From contig NC_055986.1 in assembly GCF_018446385.1 (NCBI RefSeq), positions 29,075,593-29,139,592 on the forward strand: DNA of 64,000 nucleotides, given 5' to 3'. Below are positions 1 to 64,000 of the stretch, piece by piece. The notes under the pieces are model-generated. The model was not told the DNA's origin. It worked only from the letters and a program-made list of their open reading frames with translations, and ran no database searches. Each line of letters begins with the position of its first letter. Within the stretch, counting starts at the first letter, position 1. This DNA comes from Zingiber officinale (taxonomy: Eukaryota; Streptophyta; Magnoliopsida; Zingiberales; Zingiberaceae). The position numbers were made by a program, and so were the translations under genes.

Positions 1-288
1 TCTTTTTCTGGATCAGCTGTCGACACAAATACATCAACTCCGGGAAGATCAGATCGGCCTTTGGGGTTTCTAATGCTCGGGGACTCGAAGCGTTCGTTGA
101 GGACGGAGAGATCCGTTGCTCTGTTAACTGGACAAAGCTTCTGAAGCTGGTCTAAGAGCCAAGAAAATGCAAACCACACCTCACAAGCTACAGACATTCC
201 CCATAGCCATATGGCATCATGATTAGGGTGTCGAATCCTCCAAGTAAGGAAAAGGCCAAGGGCAAGAAGGCGAATCACTATGAGCATC
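1..288 (-). CDS. CSLD: Cellulose synthase-like D (CSLD4-like), exon 2, cut by the window edge
   Basis: On the minus strand this segment continues the frame of the exon at 435-1381 after a 146-bp intron (289-434). The intron has donor GTAATT and acceptor TTCAG, and the split arginine codon AG|G is restored. It encodes the first two membrane helices (around [15 protein letters not shown] and [19 protein letters not shown]). These are followed by the start of the cytosolic glycosyltransferase region with [18 protein letters not shown], which is strongly conserved in CSLD and CesA proteins. The catalytic D,D,D,QxxRW residues would lie beyond the left edge, so activity cannot be judged. CSLD proteins are processive beta-glycan synthases of the Golgi or plasma membrane, needed for tip growth and, for rice CSLD4, for leaf width and cell division. 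No stop or frameshift is visible in this part. Confidence 0.93.
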
Positions 289-434
289 CTGAAGAGCAAT
301 CAGAAATTGTTGAGCAAATTTCATTCTCAATTGTAGAAGCAAATGCTATCTATAGATTCACCGATCAAACAGAAGTGTTATCTAATCATTCGAAAACAAA
401 ACTTGTTTTTTTAGCAAATTACTGCGTTAATTAC

Positions 435-1381
435 CTGTATGGACTGAGAATTGCTTGGGACACCGCATTCTTTCTTGTCAGTGGCCTTCTGCATTTTCCC
501 TCGAAGTCCGGTGGCTCCTCGAAACCCTTGTACTCAGCTCCGTTGCCGCCGAATCCATCTGTCGGCCACACTGCATTGCCATACCCGTATGTTCCCTTGG
601 TCTCGAAGAGCCAACGGTTGTGATCGAACTCCCCTGGCTGGTGCGGTGCTTTCATCGATCTCACCATCGATAGCCTCTTCCCGGACTTGAGATTGAACTC
701 CGCTATCGAGGTCAAAGGAAGGGTTCTCCCCTCGTCCTCAGAAGCCGAACCCTCACCCTCCTCGTCGATCACGGTCCCGTAAGGCTCCTTGCACCCAGGA
801 CACAGCCCTCCTCCGTCCCCGGCGCACTCCGAGTAGCAGTCTTTGCAGATCAGGAACCCGCATTCGCACGGCGGTTTTATCCCTTTGAGGAGCGCCTCGC
901 CGTCGCATCCATTGATCTTGCAGAAGAGCCCAGCGGATTTCGCCACCTGCACGCTTTCGGCCGAGCACTCGATGACGTGGCCGCGGGTCACGCAATTGAA
1001 CCCGCCGGTGAAGATGGTGCCGGAGATGAAGCTTCGGTGAGGCTGAAGCTCAGGCTCGTCGGTCTCTTCCGGCGGAGGTGCCGGCTGGTGGTCCGGGGTC
1101 GGCGGGATGTGGACGGTGTAACGGACGAAGTCGGAGGAGGTGCGTTCATGGCTCTCATCGTTCTCGGCCACGGAGCAGTACCGCGCCCCGCCGCCTGAGA
1201 GGCCGCAGCTGGAAGGCCTGGCGGCAGGGGAGTCAGGTTTGTTGGAGAAAGAGTGGCGCGGGACCGGACTAGTCAAGCCGATGCTCCGGCGGAGGGGTCC
1301 ATCGCCGCCTTCCTTCCCACCAGAGGAGCAGACAGTGATCGTCACCGGGGAAGCGGGTGACGATGCCCGCCGACTCGCCAT
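435..1381 (-). CDS. CSLD: Cellulose synthase-like D (CSLD4-like), exon 1 with N-terminal RING-like finger
   Basis: The exon encodes 315 residues plus two bases of a split arginine codon. I chose the ATG at 1381 because the protein then begins MASRRASSPASP, as family members do; an in-frame ATG 12 codons upstream is less likely. In order: a CSLD-typical segment YTVHIPPTPD (88-97); IFTGGFNCVTRGHV (123-136); a cysteine-rich RING-type zinc finger at about 150-200 (Cys154, 159, 172, 174, 179, 182, 194, 197, with CPGCKEPY); and the block EFDHNRWLFETKGTYGYGN (251-269). The end, CRRPLTRKNAVSQAILSPYR, is what I remember of rice CSLD4 rather than of other CSLD clades, so the CSLD4 label rests on memory. 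High GC is normal for monocot first exons. No lesion is visible. Confidence 0.94.
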
Positions 1382-2999
1382 GGATCTTCTCGGAAAGCAA
1401 ACTCGAGACCGAATCACGCAAATAGAAACAAGAAAACGAAGATTTTGGGGGATCGAACGGAAGGAAACAGAGAAGATTGGGAAAAACTACAGGCCGTTGA
1501 AGGAAGAAATGAGCCTGAAATGGGAAAAAAAAACAAAATAAATAAATAAAAAAAGTCGCGCATCTGTAACGGTCGCCGCGGTAGACATTCGGGGACCTCA
1601 ACGTTCGAGAACGGTCCCTGGAACCGCCAACGGCTACTTGCTTTCAACTTTGACCGTCCGATCGCGTCAATCTAGAGTCTGGAGCGTTTATTGTCACCCT
1701 AGAGAAATCGACGCTCGAGTCGTCTTCGGCGCCGAAAATTATGAAATTCGACGGTCAAGATTGATAGATCATCCAACCTCCTGGACAACGGCTATGAAAT
1801 AGAGGATTGTTTGTCAGCTTCTTGTGTTTGCTAGGGTTAGCAATTACTAAATTAAATTAACTGACAGTAATTAAATCATTTGAGATAGCATATTCAAACA
1901 AAATGTGAAATAGGGCAAAGCTAAGACAGTGTAAACACCAAAATTAAAATGAGGGAAAGTCCTCTTCCTTGAGGTGAGGCAAACATCAATATCATAATTG
2001 TGAGGTGAGGTAAGTTTTGCTTAATAAAAATTAACTATAGTTTCTCAATTTGCCTTTTTACAGATGATCATGGGCCAACCATGTGAGATCGCTAGAATGA
2101 AAATTTTCACTTTTTACTACAATACTTAATAAAAACGGCTCCTTGCCATGTTGTTTATGTCTACTCTCCTTCATAGTTTCTATAGTCTTAGAGGTCCCTG
2201 GAACTAAATGAGCCCTAATAGATTGGTTGATCGGGCACTGATAATCATCATTTTAATATGATATTTTGACTCATATAAGTATATTTTTTAGATTTGTTCA
2301 CGTGCTAATTTCATATTTATATCATATTTCATAAGTTGCATTTATTTTTAGACTTAATTATGAATTATTTTATATTTACTGTATTTGATGTTAATATTTG
2401 AATGTATTCTTTGTAGACATCAAGATCATGGATCGGAGTCATATCATACAAAATTGAGCTCAAATCCAAGTTTAAATGAGGAGATCAAACTTTAAAGCAA
2501 TCTAGATCGTTCATCTAAGATCTGAGGAGACCTTAGTCATCCATCATGATACAACCCATCCAATTTAAGAGAGAGTAGATTAGGACCTTTGATGAAGATC
2601 AGTGCCTTTGGACCATATTTAGAGCGACTTCCACCGTTAGATCAGATCTAGAGAACTCTCGATCATCCATTCAAATCTAATTTATATGAGATTGCTATAA
2701 TATCTTATATCGAGATTTAAAGGAAACAAAGGGATTTACACATTTTGCCCCTGTCGACATAAGTTCAATAGTTTTATATATTTTTGATATATTTTAATTT
2801 TTTAAGTGAAATTTAATCAATTTTTAATATTTAATCAAAACATGACCTATTTTATGAAAAAGGAGAATCACCCATAATAATAAAAAAAGGAAAAGAACAA
2901 AAAAAACTCAATTAAATGAGAGGAGGTTTGCATGAGAAGTTGAGAGAAAGGAGGGATGTAGGACCATAAATATGCTAGGAGGATGAAAAATGTTAATAA
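1382..2999. other. CSLD upstream region and AT-rich intergenic DNA
   Basis: About 1382-1650 should hold the 5' leader and core promoter of the minus-strand CSLD gene. A TTTATTTATTTATTTT stretch at about 1535-1550 could be an AT-rich promoter element, but I cannot fix a start site. From about 2239 (starting TGATAATCATC) to about 2760 the sequence resembles decayed LTR DNA, with a CACGTG box near 2300. I found no coding potential, terminal repeats or target duplication, so this part stays unclassified. Confidence 0.4.
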
Positions 3000-4233
3000 A
3001 AAATTATGATTTAAAACAAGTCACGCAATGGAAAAGAGAGAGAACAAAAACACATGCTAACACAAGTAATTTTACTTAGTTCTGAACCTTCGACGATTCC
3101 TATTCTAAGACCCGTACGTGAGAGTGCTTTCAATGGACAATCACTATCAATTCGAAATGTATTTATAAAATTAAGTCCAATAGCTAAAATGTAAACATTG
3201 CCGACAAATATAAAGGAAATATGAAGAAGTCTTCGTTCTTCGAACTTCGGAGCAGTCTTTCGGTGTCGTTGGAGCCTTTTCGGAGCAGCGCGCAAAAGGT
3301 GCTTTTATAGACATGTCTAGGTGCCTAGATCCCCTCCTGGGTGTTTAGACTGTGCTGATGTAGCAAGCTATCATTGAAACTTTATTTGCGAAGTTTATCC
3401 ACCTCCGGGCACTTGGAACCCTCCGCACACCTGGACTGATGACGTGGGTTCGACCAGTCGATGTGCTCCAACTCAACTTCTGATAAATTTTCTGGTTTGA
3501 GCGCTTGGACCAGCTCCGGGTGCCCAGACAACTGGGGTGCCGGGCCAGGCACCCCACCCGACAAAGTTGGTCCGGGCGCTCGAAAGGTATTCGGATGCCT
3601 AAATACCTTCCGAGGACCCCCGAGTTAGGGTGCTCGGATCCCTTTCGGGAGCTCAGACAACCCTTTTTCAGTCTTCTCTTTCTTGCAAATAAGAATTAGT
3701 TCAGACATAAAAATTATCCTGCAAAACAGAGTTATCACAATAAGGTAGTAGCATTAATTAGATCCTATCTTCCCAAGACTAGGATCCAGTCAAGGTCTCA
3801 GCTTATGTTTCCCAAGTGGACCTAAGCTGGACCGACGCCTATTGTTCCCTCTACAAGGAATGTGTGTTCATTGGATTTCTTCTCCAGTTGCTTACCTTTA
3901 CTTATCAACTGCAGTTGCTTGATTTGCCTTTGACCTACCAGATCTTCCTGCCAATTGTCATGTCCGCAAACCCAACTAAACTTCGGTCCATTATCAGGTC
4001 CCACGGACCCAACTAGACTTCTTGCTAGATATCGGGTCCCGCGGACCTATCTAGATTTCGTACTAGCTATCAGATCCCACGGACCTAGCTAGATTTCAGT
4101 CTGTTGTTAGATCATTTAGACCTGTCAACTCCTACACACTTGGTAAAGTAATTAAATCATAAATACTCTAACTTTAATTCACTTGTCATTCATTAAAATC
4201 TGAATTAGATCATTAGTGCAAATTACACCAATA
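3000..4233 (-). mobile_element. Family-C LTR remnant, diverged
   Basis: This stretch aligns by eye with the solo LTR at 17171-18193. Both have an 'exposed to a Tyr-poor, exon-like' stretch reading TTCGGAGCC or TTCTGAACC, then GACGATTCCT, then a 'ggcccg / gacccg' block, and both run to an end of the form CACCAAYA (here ACACCAATA at about 4225-4233). The first 60 bp of the LTR appear to be lost. Near the right end, at 3985-4105, a block of about 45 bp built around GGTCCCACGGACC and CTAGCTAGATTTC is repeated roughly three times. The short ORFs inside are not recognisable proteins. It is much more diverged than the 17171 copy, so it is probably an older insertion. Confidence 0.55.
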
Positions 4234-4589
4234 GAGGGGTCCATATAAAATGAAAAAAAGGAAAGATTTTCTTCTTTTTTTATGAAACTGCTCTCCCAAC
4301 TCACCATCAGTAAGATTTTCTTTTATTTTTCTCGACTCTTCTAAATTCTATTGAAATTTTTATCTATTTATATTGAGTTGTAATTTACGTTGAGTTGTAA
4401 ATTGCAATTTACATTTAAGTTTGATTATTAGTGGATTGAAAAATAGTATTCTATATAGAGAAATTTCTCAAAAAATATATATAGCGATTGAATCTTCGCA
4501 CCCTATAATCAAAATAGGGTTATTGATTTTGAACACCTTCTAGTAGACCGTGGACAATAACCAACAATATGAAGTTATGATGCTAATAA
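4234..4589. other. AT-rich spacer
   Basis: I see no gene, terminal repeat or RNA here. It may include the 5' part of the neighbouring hAT element, whose terminal inverted repeat I could not find. Confidence 0.4.
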
Positions 4590-5566
4590 TAGGGATCGAC
4601 TGCGAATGGCGTATTTATTAAAGGGACCTTGTCAGCCTATTCTTTATGACTTTCCACAAACTGAAATAGGAAATATAAAAAGAAGATTTATTGCAAATTG
4701 ATTTTAAAAATTATCCGGATTGGTTAGAGTATAGCATATCCAAAGATAGTGCATATTATTTATATTGTTATCTTTTTAGAACTCTAATGTGGCAAAAGGC
4801 GATTTGATGGCCCCCAACACCCCCATCTACCTATCCTTAGACTAACATAGAGGAGGTAAGTTATAAGTGGCTACTAACTATTAGTGCAGTGGCCAAGGAA
4901 TGGGGGAAGACATGCTTGGACTCTCTTTTTTTTTAGAACTCCAAGCAACCAAGGTGTGGGAGATTCATTTGTTGGCGAAGGATTTAAAAATTGGAGAAAA
5001 AAAGAGAAGTTTGATCAACATGTTGGCAAATATAATAGTTTTTACAGCATTGGAAAATTGAAATGCAATGATCTAACAAATCAGAATCTTAATGGGAGTG
5101 TTTCTACTTTATTTACCGGAAAGGTAAATAAAGATAGAGTTAAGTATCGAACTCAGTTGAATGCAGTTGTTGATTGTGTTCATTTTCTATTGAGATAGGG
5201 ATTAGCATTTCAGGATCATGATGAATCTAATTTATCAACAAATAAAGGCAATTATTTAAATCTTTTTCATAAGCTTGTTGGACATAATGAACTTGTGCAG
5301 AAAATTTCATTTCAAAATGCTCCTCAAAATTGTCAATTGGCATCATCTAGTATTCAGAAGGATATTTCTATTGTTGTTGCTATTGAAACTACTTAATACT
5401 ATTGTCAAAGATATTGGTGAGATATATTTTACTATCTTAGTTGAAGAGTCTCGTGATGTATCAATAAAAGAGGAAATGATAATTGTTTTAAGATACATGA
5501 ACAAGAAAAAAAATATGTTAGATTTTGAGGGATGTCCTAAGGTGATTACCTTACAGTTTTTATTAA
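4590..5566 (+). pseudogene. hAT-superfamily transposase pseudogene (TTF-type finger, DUF4371)
   Basis: The first part (4596-4780) encodes AYLLKGPCQP and then, after stops and a shift, DWLEYSISKD and CYLFR, which match the TTF-type zinc finger of plant DUF4371 hAT transposases. After a 145-bp insertion the frame resumes with GDSFVGEGFKNWRKKEKFDQ, then YRTQLNAVVDCVHFLLR, a stop where the family has glutamine, and GLAFQDHDES. After another shift it reads VKDIGEIYFTILVEESRDVS and IIVLRYM. These blocks are in the order expected of the N-terminal half of the transposase. The RNase H-like catalytic half and C-terminal dimerisation region are absent, because the sequence is cut at about 5566-5626 by a truncated copia element. 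At least three stops or frameshifts make it non-functional. Confidence 0.82.
4785..4929 (+). mobile_element. SINE-like insertion in the hAT pseudogene
   Basis: A 145-bp segment interrupts the hAT coding sequence between CYLFR and GDSFVGEG. The 12-bp word TTTTTAGAACTC occurs on both sides (4773-4784 and 4930-4941), and a run of T precedes the right copy. A direct repeat of this length with an oligo-T tail fits a target-primed non-LTR insertion such as an Au-like SINE. A related segment lies at about 49490-49600, sharing ACTATTAGTG-like text and GGCCAAGGAATGGGGGAAGA in diverged form. I could not find clear pol III A and B boxes, so the SINE label is an inference. Confidence 0.5.
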
Positions 5567-5590
5567 ATATAGATTCACTATTTAAGTTGT

Positions 5591-5628
5591 TTCAAAATGC
5601 TCCTCAAAATTGTCAATTGACATCATCA
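5591..5628 (+). repeat. Short direct duplication at the hAT/copia junction
   Basis: Positions 5591-5628 repeat 5311-5348 almost perfectly, both starting TTCAAAATGCTCCTCAAAAT. The second copy lies exactly where the hAT sequence stops and copia-A begins. This suggests templated filler made during end-joining repair. Confidence 0.7.
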
Positions 5629-5744
5629 CGTGTTGCAGTATCTTGTGGTACTTCATCTTGTACCGTTGGTACTAAAGTAGACGTGTCCTCTCTTATTTCT
5701 TCTAGAATAATTTTACTCATGGGCTTATGGTTCATTACATAATT

Positions 5745-7110
5745 ATCTTCTAAAAATTGAGCATTGGTGCTAACAATGATCTTCTGATTTTTAGGATTAT
5801 AAACAAACCACCCTTCGTTCCCTTAGGATATCCCACAAACAGACATACTTCTGTACGTGATTCCAACTTATCAGTATCTCCCTTCAGCACATGTGCTGGA
5901 CTACCCCATATCTGGATATGATTCAGACTAGGCTTACGCCCATTCCACAATTCCATGGGAGTAGAATGAACTGTTTTAGAAGGTACCATATTCAGAATGT
6001 ACACTGTTGTTTCCAGAGCATATCACCAAAATGAATTTGGTAATTCTGAATAACTCATCATCAATCTAACTATTTCCATAAGAGTCCTATTCCTTCGTTC
6101 TGCCATACCATTTTGTTGGGGGTGTACCAGGTGCAGACAATTGGGATTGAATCCTGGCTTCTGATAAGTAATTCCTAAACTCTCCAAAGAGGTATTCGTC
6201 ACCACGATCAGACCGTAGTGTCTTAATACTTTTACCAAGACGTTTCTCCACATCAGCCCTATATTCTTTGAACTTATCAAAGCATTCAGACTTGCGGCGC
6301 ATCAAGTAAATGTATCTGTATCTTGAATAATTGTCTATAAAAGAGACAAAGTATTCATAACCACCTCTTGCTTGGATTGACATAGGACCACACAAATCAG
6401 AATGAACCAGTTCTAACACATCTTTGGCTCTATACCCCTTGGCCTTAAAAGGTCTCTTGGTCATTTTACCTTCCAAGCAAGATTCACAGGTTGGAAAGTT
6501 TTCCAACTCTAATGAACCCAAGAGTCTATCAGCTAAAAGCCTTTGAATCCTACTTAAGTTAATATGACCAAGCCTTAGATGCCAAAGATATGTTTGGTTC
6601 ATTTCAGAAGGTTCCTTTCTCTTATTAGAATTAGAGGATGTGTTATTAATTTCCATTTGTTGCTTTGTGGCAGATATTGGATTTAAAGTATATAAATTGC
6701 CAACCAATGCACAAGAATAGATAATAACCCTATTTCTCTTTATAACCACATTGTTATTAAAGGAAACAGAATATCCATCCAAATACAGTTTAGAAACTGA
6801 AATTAAATTCTTTCTAAAACTGGATACATAAAGATAATTTCTTAAAACCAAACTTCTGTTCTTATCAAAAGACAAGTAGACGTTTCCCACTGCAACAGCC
6901 GCCACCTTAGTAGCATTGCCCATATAGACGGTTATCTCTCATTCAAATAGTCGTCGGGTTTCCTGGAACCCCTGCAAAGAGTTGCAGATATGATCAGTGG
7001 CTCCCGTATCTACACACCATGTGTTGGTAGATAACACCGCTAAACATGTTTCAACTACTAGAGAATGAGATATACCTTGATTGTTCTCTTTCCTACGAGG
7101 ACAGCCTGCC
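5745..7110 (-). pseudogene. Copia pol fragment (protease and integrase), frameshifted
   Basis: Starting near 7110 the protein shows the aspartic protease site CVDTGATDH, then the pre-integrase block with HLRLGH and CESC, and the integrase core with HSDLCGP and LRSDRGDEY. An extra C in the C-run near 6120 shifts the frame, and the reading continues as NGMAERRNRTLMEI with the catalytic glutamate. A stop after LPNSFW precedes YALETTVYILN and IWGSPAHVLKGD at 6004-5745. Protease and integrase would process the polyprotein and insert cDNA. The frameshift, several stops and the missing RT make this a relic. Confidence 0.88.
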
Positions 7111-7124
7111 TTCCAATGTCCTGA

Positions 7125-7883
7125 CTACTTGTAGATGAAGCACTTGTCCTTCAGCTTCTTCATTCCAGCTATATGTGTTGTACCTTGAGGTTTATTCACC
7201 TTCTTTGCTGATGCAGCCTGTTTCTTCTTTTTCTTGCCTTTCGACTTAGAAGTAGAACCATTTTTAGCATAGTGAATCTGAGAATTATGACGAAATAGCC
7301 CTTCTGCTGCCTGAAGTTCTGTCAGTAGTTCCGCCAATGAATACATCCTTTTATTCATATTATAGTTCAGGCGAAAATGCTCAAAACTTCTGGGTAGCGT
7401 CTGGAGAATCATATCGATCTGGGTTTCCCCATCAATTTCTCCTCCAAGGATTTGTATTTCGTTCAAATAAGCAATCATCTTTAGGATATGGTCCCTGACG
7501 GGTGTACCCTCTGTCATGGTGGCTGTCATTAACTTTCTCATTGCTTTTTGCCTAGCGGCCCGATCCTGGTGACCAAAGAGATCCTTGAGATTGTTCATTA
7601 TATCATAAGTTGTTGGTAAATCCTGATGCTGATGTTGCAGCACATTTGACATTGAAGCCAAAATGTAACATCGCGCCATCTCATTTGCCTTTACCCATTT
7701 CCTATAATTCTCAATCTCCACTTGGGTAGATTCACCATTAAGCACATTAGGGCACTCCTCTGACAGTATAAACTTATAGCCCTCAGCAGTTAGGACAATG
7801 TCCAGGTTTCTTTTCTAATCTATATAGTTGGGACCAGCAAGTTTATTCTCTTTTAGTATAATGGCCAGTGGGTTGAAAGTCAT
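7125..7883 (-). pseudogene. Copia gag (UBN2-type), nearly full length with two lesions
   Basis: Gag starts with the ATG at 7883 (MTFNPLAIIL). A TAG replaces a tryptophan codon in the early NYIDWK-like motif. The long open stretch from 7745 contains GEIDGETQIDMILQTLPRSF and RLNYNMNKRMYSLAELL, typical of copia gag, followed by a Lys-rich tail. The C-terminal zinc knuckle is broken: the second cysteine of the CFxC motif is tyrosine and a stop follows. The full-length gag here is the reference for the deletion shared by the copies at 16283 and 38022. Confidence 0.87.
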
Positions 7884-8953
7884 CCTGAGAATCACAAAAT
7901 AAACTTTGGTCAAGACTCTAAATTTAGAATAATATTGATTCCTCAAATAATATTATTTAAATTTACCAACACCTCAAAACACCGTGAATTTTGCATGCCA
8001 TGTTAGTGTGGACGTATACAAATTCAACATTTGTAAGAGAAGGGGTTTACCCATTAATTTTATTATCTTGTCATCCTAACTTTATATAAATAAAATTAAT
8101 AATTGATTTTCCTTTGATCACACAAGACAATAGTAGTGACTCCGTTGGGGAGGATACTATTGAATGCGTCTAATTGTATACCATTAAATAGGATTGTGCC
8201 CCTTCAGTTGGAGAAGATCACACGCTCCTAAATAATTTCCTATAACCATCCATAAAGAAAATTTGATCTAGTGACCCGCAACAAACCCATCTGTTGTGGA
8301 GGGAGGCACTCAGAACCAACACGCAAGCTTGTTGCATCACTTACAAACTAGCAATAGAGACCATGGAATTTATTTAAAAATCCCTCTCTCACTTAGTTAT
8401 TTAAGGTGAGGAATTTTAACCTATGCTAGCATACATCACATGCAAACACACATCATAGTAAATAAAAATAATAAATATGAAAATTAAATTTTCAATTATT
8501 ATGGCTTCTTCTATCACTGTCCTTCGCGTGCTGTCATCCCTAGGGATCATGCCGTCGGGTCCATCGAGCTTCCTTTTCCGTTGCGCCTTTGGTTCTCCAA
8601 TAGCACCACGCCTCATAAGGATACGATCCACGACAAAAATAGAATTTTACATATATCGATCCTATATTCCATAAAGGAATGTACATGTAATCTAGATCGA
8701 AACAAAATTATAAAATCCTAATAACTAATACAGCTCCTGCTGTATTTAATATTACAATCATGCACACACAATAAAATGCCCTTGACATGTCCAAGGGTCC
8801 ATTCACACACAATATTTATATGTCATAATAGTTGGAGCCTGTAACCACAAAGTTAGCACATCCTACTATTATCCTGCCTAAATTATGTATGACATGTGCA
8901 TAATCTATTTGAAAACCAAACACACAGAGATAAACCCTAGCTCTGATACCAAT

Positions 8954-10683
8954 TGTTGGTTGGTCCTAAGAAGATCGTACCGGCTCCACTGTACAAAAAT
9001 TTTGTACAAGTGTCGAACCTTTCCTAAACAACCTATTATGTTCTTTAGAAATTAAATTAGGAATCGCAAATGGAACTTAACCTTATTGATTCTAAATTTA
9101 ACTTATCTGTTCTTAATGGTTTAGATTTGGATCGCAAACGATACTTAACATTATTGATCCAAATCCACCTATGTTATAAATTTAATTAAATATTAATTCC
9201 CAAAATTGGCTTCCAGTACTGCATGGCGAGGCACTAGTCCTTCTTGGGTATGAGATCATCCACCACCGCCTAGACAAAGCCTTTTAAGGAAAGTTAATAT
9301 TTAATTTCCTTATATAACTCTAGGTTTAACCAAAAAGAACAATCGAATCATAAATTCGAAAATAAAAAAAAACCCAAACTCGAATCACTAATTCGAAACT
9401 CTAGAATCATATGCCTCTTGTGTTTGGAATTCATACAAAGAAGAACTAGCATGATGCAGAAAATAATTACTAGTTATACCTCTTCTTTGTATGCTAATAA
9501 CCTTGAGATCTTCTGCCGTATTCCTCGCCTCCTCTCGGACGTCGTGTGGACGACGATCCTCCAAGATGAACACCACCCAAAAGCTCCTCCTCCTCTAGTA
9601 TTCGGCCACCACCACCACCAAGGAACAAAAGAGAGCAAGGGGAAAGGAAAGAGAGAGGGTTGGCCACAAGAGAGAGCTCCAATAAAAGAATAAGAATTTA
9701 TCCATCATGAGGTCTCTCCTCCCCTTCTTTTATAATACCTGCCCAAGGCAAATAAGGAAAGATTTTTACAAAAAATTAAAATCTTCCTCTTGTTTTTTCT
9801 TTTCTCCTTTTATTTTTCCTTTTCTCCTTTAATTAATTGATTGGTCGGCCCCTTGCTAGGGCACCAAGCAAGGGTGGCCGGCCCTTAAAAGAAGGAAAAT
9901 AATCTTTGTAAAAATTTTATAAGCAAAGAAGGAAAGTTCTTATAAAATTTTACAAGCTCTCTTTTAATTTCCTAATGTGGATGTTAAAAAAGGAAAATTT
10001 TAAAAATTAAAATCAAGTTTTAAAATTTAAAACTTCTCTTCTAAAATTTCCTTTTTTAACATGGTTACAAAAATAGAAAATTTTAAATTTAAAACTCCCT
10101 TCTTTTTTTTCAAAACCATGAGGATGGTTAAAAAAGGAAAGTTTTAAAACTTTTAAACTTTCTTTTAAACCATGTGGCCTAATTCAAATAAGGAAAGTTT
10201 TGTAAATTTAAAATCCTTCTTTTAAAACTTGTAGTTATCTACAAAGAGAAGATTTTAAAAAATTCAAAACACCCCTCCTTATTTGGATTATGGTGGTCGA
10301 CCCCTCCTTGCTTGGGCACCAAGCAAAGGGTCGGCCCTCTTTGAGAAGATAGTGGCCGACCCCTATGGCTTGGTCACCAAGCCATGGGTCGACCTCCTCT
10401 TGGACACTAAGATGAACTTTTCATGAGTGGATTTGAGGCATTAATGAGGCTACGACAGGGACCTATAGGAGAAATTAGTTTTGACCTTCTGATGAACTCG
10501 AGTATCCCGTGTTCGCCCCGAATACACAACTCAAGTTCATCAATAATAACTCATTCCACTAGAGAGTTATTATTGCACTACCGCACCAATCCCAAATTAC
10601 ATTATGAGCTCCTTCTTATCATGAGTGTGTTAATCTCCCTCTGTTTAAGATATCAAATGTCCATTAATTTAATAGAGTTTACA
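8954..10683 (-). repeat. Copia-A 5' LTR of element 1, 5' end missing
   Basis: On the minus strand the LTR ends ACCAACCAACA at 8954, two bases before the Met-tRNA primer site. Its body matches the complete copia-A LTRs at 12137-14818 and 41200-43806, including the block CGAACACCCAACT-like text near 10520 and the GGCCGGCC-rich part. The U3 start (TGTTAGGATG) is absent; the LTR stops at about 10683 within a region equivalent to 12820 of the intact copy. ORFs inside it are not genes. Confidence 0.82.
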
Positions 10684-10831
10684 ACAGAAAAATGCAGAAA
10701 ATAAATATCATATTCTTTTAAATCATTTAATTAGGCCTTTAATTAATGATGCTCCCACTGAATTCTATAATTCATGTGGGACAAGATCTATATCATACTA
10801 ACCCTTGAGTTAGCTTTGGCTAATACACCCA
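10684..10831 (-). mobile_element. Copia-B leader fragment sandwiched between copia-A pieces
   Basis: This 148-bp segment matches 25288-25440, the untranslated leader just before gag of the copia-B element, in the same orientation. Shared words include ATGATGCTCCCACTGAATTC and TTGAGTTAGCTTTGGCTAA. It has no terminal repeats of its own and abuts copia-A LTR on the left and copia-A RT sequence on the right. Confidence 0.8.
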
Positions 10832-12136
10832 TGCTTATGTCTATATGGATTCTTTTATCTATTTGGCAAGTGAATGTCAAGACAACATTCCTTAATGGAA
10901 GTCTTGAAGAAAGCATCCATATAAAGCAACCAGAAGGGTTCATTGTGAAGGGCTAAGAGCATCTTGTGTGCAAGCTCAATCAGTCTATGGACTGAGGCAA
11001 AGCTTCAAGGTCTTGGAACATCCAGTTTATCAAAGTAATCCAGACCTATGGATTTATTGAGTAAACGGATAAGTCTTGTGTATACAAAAGGTGTGATGGA
11101 AACGTGGTGGTATTTCTTGTACTATACGTAGATAACATTTTTGGTAGTTGGAAACAATATCAAAATGTTGTCAGAAGTAAGGGTATGGTTGTCCAAATAA
11201 TTCGATATGAAAGACTTGGGAGAATGTATATATTCTTGGGATCAAAGTAATAAGGGATCGCAAGAAAAGAATATTTTACTTATCACAAGCTTCATATATT
11301 GAAAAAAAAAATCCTTACTCGTTTTAAGCATGCAAAACTCCAAGAAAGGTTTCTTACCTTTTTAGCATGGAGTAACTTTATCTAAAGAGATGTCTCCGAA
11401 GACATCAAAGGAGATAGAGGAAATGAAGGCAGTTCTTCGGCTATCGGAAGCCTAATGTATACTATGCACGAGATCAGAAATCTGTTTTGCCAAAGGCATA
11501 GTTAGCAGATATCAAAGTAACCCTGGACAAGGATATTGGACTGCAGTAAAGCATATATTGAAGTACCTTAGAGGCACTAGAGATTATATGCTAGCTTACA
11601 AGGCAGTTAATTTGGTCCCTATGGGTTGCACGGATTTTGACTTCCAATCGGATAGGGACAATATTAAGTCAACCTCGGGGTTTTGTGTTTACTTTAGGAG
11701 GTAAAGTCATAACTATGGAAGAGTGATAAGCATAGGAGTTTTTCTGGACTCTACTATAGAAGTTTAGTATATGGCAAACCTCTGAGGCAGCCATAAAAGC
11801 TGAATGACTCAATAACCTCAAGATAGACTTAGATATGATTTCTGGTTTGTCCAAAGATTATTACAATTTATTGTAATGATATTGGTGCAGTAACAAACTC
11901 GAAGAAACCATAAGTATATAAGGCAGGTAAACACAATAGAGCGCAAGTACCACCCAATACGAGAAATCGTATAAACGAGGAGAAGTTGTTGCTGCCTAGA
12001 TTACATTAGATGATGACCTATAGATTTTTTCACTAAGGCCTTTAAGGCAAGAGCTTTTGATAGCATGTTGAAGAGTTGAGAATCAGATGTATGGCAGCAG
12101 ATATAGCAGCTTAGTCTTTTAGTATAAGTGGGAGAT
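10832..12136 (+). mobile_element. Copia-A element 2: RT/RNase H fragment leading into an LTR
   Basis: The segment starts inside reverse transcriptase (VKTTFLNGSLEESIHIKQPEGF, 10876-10941). It continues with an altered active site, LYVDNIF in place of YVDD (about 11118), then degraded RNase H, and ends with the polypurine tract AAGTGGGAGAT (12126-12136) immediately before the LTR at 12137. It is almost identical to 19103-20376, apart from a short difference near the start. It carries many stops. The upstream half of this element is missing, so it either shares its LTR with element 3 in a tandem arrangement or is a recombination product. Confidence 0.85.
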
Positions 12137-14818
12137 TGTTAGGATGTATACTAAAAGCCTAGCTTTTGGTATAAATATTTATCTAGAAATAAGAATCACA
12201 TTGGTCAAATGTCTACATTTATGATAAATGTAATTGTTCAATTAATTTATATTGTAGATAACTTGGTGTGTGGTGTCACACACAGAAGATCATGTTATCA
12301 GTTCCTTATAAATTATAAACAGTAGCTCACGACCAAGATGGAAAGGAACAAACCATTGAAAGGTCGTAGTGTAATTAGGTGTTAGTTTATCTTAACTATA
12401 TAATTACACTAGTACACTTAGAGTATATTGAGTAGGACCATTTGAGGTCGTTTCTTTTATACTGACTTTATAAAGGAACAAAGACCTCAGTTATTATGGA
12501 AGTGTGTGCTCTTAATCCTAATATAATAACAAGCACATATATTTGATATTTATTTCTTTAATTTATTAATGGGTGAGATTTAGTTTGATAAATCAATAAG
12601 TCCGATAAGTTGGGAAATGATATCACTTATAGTGTGTGTTGTTGATTATAGAAGGAAACTGTGTCCTAGTGATCTAGGTTGAGAATGTCCCTAAGAGGAG
12701 CTCATAAGGATTGTCATGTTAAACCCTGCAGGTGGACTTAGTCCGACATGATGATGAAGTTGAGTGGTACTACTCTTGGTGCTAGATATTAATTAAGTGA
12801 GTTGTCAGTAACTTACTTAATTAGTGGGCATTCGACATCTTAAACACAGGGAGACAAACACACTCATAATAAGAAGGAGCCCAAAATGTAATTTGGGATT
12901 GGTGCGGTAGTTCAATAATAGTTCTCTAGTGGAATGAATTATTATTGATAAAATTAAGTTGTGTGTTTGGGGCGAACACGAGATGCTTAATTTTATAGGG
13001 AGACTAAAACCAATTCCTCCTCTCGGTCCCTATCGTAGCCTCTTGTATATAGAGATTTATACCCACCACATACCCATCTTCTTACCCATCCAATGGGGCC
13101 GGCCAAGCTAGCTTGGAACCCAAGCTAGGGCCGACCAAGACCAAGTGGATGAGCCATGTAGGTGGCCGGCCAAAGCTTGGGTCCCAGGCTTAGGTGGCCG
13201 ACCACTAGAATATTAAAAAAGATTTTTATTAAAATTATTTCTTATGTGGATATCGTGATTTTAAAAGAGAGTTTAAAAATTAAAAATTTCCTTTTATAGC
13301 TTTCTACAAAAGATTAAGAGAAGAGATTAATCTTTTTCCTTATTTGTAGTTTAAAAGGATGGTTTTAATTTTTGGTAAAAACTTTCCTTATTTGTAAATC
13401 ATCTACATGTTTAAAAGAGAGTTTAAAATTTGAAATCTTTCCTTATTTGTTGATTAAAGGAGGATTTTAAATTTTAAGAAAACTTTCCTTTTTAACCATG
13501 TTCATGATTTAAAAGAGAGTTTAAAATTAAATATTCTCTTTTATAAGTTTCTACAAAAGATTAAGAAAAGATTTGATATCTTTCCTTATTTGTAGATTAA
13601 AAGAGATTTTAATTTATAGAGATAACTTTCTTTTTATCCACATGTTTAAAAGAAAGATTTTAATTTATTAAATTTCTTTTTTATAAACCAATCATGAAGG
13701 GATAAAATTATTGGAGAAATTTTTATAAATTTCCGGAAGCAAATAAGGAAGTTTTAATTGGTATTTAAAATTTTATTTGCTTGGAGATATTATTTGTTAT
13801 GGCCGGCCATTGTAATTTGAAAAGAGAAAATTGTTTTAATTAAATAAATTTTCCTTTTCAATGGAAAAATAATTAAGGAAGTTTTTATTAAATTTTCCTT
13901 ATTTGCCAAGACCAAGGATTATAAAAGAGAGGGTAGAGGAGGCTTCAAAAAAAAAAAAAGGACTCTATTCTATTTTTCTCTCTCTTTTCCTTGGTATGGT
14001 GGTCGACCCTTCCCTTTCTCTTCTCTCCTCTTGTTGTGGCCGAAATCTATCATCTCTTGGAGCTTGGAGGATGTGGCCGAATCAAGGAAGGAGAAGAAGG
14101 AGAGAAAGCATGCATCCCTTGGAGCTTGGTTGGTGGAAAATTCTTCATCCTTTGGAAGTTCTTGTGCTTGGCCGAAACTTGAAGGAAGAAGGAAGAAGGT
14201 GCCTAGGTGGTTCTCATCTTGGAAGATCGTTGCCCACACAACGTCCGAGGTTAGAAGAGGAATACGGTAGAAGATCAAGAGGTCTTTCTAAAAGGTATAA
14301 CTAGTAATTTTTCTTTCCGCATCATACTAGTTATTTTTGGAAATAATACTAAACACAAGAGGCATACGATTCTAGTGTTTCGAATTTGTTTTCGATATAA
14401 TGTTCTTTTGTTTTTCTTTTCCTTGTTATTTGATTGTTCTTTTCGGTTGACCTAAAGTTATTTTAGGAAATTAAATATTAGTTTTCCTTAAAAGGTTTTG
14501 TCTAGTCGGTGGTGGTTGCTCCCATATTCAAGAAGGTCATGTGCCTCGCCACGTCAGTACTGGTAACCAATTTTGGAAATTAATATTTAATGGAATTAAT
14601 AACTTAGGTGATTTGGATCAAACGTGTTAAGTTCCGCAGGAGATCCAAGTCAAAACCTAAAAGAACAAATAGATTAAGTTTTGGATCAAACGTGTTAAGT
14701 TCCGCAGGCGATCCAAAATTTAATTTAAAAGAACACATGGTAGCTAGGAAAAGGTTCAGACCATTGTACAAAATTTTTGTACAGTGGAACCATTATGTTT
14801 TCCGAGTAGCAACCAACA
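12137..14818 (+). repeat. Copia-A LTR, complete (2682 bp)
   Basis: The LTR runs from TGTTAGGATG to CAACCAACA. It is preceded by the polypurine tract of element 2 and followed after two bases by the primer site TGGTATCAGAGC (14821-14832) of element 3, so it serves both as 3' LTR and 5' LTR. The inside is strikingly AT-rich (13200-13900) with several degenerate copies of a TTTAAAAGAGAG / CTTTCCTTATTTGT unit. A TATAAAAGAGAG stretch at about 13920 may be the promoter. The 133-residue ORF at 13903 matches no family I know and lies in the presumed R/U5 region. Confidence 0.88.
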
Positions 14819-15829
14819 ATTGGTATCAGAGCTAGGGTTTTGCCTCTGTGTATTTGGTATTAGTTTAATTATGCACATGTCATACATAATTTAGGCAGGT
14901 TAATAGTAGGATTTGCTAACTTTGTAGGATCCAACTATTATGGCTTATAGTTATTATGTGTGTGATTGGACCCTTGGACATGTCAAGGGCATTTATTGTG
15001 TGTGCATGATTGTATTATAAAATACAGCAGGAGCTGTATTTAGTTTTATTAGGATTTTATTTTTGATCTAGTTACATGTACATTTTTTTTATGGAATATA
15101 TGATCGATGGATGTAAATTTTATTTTATGTTCGATCTAGTTTACATGTACGTTCTTTCGAGGAATATAGGATCGAGAATATAAAATTCTATTTATGTCGC
15201 GGATCGAATCTTGCAAGGCGTGGAACCTTTTGAGGACCAGAGGCGCAGCGGAACAAGGAGCAAGATAGATGCGACAACTAGACCCGGTGGCGGTGGCCAA
15301 AGATGGCAGCAACTAGGGTTGGCGACACACGGAGGACAACAATAGATAAAAGTCATAATAGTTGAAAATTAGTTTTTCTGTTTATTGATTTTTATGCTGT
15401 GTTGTGTGTGCTTGTTAGTATGCATGCTAAGTAAGCTAGCATAGTCAAAATTCCTCACTTTAAATAACTAAGTGGGAGAGAGATTTATTTTTAAATAAAT
15501 TCCACGGTCTCCATTACTGGTTTATAAGTGATGCAACAAGCTTACGCGTTGGCTCTGAGTGCCTTCCTCCATATCGGATGAGCTTGTTTGCGGATCACTA
15601 GATTAAACTTCCATTTTGGATGACTATAGGAAGTTAATTAAGAGCATGTGATCTTCCCCATCGGAAGGGGCACAATCTTATTAATGGACTTAGTGTCAAG
15701 TAATGGTAAACACTAAGGCACGTCTAATAGTATCCTCCCCATCGGAGTCACTGCTATCATTTGTGTGACCGAAGAAAACCAACTATTAATTTGTCAAATA
15801 AATAGGTTGACAGGATAATAAAATTAAAA

Positions 15830-16220
15830 ACTCCTCTTACAAATGTTTGATTTTGTATATGTCCACACTATCGTGGCATACAAAATTCACGGTGTTTGAG
15901 GTAATTTTGTTTGTCATAAAGATTTATTGACAAGATAATTAATGGGTAAACCCTCCTCTTACAAATGTTTAATTTTGTATACGTCCACACTATCGTGGCA
16001 TGCAAAATTCACGGTGTTTGAGGTGTTGGTGAATTTAAATAATATTGTTTGAGGAATCAATGTTATTTTAAATTCAAAAGTTTTGATCAAATATTTGATC
16101 AAAGATAGATCAACTATTAATTTTATTCATCATAAAGAAAAGTTGATGAGATAATAAAATTAATGGATAAAATCTCCTCTTTGATTTTGTATACGTCCAC
16201 ACTATCGTGGCATACAAAAT
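15830..16220 (+). repeat. Leader tandem repeat of copia-A element 3
   Basis: Three copies of a block of roughly 90-130 bp each contain TTTTGTATAYGTCCACACTA, TCGTGGCATRCAAAATTCA and an adjacent TTAATTTTATTxGTCATAAAG part. The copies start near 15836, 15953 and 16168. Elements 1 and 4 show one copy only at the equivalent place. Confidence 0.75.
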
Positions 16221-16282
16221 TCATAGGGATTTTTAAAATAATTGATCTTGACCAAATATTTTTGTGATTCTTAGGATTTAAA

Positions 16283-19200
16283 ATGTTTGTCAATCCCCTA
16301 GTTGTTATACTATAGAAAAGACTTAGTAGTCCAAATTGTAATGATTGGAAATAGGACTTGGACATTAAGGTAGACTGTCTTCTTAGAACTAAGAACAATT
16401 TAGGTGTATTTAATTCATTAGTTGAAACATGTTTAGTGGTGTTATCTACCAGAACCTGGAGTGTAGATACAGATGCCATTAATCATGTCTGCAATTTATT
16501 GCAGGGTTCCAGGAAACCTGACAACTAAATGAAAATAAAAACTACTGCAAAAGTAGCAGCTGTTGCAGTGGGAGAGGTTTATTCTCTAATAGGAATAAAA
16601 TATGGATTATAAGAAATTGTCTTTACGTACTAAGTTTAGAAAGAACCTGATTTTAGTTTCTAAACTATTATAGAATAGATATTGTGTCTATTTTTGATAA
16701 CAAAGCTGTTATCAAGAAAAATAGAGAAGTTATCTATTCTGGTATGTTGGTTGACAATTTATAATCCAATAGCTCCCACAATGCAATAAATGGAAATCTT
16801 CTAACTTTAAAAGAAAGCAACCTTCGGAAATGAACCAATTATATCTTTGGCATCTAAGGCTAGGTTATATTAACTTGAGTAGGATTCATTGGTAGCTGAT
16901 GAACTTTTGGGTTCATTGGTAGTGGAAATCTTTCCAACCTGCGAGTCTTACTTGGAAGGAATAATAACCAAGAAGCTTTTAAGTATAAGGGGTATGGAGC
17001 TAAAGATATGTTGGAATTGTTTCATTCTGATTTGTGTGATCCTATGACTATCCAGACAAGAGGTAGTATCGAATATTTCATCTATTTTATAGACAACTAT
17101 TCAAGATACAAATACATTTACTTAATGTGCCACAAGACTAAGTGCTTTGATTAGTTCAAAGAGTACAAGGTGATGGATCGAAAGCGCTAGAGGGGGGGGT
17201 GAATAGCGCTCGTGGCTATTTCGTTTTTCGAAATCGTAAAAGCTTGTTCAGAAATAACGTAGCAGAAAGTAAATAAAGTGGACACGAAGGATTTACTTCG
17301 TTCGGAGCCTGTGACGACTCCTACTCGAAGGCCCGCGATCCTTGATCGCTTCCGGTGGGCAACAACTATAATTCGTAAAAGCTATTACAAGCTAAGTACA
17401 ATTTAAGCAGAAAAGAATATTGTACCGACAATAAAAAGACTAAAACTGAAGCTCCGGGTTGTCGTTGCAGCACTTCTGAGTCGAGACGTTAGCAGCTTGT
17501 CGCACGGAGAATGCTTAGAAGATTGTGTATTTTAAAGCTGCACCTCAACCCTCCTTTTATATGAGGTTCCGGGCGCCTGGGACCTTTCCGGGCGCCTGGA
17601 GTGTGACGTGGCCAGCCAACCAGGTTGCTCCACGTCGCGAAGTCGCGCAGGGGATAAAAGTTGGTCCCGACCTCCTTTTTCCAGGAGCCGCTTCTCCTGC
17701 AAAACAAGGTTAGTCCGAGCAATTGCATACCCTGCAAGACAATGTTAGAATCTGATAATTCATAAGTGAAAAGGAGCTGACTGTCCGGTCTGACTTCGGA
17801 TTTCCAACCGAAACCCTAGGTCGACCCGACGCCACTGTTCCCTCGAACGCGCCCTCACCTACTCCACTCGGGAGATTTACCTGATGCGCGACACCCGGAC
17901 TTTTCACCTAGGGTTACCACCCCTAGGACCTAGGGTTACCGCCCCTAGGGTTTTCCACCTAGGTTACCCCCTAGGACCTAAGGTTATCGCCCCTTAGGGT
18001 TTTCCTCCACCTAGGGTTACCGCCCCCTAGGACCTAAGGTTACCACCCCTTAGGGTTTTTCACCTGCCTAACCGCAGCTAGGACTTTCCTGAAACGCTCA
18101 TTCAAACATGTTAGATCACACACTAACTTAACCTTGAATCCTTTGCCATTATCAAAACTAAGGTTCGATCGTCGGATGCTTCCCGCACCAACACAAGGCT
18201 GATGTGGAGAAACGTTAAAGTAAAAGTATCAAGATACTACGGTGAGATCGTAGTGGCAAGTACCTCTTGGGAGAATTTAGAAGTCACTTATCAGAAGTAG
18301 GGATTCAATCCCAACTAACTGCACCTGGTACACCCCAACAGAATGGTGTAGAAAAAGGAAGGTATAGGACTCTTATGAAAATAAGTAGATTGATGAGTTA
18401 TTACCAAAATCATTTTAAGGATATACTCTGGAAACGGAAGTGAATATAGTACCTTCCAAAGACTGAACTCTCTACTCATATAGAATTGCTGAATAGGCGT
18501 AAGCCTATTTCGAAGCACATTCGGATTCGGGTAGTCCAGCACATATGCAGAAGAGAGACAATGATAAGTTGGACAGGAATTCACTTGTTTGTGGGTTATC
18601 CTAGAGAAATGAAAGTAGTTTTTTTTAGAAAAGGACTATGTAATAAACCATGTGCCCATAAGAAAATTTGTTCTTAAGGAAATAATACATGTCTAATCTA
18701 GTACCAACTGTACAAGATGAGATACCACAAGGAAACTGCAACACGTATCACAAATGATACACAATTACAGAAAGTGTCTTGTCGTAGTGGGAGGGTTGTT
18801 AGGCAACCTAAAAAGATTCATGTTTCGGGAGAGTTTTTGGACTTGATCCCTGGAGGACATGAACCTGATCTCCGGACATATGACGAAGCACTCCAAGATA
18901 AAGATGCAACATCTTGGCAAAGAGTAATGAATAACAAAATTAGAATATATGTATTCTAATAAAATCTGGAAGCTTGTAGAAACACCAAATGGTGTAAAAG
19001 CCTTTGGGTGTAAAAAGGTCTATAATAGGAAAAGAGGGATAGACAGGAAGGTAGAAACTTTCAAAAGCAAGGCTAGATGAAAAAGGAAACTTTTTCACTG
19101 GTAGTCATGCTTATGTCTATCCGGATTCTTTTATCTATTTGGCAAGTGGACAATGAGATTTAATGGAAGTCTTGAAGAAAGCATCCATATAAAGCAACCA

Positions 19201-20330
19201 GAAGGGTTCATTGTGAAGGGCTAAGAGCATCTTGTGTGCAAGCTCAATCAGTCTATGGACTGAGGCAAATCCTCAAGGTCTTGGAACATCCAGTTTATCA
19301 AAGTAATCCAGACCTATGGATTTATTGAGTAAACGGATAAGTCTTGTGTATACAAAAGGTGTGATGGAAACGTGGTGGTATTTCTTGTACTATACGTAGA
19401 GGACATTTTTGGTAGTTAGAAACAATATCAAAATGTTGTCAGAAGTAAGGGTATGGTTGTCCAAATAATTCGATATGAAAGACTTGGGAGAATGTATATA
19501 TTCTTGGGATCAAAGTAATAAGGGATCGCAAGAAAAGAATATTTTACTTATCACAAGCTTCATATATCGAAAAAAAATAATCCTTGCTCGTTTTAAGCAT
19601 GCAAAACTCCAAGAAAGGTTTCTTACCTTTTTAGCATGGAGTAACTTTATCGAAAGAGATGTCTCCGAAGACATCAAAGGAGATAGAGGAAATGAAGGCA
19701 GTTCTTCGGCTGTCGGAAGCCTAATGTATGCTATGCACGAGATCAGAAATCTGTTTTGCCAAGGGCATAGTTAGCAGATATCAAAGTAACCCTGGACAAG
19801 AAGTACCTTAGAGGCACTAGAGATTATATGCTAGCTTACAAGGCAGTTAATTTGGTCCCTATGGGTTGCACGGATTTTGACTTCCAATCGGATAGGGACA
19901 ATATTAAGTCAACCTCAGGGTTTTGTGTTTACTTTAGGAGGTAAAGTCATAACTATGGAAGAGTGATAAGCATAGGTGTTTTTCTGGACTCTACTATAGA
20001 AGTTTAGTATATGGCAAGCCTCTGAGGCAGCCATAAAAGCTGAATGACTCAATAACCTCAAGATAGACTTAGATATGATTTCTGGTTTGTCCAAAGATTA
20101 TTACAATTTATTGTAATGATATTGGTGCAGTAACAAACTCGAAGAAACCATAAGTATATAAGGCAGGTAAACACAATAGAGCGCAAGTACCACCCAATAC
20201 GAGAAATCGTATAAACGAGGAGAAGTTGTTGCTGCCTAGATTACATTAGATGATGACCTATAGATTTTTTCACTAAGGCCTTTAAGGCAAGAGCTTTTGA
20301 TAGCATGTTGAAGAGTTGGGAATCAGATGT
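16283..20330 (+). pseudogene. Copia-A gag-deleted pol relic (element 3)
   Basis: An ATG at 16283 opens a gag-like start (MFVNPLVVIL). After about 30 codons, at LDIK, the sequence jumps to the zinc-knuckle tail (VDCLL) and the linker LVETCLVVLS, so nearly all of gag is absent. The protease follows as WSVDTDAINHVCN, where the normal DTGA is changed to DTDA. Pre-integrase and integrase remnants run to 17165, are cut by a solo LTR, and resume at 18199. RT starts with a lesion at about 19130 and has an altered active site (LYVEDIF, near 19390). Stops are frequent throughout. Confidence 0.84.
17171..18193 (-). mobile_element. Family-C solo LTR, intact with TSD CAAGG
   Basis: A 1023-bp insertion begins TGATGGATCG and ends GCACCAACA. 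It is flanked by the 5-bp duplication CAAGG (17166-17170 and 18194-18198). Removing one duplication and the insert restores the integrase sequence, as judged by element 5 at 38938-38960. No primer site, polypurine tract or second LTR is inside, so it is a solo LTR. Its left end holds an inverted repeat AGCGCT around a G8 tract (17184-17210). At 17905-18065 there are several degenerate copies of a CCCTAGG-ACCTAGGGTTACC unit of about 25-45 bp. Orientation is assigned from the family-C copy at 35319-35733. Confidence 0.88.
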
Positions 20331-20376
20331 ATGGCAGCAGATATAGCAGCTTAGTCTTTTAGTATAAGTGGGAGAT

Positions 20377-21243
20377 TATTAGGATGTATACTAAAAACCT
20401 AGCTTTTGGTATAAATATTTATCTAGAAATAAGAATCACATTGGTCAAATGTCTACATTTATGATAAATATAATTGTTCAATTAATTTATATTGTAGATA
20501 ACATGGTGTGTGGTGTCACACACAGAAGATCATGTTATCAATTCCTTATAAATTATAAACAGTAGCTCACGACCAAGATGGAAAGGAACAAACCATTGAA
20601 AGGTCGTAGTGTAATTAGGTGTTAGTTTATCTTAACTATATAATTACACTAGTACACTTAGAGTATATTGAGTAGGACCATTTGAGGTCGTTTCTTTTAT
20701 ACTGACTTTATAAAGGAACAAAGACCTCAGTTATTATGGAAGTGTGTGCTCTTAATTCTAATATAATAACAAGCACATATATTTGATATTTATTTCTTTA
20801 ATTTATCAATGGGTGAGATTTAGTTCGATAAATCAATAAGCCCGATAAGTTGGGAAATGATATCACTTATAGTGTGTGTTGTTGATTATAGAAGGAAACT
20901 GTGTCCTAGTGATCTAATATTCTAGTCGGTTTTGTCTAGTCGGTGGTGGTTGCTCCCATATTCAAGAACCTCGCCACGTCAGTACTGGGAACCAATTTTG
21001 GAAATTAATATTTAATGGAATTAATAACTTAGGTGATTTGGATCAAACGTGTTAAGTTCCGCAGGAGATCTAAGTCAAAACCTAAAAGAACAAATAGATT
21101 AAGTTTTGGATCAAACGCGTTAAGTTCCGCAGGCGATCCAAAATTTAATTTAAAAGAACACATGGTAGCTAGGAAAAGGTTCAGACCATTGTACAAAATT
21201 TTTGTACAGTGGAACCATTAGGTTTTCCGAGTAGCAACCAACA
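20377..21243 (+). repeat. Copia-A 3' LTR of element 3, internally deleted (867 bp)
   Basis: It starts TATTAGGATG (the TG is mutated to TA) after the polypurine tract and ends CAACCAACA. The first 540 bp and the last 310 bp closely match the LTR at 12137-14818. About 1.8 kb in between is missing, with the junction at about 20917-20935 (GTGATCTA / ATATTCTAGTCGG). The right edge joins the truncated copia-B LTR directly. Confidence 0.86.
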
Positions 21244-21332
21244 TAAACAAATGCCTTTATATATATAAAAATATGATACAACGAGTCTATACAACAATCA
21301 TCAAATGATTGGCTCTAGGGCTCTAACTAACA
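21244..21332 (-). repeat. Copia-B 3' LTR, truncated to 89 bp
   Basis: The sequence matches the first part of the 5' LTR on the minus strand (TGTTAGTTAGAGCCC). The rest is missing; the break coincides with the exact end of a copia-A LTR. Confidence 0.85.
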
Positions 21333-21346
21333 ATCTCCCACTAGCA

Positions 21347-23163
21347 CTAGTGCCAATCAGTATAGGCTGTAAGGCCCATAGACCTAGTGTGACCATCATG
21401 CTTTCTCTGTGCCAAAGCCTTGGTCAAGGGATCTGCGATGTTAGCCTCAGTGGGTACTCTGTAAATCTTCACATCTTCTCTATCAATGATCTCTCGAATG
21501 AGATGGAAGCGCCGTAGTATGTGTTTGGTCTGCTGGTGTGAGCGAGGTTCCTTAGCCTGTGCCATTGCTCCATTGTTGTCACAATAAAGTTCTATGGGAT
21601 CAGCTATGCTAGGAACCACCCCAAGCTCAGTAATGAACTTACGGATCCAAACTGCCTCCTTTGCTGCTTCTGATGCAGCAATATACTCAGCTTCTATTGT
21701 AGAATCAGCGACTGTGTCCTGCTTCGAACTCTTCCAGCTCACAACACCACCATTTATGCAAAACACGAACCCAGACTATGATCGATAATCATCCTGGTTA
21801 GTTTGGAAGCTAGCATCACTATAACCCTTTACAGCTAGCTCGTCATCACCTCCATATATCAAGAAATATTTTTTAGTTCTTCTCAAGTACTTAAGAATAT
21901 TCTTGACCGCTATCCAGTGACTTTCACCTGGATCTGACTGGTATCTGCTTGTCATGCTCAAAGTATTCGAGACATCAGGATGAGTATATAGCATGACGTA
22001 CATGATAGATCCTATGGCTGAAGCATAAGGGATCTGATCCATGCGATCTCTCTCCTCTCTAGAAGAGGGACCTTGAGTCTTCGAAAAACTCACACCATGT
22101 GACATCGGCAGAAATCCCTTCTTGGAGTTCTGCATGGCAAACCGTAGTAGTACCTTGTCAATATATGTACTCTGACTTAGGCTAAGCAATCTCTTAGATC
22201 TATCTCTATAGATTTGTATGCCTAGAATGTGGGATGCTTCACCTAAGCCCTTCATCGAGAAACAAGTCCCTCGCCAAGTCTTGACAGACTGCAGCAAAGG
22301 GATGTCTTTCCCAATGAGTAGTATGCCATCCACATACAATATAAGGAAGACAACTATGCTCCCAACAATCTTCTTGTAGACACAAGGTTCATCTTCATTC
22401 TTGATGAAACCAAACTGTTTGATTGCATCATCAAATCAAAGATTCTAGCTCCGAGAAGCTTGCTTTAGTCCATAAATGGAACTATGCAGCTTGTGGATCT
22501 ACAAAACCCTCAGGTTGTGTCATGTACACATCCTCGAGCAGGTTTCCATTCAGAAACGCAGTTTTGACATCCATCTGCCAGATCTCATAATCGTGGTACG
22601 CTGCAATAGCAAACATGATCCGAATGGATTTAAACATCGCTACAGGAGAAAATATTTCATCATAGTCAATACCATGAATTTGCTTGAAACCTTTAGCTAC
22701 CAAGCGACCCTTATAAATAAGTCCATCCATGTCAGTCTTTCTCTTAAAGACCCACTTACACCCAATGGGTTTGACCCCTTCAGGTGGATCAACCAAAGTC
22801 CATACTTGGTTAGTGTACATGGATTCCATCTCGGATCTCATGGCCTCTAGCCATTTCTCGAAATCTGGTCTCATCACAGTTTCCTGATAGGAGGTAGGCT
22901 CATCCTCAATGAGCACAACATCATCATGGTCAGACAAGAGAAATGAATATCTCTCAGGCTGACGACGTACCCTATCAGACCTGCGAAGAGGTAGGTCTAC
23001 TTGAACTGGTTGTTGTTCCTCAACTCCTTGTGGAACAACATCATCCACAACACTTTGTGGTTCCAGTTCAACTTCCATCGAGGCTTTAGTGCTATAGTTC
23101 ACATCTTGAACTTCTTCAAGATCGAATGTACTCCCATTAATTTTTCTAGAAACAAAATCCCTT
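21347..23163 (-). pseudogene. Copia-B reverse transcriptase and RNase H
   Basis: RT begins in the block at 23102-22482 with WTLVDPPEGVKPIGCKWVFK, LVAKGFKQIHG and WQMDVKTAFLNGNLLEDVYM. A frameshift follows PQAA (about 22482), and the reading continues as IYGLKQASRS. The active site reads ILYVDG where functional RTs have YVDD, so the second aspartate is lost. A stop near 21770 separates RT from RNase H, which shows DSTIEAEYIAASEAAKEAVW, ELYCDNNGA, HILRRFHLIRE and ADPLTKAL and ends at 21347. RT and RNase H would make and process cDNA, but the Asp-to-Gly change alone should abolish synthesis. Confidence 0.9.
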
Positions 23164-23164
23164 T

Positions 23165-24499
23165 CTAGAAATACTCAGTCTTCGCCACAACTATCTTGTG
23201 TTGACTAGGAATGTAGAAGTAATATCCCTTTGTTTCCTTGGGATATCCAATAAAATAGCACTTATCATATTTGGGTCCCAATTTGTCCGAGACTTGACGT
23301 CGAACGTAAGCCTCACAACCCCAAATCCTCATAAAAGACATCTGGGCATTTCTCCCAGTCCATATCCTATATGGTGTCTTTATTACAGCCTTAGATGGAA
23401 CTCGGTTGAGAATGAAGGCTGCTGTGTCTAGAGCATAGCTCCAAAGATACATAGGAAGATCTGTGTGGCTCATCATAGACCGTACCATATCTAATAAGGT
23501 ACGATTCCTCCTTTTGGATACACCATTCCACTGTGGTGTTCCAGGAGGAGTGAGTTGGGATAGGATCTCACACTCAGCTAGATAGTCACGAAACTCATGG
23601 CTAAGGTATTCACCACCTCGATCTGATCGAAGTATTTTAATACTCTTACCAAGCTGGTTTTGTACTTCATTCTTGAAATCTTTGAACTTTTCAAAGGATT
23701 CTGACTTATGTGTCATCAGATACACATAACCATATCTACTGAAGTCATCAGTAAATGTAATGAAGTACCTATAACCACCCCTGGCAGCGACATTGAAAGG
23801 ACAACATACATCACTATGTATAAGTCCTAACAAGTCAGTCGCTCTCTCGCTGTGTCCACTAAAGGGAGTCTTGGTCATCTTGCCCAGTAGGCATGACTCG
23901 CATGTCTCATAAGATTCAAAATCAAATGATTCCAGCAAACCATCTTTATGGAGCTGGGATAAGCGTTTGTCATTTATATGACCTAAGTGACAGTGCCAGA
24001 TATAGGTTTGGCTCATGTCATTTGACTTGAACCTCTTGGTACTTATGTTACAGATAGGGTTCTCAAGGTCTAGAATATAGAGTCCGTTCATCAGAGGTGC
24101 ACTATAATAGAACATATCATTTAAATAAACTAAACAACATTTGTTCTTTATTATAAATGAAAAGCATTTCTTGTCTAAACAAGAAACTGATATAATGTTC
24201 TTAGTCAAAGCAGACACATAACAACAATCATCCAATTCTAGTACAAGCCCAGAGGGCAGAGATAGAGAATAAGTTCCTACAGCAACAGCAGCAACCCGTG
24301 CTCCATTGCCTACTCGTAGGTCCACCTCGCCCTTTGTCAATGCCCTACTATTTCTCAGCGCCTGCACATTAGTACAAATGTGAGAAGCACATCCGGTATC
24401 TAATACCCATGATGAAGAAATAGATAGATTGACTTCTATAACATATATACCTAAAGTGGAAGTCTCACTTCTCTTCTTTTTAAGATCTTCCAGGTACAC
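23165..24499 (-). pseudogene. Copia-B protease and integrase in one open frame, catalytic Glu lost
   Basis: A 444-codon open frame holds the aspartic protease (SSWVLDTGCASHIC), the pre-integrase zinc region (WHCHLGH and CESC), and the integrase core with HSDVCCPF, TDDFSRYGYVY and LRSDRGGEYLS. The C-terminal part has RVPSKAVIKTP and IWGCEAYVRRQ. At the third catalytic position the usual AERRNRTL reads SKRRNRTL, so the DDE glutamate is lysine. The frame ends with a -1 shift at about 23163, in the linker before RT. The open frame makes the element look young, yet the integrase should be inactive. Confidence 0.9.
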
Positions 24500-24514
24500 C
24501 TTGCAGTTCCTCTT

Positions 24515-25281
24515 CTAGTGCCCGGTCTGACCGCAGTGGAAGTAAGTAGCATCCTTGGCAACCCCTCCTTTGGGTTTCAGTGTCTTGCCTTTACCCTTGG
24601 CTTGGGACTTTCCCTTACCTTTGGGCTTGCCCTTGCCCTTTTGTTTCTGAACCATCAGAATAGAGTTGGGCTTAACCTTCTTAAGGTTGAGCTCAACAGT
24701 TCTCAACATGCTAAGTAGCTCGGGCAGTGGCTTGTCAATTTCGTTCATGTTATAATTTAGAACGAATTGACTATAGCTATCTGGCAAGGATTGCAAGATT
24801 AGGTCAGTGGCCAGCTCTTGGCCAAGCGGAAATCTCAACCTCTGTAGGTTTTCTATGTACCCAATCATTTTGAGTGCATATGGGCCTACGGGAGTCCCAT
24901 CTTGCATCTTGCACTGAAACAGTGCCTTAGAGATCTCGAATCTCTCGTGCCTCGCTTGTCCTTGATATAGTTAACGAAGATGCTCAACCATATCATAAGC
25001 GCCCATCAACTCGTGTTGCTTCTGAAGCTCAGAGTTCATGGTTGCGAGCATGAGACAGGACACATCTAATGAGTCATCTTGATGCTTCTTGTAAGCATCA
25101 CGATCAGCTCGCGTGGCAGTGGCAGGAGGTGCCTCAGGAATGGGCTGCTCCAGGATGTACAATTTTCGTTCCTGTGTGAGAACTATCTCAGGTTCCTGTA
25201 CCAGTCCAGGAAGTTAGCTCTATTGAGCTTGTCCTTATCGAGGACAGAACGCAGGGAGAAGGAGTTCGTGTTTGACGACAT
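24515..25281 (-). pseudogene. Copia-B gag with frameshift and stops
   Basis: The ATG at 25281 gives MSSNTNSFSLRSVLDKDKL and LDWYRNLR, a standard start for plant copia gag. A one-base loss right after LR shifts the frame to YILEQPIPEAPPA (25162). A stop after MVEHLR (24971) is followed by ALKMIGYIENLQRL and YNMNEIDKPLPELLSML. A Lys/Gly-rich basic stretch precedes the zinc knuckle, where the first cysteine is tyrosine and tryptophan is a stop (HCGQTGH*). Gag would form the particle shell and bind RNA; this copy cannot. Confidence 0.88.
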
Positions 25282-26786
25282 GGTAATCTACAACAGAAAA
25301 ATGTAGAAAAATAAATATCATATTCCAATTATCATCTAATTAGGCCTTTAATTAAATGATGCTCCCACTGAATTCTATAATTCAAGTGGGACAAGATCCA
25401 CATCATACTACGCCTTGAGTTAGCTTTGGCTAAATCGCCCAAAACTTAGTATGATCGGTAGGTAACTAATTACCAATTACATCTCTATGCAACTCTTGTT
25501 TATAAGATCAAGATCCGCATGTATATTAAAACTTGAGTTAGCTTTGGCTAAATCGCCCAAGAATTAATATAAATGTGATTTTGACCTATCTACCAACCAT
25601 TGGAAAATGCCTATAGTTAAACTCGATCCAATTGAGTTAATTAGTTACTCAATCTAATTGAGTTGTACTCACCCATGTGTTGATAGGCGGGACCAAAATT
25701 GTCCCTCCGCACCCTACCAAGATAATATGCGTTGCTCTGCTTTGGCAGATTCAACAACAACATGTGATCGAGGTAGTGATGGGTATCACGGCATGGTAGG
25801 CATTTCGAGTTGACGCCATTGAGATCTAATCTAATCGATGATTTGTATCATATACTCAATTTAGATCTAATCTAATCGTGGAGGTGCATCATGTCCGCGA
25901 CTTAGATTTAATCTAATCGTTAAGGTACTAATTAATTACTAATCTAGCATGCATCATATATACATACACAAGTAATTAATTAAACTTTTTGTGATTAGTC
26001 ATGGCGCCCTACTACGATCTTCTCAAGCCAATGAGAAGATCGGATGGTCAACCTAAGGTCATTAGCTTCTCAAGCTCCTTCCGGTGACCACCTTGTGTTG
26101 CTTGCACCCTCCTCGTAACTCCGTCTCGAGTGGACCTTCCACCGTTTCATTTTGTACATTACAAAGGTGAAACTCGAGTTACATTCGAGTCTAAACTATT
26201 TTACAATAGGAAATAAAATAGGAAAGGCAAGACGCGCAGGTCGCGTATCATATACAACACGCACATCACAGAAAATGACACGCATGCCATAATATAAATT
26301 ACAACACAATTTTTCCAATCAAACTGGGGTCTTTGGGCCATGACCATCACAAAATGATACATAATTCTAAATTATGTAATTTCTATAAATTTCTATAAAT
26401 TTTCCCATAATTTTTATAATTTTATGAGTAAAAATTCTCGGCGGTCCCGTTTAACGATTTTCGGGTGCAATCGTGGAACGAAGCCCCTTGCGGGGAAGGG
26501 GCAGCACCCCTACCCGCGATATAACCATCACGAGTGTTCCAAAGCGATCCTACAACGCCTTAGTCCGCTGTCCCAAAATGAATTGGGCGAAACCTTGCCG
26601 TTTCGGAAAGGTTTTCTCGGTAGTCGAAGCCTACAAGTGTCGAAACATTTGTTGCTTCGCTTCTACGAGAAAATTACCCATAAAACACATAAAAATAGGA
26701 AATTCACAGAAAGTTACAGAACTGAAAGTTTTTCATAAAAACACAAAATAAACACGTACGCGCTTCGCACGTGGCTCTGATACCAC
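25282..26786 (-). other. Copia-B leader with primer binding site
   Basis: This is untranslated leader between LTR and gag. The primer site complementary to initiator Met-tRNA lies at 26774-26785, one base inside the LTR end. ORFs at 26424-26751 are unrecognised. Within 25310-25560 the phrase TTGAGTTAGCTTTGGCTAA is repeated about 120 bp apart, and 25790-25930 repeats a GATCTAATCTAATCG motif. Confidence 0.8.
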
Positions 26787-28605
26787 TGTTGGGTTTTTCG
26801 GGCCGCAAAAATCACCTTTTTGCGTTGCAGAAACCCCGAATCCCATGCCACCGGATCCGTGCGAAGTTTAAAATTCGTGTACGAGTTTCTCTACTCCTAG
26901 ATCTACATTAGATCTACAAGATCAGAAAGTATACCTTTGAAGCGATGCCTTTCGCTTAATCCCGCTCGTCCAAATTATGCTGGATCTCGAGAATGTCAAA
27001 GTAGACACTCCTCTATGTGTATCCACACGAATAAGGAGATGAAGAAAAGACACTAGAGTGTGCTAGCACCCTCTGTGGCTCTCGGCAATGGAGGAAGAGA
27101 GGGAGAGAAGAGAGCTTGAGGAAGAAGATGAGAGTTACACACAAAATGAAAAACTCCTCTCTTGAATCAATTGTGGTCGGCCACATTAAGAGGTTAATAA
27201 CCTCCATGGAATACCAAGAGTCACAACTCTTGGTAACTCCCATGAGGTAGCATCCCACTTAAGCAACCATGATGATGTGGAGCATCATCATTGGTCCACT
27301 CTTTGCCAACTCACTAATGAGGTGGCAAATGGTCAAGTCAAACTTGACTCTTCATCTTCCTCTCAAGTCAAGTCAAACTTGACCACTTCTCTCCCATGGT
27401 TGATCAAATCTAACCATTGGTTCAAGTTAATTTTAATTTAATGAATCTCTATTCATTGAATTAAATTAACTCAATGAGTCTAAGTCCAAATTAGACTCAT
27501 CTAACACATGAACCAAATTGAGTCCAACTCAATTAGCCTAATTTGGATTACTCTTAATCCAATTTGGTTCATCACATGGACCTAATCCTTTAGGTTCATC
27601 AAATGAACCTAATCTCTATCTAATTGCCCTTTGTGTGTGACCCTATAGGTTCTTATAACATTGGCAATGCTCCTAAACCCATTTAGAAGCATAAGTAATG
27701 AGCGGTATCTAGCAACACATCATTACTACCCAAGTTATAAGAATGTTGAGATCCAACATCACCTTGTGATTACTAATTGTGACCCCTCACAATATATGAC
27801 AAGTGTCCTTCTATCCTTGACATCTAGATTGATCAATGTGAGGCATAGACCGTGTCATCCTCTAATCAATCTAAATTTTGAATCCCAAGTAGACTCACTT
27901 AATCAAATGAGCTCAACATCTCATATTGACTCATTTGGGCATGGTAATGCACGTAGTGGTCTCACTCTATCAAGAATATCGATGTCTCTCCCGTCATATA
28001 GGAGGGATAGATCACATCTACATCACTCACATCCCTCCGCATAATTTGTTACATACCTAGTAATCGCCTTTATAGTCCACCCAGTTATGGGTGACGTTTG
28101 ACGAAACCAAAGTATGCAACTCCTTATGTAGGGAACCATGGTGACTTCAGGTCCAAGGATTAATAGTCATACTAATAGCCACATGAGAAAGTATATGACA
28201 CTCATATAACGATCCATGATACTTTCTCATGGCGGGTCATTTAGTATACATTCTCCAATGCATATCCATGTGTCAACTTGATATCTCTATATCCATGACT
28301 TGTGAGATCAAGTCATCGAGTTGATCTACATGCTAGTCTCATCGCATTAACATTGTCCCTGAATGCTAATACTTGACTAGGAATGATTAAGAGTAGTGTT
28401 TCCTATATCATCTCACTATCGATTCAACTAACTGATTGATATAGGTAAGAACCTTCTGCTCAAGGACGCTGTTATACTTAGTTATTTGGCACCAATACAA
28501 GTAAGCATAATAACCATAAACAAATGTCTTTATATATATAAGAATATGATACAACGAGTCCATACAACAATCATCAAATGATTGACTCTAGGGCTCTAAC
28601 TAACA
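26787..28605 (-). repeat. Copia-B 5' LTR, complete (1819 bp)
   Basis: On the minus strand it starts TGTTAGTTAGAGCCC and ends AAAAACCCAACA next to the primer site. The TG..CA ends and the position against the primer site define it well. The flank on the right is ACCAG, which is also internal 5S rRNA sequence. The matching duplication cannot be checked because the other LTR is truncated. The ORFs inside are not genes. Confidence 0.88.
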
Positions 28606-28712
28606 ACCAGCACTAATACACCAGATCCTATCAGAACTCCGAAGTTAAGCATGCTTGGGCAAGAGCAGTACTAGGATGGGTGACCCCCTGGAAATTCCTC
28701 ATGTTGCACCAT
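28606..28712 (+). pseudogene. 5S rRNA pseudogene, 5' end removed
   Basis: The sequence follows plant 5S rRNA from about nucleotide 14 to the end: CCAGCACTAATACACCAGATC, AGAACTCCGAAGTTAAGC, GTACTAGGATGGGTGACC and TGTTGCACC. Differences are mostly C-to-T or G-to-A transitions, as expected from methylation decay, including changes in the internal control region. The first 13-14 bases are missing because copia-B begins there. It is much closer to genuine 5S than the 5S-like part of the adjoining Cassandra LTR, so it is a separate 5S-derived unit. Confidence 0.78.
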
Positions 28713-29021
28713 TGTAAGACCCCGGTTCTGAGATTCTGGTTAAGTATGGCTTAAAAGGTTAGATGATACTATCCATATTATCAAGGTGCACCTTCCTTTT
28801 CGAAAGTCCAAACTTAAGAACTCCAATGTTAAGCGTGCTTGGCTTGGAGAAATATGAGGATGGGTGACCTCTTGGAAAGTTTTTCAGGGTGCGTGCGAGT
28901 GAGGACAAAGCATGCTGAAAGGACCTCCGTGGTCTGTGAAGCTAGTTGTCAACCCGATGGGCAATTTTGGTGGCGTTCCCGGTTCTGTTCGGGTGGGGGC
29001 CGCCCGGGCCGGGGCGTTACA
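28713..29021 (+). mobile_element. Cassandra-type TRIM LTR carrying a 5S-like promoter segment
   Basis: The 309-bp unit starts TGTAAGACCCCGG and ends GGGGCGTTACA, the usual ends of plant Cassandra LTRs. Its middle has the 5S-derived block AAACTTAAGAACTCC, GTTAAGCGTGCTTGGCTTGG and AGGATGGGTGACC. No primer site follows and no second LTR is near, so it is a solo LTR or a broken end. I see no 5-bp duplication: ACCAT on the left and CTTGG on the right. The right neighbour is a copia-A LTR cut at the corresponding CTTGG. Confidence 0.8.
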
Positions 29022-31380
29022 CTTGGAACTAGATATTAATTAAGTAAGTTGCCAGTAACTCATTTAATTAGTGGACATTCGATATCTTAGACACTGGGAG
29101 ACTAACACACTCATGATAAGAAGGAGCTCATAATGTAATTTGGGATTGGTGCGTTAGTTCAATAATAACTCTTTAGTAGTATGAGTTATTATTGATGAAC
29201 TTAAGTTGGGTGTTCGGGGCGAACACAGGAAGCTCAAGCTCATCGGGAGACTAAAACCAATTTCTCCCCTCGGTCCCTGTCGTAGCCTCTATAAAATCTT
29301 GTATCCACCAAGTCCACTTCTTACCCAAGTAATGGGCCGGCCACATCCTTGCTTGGAGCAAAGGGGGTCGGCCAAGCATTAGCTTGGAGCCAAGAGGTGG
29401 CCGGGCAAGCCATGCTTGGTGTCCAAGCATGGGGCCGACCACACCATTAAAACTAAAAGAAGATTTTATTTTTTGTTAAAATCTTTCCTTTTGTAGCCAT
29501 TTATGAAGGGATTTAAAAGAGAAATTTTAATTTTAAAATTTCCTTTTATAGCCATCCTCATGGTTTTAAAAGAGAGTTTTAAAATTTTAAAATCTTTCCT
29601 TTTATAGCTATCTACAAAAGATTAAAGAGAGATTTTAATTTTGTTAAAATCTTTCCTTATTTGTATTTATCTATAATGTTTAAAAGAGAGATTTTAATTT
29701 TTAATAAAACTTTCTATTTTTGTAACCATGATTTTAAAAAAAGTTTTAATTAATCTTTCATTTTTGTAGTTGTTTACATTAGGGGTGTAAACGAACCGAA
29801 TCGAGCCGAATATGTAGAAAAATTTAAGGCTCAAATTCGGCTCGAAATAGGTATATTCGAGTTCGAGCTCGATTCGAAGTTCGAAAAATTCAAAATGTTT
29901 GGTTCGAATTTGGTTCGAATTAAGGCTCGGGTTCGAGTTCGGCTCGAAATATTCGAACATGTTCGCGAACTATTCGAATTATTACTCGAAAATAGATTTG
30001 AAAGGCTCGAAATTTATTTATTTAGTCTATATTTAACTTATATTAATAAATATTAAGGCTCTCGAACGGCTCGTGAGCGGCTCGAACAATATAATCTGGG
30101 CTCGAGTTCGACTCGAAAAAAAATTCGAACATGTTCGAGTTCGGCTCGAATTCGATTAATTCAAATACAAATCAAATATTTTTTGAGCTGGCTCGAAAAG
30201 CTCGCGAATCTGCTCGATTCGTTTGCAACCCTAGTCTACATGTTTTAAAAGAGAGAGAGATTAATTTTAAAACTTTCCTTTATTGCCATGTACAATAGGA
30301 AATTTAGAAAAGAGGGATTTTAATTGTTGTTAAAATTTTCTTTTTAATGGGAGGCCACAAATAAGGAAGTTTTAATTATGTTTAAAACTTTCCTTTTTTG
30401 CCATGACCAAGGATTATAAAAGAGAGGTAGAGGGTGCCTCATAAAATAGATACCCATAATCTTAAGCCTCCTCTATTTTCCTTGGTGTAGCCGGCCCCTT
30501 CCCTTCTCCCATTCTCTTAGGCTGACACCCACTTATCTCCTCTTATGCTTCCTTAGGGCCAGTGGTATCAAGGATTGAAAAGTCCTTGTGGTCGGTTGCT
30601 TGGAGAGGAAGAAGAAGAAGAGGAGAAGCACTTGGTGGTCGGTTGCTTGGAGGAGGAGAAGACAAATAAAGTTTCCTATTTTGGCATCCCTTGGTGACTC
30701 GAGAGTCTTGGAGGAGAAGAAGTGGTTCGGATGGATTCCATCTTGGTAGATCATTGCCCCCACAACGTCCAAGAGGAGGAGAGGAATATAACAGAAGATC
30801 AAGAGGTCTTTAGCTACAAAGAAAGGTATAACTAATTAATGGTTTCCGCTTCAAATAAATTAGTTAGTTTTCTTTGCATGGATTCTGAAACACCAACACA
30901 AGAGGCTAGCGATTTTATGTTTCAATTTCGTGCTATTGATTTTGTATTTTGATTTTGGGTTTCGATCTTGTGTTTCTATTGTGGTATCTGTAGTTAAACC
31001 TAGGGTTACTATAAGAAGTTAAATATCCAATTTATTTGAAAGGCTTTGTCTAGGAAGTGGTGGATGATCCTATAACCAAGAAGGTCTAGTGCCTTGCCAT
31101 GTTTAACCTGGAAGTCAATATTTGAAATAGATATTTAATCAACTTCTGTAATATGATTTAACTTAGGAAGATCACATCGGTTAAACTTGGAATAAAAATG
31201 TTAAGTATCGTTTCCAATCCAAGTTTAACTTCTGAAGAGCAACTTGGATTAATAATGTTAAGCATCGTTTGCAATCCAAGTTTAACTTCAGTAGAGCACA
31301 TGAGTAGCTAGGTTAAGTTATGTGCTTGTACAAATATTTGTACAGGGGAAACAGAATGGTATTCCGAGTAGCAACCAACA
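29022..31380 (+). repeat. Copia-A 5' LTR of element 4, truncated, with nested MITE
   Basis: It matches the copia-A LTR from about position 12775 onward and ends GTAGCAACCAACA. A primer site with one mismatch (TGGTATCAAAGC, 31383-31394) follows. The first 640 bp of the LTR are replaced by the Cassandra LTR. A 454-bp MITE is inserted at 29780. Confidence 0.85.
29780..30233 (+). mobile_element. hAT-type MITE, 454 bp
   Basis: The insert begins TAGGGGTGTAAACGAACCGA and ends TTCGTTTGCAACCCTA, giving imperfect terminal inverted repeats. The 8-bp flanks GTTTACAT (29772-29779) and GTCTACAT (30234-30241) differ at one base. It has no coding capacity and is rich in TTCGAG/CTCGAA words spread as degenerate inverted repeats. 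The 8-bp duplication points to a hAT transposase source. Strand is arbitrary. Confidence 0.82.
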
Positions 31381-33727
31381 ATTGGTATCAAAGCTAGACT
31401 TTTGCCTTTGTGTGCTTGGTTTTTAGTTAATTATGTACTTTTCATACATAAGTTTAGGCAAGATAATAGTAGGATGTGCAAATAGATTAACTATGTGGTT
31501 GCAGGCTTCAACTATTATGGCCTCGGACATGTCGAGGGCATTTTATATGCGTGCATGATTGTAATTGTTAAATACAGCAGGAGCTGTATTAGTTTTAGGA
31601 TTTTACATTCTGTTCGATCTAGATTACATGTACATTCCTTCGTGGAATATAGGATCAATAAATGTAAAATTTTATTTTTATCGCGGATCGTATCCTTACG
31701 AGACGTGGTGTTATTTGAGGACCAGAGGCGCAGCAGAAAAAGGAAGAAAGATAGACGCGACGAAATGACCCATTGGTGACGGCACACTGAGGACAGTTGT
31801 GGATGAGACCATAATAGTTGGAAAATTAGTTTTCATATTTATTGCCTTTTATATTGTGATGTGATGTGTTTGTGTGCTTGTGTGCATGTTAAAATTCCTC
31901 GTTTCTAAATAATTAAGTGGGAGAGGAATTAATTAAATTCCACGGTCTCCATTACTGGTTTGTAAGTGATGCATTCAAACTTGCGCGTTGGCTCTGAGTG
32001 CCTTCCTCCACATCGGATGAGTTTGTTTGCGGATCATTAGATCAAACTTCCTCAATGGATGATTATAGGAAATTATTTAGGAGCGTGTGATCTTCTCCAT
32101 CTGAAGGGGCACAATCCTATTTAATGGACTTAGTATCAAGTAATGGTATACACTTAGACACATTTAATAGTATCCTCCCCATCGGAGTCACTGCTATTAT
32201 TTGTGTGACCAAAGAAAAATCAACTATTAATTTTATTTGTCATAAAGTTAGGTTGACAAGATAATAAAATTAATGGGTAACCCCCCTCTTACAAATGTTC
32301 GAATTTGTATACGTCCACACTATCGTGGCATATAAAATTCACGGTATTTGAGGTGTTGGTGAATTTAAATAATATTATTTAAGGAGTCAATATTATTTTA
32401 AATTCTAAAGTATTGACCAAATATTTTGTGATTCTTGAGATTTCAAATGACTTTCAATCCTCTTGTTGTTATATTGAAAGAGAACAAACTTACTGGTCTC
32501 AATTATATTGCTTGGAAGTGAAACTTAAGCATTGTCTTAACTGCTGAAGGCTATAAGTTCGTACTTTTTGAGATCTTTCCAAGCTTTCCTAATAGTAATT
32601 CTAGTGAAGAGGAGATTGAGTGTCATAAGAAATGGATCAGGGCAGATGAGATGACGCGGTGCTGCATTTTGGCTTCTATGTCAAATGTGCTACAACATCA
32701 GCATCAAGTCATGCCTACTGCTTATGACATGATGCGCAATCTCAAGGAACTCTTCGAACACCAGAATTGGGCTGCTAGGAAAGAGGCTATGAGAAACTTA
32801 ATGATGACCACTATGACTGAGGGGACGCCCGTAAGGGATCATATCCTCAAGATGATGGCTCATTTAAATGAGATAGAAATCTTTGGAGCTGAAATCTATG
32901 GGGAAACCTAGGTTGATATTATTCTCCAAACACTGCCTAAAATTTTTGAGCAATTCCGCCTGAATTACAATATGAACAAGAGGGTTTATACGTTGGCGGA
33001 ACTTCTGACAGAACTTCAAGCAACAGAAGGGTTATTTCATCAAATTTCTCAAATTCACATTGCTGAAAACGTTTCTGCTTCTAAGCCGAAAGGCAGAAAT
33101 AAGAAGAAGAAATAAGTTGGTTCAGCAAAGGAAGTGAATCGATCTCTAGGAACTGGGTTGCATACAAGTGTGAAGAAGCCAAAGGGCAAGTGCTTCACAT
33201 GCAAGCAGTCTGGACATTGGAAAGTGGGCTGTCCTCACAAGAAGGAGAACAATAAAGGTATATCTTATTCCCTAGTAGTTAAAACATGTTTAGTGGTGTT
33301 ATCTACTGGTACCTGGTGTGTAGATACGGGAGCCACTGATCATGTCTGCAATTCATTGCAGGGGTTCTAGGAAACTCGACGACTACATGAAGAGGAGATT
33401 ACCGTCTACATGAGCAATGCTACGAAAGTGGTGGCTATTGCAGTGGGAGATGTTTATCTATCTTTAGATAGGAATAAAATATTGATTTTGAGAAATTGTC
33501 TTTATGTACCAAGTTTTAGAAAAATTTGATTTCAGTTTCTAAAATGGATATTCTGTTTCTTTTGGTAAAAAAAAATAGAGTAGTTATCTGTTCTGGTACA
33601 TTGGCCGACAATTTGTATACTCTAAATCCAATAACTCCCATGATACAACAAAATTCGTTTTAGGGATATGCTCTGGAAACGACAGTGTATATTCTGAACT
33701 TGGTACCTTCTAAGAGAGGAATAATAG
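31381..33727 (+). mobile_element. Copia-A element 4, internal region (truncated)
   Basis: Primer site, leader of about 1 kb, gag, zinc knuckle and the first part of pol are present. After the protease, the sequence jumps at about 33655 from the pre-integrase region to a piece near the integrase end (AAACGACAGTGTATATTCTG). At about 33728-33745 it meets a copia-A LTR in the opposite orientation. RT and RNase H are absent. Confidence 0.84.
32447..33370 (+). pseudogene. Copia-A gag and protease start (element 4)
   Basis: From the ATG at 32447 the reading is MTFNPLVVILKENKL, then a TGA where arginine is expected in the WKRNL motif. It continues with CCILASMSNVLQHQHQ, GTPVRDHILKMMAHLNE, a TAG for glutamine at 32909, and YNMNKRVYTLAELLTELQ. 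The zinc knuckle CFTCKQSGHWKVGC (33191-33232) is intact. The protease site is WCVDTGATDHVCN (33313-33351), followed by a stop. The changes are largely CpG- or CNG-type transitions, typical of methylated repeats. Confidence 0.86.
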
Positions 33728-35318
33728 ATGTATGTTATGAGGTGAGCCACCTCTACCCTCTCTTTTATATTCCTTGGTCTTGGCAAATAAGGAAAATTTT
33801 AAACATAATTAAACTTCCTTATTTTCCTTGTCAATGGCTAATAAGGAAAATTTAATTAAAATTTCCTTTTAACCCATCTTGTGGCCGACCCCTACAAGTC
33901 CTCCAAACAAGGAAAGTTTTAAACACAAAATTAAAACTTCCTAATTTATTTTCGGAAATTTTTAAAATAAAAATTTCTCTTTTAAAAATTCCCTTCATGG
34001 TTGGTTATAAAAGGAAACTTTTATAAATTAAAATCTCTCTATTAAAACATGTGGATGATTACAATAAGGAAAGTTTTCTCCAAAATTAAAATCTTACTTT
34101 CAATCTACAAATAAGGAAAGATATCAAACCTTTCTCTTAATCCTTTGTGGAAACTATAAAAGGTAAAATTTAATTTTAAAACTCTCTTTTAAATCATGGC
34201 TTCCACATAAGGAAAGATTTTAAAATTAAAATCTCTTTTATGTTATTGTGGTCGGCCACCTAAGCTTGGGCTCCAAGCTAGAGCCGGCCACCACTTGAAC
34301 CCTTCTAACCTTGGTTTGGTCGGCCCTAGCTTGGGCTCCAAACTAGGTTTGGCCGACCACCTTAAGGTGGGTAAGAAGTTGGATTTGGGTGGGTATAAAA
34401 CTTTATAAATAAGAGGCTACGACAGGGACCGAGAGGAGGAATTGGTTTTGGTCTCCCGATGAACTTGAGTTTCCCATGTTCGCCCCGAACACCCAACTCG
34501 AGTTCATCAATAATATCTCATTCCACTAAAGAGTTATTATTGCACTACCACACCAATCCCATATTACTATATGGGCTCCTTCTTATCATGAGTGTGTTAG
34601 TCTCTCTGTGTTTAAGATATTGAATGCTCACAAATTAAATGAGTTACTGACAACTCACTTAATTAATATCTAGCTCCAAGAGTAGTACCACTCAACCTTA
34701 TCGTCATGTCAGACTAAGTCCACCTGCAGGATTTACATGACAATCCTTATGAGCTCCTCAAGGGGGCATTATCAACCTAGATTATTAGGACACAGTTTCA
34801 TTCTATAATCAACAGCACGCCATATAAATAATATCATTTCTCAACTTATCGGGTCTATTGATTTAACGAGCTAAATCACACCCTTTGATAAATTAAAGAA
34901 ATAAGTATTAAGTATATATGCTTATTATTATATCATGATTAAGAGTACACACTTCCATAATGACAGAGGTATTGTTCTTTTATATAGTCAGTATAAAAGA
35001 AACTACCTCAAATAGTTCTGCTCAATACACTCAGAGTGTACTAGTGTAATTTTATAGTTAAGATAAACTAATATCAAATTACACTACGACTATTCCAATG
35101 GTTTGTTCCTTTCCATCTTAGTCGTGTGCTACTTTTTATAACTTATAAGGAACTGATAACATGATCTTCTGTGTGTGACACCACACACCATGTTATCTAC
35201 AATATAAATTAATTGAACAACTATACTTAGCATATAAATATAGACATTTGACCAATGTGATTCTTTATTTCAAAATAAATGTTTACAAAAACCTAGACTT
35301 TTAGTATATACTCTAACA
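33728..35318 (-). repeat. Copia-A LTR in inverse orientation, 3' part missing
   Basis: On the minus strand it starts TGTTAGAGTATATACTAAAAG at 35318 and covers U3 and much of R. It stops at about 33745, near the block CTACCCTCTCTTTTAT that mirrors 13905-13935. No target duplication is visible. Together with element 4 it forms a head-to-head arrangement of copia-A pieces. Confidence 0.82.
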
Positions 35319-35733
35319 CCCTCAACAGCCTTTATAAGGCAGTCTCGACCAGCAGCTTAGATAATCACTTTCCAAGCAACCTTTCCTCAGCGCGCTGCTA
35401 ACGAGACAATCCGGTTAAGCTACGACCAGCCACCGACAACCTGAAGCTTCTGTTTTTACAATTCATTATTATCGGTATAAATTTATAGTGCATTTAATTG
35501 TAATACTTATTGTACTTTTTTCGAGCTTATAGTGATTATCCAAAGTAAACGCTCAACGAGCGTGGGCTTTGGAGTAGGAGTTGGCCAAGGCTCCGAACCA
35601 AGTAAAAATACTTGGATCTTTCTTTATTTGTTTTTATTTCCGCTGCACGTACTCGTTAAGTTTTTCGAATATGAAATGTGAAAGCTACAAGCGCTATTCA
35701 CCCCCCCCCCCTCTAGCGCTTTTCGATCCAACA
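35319..35733 (+). mobile_element. Family-C LTR fragment, 3' part
   Basis: It matches the right half of the family-C LTR read on its own strand, with GCTTCTGTTTTTACAATTCA, the GGAGTAGGAGT block and AAGCTACAAGCGCTATTCAC. It ends TTTTCGATCCAACA. A C14 tract lies between the inverted AGCGCT words. The 5' part is missing where the inverse copia-A LTR ends. Confidence 0.72.
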
Positions 35734-36371
35734 TATAGATGACCAAGATAAACTGGGAACCTATTGGGTCACACGCACTAACGAGTATCTAAAAGACGTA
35801 AAATAAGTTAAAGAATATGATTCTTAGATCAAAAGATAAATGTTTGGTTGGACTATACATAAGATAAATATGAAAATATTTGTCATAATAGAAGCATGGA
35901 TGGACTACATCTCTTATGGTAGAGTTGAACCATATTTGCTTTAATCATGAATTAGTCATGAACCAACTTGATTTAGTTGTGAACTAAACCAAGGTGTTAA
36001 TGGGTTAATCTTTGGTTAAGGGATAATGGGTTGAATTTGGGTTTTCTAATCTAACTCATTAAAGAGAATTATATATAGATGTAATTGGGAGAAAATTAGA
36101 TATAAGTTTCATTATTTGGTTAATTGAATTTTAGAAACTCAATCCTTCTCTCCCTCTCTTATCTCTCTCACCACCAACAAGAGGGTGCTCCCTCTTGTTG
36201 TCGTGACCACCACAAGGGAGAAAAACTCTCCCTTGTGTGCTTCTCTTCTTCTTCTTTTTGATCCCTCTTCTTTGCTTGTTGCTGTTATGCCCGTCTACTG
36301 CTGAGAAGTCATCCAAACAACGAGCTCAAGTTGACTGACTTCGAAAAGAAAGTGTTTGATAACTTTAAATT
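35734..36371. other. Spacer before the chimeric element
   Basis: No gene is recognised. The ORF at 36131-36316 on the minus strand is a low-complexity Lys/Arg-rich frame and unlike any family I know. The 5 bp at 36367-36371 (AAATT) are the left target duplication of the next element. Confidence 0.5.
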
Positions 36372-36560
36372 TGTTGGGGTTCAATCAAAGTCCCACATTG
36401 GAAAGATTTGGTAAAGATCATGGGGTTAAAAGGATGCATGATATCTCCGTTGGCATGAAGCCTTTTGGGGAGAGCCCAAGAGCAAAGTCATGAGGGCCTA
36501 AGCCCAAAGTGGACAATATCATGCCATTGTGGAGATATGTGGACATCCTTTGGCACAACA
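36372..36560 (+). repeat. 189-bp TRIM-like 5' LTR
   Basis: It begins TGTTGGGGTTC and ends TTTGGCACAACA, so it has TG..CA ends inside an inverted TGTTG..CAACA. It contains AGTCCCACATTGG, close to the plant snRNA upstream element RTCCCACATCG, and GAGAGCCCAAGAGCAAAGTC. It has no similarity that I can see to the copia-A LTR. A decayed copy lies at about 48490-48650, so this is a dispersed family. Confidence 0.65.
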
Positions 36561-37439
36561 ATTGGTATCAGAGCTAGAGTTTGCCTCTGTGTGTTTGGTT
36601 TTCAAAATTAATTATGCACATGTCATACATAATTTAGACAGGATAATAGTAGGATGTGCTAACTCTGTGGTTGCAGGCTCCAACTATTATGTCTTACAGA
36701 TATTGTGTGTGATTGGACCCTTGGACATGTCAAGGGTATTTTATTGTTTTTGCATGATTGTAATATTAAATATAGCAGGAGCTGTATTAGTTATTAGGAT
36801 TTTACATTTTTGTTTCGATCTAGATTACATGTACATTCCTTTGTGGAATATAAGATCGATATATGTAAAATTCTATTTTTATCGCGGATCGTATCCTTGC
36901 AAGGCGTGGTACTATTGGACGACCAGAAGCGCAGCGAAAAAGGAAGCTCGATGGACCCAACGACATGAACCCTAGGGTTGGCAGCACACAGAGGGCAGTG
37001 ATGGAAGAAGACATAATAGTTGAAAAATTAATTTCCATATTTATTGCTTTATTTACTGTGATGTGTGTGTGCATGTGATGTTTGCTTGCATAGTTAAAAT
37101 TCCTCACCTTAAAAAACTAAGTGAGAGAGGGATTAGTAAATAAATCTCACAGTCTCTATTACTGGTTTGTAAGTGATGCAACAAGCTTGCGTGTTGGCTC
37201 TGAGTGCCTCTCTCCACAACGGATGAGTTTGTTGCAAATCACTAAATCAAACTTCCTTTATGGATGGTTATAGGAAATTATTTAGGAGTGTGTGATCTTC
37301 TCCAACTGAAGGGGCACAATCCTATTTAATGGACTAAGTATCAAGTAATGGTGTACACTTAGACGCATTCAATAGTATCCTCCCCAACGGAGTCACTGCT
37401 ATTGTTTTGCGTGACCAAAGGAATACCAACTATTAATTT

Positions 37440-37975
37440 ATCATAAAGCTAGGTAAAACCCCCTTCTTACAAATGTTTGAATTTGTATATGTCTACACTT
37501 ACGTGGCATACAAAATTCACGGTGTTTGAGGTAATTTTATTTGTCATAAAGTTAGGTTGACAAAATAAAATGGGTAATACCTCCTCTTACAAATAATTGA
37601 ATTTATATATGTCCACACTAACGTGGCATACAAAATTCATGGTGTTTGAGGTAATTTCAGGTTGACAAGATAATTAATGGGTAAGACCCTCCTCTTACGA
37701 ATGTTTGAATTTGTATATGTCCACATTAACGTGGCATGCATAATTCCTGGTGTTTGAGGTGTTGGTGAATTTAAATAATATTATTTGAGAAATCAATATT
37801 ATTTTAAATTCAAAGTCTTGACTAAATATTTGATCAAAGTAAGACCAACTATTAATTTTATTTGTCATCAAGATAGGTTGACAAGATAATAAAATTAATG
37901 TATAAAATCTCCTATTAAAGTTTAAATTTGTATACGTCCACACTAACGTGACATACAAAATTCACGGAGATTTTA
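37440..37975 (+). repeat. Leader tandem repeat of element 5
   Basis: Four copies of the block seen at 15830-16220 are present. Each has TTTGAATTTGTATATGTCCAC-like text, then ACGTGGCATACAAAATTCA, with starts near 37465, 37585, 37700 and 37920. Confidence 0.78.
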
Positions 37976-38021
37976 AGGTGTTGGTCTTGATCAAATATTT
38001 TTATGATTTTTAGGATTTCAA

Positions 38022-41000
38022 ATGTTTGTTAATCCCCTAGCTGTTATACTATAGAATAGACTTAGTAGTCTCAATTATGATTGGAAAACAAAACTTGGAC
38101 TCTAAGGTGGACTGTCCTCTCAGAAATGAGAACAATAAAAATGTATTTAATTCATTAGTTGTTGAAACATGTTTAGTGGTGTTATCTACCGGTACCTGGT
38201 ATGTAGATATGGGAGCCACTGATCATGTCTGCAATTCATTGCAGGGGTTCCATGAAACCTGACAACTATGTGAAAGGGAAAATACTATCTACATGGGCAC
38301 TGCTACAAAAGTAGCAGCTGTTGCAGCGGGAGATGTTTGTCCTCTGATAGGAATAAAACATGGATTTTGAGAAATTGTCTTTACATACCAAGTTTAGAAA
38401 GAACTTGAATTCAATTTCTAAACTATTCAAAGAACTTGATATTCTGTCTCTTTTGATAACAAAGTTGTTATCAAGGAAAAGAGGGAAGTTATCTGTTCTG
38501 GTACGTTGATTGGCAATTTATAAAATCCAATAACTCCCACGATGAAACAAATGGAAATTAATAACATATTTTTTAATTCTAATAAGAGAAAGTAACTTTC
38601 GGAAATGAACCAATCATATCTTTGGCATCTAAGACTAAGTTATATTAACTTGAGTAGGATTCAAAGGATAATAGCCGATGAACTTTTGGGTTCATTGGTA
38701 GTGGAAACCTTTCCAACCCGCGAGTCTTATTTGGAAGGAAAAATAACCAAGAAGCTTTTTAAGTCTAAGGGGTATAGAGCCAAAGACGTGTTGGAATTGG
38801 TTCATTCTGATTTGTGAGGACCTATGACTATCCAGGCAAGAGGTGATTTCGAATATTTCGTCTCTTTTATAGACGACTATTCGAGATACGGGTATATTTA
38901 CTTGATGCCTCACAAGTCTAAATACTTTGATAAGTTCAAAGAGTACAGGGCTGATACGGAAAAACGTCAAGGTAAAAGTATCAAGACACTGCGGTGAGAT
39001 CGTAGTGGTAAGTACCTCTTAGGAGAGTTTAGGAGACACTTATCAGAAGTCGGGATTAAATCCCAACTGACTGCACCTGGTATACCCCAACAGAATGGTG
39101 TAGCAGAAAGAAGGTATAGGACTCTTATAGAAATAATTAGATCGATGATGAGTTATTACTAAATTCGTTTTGAGGATAAACTCTGGAAACGAAAGTGAAC
39201 ATAGTACCTTCTAAATCAGAACCCTATACTCTCATAGAATTGTAGAATGAGCGTAAGCATAGTCTAAAACATATTCGGATTTGGGGTATTCCAGCACATG
39301 TGCTGAAGGGAGACACTGATAAATAGGAATTAAGAACAAGAGTTCACTTGTTTATGGGTTATCCTAGAGAAACGAAAGGAGGTTTATAGTCCTAAAAATC
39401 AGAAGGTCATTGTTAGCACCAATGCCCAATTTTTAGAAAAGGACTATGTAATGAACCACATGTCCATAAGTAAATTTGTTCTTAAGGAAAAAATAAAGGA
39501 CGCGTCTAATCTAGTACCAACTGTACAAGATGAGATGTCACAAGAAACTGCATCACGTAGCACAAATGATACACAATTGGACAAAGTACCTCGTCGTAGT
39601 GGGAGGTTGTTAGGCAACCTAAAAGATTCATGTTTTGGGAGAGTTTTTAGACTTGATCCCTGGTAAACATAAACCTGATTCCGAGACATATAATGAAGCA
39701 CTCCAAGATAAAGATGCAGCATCTTGACAAAGAGCAATGAATACTGAGCTTATAGAACCATCAAATGGTGTAAAAGTCATTGGGTGAAAATAAGTCTACA
39801 ATAGAACAAGAGGGACAGATGGGAAGGTGGAAACTTTTAAAGTAAGGCTTGTTAAAAAAGGGAAACCTTTTACCAGTAGTCATGCTTAAGTCTATCCGGA
39901 TTCTTATATCTATTGATTATGAGATTTGACAAATGGATGTCAAGACAGCTTTCCTTAATGGAAGTCTTGAAGAAAGCATCAATATAAAGTAATCAGAGGG
40001 GTTCATTACAAAGGGCAAAGAGCATCTAGTATGTAAGCTCAATCGGTCTATTTATAGACTGAAGCAAAGCTTCAAGGTCTTGAAACATCCGGTTTGATAA
40101 AGTAATCCAGACCTATGGATTTATTCAGTGTCTGGATGAGTTTTGTGTATACAAGAAGTGTGATGGAAACACGATGATATTTCTTGTACTATATGTAGAT
40201 GATATTTTTGGTAGTTGGAAACAATATCAAAGTGTTGTCGGAAGTAAGGGTATGATTGTCCAAACAAATCGATATGAAGGACTTGGGAGAGTACGCACAT
40301 ATTCTCGAGATCAAAAGGGTCACAAGAAAAGAATGTTGTGCTTATCCCGAGCTTCATACTATCCTAGTTCGTTTAAGCATGCAAGACTCCATGAAAGGTT
40401 TTTCTACCTTTTGTGCATGGTGAATCTTTATCTAAAGAGATGTCTCTGAAGACATCAAAATAGATAGAGGACATGAAGACAGTTCCTTATGCTTCGTCTA
40501 TCGGAAGCCTAATGTATGTAATGCTGTGTACGAGACTGGATATTTGTTTTGGCCAGGGCATAGTTAGCAGATATCGAAGTAACCCAGGACCGGGATACTA
40601 AACTGCCGTAAAGCATATATTAAAGTACCTTAGAGGGACTAGAGATTATATGCTAGTTTACAAGGCAGATAATTTGATCCTTGTGGGTTACACGGATTTT
40701 GACTTCCAATCAGATTGGGACAATAGTAAATTGACCTCGGAGTTTTATGTTTATTTTAGGAAGTAAAGCCATAACTATAGAGGAGTGTTAAGCATAGGTG
40801 TTTTGTTAGACTCCACTATAGAAGCTGAGTATGTGGCAGCTTTTGAGGCAGCCATAGAAGTTATATGGCTTAGAAACTTCATGATGGACTTAGACATGAT
40901 TTCTGGTTTACCCAAAAATTTATTACAATTTATTGAAATAATAGTGGTGCAGTAGCAAACTCAAAGAAACCATAAGACCATAAGGCAAGTAAACACAATA

Positions 41001-41150
41001 GAGCGCAAGTACCATCCAATACGAGATATCGTATAACGAGGAGAAGTTGTTGCCGCTTAGATTGCATCAGGTGATAACCTAGGAGATCCTTTCACTAAGG
41101 CCCTTAAGGCAAGAGCTTTTGATGGGTATGAAGAAGGGTTGGGAATCAGA
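38022..41150 (+). pseudogene. Copia-A gag-deleted pol relic (element 5)
   Basis: It opens at 38022 with MFVNPLAVIL and has the same gag deletion as the copy at 16283: the text goes from TTGGACTCTAAGG straight into VDCPLRNENN. The protease reads WYVDMGATDHVCN (DTGA to DMGA). Pre-integrase YLWHLRLSYIN and integrase HSDL then a stop, FIDDYSRYGYIYL and NGVAERRYRTL follow. The RT active site LYVDDIF is intact (40189-40209), unlike elements 2, 3 and copia-B. RNase H shows DSTIEAEYVAAFEAA-like text near 40810. Stops and shifts occur throughout. Confidence 0.84.
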
Positions 41151-41199
41151 TGTATAGCAGGGTATTTGGCAGCATAGTCTTTTAGTATAAGTGGGAGAT

Positions 41200-43806
41200 T
41201 ATTGGATTGTATACTAAAAGCCTAGCTTTTTGTAAACATTTACTTAGAAATAAGAATCACATTGATCAAATACCTACATGATTAGTGTAGTTGTTCGATT
41301 AATTTATATTGTAGATAACATGATGTGTGGTGTCACACACAGAAAATCATGTTATCAGTTCTTTATAAATTATAAACAGTTGCTCATGACAAGATGGAAA
41401 GGAACAAACCATTGGAATAGTCATAGTGCAATTAGGTATTAGTTTATCTTGACTAATAAATTACACTAGTACACTCTAAGTATATTGAGTAAGACCATTT
41501 AAGGTAAGTTCTTTTTATACTGACTTAATAAAAGAACACGACCTTAGTTATTATGGAAGTGTGTGCTCTTAATTCTAATATAATAACAAGCACATATATT
41601 TAGTATTTATTTCTTTGACTTATCAAAGGTTGAGATTTAGCTCGATAAATTAATAGGCCCGATAAGTTGGGAAATGATATTACTTATAGTGTGTGTTATT
41701 GATTATAGAAGGAAACTGTGTCCTAGTCATCTAGGTTGAGAATGTCCCGAAGAGGAGCTCATAAGGATTGTCATGTTAAACCCTGTAGGTGGATTTAGTC
41801 CAACATGACGATAAGGTTGAGTGGTACTACTCTTGGACTAAGACATTAATTTAAATGAGTTGTCAGTAACTCAATTAATTAGTAGGCATCCGACATCTTA
41901 AATACAGGGAGACTAACACACTCATAATAAGAAGGAGCCCAAAATGTAATTGGGATTGGTGCGGTAGTTCAATAATAATTCTTTAGTGGAATGAATTATT
42001 ATTGATGAAATTAAGTTGGGTGTTCGGGGCGAACACGGGAAGCTTAATTTCATCGGAAGACCAAAACCAATTCCTCCTCTCGGTCCCTATCATAGACTCT
42101 TATTTATAAAGTATTATACCCACCTATACCCACCTTTATACCCATCCTAATATGGCCGGCCAAGCCTTGCTTGGAGCCCAAGCAAGGGGTCGGCCAAGTT
42201 AATCCTTGAATGAACCAAGTGGTAGTCGGCCCTAGCTTGAGTCCAAGCTTAGGTGGCCGGCCACATCATATTAAAAGGATTTTATTTTTTTTAAAAAATT
42301 TTCTTATGTGGATTCCATTATTTTAAAAGAGAGTTTAAAATTTAAATCTTTCCTTCTATAGTTTTCTACAAAAGATTGAGAAAAGATTTGATATCTTTCC
42401 TTATTTGTAGATTGGAAGGAAGATTTTAATTTTGATAAAACTTTCCTTTTTTGTAATCATGTTCATGATTTAAAAAGAGAGTTTTAAAATTAAATATTTT
42501 CTTTTATAAGTTTCTACAAAAGATTAAGAAAAGATTTGATATCTTTTCTTATTTGTAGATTGAAAGGAGATTTTAATTTTAAAGATAATTTTCCTTTTTG
42601 GAAATCATCCACATGTTTAAAAGAAAGATTTTAATTTATAAAAATTTCCTTTTATAACCAACCATGAAGGGAAAAATTATTAGAGAAATTTTAATTTTAA
42701 AATTTCCGGAAACAAATAAGGAAGTTTTAATTTTGTGTTTAAAACTTGCCTAATTTGGAGCTCTTTATGTGGCCGACCATGATATTTAAGGAAATTAATT
42801 TTAATCAATTAAATTTTCCTTTTCATGGCAAAGATAATAAGGAAGGTTTTATTTAATTTTTTCCTTATTTACCAAGACCAAGGATTATAAAAGGGGGGGT
42901 AGGGGTGCCTTCATGGCTAAGAACTCTATTCTATTTTCCTCCCTCTCTTCCTTGGTGGTGGTCGACCCTTGCTTCTTGCTCTTCTCCTTTTCTCTTCCTC
43001 CTATGTGGCCGGCGGCATCAACACAAGAGGAGTCCTTGGTGGCCGGTTCTAGCTAGGAGAAGAAGGAGAGAAAGGAGACTTTGTTTCTAGCATCCCTTGG
43101 AGCTTGGTGGTGGTGGCCAAACCTCACATCTCTTGGAGGTTTTTGTGGTGGTCAAAACTAGCTTGGAGAAGAAGGAGCTTGGGTGGTTCTCATCTCGGTA
43201 GATTGTTGCCCACACAACGTCCGAGATAAGAAGAGGAATACGGTAGAAGATCAAGAGGTCGTTGCATACAAAGAAATGTATAACTAGTAATTATTTTCCG
43301 CATCATGCTAGTTTTTCTTTGTATGAATTCCAAACACAAGAGGCATATGATTCTAGAGTTTCGAATTTGTGATTCGAGTTCGTGTTTTTTTTTTTTTTTT
43401 CGAATTTGTGATTCAATTGTTCTTTTTTGTTAAACCTAATGTTATTTTAGGAAATTAAATATTGAATTTCTATAAAAGGCTTTGTCGAGGCAGTGGTGGA
43501 TGATCTCATATCTAAGAAGGCCTAGTGCCTCGCCATGTTTGACCTGAGAGCCGATTTTAGAAATAAATATTTAATCAACTTTATAACATAGGTGGATTTG
43601 GATCAATAGTGTTAAGTTCCGCTTGCGATCCAAATCTAAACCATTAAGAACAGATAAGTTAAATTTGGGATCAATAATGTTAAGTTCCGTTTGCGATTCC
43701 TAATTTAATTTCTAAAGAACACAATAGGTTATTTAGGAAAGGTTCAACACTTATACAAAATTTTTGTACAGTGGAACCGATACGATCTTCCTAGAACCAA
43801 CCAACA
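41200..43806 (+). repeat. Copia-A 3' LTR of element 5 (2607 bp)
   Basis: It starts TATTGGATTG after the purine tract AAGTGGGAGAT and ends AACCAACCAACA. It matches the LTR at 12137-14818 along its full length and includes a TATAAAAGGGG stretch near 42887. A T17 run occurs near 43390. Confidence 0.86.
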
Positions 43807-44709
43807 AAATTATGTACTTAATTATTGTAAAAGTACAAGTGTAGTGTATTGCACTTGTTTCTACTTTCTTTGTACTCGATCCCCTCTTCTGGCGGTTCCG
43901 GAAGAGGTATGTTTTTTTGTTTGTCCTCTTATGTATGACTCGATCCAATAGGATCTTCTGTACCTATGTTCTATTTTTGTTTAATCTAAGTCCATTTAGC
44001 CAATCTCAGACTTATTGATCAAACTCTGGTCTATTTGATCAAACCAATACCTATTGGTTTAAATCTGACCCATTAGAACAAAACCAATATATTTGATCAA
44101 ATTTAACCTAATAGAATAAATCTGGTCATTTGATCATATTTGGCCCAAGCTTAATTCATTCAGGTTGGGATCAAATCGATTTGGTTAAACCAACTAATGG
44201 TTTGTACCAAACCAAGGTCTAATTGAACCAAAATAGTCTGATCAAATCAACTAATGATTTTAAATCAAATCTGGGTCTGATTGGACCAAAACTAGTCTGG
44301 TTAAGCAGCCAACCACTGACATCCTGGGGCAATTGCTGACCCTTTTCGACCTCGGACACTTGGCCTAACGTAGTTGTCGACATATGCTTGCACAGAAACA
44401 ACGAGAGGCAACCCATAGTTGCATCGACGACCACGAGTACATCCTCGGGCAACCGGGATGCTCTTGCTGGTCTCGAAAAAAACATCGCCAACGACCTTCC
44501 ACCATGCGAAGCCCGACTTCAATGGAAATCACGATGCTGTCGCATTTTTTTTACTTGATGCAACTCTATTCACAACAACAATATTTCTACTGGCGAGCGA
44601 CGTTGTCACTGACAGCATCCCTCTTTCGAGATGTTGTCCTCGATAATCAATGATCTCTCGACATAAGGATAAGTTTCATGAATTTTTTGAACTAATGATC
44701 TAATACCAT
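43807..44709. other. Gene-free stretch with short GATCAAA repeats
   Basis: Between 43990 and 44300 many short units of the type TTTGATCAAACC and ATTGGACCAAAA recur, in a pattern seen in decayed LTR or leader sequences. The ORFs around 44219-44660 on both strands match no family I know. Up to 44696 it may be the leader of the LTR remnant that follows on the minus strand. Confidence 0.4.
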
Positions 44710-45240
44710 TGTTGATAGTTCAAAAGAATGAAAAATACATAAATACAAAAACTGTAAAACTCACAGTGATCTCCAGTAGTAGATCTTGATTTTCGCTTTT
44801 TATACAAAATGAAAAATCTCACAGTGATGCTCGGAGACGAAGATCGGAGAAGATATCGAAGAATAATTTATCGTAGAAAGAACGATCACAAATGAATTGA
44901 AAAATTCTTCATGATTCCACGAATCAAATTTCAAGCCTCAGATGTTCTTCTTCTCTATAAGACATACAGTCTCTACTGAATTCTAATAGTACTTATGTTA
45001 TGCTTTGATCTCATCTGCGTACATAATATAGTAATCTTTTTTTGATGCATGCATCCCTCTTTCTCTTCTTGCACCAATTACCTTAAACGCTCTTTTATAG
45101 ACAAAGATAACTTTTCTTCTACCTCTATTAAGGGAGGAAGTCGAAAGAATTGAAAGATAAAAGAAAAGAGGCATCCTTTCTCCTTCTTAACACTAACAAG
45201 AAGTTACCTCAAAATAATGAAATATTAGAAATTATCCTCA
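44710..45240 (-). repeat. LTR remnant with decayed Met-tRNA primer site
   Basis: At 44697-44708 the minus strand reads TGGTATTAGATC, which is TGGTATCAGAGC with two changes, directly after ATCAACA at 44710. The sequence to the right has LTR-like features (a TTTTATAGACAAAG stretch near 45095 and a CTTCTTCTCTATAAG block near 44950), but I could not find the LTR start. No coding region is attached. Confidence 0.42.
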
Positions 45241-46714
45241 AATGCCTTGCCATCTGTAGATGTTTTATGAAGAGGAAATCCAACAAACTCAAAATCAAGA
45301 TATAGTTCATGCAATTTTATTTCGTTATATTTAATTGGAGGAGAAAGATGGCTATAAGACTCGCGACCAGAGTCAAAATAAACAGATAGGGATCAAAGTG
45401 ATTGAAGCTTCAATTCTGCCGACAATATCAATGACCAAAATGAAAGGCACAACAAGCTACTGGTGGTTTATCTGTGGATGAATAAAGCGCTTACAATGAC
45501 TGCCATGTTTAGATTAGAATTCAGAAGCTCAAAATATATGCCATGAACACGACTAATAGAATCCCTAGTACCTACTTCAACACCGGATGATTCCAAAATC
45601 TCACATATTCCCAAACTCTCGTGTGTGTGTAAATAGATGCTCGAGTTTCAAATACCGAACACGATACTTTTTCCGTCGTGCTGAACTTGATCTGTCTAAA
45701 CTCATGCTGCTTCTCGACTCCATGAATTTTTACCGGGTATCAATAATTAACCTGTTCGCCGGTTTTATCCAACAAATTAACGCCATGGTCGATCCCTGAC
45801 AGTCCTGACAATTTCTCCACTGGCGTCAACGAAACACGACAGCTGAGCTAATTCCATCGAGCTATCATTTAACCGATTCATCACGCATTAACAGTGCGCT
45901 AGCTCCCCACGCACCGGCGGCATGCAATTATCAGTCAATACGAAGAGCAGCTCGACTTGACTTGAACTCATCGAACAGACTTGTCCTCTCAAACTGTCAC
46001 GCGCGCATCATCGATTTTGGATTGGACGTTATCCTCCTCCTCCTCCTCCTCCTCCTCGCATTGCACTGGCCTCCACTGCCAGTGCCACAGTGCCAGTGAC
46101 AACCACCGACCCTACGTCAATTCTGTCTTATTGTCAGATATAAATCCACCCTTTCACGAAATCCTTTAAAAACAAATATATCAAATCATCATGCAAGCAA
46201 CGACCGGGTATAGCGAGAACATTAATTAATTAATAAATTAATAAAATAATGACGATGTGATTTCACAGCGGACGGTTAGCTGGTTCGGTGGACAGTTGCA
46301 GTAAACAATGACAGTCGCATTCTTGTCGCGACTGGCACCGTGACGACGACTTGGGCTGCATCGAGATTCGATCGGCACGTCTAGGCCACCATCAGTGCCG
46401 CCTGCAGCCACATGGCACGGGGCGCTGCCTGGGAAAATGGTCACCTTCTCCCACGTTCCACTGACTCTCCCGACACGGTTACTATTTTTTCAAAGATTTT
46501 TAAATAATTTAAGAGACATGGACACGATAATGGTTATCTATTATCTACATGCGTAAACAAAAAAAAATGATTTTTAAGATTATATAAAATCTCAAAAGAA
46601 TTTTTTTTTTAAGAAAAAGAACTTTTTTTTCATTCATCTGATATTTTTATTTCAAAAATATTCTTATTATTAAGACAAGCTATTACAAGTTATAGAAATT
46701 ATTAAGGGGATTGA
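45241..46714. other. Low-copy-looking intergenic DNA with a TCC microsatellite
   Basis: No gene is recognised. A (TCC)n run of about 26 bp lies at 46032-46057. The stretch 45800-46470 is less AT-rich than its surroundings and includes GCGCGC and CCACGTTCC words, so it could be regulatory or a lost gene, but nothing supports either. Confidence 0.35.
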
Positions 46715-46839
46715 TTTTTTACTGGGAATAAGAATCAAAATGAGAATGAATATGAACATGCATATTACTCTTAAAAGTAATATTTGATTAGTTGAATATT
46801 TTCTATCGGAATAAATTAATTTTTTTTATCCTTAAAAAA

Positions 46840-47510
46840 AATAAGAGAAAAAAATTAGATGTGAGAAAAAGTTGAATGTGAGAGAAAAATATGATAAAAG
46901 AGAAAATGTGATGGTAAAGAACGAATAGAGAGAAAGTGCGATAAGAGAAAATGATGAAAGAGAGTGTGATGAGAGAGAATATGATGATAGAAGATGAGAG
47001 AAAAAAATATGATGAGAGAAAAAAATATGATGATAGAGAATGAAAAGAGAGAAAGTGTAATGAGAAAAAAAATGAGAAAGAGAGTATGATGTGAGAGATT
47101 GACGAGAGAGAAAATATTTTGAGAGAGAAAGTTTGATGAGAAAAAATAAGAAAGCGAATGTGATAAAAAAGATTGAGGAGAGAGAAAGTATTATGAAAGA
47201 TAAAGTTTGTTGAGAAAAAGGGAGAGAGTGTGATGAGAGAGATTGAGTAGAGAGAAAGTGTGATGAGATAGAAAGCATGATAAGAAAGAAAATGTGATGA
47301 AAAGAAAGAGAAAAGAGAGTATGATGTGAGAGATTGAGAAGATAGAAAGTATGATGAGAAAAAAAAAAGAAAATAGTGTGATGGAAGATATTAAGGGGGA
47401 GAGAAAGTGTAATGAGAAAAAAAAATGTGATGAGAGAGAAATAGAGTGATAAAATAAGGAGAGAGAAAATATGATGAGAGAGAACAAGGAGAGAAAAAGT
47501 GATATGAAAT
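46840..47510 (+). repeat. Polypurine minisatellite-like tract
   Basis: About 670 bp are almost pure purine on the plus strand and are made of degenerate units such as GAGAGAAAGTGTGATGAGA of 17-50 bp. The long minus-strand frames it creates (Ser/Leu/Phe-rich) are composition artefacts. Confidence 0.8.
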
Positions 47511-47672
47511 AAAAATTAAATAAATATATTTTTATATTTGATATTAAAGGGAAAAATTTTAGTTTTGGGTCAAGGGTATTTTTGAAATAAGAGAATATTT
47601 TGATTGTTAAAAATAGAGTAATGACTCATTGAAGGGGGGAGACATATGAATGAGTCATTATCCAATTATAAG

Positions 47673-48273
47673 TAGGGTTGTAAACAAGCCGAGCCGAGCT
47701 TTGGGGTGTTCAAGCTTGTTTGATAAGGTAACCAAGCCGAGTCGAGCCGAGCCGAGATTAAAATGAACCAAGCTTTTGAAATGAGTCTTCAAGCTTGACT
47801 TGGTTTATTTTTTATGAGCTTAAGCTTGTTTGAAGCTTGGCTTGAGTTTGGTTCGTTTAGATGTTCTCAATTCAAGCTTGGCTTGAGCTTGGTTCAAGCT
47901 TGGTTTATTTAGATGTTATCAATCTCTCAATTAAAACTTGTTTGATTGTTTGAAACTTTTAGTTGTTTGATTGGTTATTGAACTTCATAATTTAAATTTA
48001 TTTATTTATTTAATTTTATTTAATTAGCATATTGAAAAAGTTTTTATTAATGAATATGGTTCGTGAACATTGTTCATGAACGTTGTTCGCGAACATTGTT
48101 CACGAACGTTAACGAACTGAACACATATGTGTTCAAGCTTGTTTGTTTAGCTTAACGAGTTGTTCAAGCTTGTTTGTTTAATTAATCTTATGTATATTGA
48201 ACGAACATAAACAAGCTCTTACCAAGCCGAACACCAAACTTGTTCACGAACGCTTGGTTCATTTACAGCCCTA
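47673..48273 (+). mobile_element. hAT-type MITE, 601 bp
   Basis: It starts TAGGGTTGTAAACAAGCCGA and ends TTCATTTACAGCCCTA, which are imperfect inverted ends. The 8-bp flanks ATTATAAG (47665-47672) and ATTATATG (48274-48281) differ at one base. The inside is rich in AAGCTTG and GAACGTTGTTC words. The ends resemble those of the MITE at 29780. Confidence 0.82.
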
Positions 48274-48489
48274 ATTATATGGATTTATTCCCTTATTTGT
48301 ATTTTCATTCCTATAATCCAAACATCAATAATAACAATCAATGATTATTATTCTCATTCTCCACTCTTATTCCCTTAAACCAAACGCCCCATTAGATAGC
48401 TAATTTAATACATAACATTTAATATATACTATTGTAGTATTGATACTCAGTAACTTCGATAGGTTGACGTTCTAAGGTTGTAGACATGG

Positions 48490-48650
48490 TTTTACATTCA
48501 AAATATATAAGAAAGATTATAGATTGATATAAAAAAGATATCTTTATTAGTATGAAGTCTTTTTGATAAAGCCCAACAGTAAAATCATGAGGACTTAGTT
48601 ATAAAGTGAACAATATCATATCATTATGAAGATATTTAATTTTTTTTATC
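48490..48650 (+). repeat. Decayed copy of the 189-bp TRIM-like LTR
   Basis: The words ATCTTTATTAGTATGAAG, AAAATCATGAGGACTTAG and GTGAACAATATCATATCATTA match 36440-36540 with many transitions. The ends are not clear. Confidence 0.6.
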
Positions 48651-50905
48651 CTTCACAATAGTATGTTATAATTATTTTAAAGAGATTTTAATTAATTTAA
48701 AATAATTTTGATAAATTAAATAATTTTAATTAAGTTGGTAAAAAATATTTTGATATAATAATTTTCAGAGTTTATGTTTTATATTTAAAATTTTAATGAA
48801 ATAGTTGATTTTTCATATTATAATAGTTATTTAATAGTTTTCACATGTTGTAGTGACTACCAAATGGATATTGTAACAAATCCTACATCTTAGAATCTTG
48901 AACTCTAAATATTGATATTCAAAATTTCACGTTGTAATAGTTATCAAGTAGCTTGTATATGTTGTAGCAGCTACTAAATAACTTCTACACGTGATAGCTA
49001 CCGAGTAACTTCTATAAGTTGTGCTTAAATCCTAAATTTTAAATACTATTATATTAAAATATTTTTTACCAACTTAGTCAAAATTATTTAAATAATTAAA
49101 ATTATTTAAAAATAGTTATAACAGCTGCTACAATAACTTTCAAAAAGTAAGAAATAATATTGTAGCAGTTACTAGTAACAGCTATAAAAACATTAGATCA
49201 ATGAGTATTCTAAGAATTAAAATATTTGATAAGGGATTCTTTTAACTGTTTATAAAAAATAAGTATTTTTTAAGTCAGTATTGGGTGTTCAGCTTATGCC
49301 GACTAATCCTAGGAGTGACCTGTCTAGTGCTATGAAAGTTTTCTATAGGGAAGCGCTTCGGTGGATGATCCATCAGCCTAGTATTTTTAGGTCAACAGCT
49401 AATTAAAAGAAATTCATCCGTCAATTTAATGAAGTTGAGATTCAACTATACTAATTCATAGGGCGCCATCACCACTCATGTGGCAGAGGAGCTTCCACCA
49501 ACCCATCTCCTGGTCAACATGAAGAAGGTATATCATGGATGACTACTAGCCATTAGTGTAAGTGACCAAGGTATGGGGGAAGATATTATTAGATGCACCG
49601 AGTTTTGACCCCAAAATCTCATGTGACAATATCCCATGCTTCAATCGCTGCATTGTCCCCTAGGGGACACATATCTTCAAAAAATAAAGTCCATCATGAC
49701 AAAAGATGACTGGGCTGACCTATAGAATTTTTTCATAGACCATTAGGATAAATTGAGAAGCGCGCTCGGTGGGCAACCCAGAATTCTTTAGTTGCACCCT
49801 CCATTTAGAAGAAATTTTTTTACAAATGTACTATAGTTAGAGATCAAATCATAAATATCTAGATGATAATCTGAATGTCCTATTGTGATACCATAATCCC
49901 AGGGATACTGTCATCACCACTAATAAACACATGTGACAAGTATATATATAAATTGACAAAAAAATTTTAGATAATATCTTTATGATAATAATCGGACGAA
50001 GGAAGACGGAGAAGAAACTAAGAGGATTATATGAAAATGAAGAGAATAAGTCATTCTTTCACCACAATAATAAATTTATGAATAAAAGATATTTTTTTAA
50101 TATTTAAATATGACTTTTATATACAAAATCGAAGATCTAAATAAATTATAACTAATCTATCTTAATTCAAAGAAAGAAAATATATATTTTATCTCAAAAG
50201 TAAAATTCATAATTGAAGGATATGAACTCAAAATAAAATATGGATCAGGATAAATTTTTTTTATAAATATTAAAAATATCAAAATTATCCTAAATATTAA
50301 AAAATAAATAAAAAATAATAAAAACATATCTTAATTCAAACAGAAAGAAAGAATATAAATATTTTATAAAAGAAAAGCATATAAATAAGATCTTAAAAAA
50401 AAATCAGGATGATAAAAAAATATAAAAATATAAATAAAAATAAAAATTAATAAAAATAACAAAAAGACTTCAAAAAGAATTTAAACGGTAAAATTTAGAT
50501 CAATATTTGACTATTATGATTTTATTTATAATAAATATTGATTTTTAAAATTTATACACATGTACATGTACATCGATGTAATCTAATTTTGAGTAAGCGT
50601 ACAAATATTATGCCCTTTTAAAATTTCAAAAGTTTATATTAAACTTCATCACCGATGCTATACATATTGTTGTAAAAAAACAATTATTAAAAATGTTAAA
50701 TATATATTGAAAATGTAATTTTTTATAGTTTCTTCCCTTAATAATTTATGTTAGTGATGCAAGGGCATTCACGGCAAAATACTGTTCTGAAAAAGGAGTC
50801 GTTGGATGACATAAAAGGCCCGGTGCTCTCTCCTCCCCATCCATGATTGCGTGTCGGACAAGAAGCCGACGCCCACGCCGTCCTGCTGCTCTACCTGCTG
50901 CCACA
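48651..50905. other. AT-rich gene-free stretch upstream of the DUF1645 gene
   Basis: 48840-49200 has several degenerate repeats of a 'GTTGTAGCAGCTACTAAATAACTTC' type phrase. About 49490-49600 resembles the SINE-like insert at 4785-4929. 49900-50740 is very AT-rich. The proximal promoter of the downstream gene should lie in the last few hundred bases; TTCTTCCCTTAATAATTTATG near 50735 is AT-rich but not a clear TATA box. Confidence 0.4.
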
Positions 50906-52003
50906 ATGGAACACCGTAGCCCTAGCAATGGCGAAGAGTTCGAGAGCGCCTGCTCCACCCCCTTCGCCAGCGCGCCTTCCAGCCCCGGCCGCGGCGGTTC
51001 ATCGTCCTCAGCCGCTGGCTTCTTCTTCAGCGCCCCATCCAGCCCAATGCACTACATCCTCTCCGCGTCTTCCTCGCCCTTCTCTGCCTCGAACACCCCT
51101 TCTGATCCCGTCTCCGTTGATTTCTCCTTTGATTTTGAGTTCTCCGCCCGCTTCCCCTCGCATTCCACCGCGGCTTCTGCCGACGAACTCTTCCTCAACG
51201 GTCAGATTCGGCCTATGAAACTGTCTTCCCACCTCCAGCGCCATCAGAGGCTCTCTCCGCTTCCGGATCTCGGCGTAGAGGAGGGCGAGGACGACCATGA
51301 CAGCTGTGAGGTTGCGCAGATGGACGTCCACAGGCGCGATGTGATGCTGCGGAGTAGGTCCGTGCATCGGAGGACTAGATCGCTGTCCCCGATGCGAAAT
51401 CTACCGTTTCGCTGGCGGTCGGATGATGCGGTGAGGGGCGAGAGTGGTGAAGGCCGGGAGAAGACACCAGATTCTAAGCAGATCGAGTCAAGAGAAGCTC
51501 CGGCTCCGCCCGTCTCGGCGTCTTCCCGCTCCTCCTCGTCATCCTCGACGTCCTCTTCGTCCTCCACGGGGCGTAGCTCGAAGCGGTGGATTTTTCTGAA
51601 AGATCTCCTCCACCGGAGCAAGAGCGAAAGGAGCGACCACGGAAAGGAGAAATTCTGGCGTAGTATCTCCTTTTCCGTCTCCAAAGACAGGCCAAAATCC
51701 ACACCGCCTTCAGAACCTGAGATAACGCCACACCCGGCGGAGTCCTCGTCAAATCAAGAACAGGCGGCGACTCAACCGCCTCGGCGACAGAGACCGGTCA
51801 ATGGGCTGGGAAGACGGCGGAAGGCTGGGCCGTCAGCGCACGAGCGGCTCTACACGGCGAATCGAGCGCAGGCAGAGGAGATGCGACGTCGGACCTTCCT
51901 TCCGTACCGGCAGGGTCTCCTGGGCTGCCTGTGGTTTAGTTCCAGAAGCTACGGCGCCATTAACGGGTTCGCTCGCTCTCTCAGCCCCGTTTCCTCGAGG
52001 TAG
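50906..52003 (+). CDS. DUF1645 family protein, single exon, intact
   Basis: The ORF encodes 365 residues from the ATG at 50906, which has a good context (CCACAATGG). A longer in-frame start 21 codons upstream adds an Arg-rich leader unlike the family and is not preferred. Features in order: FESACSTPFASAPSSP (12-27), FDFEFSARFPS (75-85), ADELFLNGQIRPMK (92-105), a serine run (about 207-225), KRWIFLKDLLHRSKSE (226-241), and the C-terminal block AHERLYTANRAQAEEMRRRTFLPYRQGLLGCLWFSSR (311-347). These blocks and their order are typical of DUF1645, whose rice member OsSGL affects grain length and drought response; the biochemical role is unknown. Low complexity and basic patches suggest a disordered, possibly nuclear protein. 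The frame has no lesions, and antisense ORFs here are shadows. Confidence 0.9.
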   Translation: MEHRSPSNGEEFESACSTPFASAPSSPGRGGSSSSAAGFFFSAPSSPMHYILSASSSPFSASNTPSDPVSVDFSFDFEFSARFPSHSTAASADELFLNGQIRPMKLSSHLQRHQRLSPLPDLGVEEGEDDHDSCEVAQMDVHRRDVMLRSRSVHRRTRSLSPMRNLPFRWRSDDAVRGESGEGREKTPDSKQIESREAPAPPVSASSRSSSSSSTSSSSSTGRSSKRWIFLKDLLHRSKSERSDHGKEKFWRSISFSVSKDRPKSTPPSEPEITPHPAESSSNQEQAATQPPRRQRPVNGLGRRRKAGPSAHERLYTANRAQAEEMRRRTFLPYRQGLLGCLWFSSRSYGAINGFARSLSPVSSR

Positions 52004-54160
52004 CCCTTTCATACTCGAAGCTGTTTCTTTTTTTTTTTTTGCATAATATCTAAGGACCTTATGATTTCTGTAATCCCAAAATCACTCGAGTTTCATTTCT
52101 AAATGAAGCTGCTGATGCTAAGCGGATTTTCTAGTTTCGCGTTTGGTTTTCTGTTTTATACCATCAAATTATCTCTTTCGTTTTGTTTTATACTTCTAGA
52201 GCAAACTTAGAACTTTCATCGTATATGAAGTTTACAATTGTAATATGTTAATACATTGAACTGAATCACATGATAGATTGTACATAGTAATGTATTATAC
52301 TTTGTACTACGGTTTTGCGTATTACGTTTTATAAATTGGAGTTTTAGAACAAGATGGAAAGACATAGTTTGTATTAGCTACTAAAATTTAGAACCTGAGA
52401 ACAGAATGGAAAGACTTAAAATTTGTATCTGTTTTTTGAAATTTAGAATGGATAACTGAGCAATTTGTATGGTGCGACAATGGTGATGTGGCCACAGGTG
52501 GGATGCTAGAGGCGGATGAACAGAGGCAATAGGCGACAAAGTTGGGTGTTCTTGTGAAGAAAATAGGGGTCGTTGCTTTTGTTCAAGATATAAGAGGCAA
52601 TGGGCGACATCCTTGAGCATTCTTGCATCAAAAATAGGAGGCACGATGCGTTTGTCCAAGATAGTTTGGCATTCTTGCAGAGAAGCCAGAAGGGCGAAGT
52701 AGCATTTGTTCAAATTAAGCTCGAGAGAGGACATAAAGATATGGGAGGAACCTGCTGGCTATCAAGCGTGCTCGTGGAAAAGAATGAGATCCACTGTGTG
52801 TTCGAAGCTGAAGCTCTTGTTGGTGGCGGCATCTTCTTGTGCTAGACTAAGCGAAGAGAGGAATGCGAGAGGACTGGATCTTATGGGATTTATTATTTAG
52901 GTTAAAATTTCTTGAAATGACTTTCTGGTATTGTTGGTTTGTTGTGTTACACGGCGGAATAACTTTCCTCAGGCGCCGTAGATTTGGCCTATGTAACCCG
53001 CTGTATTTTGGCAAATTCAACCGACGTGGTCCTGCTAAAATTGGAAATGATCTGCATATAAGCTGTAATCCGCAGATTCAATGATATGTAATTCAATAAT
53101 TTTTAATGGACGCTCTTTAGAAAAAAAAAACTCCAATTATTTTCTTACCATTTGGCGGTTGGTTTAAACTAATTTTATGATTTATTTTCCTTTCCATAAT
53201 TTAAAGATGGACGGTAAGATATGTTTGGGATGAGTATAATCATAATGACTTTAACACTGAAGGGGTTTCTTGGGGACATCTTTAATTCTCTAACGCGTGT
53301 TAATTTATATAGAAATTGTTTTCAACCAGATCTAATAGAGCGATAGATTTTTGCCCTATGATAATTTCCATAGCTATAATGTCAAAATATTACGGCAAAA
53401 AAAATTATCACTCCACTGGGAGAATAGAATAAATAGAATCAGGATTTTCGTATCATAGTCAATCTTTTATTAAAAAAAAAATCAAGTTTTGAAACTCAAA
53501 CGGATTATTGAAGTTGTGGGGCGGATTTAGTGTGAGCGATGTCCAATTTTGATTTGGAATGGAGCCGTGTGGGTTGGGTTTGTCAAAATGCAGACAATAG
53601 GTCAATAATTTTTATTTTTTTAATAATATAAATTTTAATTCTTCAAATCATTAATCCACAAGATAATCTGTTCTATCGACCGTCAAATTAAATTCAAAAA
53701 ATACTCACATTCAAAACCACCGACCCTCCATCTACACAATCGACCCATATGCTCAATTTGGATATAAACCGTGTCGCAAACATGACCCACTTTGCCATAC
53801 GGGGACCATCCTACCTCACATAAATATTCCTACTTCATGTCATTTCCCATATGTATGACTAAATGTATGTTTTAGTCAAGAGCCGAGAAGTCTTGGAAAA
53901 ATACAGGCCAATCACAAATAATTAATCAGGATAAGTAATGTTGAGTCCGAATGATCGACCTAGTCATATAATTTTTTTTTTTATTGATCATCATAATAAA
54001 TCAAGAAAAATTTATAATAGACGGTTTAAAATCTCAATATCCCATAATTACACGTCTCATTTGAAGAAAAAAACTAGGGCTTACACTTGGCTTGGTAAAA
54101 CAATTAAATCTAACAAGGAGCTAATTTTTATTTCAAGATTATTAGAAACCAAAAACTAGA
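52004..54160. other. Gene-free stretch downstream of DUF1645
   Basis: The first few hundred bases should hold the 3' UTR. At 52400-52900 there are overlapping frames on both strands (up to 117 codons) that match no family I know; one plus-strand phrase about 'ATTCTTGC.GAGAAG..AGA' style words recurs near 52550-52690. From 53100 the DNA is AT-rich without recognisable features. A 27-bp phrase containing GCTTACACTTGGCTTGGTAAA occurs at about 54075 and again at 54150. Confidence 0.4.
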
Positions 54161-54252
54161 GCTTACACTTGGCTTGGTAAATGTTAAGCTGAAGTTTATT
54201 GGAACCGAGCTTGGGATGACTTGAGGCTGCTTGGCTTGTTCACAGCCCTACG
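54160..54252 (+). mobile_element. MITE end fragment
   Basis: The fragment ends GGCTTGTTCACAGCCCTA, close to the right end of the MITE at 47673-48273. The left end is not found, so this is a truncated copy. Confidence 0.5.
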
Positions 54253-54422
54253 GTAATATTTTTGCGCGACCAGCATAACCAGATGAGTTATCTGAACACC
54301 GATGCAACAGTCATGTAAGCTATTAGTATAGGATCAACACAAGGAATTGTTACAAGAAACATGAGCACAATACAGATGCGCAGTGGAGACATTGACAGAA
54401 ACCTTTAGTGTTCTTCTTTGGT

Positions 54423-54638
54423 TCAGAAGTGGAGCTTGCCAGCCAAGTACAATGAGTGGATGGCTAGACTACCAAAGGCCATGATGTTGGCTAGTGATGA
54501 CAAGCCATGAATCATCCCAAACTTCTTGTTCATAGATTTGAGCCGTGCATTGATTTTTGCTGCTTCTGTGTTCTTTGACGCTCCAACTTCATCGCTAATG
54601 TTCAGATCCCTCTCAATGTTGTGCCTCTTCTTCATCAT
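54423..54638 (-). pseudogene. TMEM205-like (DUF4149) gene, last exon
   Basis: The 71-residue minus-strand exon starts right after a good acceptor (TTGCCCAG). It reads MMKKRHNIERDLNISDEVG, then MNKKFGMIHGLSSLANIMAFGSLAIHSLYLAGKLHF and a stop. In plant DUF4149/TMEM205-like proteins this is the C-terminal cytosolic loop plus the last membrane helix. The exon has no stop or frameshift, but its partner exons lie 6.7-7.4 kb away at 61368-61825 and the exon between is missing. I therefore call the whole locus a pseudogene. It could be an intact exon of a partly degraded gene; transcript data would decide. Confidence 0.78.
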
Positions 54639-54939
54639 CTGGGCAATTACATTGGGCGAAATGAGCTTTAATGTGCAGGATTTCTACATATGATTTGCAC
54701 CATTCAAATTAACTGATTGTAGCAAGTTATTGGATTTGATTAGAACTATCTATCATTGAACAAATGAATATACCTTTAGCGCACAATGGATCTTAATGAG
54801 ACAGTGAATATATATCAGTTGAAATGTTTCTATTTGATCAGTATAAAAGCCACGTTAAGGTGCAGATATATTTTCATCATTTTTTGTGAACTGTAGGGTA
54901 GGCCATCATGCTATTGATAAAAGAAATAGAGACCACAAA

Positions 54940-57745
54940 TGTGAGATACGGCAAAATAAAATAGCCTATAATGATTATTGGGAATATTTAGATATTTTCT
55001 GGATTTATTTGGAGGACGTATGACTGTATTTAAGGGGATAAATTATTGGACTTAAGATGGTATTGGAAATCATCATTAGAGGAGGGCTAATTAAGAGTTT
55101 GGAAGAACTTAAACCCTACATTTATATTTAGAAACTACAGTGCAAGCCCTAAAAACGCCGTTCCTCTTTTCTTCGTGTCTCCTTTCGCGCGATCTCCGCC
55201 AACCCCACCTCGCGACGGCGCCTCCACACCCGAGCTCACGGCGACGCAGAGTTCAGCGAAGCCTCGCCGAAGCCTTCAGTCCTCTACCCCGACCCTCTAC
55301 CCCTTCCTCTCTTCGGATTTGCTGCCTCGTGCGAGGACCGTCGGGCAGGAGGAGCCGAGCTGAAGATCGGAGACGCTGAGGTCGAATCGCCGGAACCCTG
55401 AGCTCGATCTTAGCTGAGGGTGCGTTCCCAACCGTGGTCACGACGTTCCCTAGCCCTAACGCCAAGCTGATTTCGTCGGATTTCGCCTCGCCGCTGGTGG
55501 GGGAAGCTGTCACGGAGGTAAATTGAGGTAAGGATGGTTTAGATTAGGGTTTCTTTAGTGATGAAGACCTGTGATTTGATACCAGGTTGGGAGGATTGTA
55601 TGGATTGAGGTTTTGTTGTGGCAGTGGCTTACTGGGAAGGGGATCGATCACAATCACCAGCAGCTGTTCATCATCCGAGACTCATGGGTAAGGTATTTAC
55701 AGTATTAAGATAGTAGGTTTGTGGATCTGAGATTGTATTCCAACCGAATTGTGCATTGATAGTGTGATTGCAATAGTTTGAAGGCTCTGTAGGAGCTCTG
55801 TTCGTGAATCTTGGCAGTGGGCATCATTGGAAGACTTGAGCCGAGGACCTTACCTTCCGGCAGTGAGTGATCAGTGGGGTGTAAGGTAAGGTTTTAGGTC
55901 CTCCGATATCTAGTTTAATTGAACAGATATTTTGTACATTGGTGTATTGGGGACAAATGCATGATTTGGGGGAAATTCTAAGTTTATGATCTGAAGGCAT
56001 ACGGTTAGGATTTTGGATTGGTTAGTAGTAGATTGGAATGGTTTCGTTGGGCTAATGAATGGAATTTAGATTAAATTCACCTGTCTTACCCAGTGGTTTA
56101 GTTGTTTGGTTTCAAATGTACTTAGTTAATTGATACGTTGACACAGGACTCTGATCGAGGAAGGTGTCGTGACGAGGTGGACGTCGGATTCAGCCTACAT
56201 TTAGAGGCGGGTATTTCTTGCTTTATCTCTTTAGTATTTTGATCCTAGTGCATGAGCTTTATGTTCAGATAGTTGCTGTATCTATCTTAACTCCACTCTT
56301 ATTCTTCCTGCGTTTGATACTTCCACTCTATCTTTGAGCTACTCGTTTCTGTATCTATACAGTCTCTCGTTGCTATTCATGATATTTAGCAGATACTATA
56401 ATACTAGGTATTGGATACCAGATACCAGACATTAGATAGTAGGTATTGGATATATGGACACTTGATACCATGTTTACCTGCTTTGATTACTGTTTATTTA
56501 TGCTTAGTATTGAGCATGCGGATTCATGTAGCATACCTGATTTCCTGTTTTATATATATGATGACCGTTGCATTATTCGCATCATGTCATTGCATGCATA
56601 GCCGACGACTTTGGCTCCCTTGTGGTTGAGACGGTCGTTGGCCTGGGCCGCACGCTCGGCCACTCATGGGTAGTGGTAGCTGGAGCGTGCCGCTTGTCCT
56701 GTCGTGCCACACTCGGTCACTCATGGGTAGTGGCGGCTGGAGTTGCGGCAGCAGGGACCCCCGTCGCAGACGTAGCTATTCAGCTACTATGCACCTGTCC
56801 ATCCGGTCACTCGAGAGTAGTGGCGGCCTTTGGGTGGTACAGTTTGTCATCGATCCGGCCTCTCGACCATACAGGGGTCGTGGTGCAGAGAGGTGGGCGG
56901 GGTGACCATCCGTACATACGCTGTTGTTATTATATCTGCTGGTTGTTTACTTATGCTGTTGTTGCTTATCTATGCTGCTGTTGCTAGATTATGCTGCTGT
57001 TGTTTATTTATGCTGTTATGCTTACTTAGGTTGAGATTTATACCTGTGTTAGGTGTTTAGACACTGGCTTACTTACTGTTGACCTGTATATACCTCACAT
57101 GATACCATGTAGTTATGAGCAGTACTGTAGCAGGACTTTGCTATATCTACCTTCCCTTACTAGCCTAGGATATGGTTTCAGGTATGGTTATGTACTTTGT
57201 TTACTCAGTAGTATCTGCTATTTATCTTTCCCGAGACTGTATCCTGTTGTACTCTTAGCTGTTTATGATACTCATGCACAGTCTACTCTATTACCCGCTG
57301 AGTTTTTATACTCACCACCCGCATTGGTAATTTCACCAGGCAGCTGATAGCGATGCTAGTACTCTTGGAGGAGGATTCCGACTGCCGGTCCCACATCACT
57401 TCCGAGGACGGTTTTATGATTTTGGTTTTCATGTTATTGTGAGTTGAACCTTTGAATTTAGCATTGTAATAATTGGGTTGTGGACTTGCTATTCTGTATT
57501 TGGTTGTTTTGTCGAGGAGTCAAGCCGGGCCGACCCGCGGTGAGATTTTGTTAGTTTATCTTTGTTATTCTTGTTTTCCGCTGTGTTTGATTATCCAGCC
57601 GTGTGGGCTGTATATTATCTGCGTGGTTGTGATATATATTTGTGTATGTATTATCTGTGGTGTTGTATACCGGTTCTATTTGTCACTGCTACAAGGGAGG
57701 TGCTGTCCGATTTTCGTCGGACAACCTTACTCTCGGGGCGTGACA
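54940..57745 (+). mobile_element. Solo LTR of 2806 bp, TSD ACAAA
   Basis: The unit begins TGTGAGATACGG and ends CTCGGGGCGTGACA, flanked on both sides by ACAAA (54935-54939, 57746-57750). TG..CA ends and a 5-bp duplication fit an LTR inserted alone. A TATATTTAGA word near 55127 and the GC-rich stretch after it look like U3/R. Two tandem stretches are inside: about 60-bp units with CACTCATGGGTAGTGGCGGC (56650-56880), and TATGCTGCTGTTGC units (56910-57020). No primer site or gag/pol was found, and the many short ORFs are not genes. A Ty3/gypsy origin is suspected from the GGGGCGTGACA end but not shown. Confidence 0.7.
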
Positions 57746-58083
57746 ACAAATAATGGTGGAGCGACAAAAGTATTCAGCAGATTCCCAAGCACTCACGGTT
57801 CGAATCCGAGCTATAAGTTCAAGGATTCCTGAAATAGATACCCATTTCAGTTCTTATGGATTCCTGATGTTGCAAAGAGTTCAAATATACTATCCATTGC
57901 TTATTTTGACTTTTAAAATGTGTTAAAATATAAAAAAAAATCAACAAAAAGACTTCACGTTAGGCCTGATATGAATTATATCAGGCCCATGTTGGGCCTG
58001 ATATGATTCTATATCAGGCCTAATGTGGGTCTCACTCTATTAGGAATGCTCAACTGTTTTAGGAACTCTTCATTTCATAATGT

Positions 58084-58310
58084 ATGTGTCTATGATTGCT
58101 CTAACACTGTTTGGACAACAAAAATTAGAGAACAAGAAGCAGAATATGCTGAGAAAATGAAAAATAAAATTACTATGGTTCACAAAGCAGCCAAAGAGAA
58201 GAGAGCAATGACTGAGGTTATGTGCCGTGAAGAGCTATTGAAGTCAGAAGAAAGTGCGGCCAAATATCACGCCACAAGGTAGATGCCAAAGCAAGGTTAT
58301 AGCTGCCTCA
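58084..58310 (+). pseudogene. Captured remorin C-terminal fragment
   Basis: The frame from 58084 reads WTTKIREQEAEYAEKMKNK, ITMVHKAAKEKRAM and EELLKSEESAAKYHATR, then a TAG and MPKQGYSC. These match the C-terminal coiled-coil of remorins, where EYGEKMKNKVA, HKxAEEKRAMVE and EELLKAEEMAAKYRATG are usual. The rest of the insert to 58564 looks like a 3' UTR. The 5' exons are missing, and the stop lies where the family continues to a Cys-rich end. Remorins organise plasma-membrane microdomains; this fragment cannot be functional. Confidence 0.82.
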
Positions 58311-59469
58311 ATTCATGAGAAATGGAGATAGTAACAAGATGTTATCTCATGCATGCTTTCTAGCTTATGGTGTGTTACTTAGGACTTCAGCTTGTATTAT
58401 TGTAAGAAAATAAGAGGTATTTAATTTACAAGTCCAATTCTTCTTGTCTTTGTAATTCTTCATAAATATTGTATTTTGTCTCTGTAATTCATTATGAGTT
58501 TTATGTTTGGATTAGTAGTACATTCTTTCACATGTATAATTACTGCAAGCTAAACATAAGAATGCACTACAAAAAAATCATATCAGGTCTAACACAGCCC
58601 TGATATGATTCATATCAGGCCTAATGTGGAGGTTTTTTTGTTGATTCTTTCTTCTTATATTTTAACATCTTCTAAAAGTCAAAATAAACAATTGATAGCA
58701 TATTTGAACTCCTTGCAATATCAGGAATCCATAGGAACTGAAATGGGTCAAAATCCACTAATGGACCTAGAGAGCTCCGATTGCACCCATTTCAGTTTCT
58801 GTGGATTCCTAGTGTTACAAGAAGTTCAAATATGCTATTCATTATTTATTTTAACTTTCAGAAGGCGTTAAAATATAAAAAAAAGAATCGATAAAAAAAT
58901 TTCATATCAGGCCCACGTTGGGCCTGATATGATTCATATAAGGCCTAACGTAGAGTTTTTTTGTTGATTTTTTTTTAATATTTAACACCTTGTAAAAGTC
59001 AAAATAAATAATGGATAGCATATTTGAACTCCTTGCAACAACAGGAATCCACAGAAACTGAAATGGGTGTAATCGGAGCTCTCTAGGTCCATTAGTGGGT
59101 TTTGACCCAAACCCACTGATGGACCTAGAAACCTCAGATTACACCCATTTCAATTCCTGTGGATTCCTAATGTTGCAAGGAGTTCAAATATGCTATCCAT
59201 TATTTATTTTGACTTTTAAAAGGTGTTATAATATAAGAAGAAAGAATCAACAAAAAGGCTCCACGTTAGGCCTGATATATATCATATCAGGCCCATGTTG
59301 GGCCTGATATGATTCCATATCAGGCCCAATGTGGATCTCACTCTATTAGGAATGCTCAATTGTTTTAGGAACTCTTCATTTCTAATGTAGCATTTTATTT
59401 TGACTTAAATCTCAGTTCATGATGTATGTATTTGTTGGGGGTTTGAAAAATTATGGACATTGGAAAAGC

Positions 59470-59953
59470 CTTAACTGCTGAATGCCTCTTCAAATATACT
59501 GGATTGAATATTGAAAAGTAAGGATTTTTGCAATTCCTTTGCCTTTTGCTTGGTATCTTTTTCCCATTTAAATAATTGACACACTTTTCTTTCAGCCTTC
59601 AGAATTTAGAGTGGTGTCTCTTTGTCCTTTTCCCTTATTTCTCGTAAGTGATCTCATTTTCTGGATTAATTTTCTTTTACAAAGAAAGAAAAAATAAGTG
59701 AGTCATGACTTATTTGCAGTTACATGCTAGTAGAAGAATTAGGCCTATCTGGTATTGTGTCAATTCTGTTTATTGGAATTATACGTATCTTCTCTTTTTT
59801 CAATAGCTATACTATGACTATTTGTTCTAAGTGTCTGCATTTGTATTTCTTACAGGTAATGAAGCATTATACATTCTCCAATTTGTCAGAGAACTCTCAA
59901 CGTTTTGCTACTGTCTTTTTCCACTTGATTTCATCACTAGCTGAAACATTTAT
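59470..59953 (+). pseudogene. Captured NHX (endosomal Na+/H+ antiporter, NHX5/6-like) fragment with introns
   Basis: Four exon pieces keep splice signals: about 59470-59517 (TAECLFKYTGLNIEK, donor GTAAGG), 59596-59643 (LQNLEWCLFVLFPYFS, acceptor TTTCAG, donor GTAAGT), 59720-59780 ([17 protein letters not shown]) and 59856-59953 ([17 protein letters not shown] to [10 protein letters not shown], donor GTAGGA). They match the membrane core of the NHX5/NHX6 class. The donor after the third exon is ATACGT instead of GTACGT, so splicing there should fail. The presence of introns means genomic DNA, not cDNA, was captured. The piece is bracketed by inverted E units. It cannot encode a transporter. 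Confidence 0.85.
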
Positions 59954-60835
59954 GTAGGAGGATATGCATTGATGCCCTTATATATTTTTCTACTTAGAGC
60001 AATCATAAACACATCCATTATGAAATGAAGAGTTCCTAAAACAGTTGAGCATTCCTAATAGAGTGAGACCCACATTAGGCCCGATATGGAATCATATCAG
60101 GCTCAACGTGGGCCTGATATGATTCATATCAGGCCTAACGTGGAGCCTTTTTGCTGACTCTTTCTTCTTATATTTTAACATTTTCTAAAAGTTAAAATAA
60201 ACAATGGATAACATATTTGAACTCCTTGCAACATCAGGAATCCACAGGAACTGAAATGAGTATAATCCGAGGTCTCTAGGTCCATCAGTGGATTTCGATC
60301 AAAACCCACTGATGGACCTAGAGAGCTTCGATTACACCCATTTCAGTTTTTGTGGATTCCTGATGTTGCAAGGAGTTCAAATATGCTATCCATTATTTAT
60401 TTTGACTTTTAGAATATATTAAAATATAAGAAGAAAGAATTAGCAAAAAGGCTCCACGTTAGGCCTGATATGAATCATATCAGGCCCACGTTGGGCCTAG
60501 TAGGATTCCATATCAGGCCCAACGTGGGTCTGATATGAAATTTTTTTGTTTATTATTTTTTCTTATATTTTAACACCTTCTAAAAGTCAAAATAAACAAT
60601 GGATAGCATATTTGAACTCCTTGCAATACCAGGAATCCATAGAAACTGAAATGGGTGCAATCGGAGCTCTCTAGGTCCATTAGTGGGTTTTGACCGAAAC
60701 CCATTGATGGACCTAGAGAGCTCTGATTGCACTTATTTCAATTCCTGTGGATTTCTGAGATTACAAGGAGTTCAAATTTACTATTCATAGTTTATTTTAG
60801 ATTCTCTAAATGTATTAAAATGTTATAAAAAAATT

Positions 60836-61367
60836 AACTAAATCTTAAATGTCGTTGATGAAAGAGGAGATAGGAAAGAGAAGAGGGAGAAAAGAAAAAC
60901 GACAAAAGAAAAGTTTGATTTGTCAGAAGGATAAAAAGGAAAGTGCATTTGAAAAAGTGCATCCTTTGATGATAACAAAATAACATACGCCTTTTGGTCA
61001 ATTAAGATCTCTATGTGCGTGATTTGATAAATTGCCGCCAAAACCATCTAGTACCGGTGCCATTGCCAAGCAGACACACATAGTTGGAATTATCTAGGAA
61101 GAGGGAAAAAAATCAGGGATGAGAAGAAAAAAGGAAGAACTAAAGTGAGATGGAAGAAGAGAAATGGCGCTAAGCATAAAAAAACATAGCCATTGAGGTA
61201 GCTCGCAAAGGTTCCATTGTTGTTGTCGTGGTCATTTCCCTCTTGAATGCGTTTCTCATGCAGATCAGCGGATAAAGATAAGTTTCACTCATGCTGACTG
61301 ATATGAATTAAGAATTCTTCATATAAGGCACGTTGCAGAATTGATTTAAGCAAACGTACACAGAAAC
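60836..61367. other. Intron or intergenic remnant
   Basis: This lies between the foldback array and exon 2 of the TMEM205-like gene. I searched the minus strand for the expected exon 3 (a membrane helix with KYQLGF-like text) and did not find it here or at 54640-54934. Confidence 0.5.
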
Positions 61368-61484
61368 CATGGATGGAGATATGCAAACGCAGCCACCGAA
61401 ATTGCCGCGCACACACAAACCATCGTGAAGTAGGCGGGGAACATCTTGCTCTGAAGATTTCCGAACTGGTGCCTCGGCAAATAC
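61368..61484 (-). pseudogene. TMEM205-like (DUF4149) gene, exon 2
   Basis: The exon starts after acceptor GTCGCAG and ends at a GTTTCT donor, giving 117 bp. It reads YLPRHQFGNLQSKMFPAYF and TMVCVCAAISVAAFAYLHPW, which are the amphipathic PRHxFGxLQ motif and the second membrane helix of plant DUF4149 proteins. Its first base completes the lysine codon left by exon 1 (AA|G). No lesion is seen in this exon. Confidence 0.85.
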
Positions 61485-61626
61485 CTGCGACAAACCGATT
61501 CAATTCGCACATTCATCACAACAAAGCATAGCCAAAATTAACTTTTGTGCTGTTTCCGGTATCACTGGATCGTGATCGAAAAGGGGCAATGTTTTAACAA
61601 TCGGGAGTAGGTGACTGATCTATTAC

Positions 61627-61825
61627 TTGGACATCATGATGCCGCCGATAAAAGTGACCCACAGGGAGGTGCCCCATGGCCCAGGCGGTGGAAAAGATGG
61701 CATGTCTTAGCGGCGGTGACAGCAGCAGCGGGGGCTTCCGGGCCCGAGCCGAAAACATCCGGCGCGAAGAGAACGCCGACGGCGAGGAACGCCACCGCTG
61801 TAAAGAAGCGAGTCGACCATGCCAT
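61627..61825 (-). pseudogene. TMEM205-like (DUF4149) gene, exon 1, two frameshifts
   Basis: From the ATG at 61825 it reads MAWSTRFFTAVAFLAVGVLF, a signal-like first helix, then APDVFGSGPEAPAAAVTAAK. After TCHLF the frame is lost. The expected STAWAMG and TSLWVTFIGGIMMSK appear in the next two frames in turn, so two small indels separate them (about 61695 and 61670). The exon ends AA|GTAATA at 61627. The frameshifts and the missing exon make the gene non-functional. Confidence 0.78.
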
Positions 61826-62774
61826 CAGAAAGCTATGCAGGCGAGAGGCAAAGCTAGGGAGATCCTCCAGTACACAAAGTGGATCAGGGATTGGATGGCG
61901 AAGACCGCCGGTGGGCAAGGGCCAGACTACCGATGCCAAGTGGGGACAGCCTCCAGCCATCCAGCCCAACTCAAAATATTATCTAGGAGGGATGATGAAT
62001 CCAAAGAAAGATCTTGAGAGATTGTAACTAATTATGATTGGATCATGACTATAATTCAATCGTAATAACAAACAGTCTATTCCTTAATCCATATTGTGTG
62101 TGTGTGGACCAAGAGATCTGACAACAGGTTTGGGAGGAGGATTAGGCTGGTGGAGTAAAGGACCCAAAGTAGACTATAAGACCATCACAATGGGAGCTCT
62201 TGCCTTTTTTACTTGATTTTTTTTTAAGTTTAGTTTTTTTTTTTAAAATAAAAAAATAAACATAAAAAAATAATAATTTGTGAGAAAACGTGGGATCCGT
62301 AAAAAGGTTGGTGAGATGTTTATTTACAATAGGAGGATATGTGAGATTTTTTATTTTTAATATGAAATTAATATGGTATCGAAGGAGTTCTTGGAGAGCT
62401 CCTATGAATATGAATGCCCTAATCCTATGTTTAGATGAGGTGGGGAAAAGCTTATTAACGGAAGGGGAAGGGAGGAGAAGAAAGGGAGGAAAAATAAAAT
62501 ATTTAATTTTTCTTGTTTGGAAGGGAGTGAAGGTTAATTAAAGAAACTTGTGTTACCTTATTTGGGAATAAAGGAAAGAGAAGGAAAGTTAAACCTATAA
62601 AATTAACAAATCATCGTAAATTTATTTTAAACTATATTAAATAATAATAATAAATAAATAAATATTTTTTTTATAATTTTAAAATAAATCTATATATCTT
62701 ATGTAAATTAGAAATTAATTGAAATAATTAATTAAAGTTTTAATTAAAAACCTAACTTTGTACTGCTTTCCTCT
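61826..62774. other. Gene-free stretch with a possible MITE
   Basis: 61826-61980 should be 5' leader or promoter of the broken gene. At about 62180-62425 the ends ACCATCACAATGGGAGCTC and GAGCTCCTATGAATATGAATG are imperfect inverted repeats of the type seen in 'GAGCATCCACAATGG' MITEs, without a clear duplication. 62630-62750 is very AT-rich. Confidence 0.4.
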
Positions 62775-63197
62775 TAGGGATGGCAATTCTACCCGAACCC
62801 GATGGAGGATCCGACATCCGACCCGAATGGAGGAGGGTATGGAGGGACTATCAATACCCGATACCCGACCCGAATACCCGATTAAATAATATATATACAT
62901 ATATTAAAGAAAATTTTCTTTTTCTAAAATCAACTTACTATTTTTTGTTGATATTAGTATGCCTATATAGATGTTTAATCTATTTTTTTAATTATATATA
63001 TATTTTTTAATAGGATGTTAATTTTAATATGTTTTTATTGAATGATAATAGCTCGATAGAAAGAAGAAAAATTACACGTATAGAATATATCCGGTCCTTT
63101 AATGGGTATGGGTATACCCATTGGATATCCTATACCCGATGGGTATGGGTACGGAGGATATAGAATCCGACCCGAACCCGACCCATTGCCATCCCTA
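62775..63197 (+). mobile_element. hAT-type MITE, 423 bp, perfect 8-bp TSD
   Basis: It starts TAGGGATGGCAAT and ends ATTGCCATCCCTA, a perfect 13-bp inverted repeat. It is flanked by TTTCCTCT on both sides (62767-62774 and 63198-63205). The arms are rich in ACCCGAACCC and ACCCGAATACCCG words. It has no coding capacity. Confidence 0.9.
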
Positions 63198-64000
63198 TTT
63201 CCTCTCCCTTCGTGCATGACGCACTCCTCTCACCTGCGCGACCCACTCACCGTCTGCTCGCCTCTTCCCCATCAAGTAGAGAACAGCTGTTGTCGGTGTC
63301 GGGAGTCTCCTCGAGCATGCTCGCACTGCCATGTGTCTACTCCACTGTTGTTGCTCCCCTCTTCTCCATCAAGCAATTGAAGAAAAGTTGGTGGCGATGT
63401 CTCCTCACCATCGACGTTGCCTCCTCAAGCACATTCTTACCGTCACGCTTCACCTCCGCGGTTGTTGTCTGTCGAGAAAGCCTTAGTCATCTCCTCCTCC
63501 TCAAGCTCTAGCAGAGGATTACATTGGAAGAAATTTTATCTGCGTTCCCCTTTTCCTTTCTTACACTCCGATTTGAGGTGTAAGAAATTCATCCTCTTTT
63601 CCTCTCGCAAAGGTTAAGACTTACCTTTCCTTCCCCTTCGTCTCCTTAACTCACTCATTCCCAAACGAGGTTAAAAGTTCCCCTTCCCTCACAAAGGGTA
63701 AGAGTACTTTGTGAGAGAGCTCTCTCGTTGTCACATCCGTTCCATGTCAAAAGGAAAAAAATTTCATACATATCTTCACTATAAAAATAACCTTTAAGAG
63801 CATCCACAATCCACTCCCATTATAACATCCATCACCTCATCAAAAAATATAGGGTTCACTACCACATACTCATTATAATAATATATCTCTTTCGCTCACA
63901 TTCCTTTTACATTAACACTTATTATTTATAAATCTCATAATCATAATCTTAAAATTATTTCATATTAAATAAATATATTTTAAATATGTTTTAAAATATT
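63198..64000. other. Right-edge stretch, no gene recognised
   Basis: 63260-63470 contains two related blocks about 95 bp apart (CCATCAAG, GTGTC or ATGTC, TCCTCGAGCA or CCTCAAGCA, and CACTGCCA or ACCGTCACG), which look like an old tandem duplication. From 63798 (AGAGCATCCACAATCCACTC) the sequence resembles the start of a common plant MITE that would run past the window. ORFs here are not supported. Confidence 0.4.

Follow-up and report, generated by a model that had tools for sequence, protein, structure and literature searches.

A 64,000-nt stretch of the Zingiber officinale genome (NC_055986.1, assembly GCF_018446385.1, forward strand, positions 29,075,593–29,139,592), hereafter the window, contains a retrotransposon with two unrelated LTRs and one target-site duplication shared by both. 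This element is very probably best explained as a one-step chimera, formed in a particle that held the RNAs of a copia-A element and of a TRIM, and joined by plus-strand transfer. The occurrence of similar chimeras elsewhere in the genome suggests that TRIM and copia-A elements were copied together and were sometimes spliced during copying.

The order of parts, read directly on the forward strand, is AAATT / T / B / L / AAATT, where T is a 189-bp TRIM-type LTR, B is the copia-A body, and L is the 2607-bp copia-A LTR. The left AAATT (36367–36371) is followed by T (36372–36560), which reads TGTTGGGG...CACAACA and was recognised from genome matches and from the T pairs that flank TRIMs. An AT spacer (36561–36562), assigned to the copia-A type from the spacer counts at TRIM and T-B junctions, separates T from the primer binding site TGGTATCAGAGC (36563–36574), which we take to be of the initiator Met tRNA type. 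One continuous copia-A internal region, homologous to the other copia-A bodies of the window, extends from 36563 to 41199 and has a PPT-like sequence, GTGGGAGAT, at its 3′ end (41191–41199). It is followed by L (41200–43806), which starts with TATTGG, ends with CCAACCAACA, and is homologous to the window's other copia-A LTRs, and by the right AAATT (43807–43811). No similarity was found between T and L (best match 10 bp, E 0.70); the two like LTRs expected of a Ty1/copia element are absent, while a 5-bp target duplication, as in Ty1/copia, is present. The T-B-L unit has TGTTG... and ...CAACA as its outer ends, which together form an inverted repeat. Three further copia-A 5′ junctions were found in the window, and in each of them L directly abuts the same spacer and primer site.

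A Pfam search of its six open pieces gave matches in three, to gag_pre-integrs at 38596, rve_3 at 38998, and RVT_2 at 40084 (PF13976, PF13683 and PF07727; E-values from 8e-6 to 2.5e-4, none of them reaching the curated cut-off), and no match in the other three. The body thus comprises gag-pre-integrase, integrase and reverse transcriptase stretches in this order, all of them disrupted, and on these sub-threshold matches the integrase precedes the reverse transcriptase, which is the Ty1/copia order.

A site without the element is present at C2:33884596–33885195, where a single AAATT occurs in the context ...TAACTTTAAATT/ATGTACTTAATTATT.... It is 94% identical to the left flank of the window element across all 600 bp searched, and to the right flank over its first 108 bp, beyond which the right flank matches C2 in separate pieces. 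This site is presumably the allele of the window locus, and C2 the homologous chromosome. Since the empty site carries only one AAATT, the element was integrated as one 7.4-kb unit. The initial annotation had proposed both the pairing of unrelated LTRs with one shared duplication, which direct reading and the C2 site confirm, and a search for the empty site in related accessions; the site was found here on the presumed other haplotype instead of in another accession. Two random 5-mers from the window would be identical with a probability of 0.0015. No copia LTR was found immediately to the left of 36372 (in 35800–36371), and a hidden one is unlikely because the empty allele is clean. When the right flank alone was used for the search, the only full match among those listed was the window itself, the rest being copies of a repeat. 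For another chimera (L035) the flank consisted mostly of high-copy repeat, and no full-length second match was among the matches listed.

T serves as the LTR in a family of TRIMs. Besides the window's own copy, the genome contains at least 39 matches to T with 94–96% identity over at least 180 bp, some of which belong to T-B copies. Intact TRIMs with this 189-bp LTR, for which the initial annotation had proposed a search, were found: T pairs flank elements of 802–1046 bp, and all four inspected have short like LTRs, a small interior, a primer site, a PPT, and 5-bp duplications of their own (AGTAA, CTTAC, TCAAC and ATGGA). The TRIM interior and the copia body both start with the 12-bp primer site, which is their best match and the only sequence they have in common; further matches are of 10–15 bp with E-values of 1 or more.

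The window element is one of many copia-A copies headed by T, copies that the initial annotation had proposed to look for. All 40 scored candidates, the window included, agree with the T-B junction at 376 or more of its 389 bases. A further candidate, C3:157286301, with an AA spacer, was dropped, as the copia body is absent there. The outer 3′ end was reached within the fetched stretches at 14 of the 40 T-B loci; 13 of these end in L, so that both outer ends are available for 13 T-B-L copies, and one ends in T preceded by TRIM internal sequence. An exact 5-bp duplication flanks ten of the 13 T-B-L copies, and the remaining three have AGTTA/AGTTG (4/5), GTCCG/GTCTA (3/5), and no duplication (C22:20079495, in which the start of T is altered). 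Such junctions are rare: exact T-B junctions number 11, compared with 12,974 junction strings of the copia type.

These duplications bear on the possibility that DNA recombination after integration fused a TRIM to a near or distant copia-A element through the common primer site. Both kinds of element are abundant, with 12 bp in common at the junction, and such recombination could account for the single T-B-L copy lacking a duplication, as well as for an L-TRIM-T piece at C11:26435179 which also lacks one and for which no 5′ LTR was found in a 2-kb stretch further left (L085). However, recombination would be expected to leave unrelated flanks, contrary to the exact duplications at ten of 13 copies, the homology available is limited to 12 bp, and the clean empty allele largely refutes it for the window site; we therefore regard it as highly improbable. 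An assembly artefact, conceivable in a genome so rich in repeats, is scarcely credible, given that the same structure occurs at many loci with differing duplications, and that the empty allele is clean. Moreover, several copies recur with common left flanks: L041 (C11) and L036 (C12) share 599 bp at 98.8% identity, L088 and L090 (C10 and C9) are identical over the 30 bp read, and L112 and L118 (C9 and C10) differ at one position over the 30 bp read.

T-B-L could also be a self-reproducing lineage, or represent a copia-A family in which T stood at both ends until the 3′ end was altered. The mean T distance among T-B copies, which were selected by similarity to the window T, is 9.1%, compared with 12.6% to the T of AA-type TRIMs (10.8% without the outlier L130), in a comparison that left out L126 (an AT-type TRIM match with no T match) and L134 (AA-type, with a partial T match). 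In a body tree of 12 T-B and 24 L-B bodies, most of the latter chosen for nearness to the window body, five T-B bodies group together; nevertheless, a single T-B clade was rejected (p-AU 0.013). The T nearest to that of the window among those compared belongs to a TRIM (L007, 96.3%). The T tree is too star-like for placing donors. L heads all 20 of the close relatives of the window body for which the left side was read, these being part of the 38 best window-body matches outside the T-B list. In addition, T and L have no detectable R in common that could serve the first strand transfer, and no plain T-B-T was seen among the 14 resolved 3′ ends. A lineage of this kind is thus very unlikely, and, for want of plain T-B-T among those same ends, 13 of which are L, the suggestion in the initial annotation that elements lastingly swap 5′ promoters in this way finds no support.

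The two bases between LTR and primer site allow the switch point to be placed more exactly. The spacer is AA at 60 of 66 TRIM junctions, while at the 40 T-B loci it is AT in 35, AA in three, and AC in two. The change of identity had been placed exactly at the primer site; it does adjoin that site, but the spacer mostly agrees with the copia body, which puts the switch 2 nt outside the site, at the boundary of LTR and spacer. Intermolecular plus-strand transfer in its simple form predicts that the spacer of the LTR donor, the TRIM's AA, is kept at the joint, whereas AT was found at 35 of 40 loci, and an extra assumption is therefore needed. A minus-strand template switch onto tandem or read-through TRIM RNA, containing a whole internal T followed by the primer site, would likewise predict the TRIM spacer AA. 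Tandem TRIMs are common in plants (PMC4717578), and compound elements in the present genome do have TRIM sequence adjoining T. Yet this route should produce T-TRIM-T-B-L, as opposed to the duplication-bounded T-B-L starting at T observed in ten of 13 complete copies, and we consider it very unlikely.

Intermolecular plus-strand transfer is preferred because it explains the foreign left LTR, a switch adjoining the primer site, and the shared duplication together; it is the only single route we found that yields a whole foreign LTR beside the primer site, the element's own 3′ LTR, and one duplication. The original proposal of this mechanism is thereby supported, as an interpretation of the structures. 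A virus-like particle would hold the RNAs of a copia-A element and a TRIM together, and TRIM plus-strand strong-stop DNA, made up of the whole T and the copied tRNA-derived primer site, would pair with the copia-A minus strand at its 3′ end, via the common 12-nt primer site. The copia minus strand may extend beyond the primer site by at least 1 nt; an A-A mismatch would then result and would usually be resolved to the minus-strand version. Completion of both strands would give linear T-B-L DNA, which an integrase would insert normally with a 5-bp duplication. A longer jumping plus strand, namely a full TRIM or full copia copy ending in a primer-site copy, could produce compounds. One such compound, T-B-L-TRIM-T on C13, has GTTTA on both sides and is inserted in an older L; the two parts of this L have an overlap of exactly 5 bp. 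It was integrated as one unit, and a flank search for its empty site gave none.

In soybean, swapping of LTRs between autonomous elements and non-autonomous ones was reportedly described by Du and colleagues in 2010, the swapped lineages having like LTRs at both ends. The exchange between partners is similar in ginger, where the unlike-LTR product can itself be observed. The template-switching complexes that Sabot and Schulman described in 2007 from Triticeae, rice and maize (PMC1950507) are likewise single duplication-flanked units that fuse two elements during reverse transcription, but they are explained by R-to-R jumps and contain three LTRs of one family. In ginger, unrelated partners are joined at the primer site, and the simple product carries a pair of unrelated LTRs. 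The complexes are characterised by three LTRs, two interiors, a flanking duplication and like outer LTRs; the window element has a single interior between two unlike LTRs, and the C13 compound matches the count with mixed families. For asymmetric HIV-1 LTRs, plus-strand strong-stop DNA has been proposed to move to the second packaged genome, at its primer site (PMC9278108), the same transfer as is proposed here for T-B-L; those proviruses carry a deletion in one of two like LTRs, in contrast to the unrelated LTRs from two families in ginger. Gao et al. 2016 described TRIM arrays with several LTRs and, searching by shared sequence for possible autonomous partners, found none for 278 of 289 TRIM subfamilies (PMC4717578); such partners may have very little sequence in common. 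Here, the chimeras indicate a partner despite the lack of shared LTR sequence.

It is, in our judgement, somewhat more probable than not that primer-site plus-strand transfer occurs between unrelated LTR elements as a regular low-rate by-product in this genome, with the unlike-LTR products and mixed chains forming a fossil record of the TRIM's autonomous carrier that requires no shared LTR sequence; on the same footing, the kept recipient spacer would mean that the recipient minus strand routinely passes the primer site and that repair of the mismatch goes against the nicked plus strand. Chimeras with unlike LTRs capture plus-strand transfer between two templates, with donor and recipient distinguishable down to a single spacer base. 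If this reading is true, they would reveal the autonomous carrier of a TRIM and provide a sequence-only test of particle sharing applicable to any long-read genome.

The initial annotation described, at 36372–43806, a retrotransposon with two unlike long terminal repeats (LTRs), a continuous copia-A body and AAATT on both sides, and all of these features are present in the window. The left AAATT is followed by a 189-bp TRIM-type LTR (T, 36372–36560), an AT spacer, the primer site TGGTATCAGAGC and the copia-A body (B), and the 2607-bp copia-A LTR (L, 41200–43806) is followed by the second AAATT. Sequence comparison showed T and L to be unrelated (longest common stretch 10 bp, E 0.70), and each of the other three copia-A 5' junctions identified in the window has L immediately before the identical spacer and primer site. 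The probability of chance identity of two random window 5-mers is 0.0015. Tandem units of about 108–120 bp in the 5' part of the body (37457–37985) are repeated in relatives too. Outside the element lie a GA-rich degenerate repeat array (46886–47515) and a region densely packed with direct and inverted repeats (57840–60855).

The ginger genome paper describes a haplotype-resolved genome of 3.1 Gb with 11 pseudochromosome pairs (PMC8342452). The assembly searched comprises 3.09 Gb in 211 contigs, of which C1 carries the window, and its large contigs apparently pair up as haplotypes. Among the matches listed for the 600-bp left flank, there was one second full-length match (94%), on C2, where TAACTTTAAATT joins directly to ATGTACTTAATTATT, with which the right flank begins just past its AAATT. 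The right flank matches this site at 94% across its first 108 bp and, farther out, in separate pieces. The C2 site, presumably the other haplotype, is an empty site with a single AAATT and no element, as expected from the initial annotation; therefore, T-B-L integrated as a whole in a single event.

T belongs to a TRIM family. Its matches genome-wide include paired copies, and all four pairs inspected proved to be intact elements of 802–1046 bp with a primer site and a polypurine tract close to TTTGAGGGGAGGAT, flanked by the duplications AGTAA, CTTAC, TCAAC and ATGGA. The primer site, which we take to be of the initiator Met tRNA type, is common to the starts of the TRIM interior (TI) and B over 12 bp, and the remaining listed matches between them are of 10–15 bp with E of at least 1.0. 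A stretch of 99 bp at 48537–48635, 75% similar to the middle of T, is perhaps a diverged TRIM relative.

The T-B-L arrangement stands, and is wider than first described. A 389-base query consisting of T and 200 bp of B yielded 6661 first-look candidates, of which 40 were scored, making this count a lower bound; all 40 match over at least 376 bases, the window at 100% and the other 39 at 88–94%, so that at least 39 further copia-A copies carry T at the 5' end. All 40 loci were examined (the window, 12 at 10 kb, and 27 as 260-bp left and 1500-bp right pieces), giving 13 complete T-B-L elements, one compound element (C13:112751403) and 26 loci at which nested insertions, truncation or length put the 3' end beyond the fetched stretches. 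Exact 5-bp duplications flank 10 of the 13 copies with both outer ends reached, out of the 40 loci examined: AAATT (window), GAGGA (C6:97.9M), TTAGA (C11:113.0M), GGTAG (C2:44.9M), CTCAG (C2:86.6M), CAACT (C17), CGATG (C16), GACTT (C19), GGGAG (C13:105.9M) and GGCAC (C10:39.6M, L118). The duplications are imperfect at C1:36.1M (4/5 bases alike) and C4:12.97M (3/5); up to two mismatches were tolerated in a wheat study (PMC9744471). The last copy (L086, C22:20.08 Mb) has no duplication, and the start of its T is altered. It has this altered start and 14 bp of left flank in common with L094 (C10:33.54 Mb), on a contig not presumed to pair with C22; the two loci may thus descend from one source, or reflect a T whose 5' end had changed.

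Judging by common left flanks, L036/L041, L088/L090 and L112/L118 are probably alleles of each other. The left flanks of L114 and L116 are also alike (one difference in 30 bp), yet a single contig carries both loci, 133 kb from each other. The 13 complete copies include at most one member of any pair with a common left flank. At L034 (C4:11.61 Mb), T-B is cut at body position 3102 and followed by almost the whole L and directly by a second B, an order unique to it among the 12 T-B loci covered by 10-kb stretches.

The pattern CAACAA(A/T)TGGTATCAGAGCTAGGG, judged copia-type from the primer-site context, has 12,974 genome-wide occurrences, a count pooling all LTRs, so that T-B and perhaps other LTRs are included. 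Exact T-B junctions number 11, two of them presumed alleles; one of 12 initial exact matches was discarded for lack of a copia body. Diverged copies escape either pattern, and the T-B junction of the window is one of those missed. As a rough figure, T-B-L is a by-product with a frequency near one in a thousand.

Phylogenetic comparison points to independent origins among the T-B copies. In a tree built from the first 300 bp of B for 12 T-B and 24 L-B rows (20 of the latter picked as closest to the window body), seven label changes are needed, and the starred branches require at least two. A single T-B clade was rejected (p-AU 0.013); the labels nevertheless show some clustering, with as low a count in 14 of 500 shuffles, and five T-B bodies form one group. 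Among the best 40 matches to the first 300 bp of the window body, just two appear on the T-B list, one being the window itself, and of the remaining 38, the 20 fetched, best first, all have L in front. The best 40 matches to the L041 body comprise L041, its allele, one further T-B locus and 37 classed by absence from the T-B list. The nearest T to that of the window among those compared belongs to a TRIM (96.3%), and T-B and TRIM copies are intermingled on the poorly resolved T tree.

Retroelement RNA carries R-U5 alone to the left of the primer site, and therefore normal RNA copying, in the textbook order of reverse-transcription steps, gives no whole foreign LTR left of B. The whole T would be supplied by plus-strand strong-stop DNA, which ends with a primer-site copy and, as initially proposed, would anneal there to the copia-A minus strand. 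Owing to the shortness of T (189 versus 2607 nt), its strong-stop DNA would probably be completed earlier than copia's own. The same kind of transfer has been proposed for asymmetric HIV-1 LTRs (PMC9278108).

In a simple model with T as donor, the base beside the primer site should arrive with T. The spacer is AA in 60 of 66 TRIM junctions counted from the genome listing, but at T-B loci it is AT in 35 of 40, AA in three and AC in two (Fisher p about 5e-18 for 35:3 versus 6:60, or about 7e-17 minus three presumed duplicates, the rows not being fully independent). These counts go against the simple form of plus-strand transfer. Thus, the change of identity adjoins the primer site, but does not fall exactly at it as initially claimed: the spacer is mostly that of copia, and since each LTR finishes in CAACA with an A next to it, the switch could have occurred anywhere within the common CAACAA. 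The copia minus strand had probably extended at least one base beyond the primer site. Alternatively, the donor could be a TRIM subfamily with AT; however, the T's of five AT-type TRIMs are not especially close to those of T-B loci (mean 11.9%, versus 12.6% across 17 AA-type rows, a value that falls to 10.8% once the outlier L130 is excluded). With an extended minus strand, the A-A mismatch would be settled mostly in its favour, for which a nicked plus strand might speculatively be the reason. At L112 (C9:43.14 Mb) and L118 (C10:39.64 Mb) the spacer has three nucleotides, AAT, resembling a fusion of the TRIM and copia spacers; the GGCAC duplication is intact in L118.

A full plus strand likewise ends in a primer-site copy, and could give rise to T-B-L-TI-T and to chains with TI ahead of T-B. 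The compound at C13:112751403 reads T-B-L-AT-primer site-TI-polypurine tract-T, with GTTTA at either side, the mid-body lying outside the stretches read and the B/L joint confirmed by separate reading. It sits in an older opposite-strand L, whose parts (2608–2439 and 2443–1854) overlap by exactly five bases, indicating integration as one unit. The inner parts read at two other loci have the order L-TI-T-B (L033, C11:69.1M) and a TRIM polypurine tract immediately preceding T-B (C20:20.4M). The exact L-TI pattern occurs at two places genome-wide, the C13 compound and C11:26435179; the latter piece has T at its end, and comparison of its flanks revealed no matching duplication. Both spacers occur at L-TI joints: AA at C11:26.4M, and AT at C13 and L033. 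In the window, same-strand copia-A pieces at 10830–21243 run B(3' part)-L-B-L; these two elements with a common LTR may have arisen by recombination or may represent a template-switching complex.

LTR swapping was reportedly observed by Du et al. in 2010. Template-switch complexes with duplications (PMC1950507) and tandem TRIMs (PMC4717578) are already known. Among the titles and abstract openings listed by a literature search, with most subscription journals outside its coverage, none reported a copia body that bears a TRIM LTR and lies within a common duplication.

No plain T-B-T was found among the 14 loci with the 3' end reached, leaving the initially suggested lasting exchange of 5' promoters without support. 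The RNA of a T-B-L provirus would begin in the presumed R of T and finish in that of L. With presumably unlike R at its ends, it would be unable to carry out the first strand transfer by itself and would recover L from an ordinary copy.
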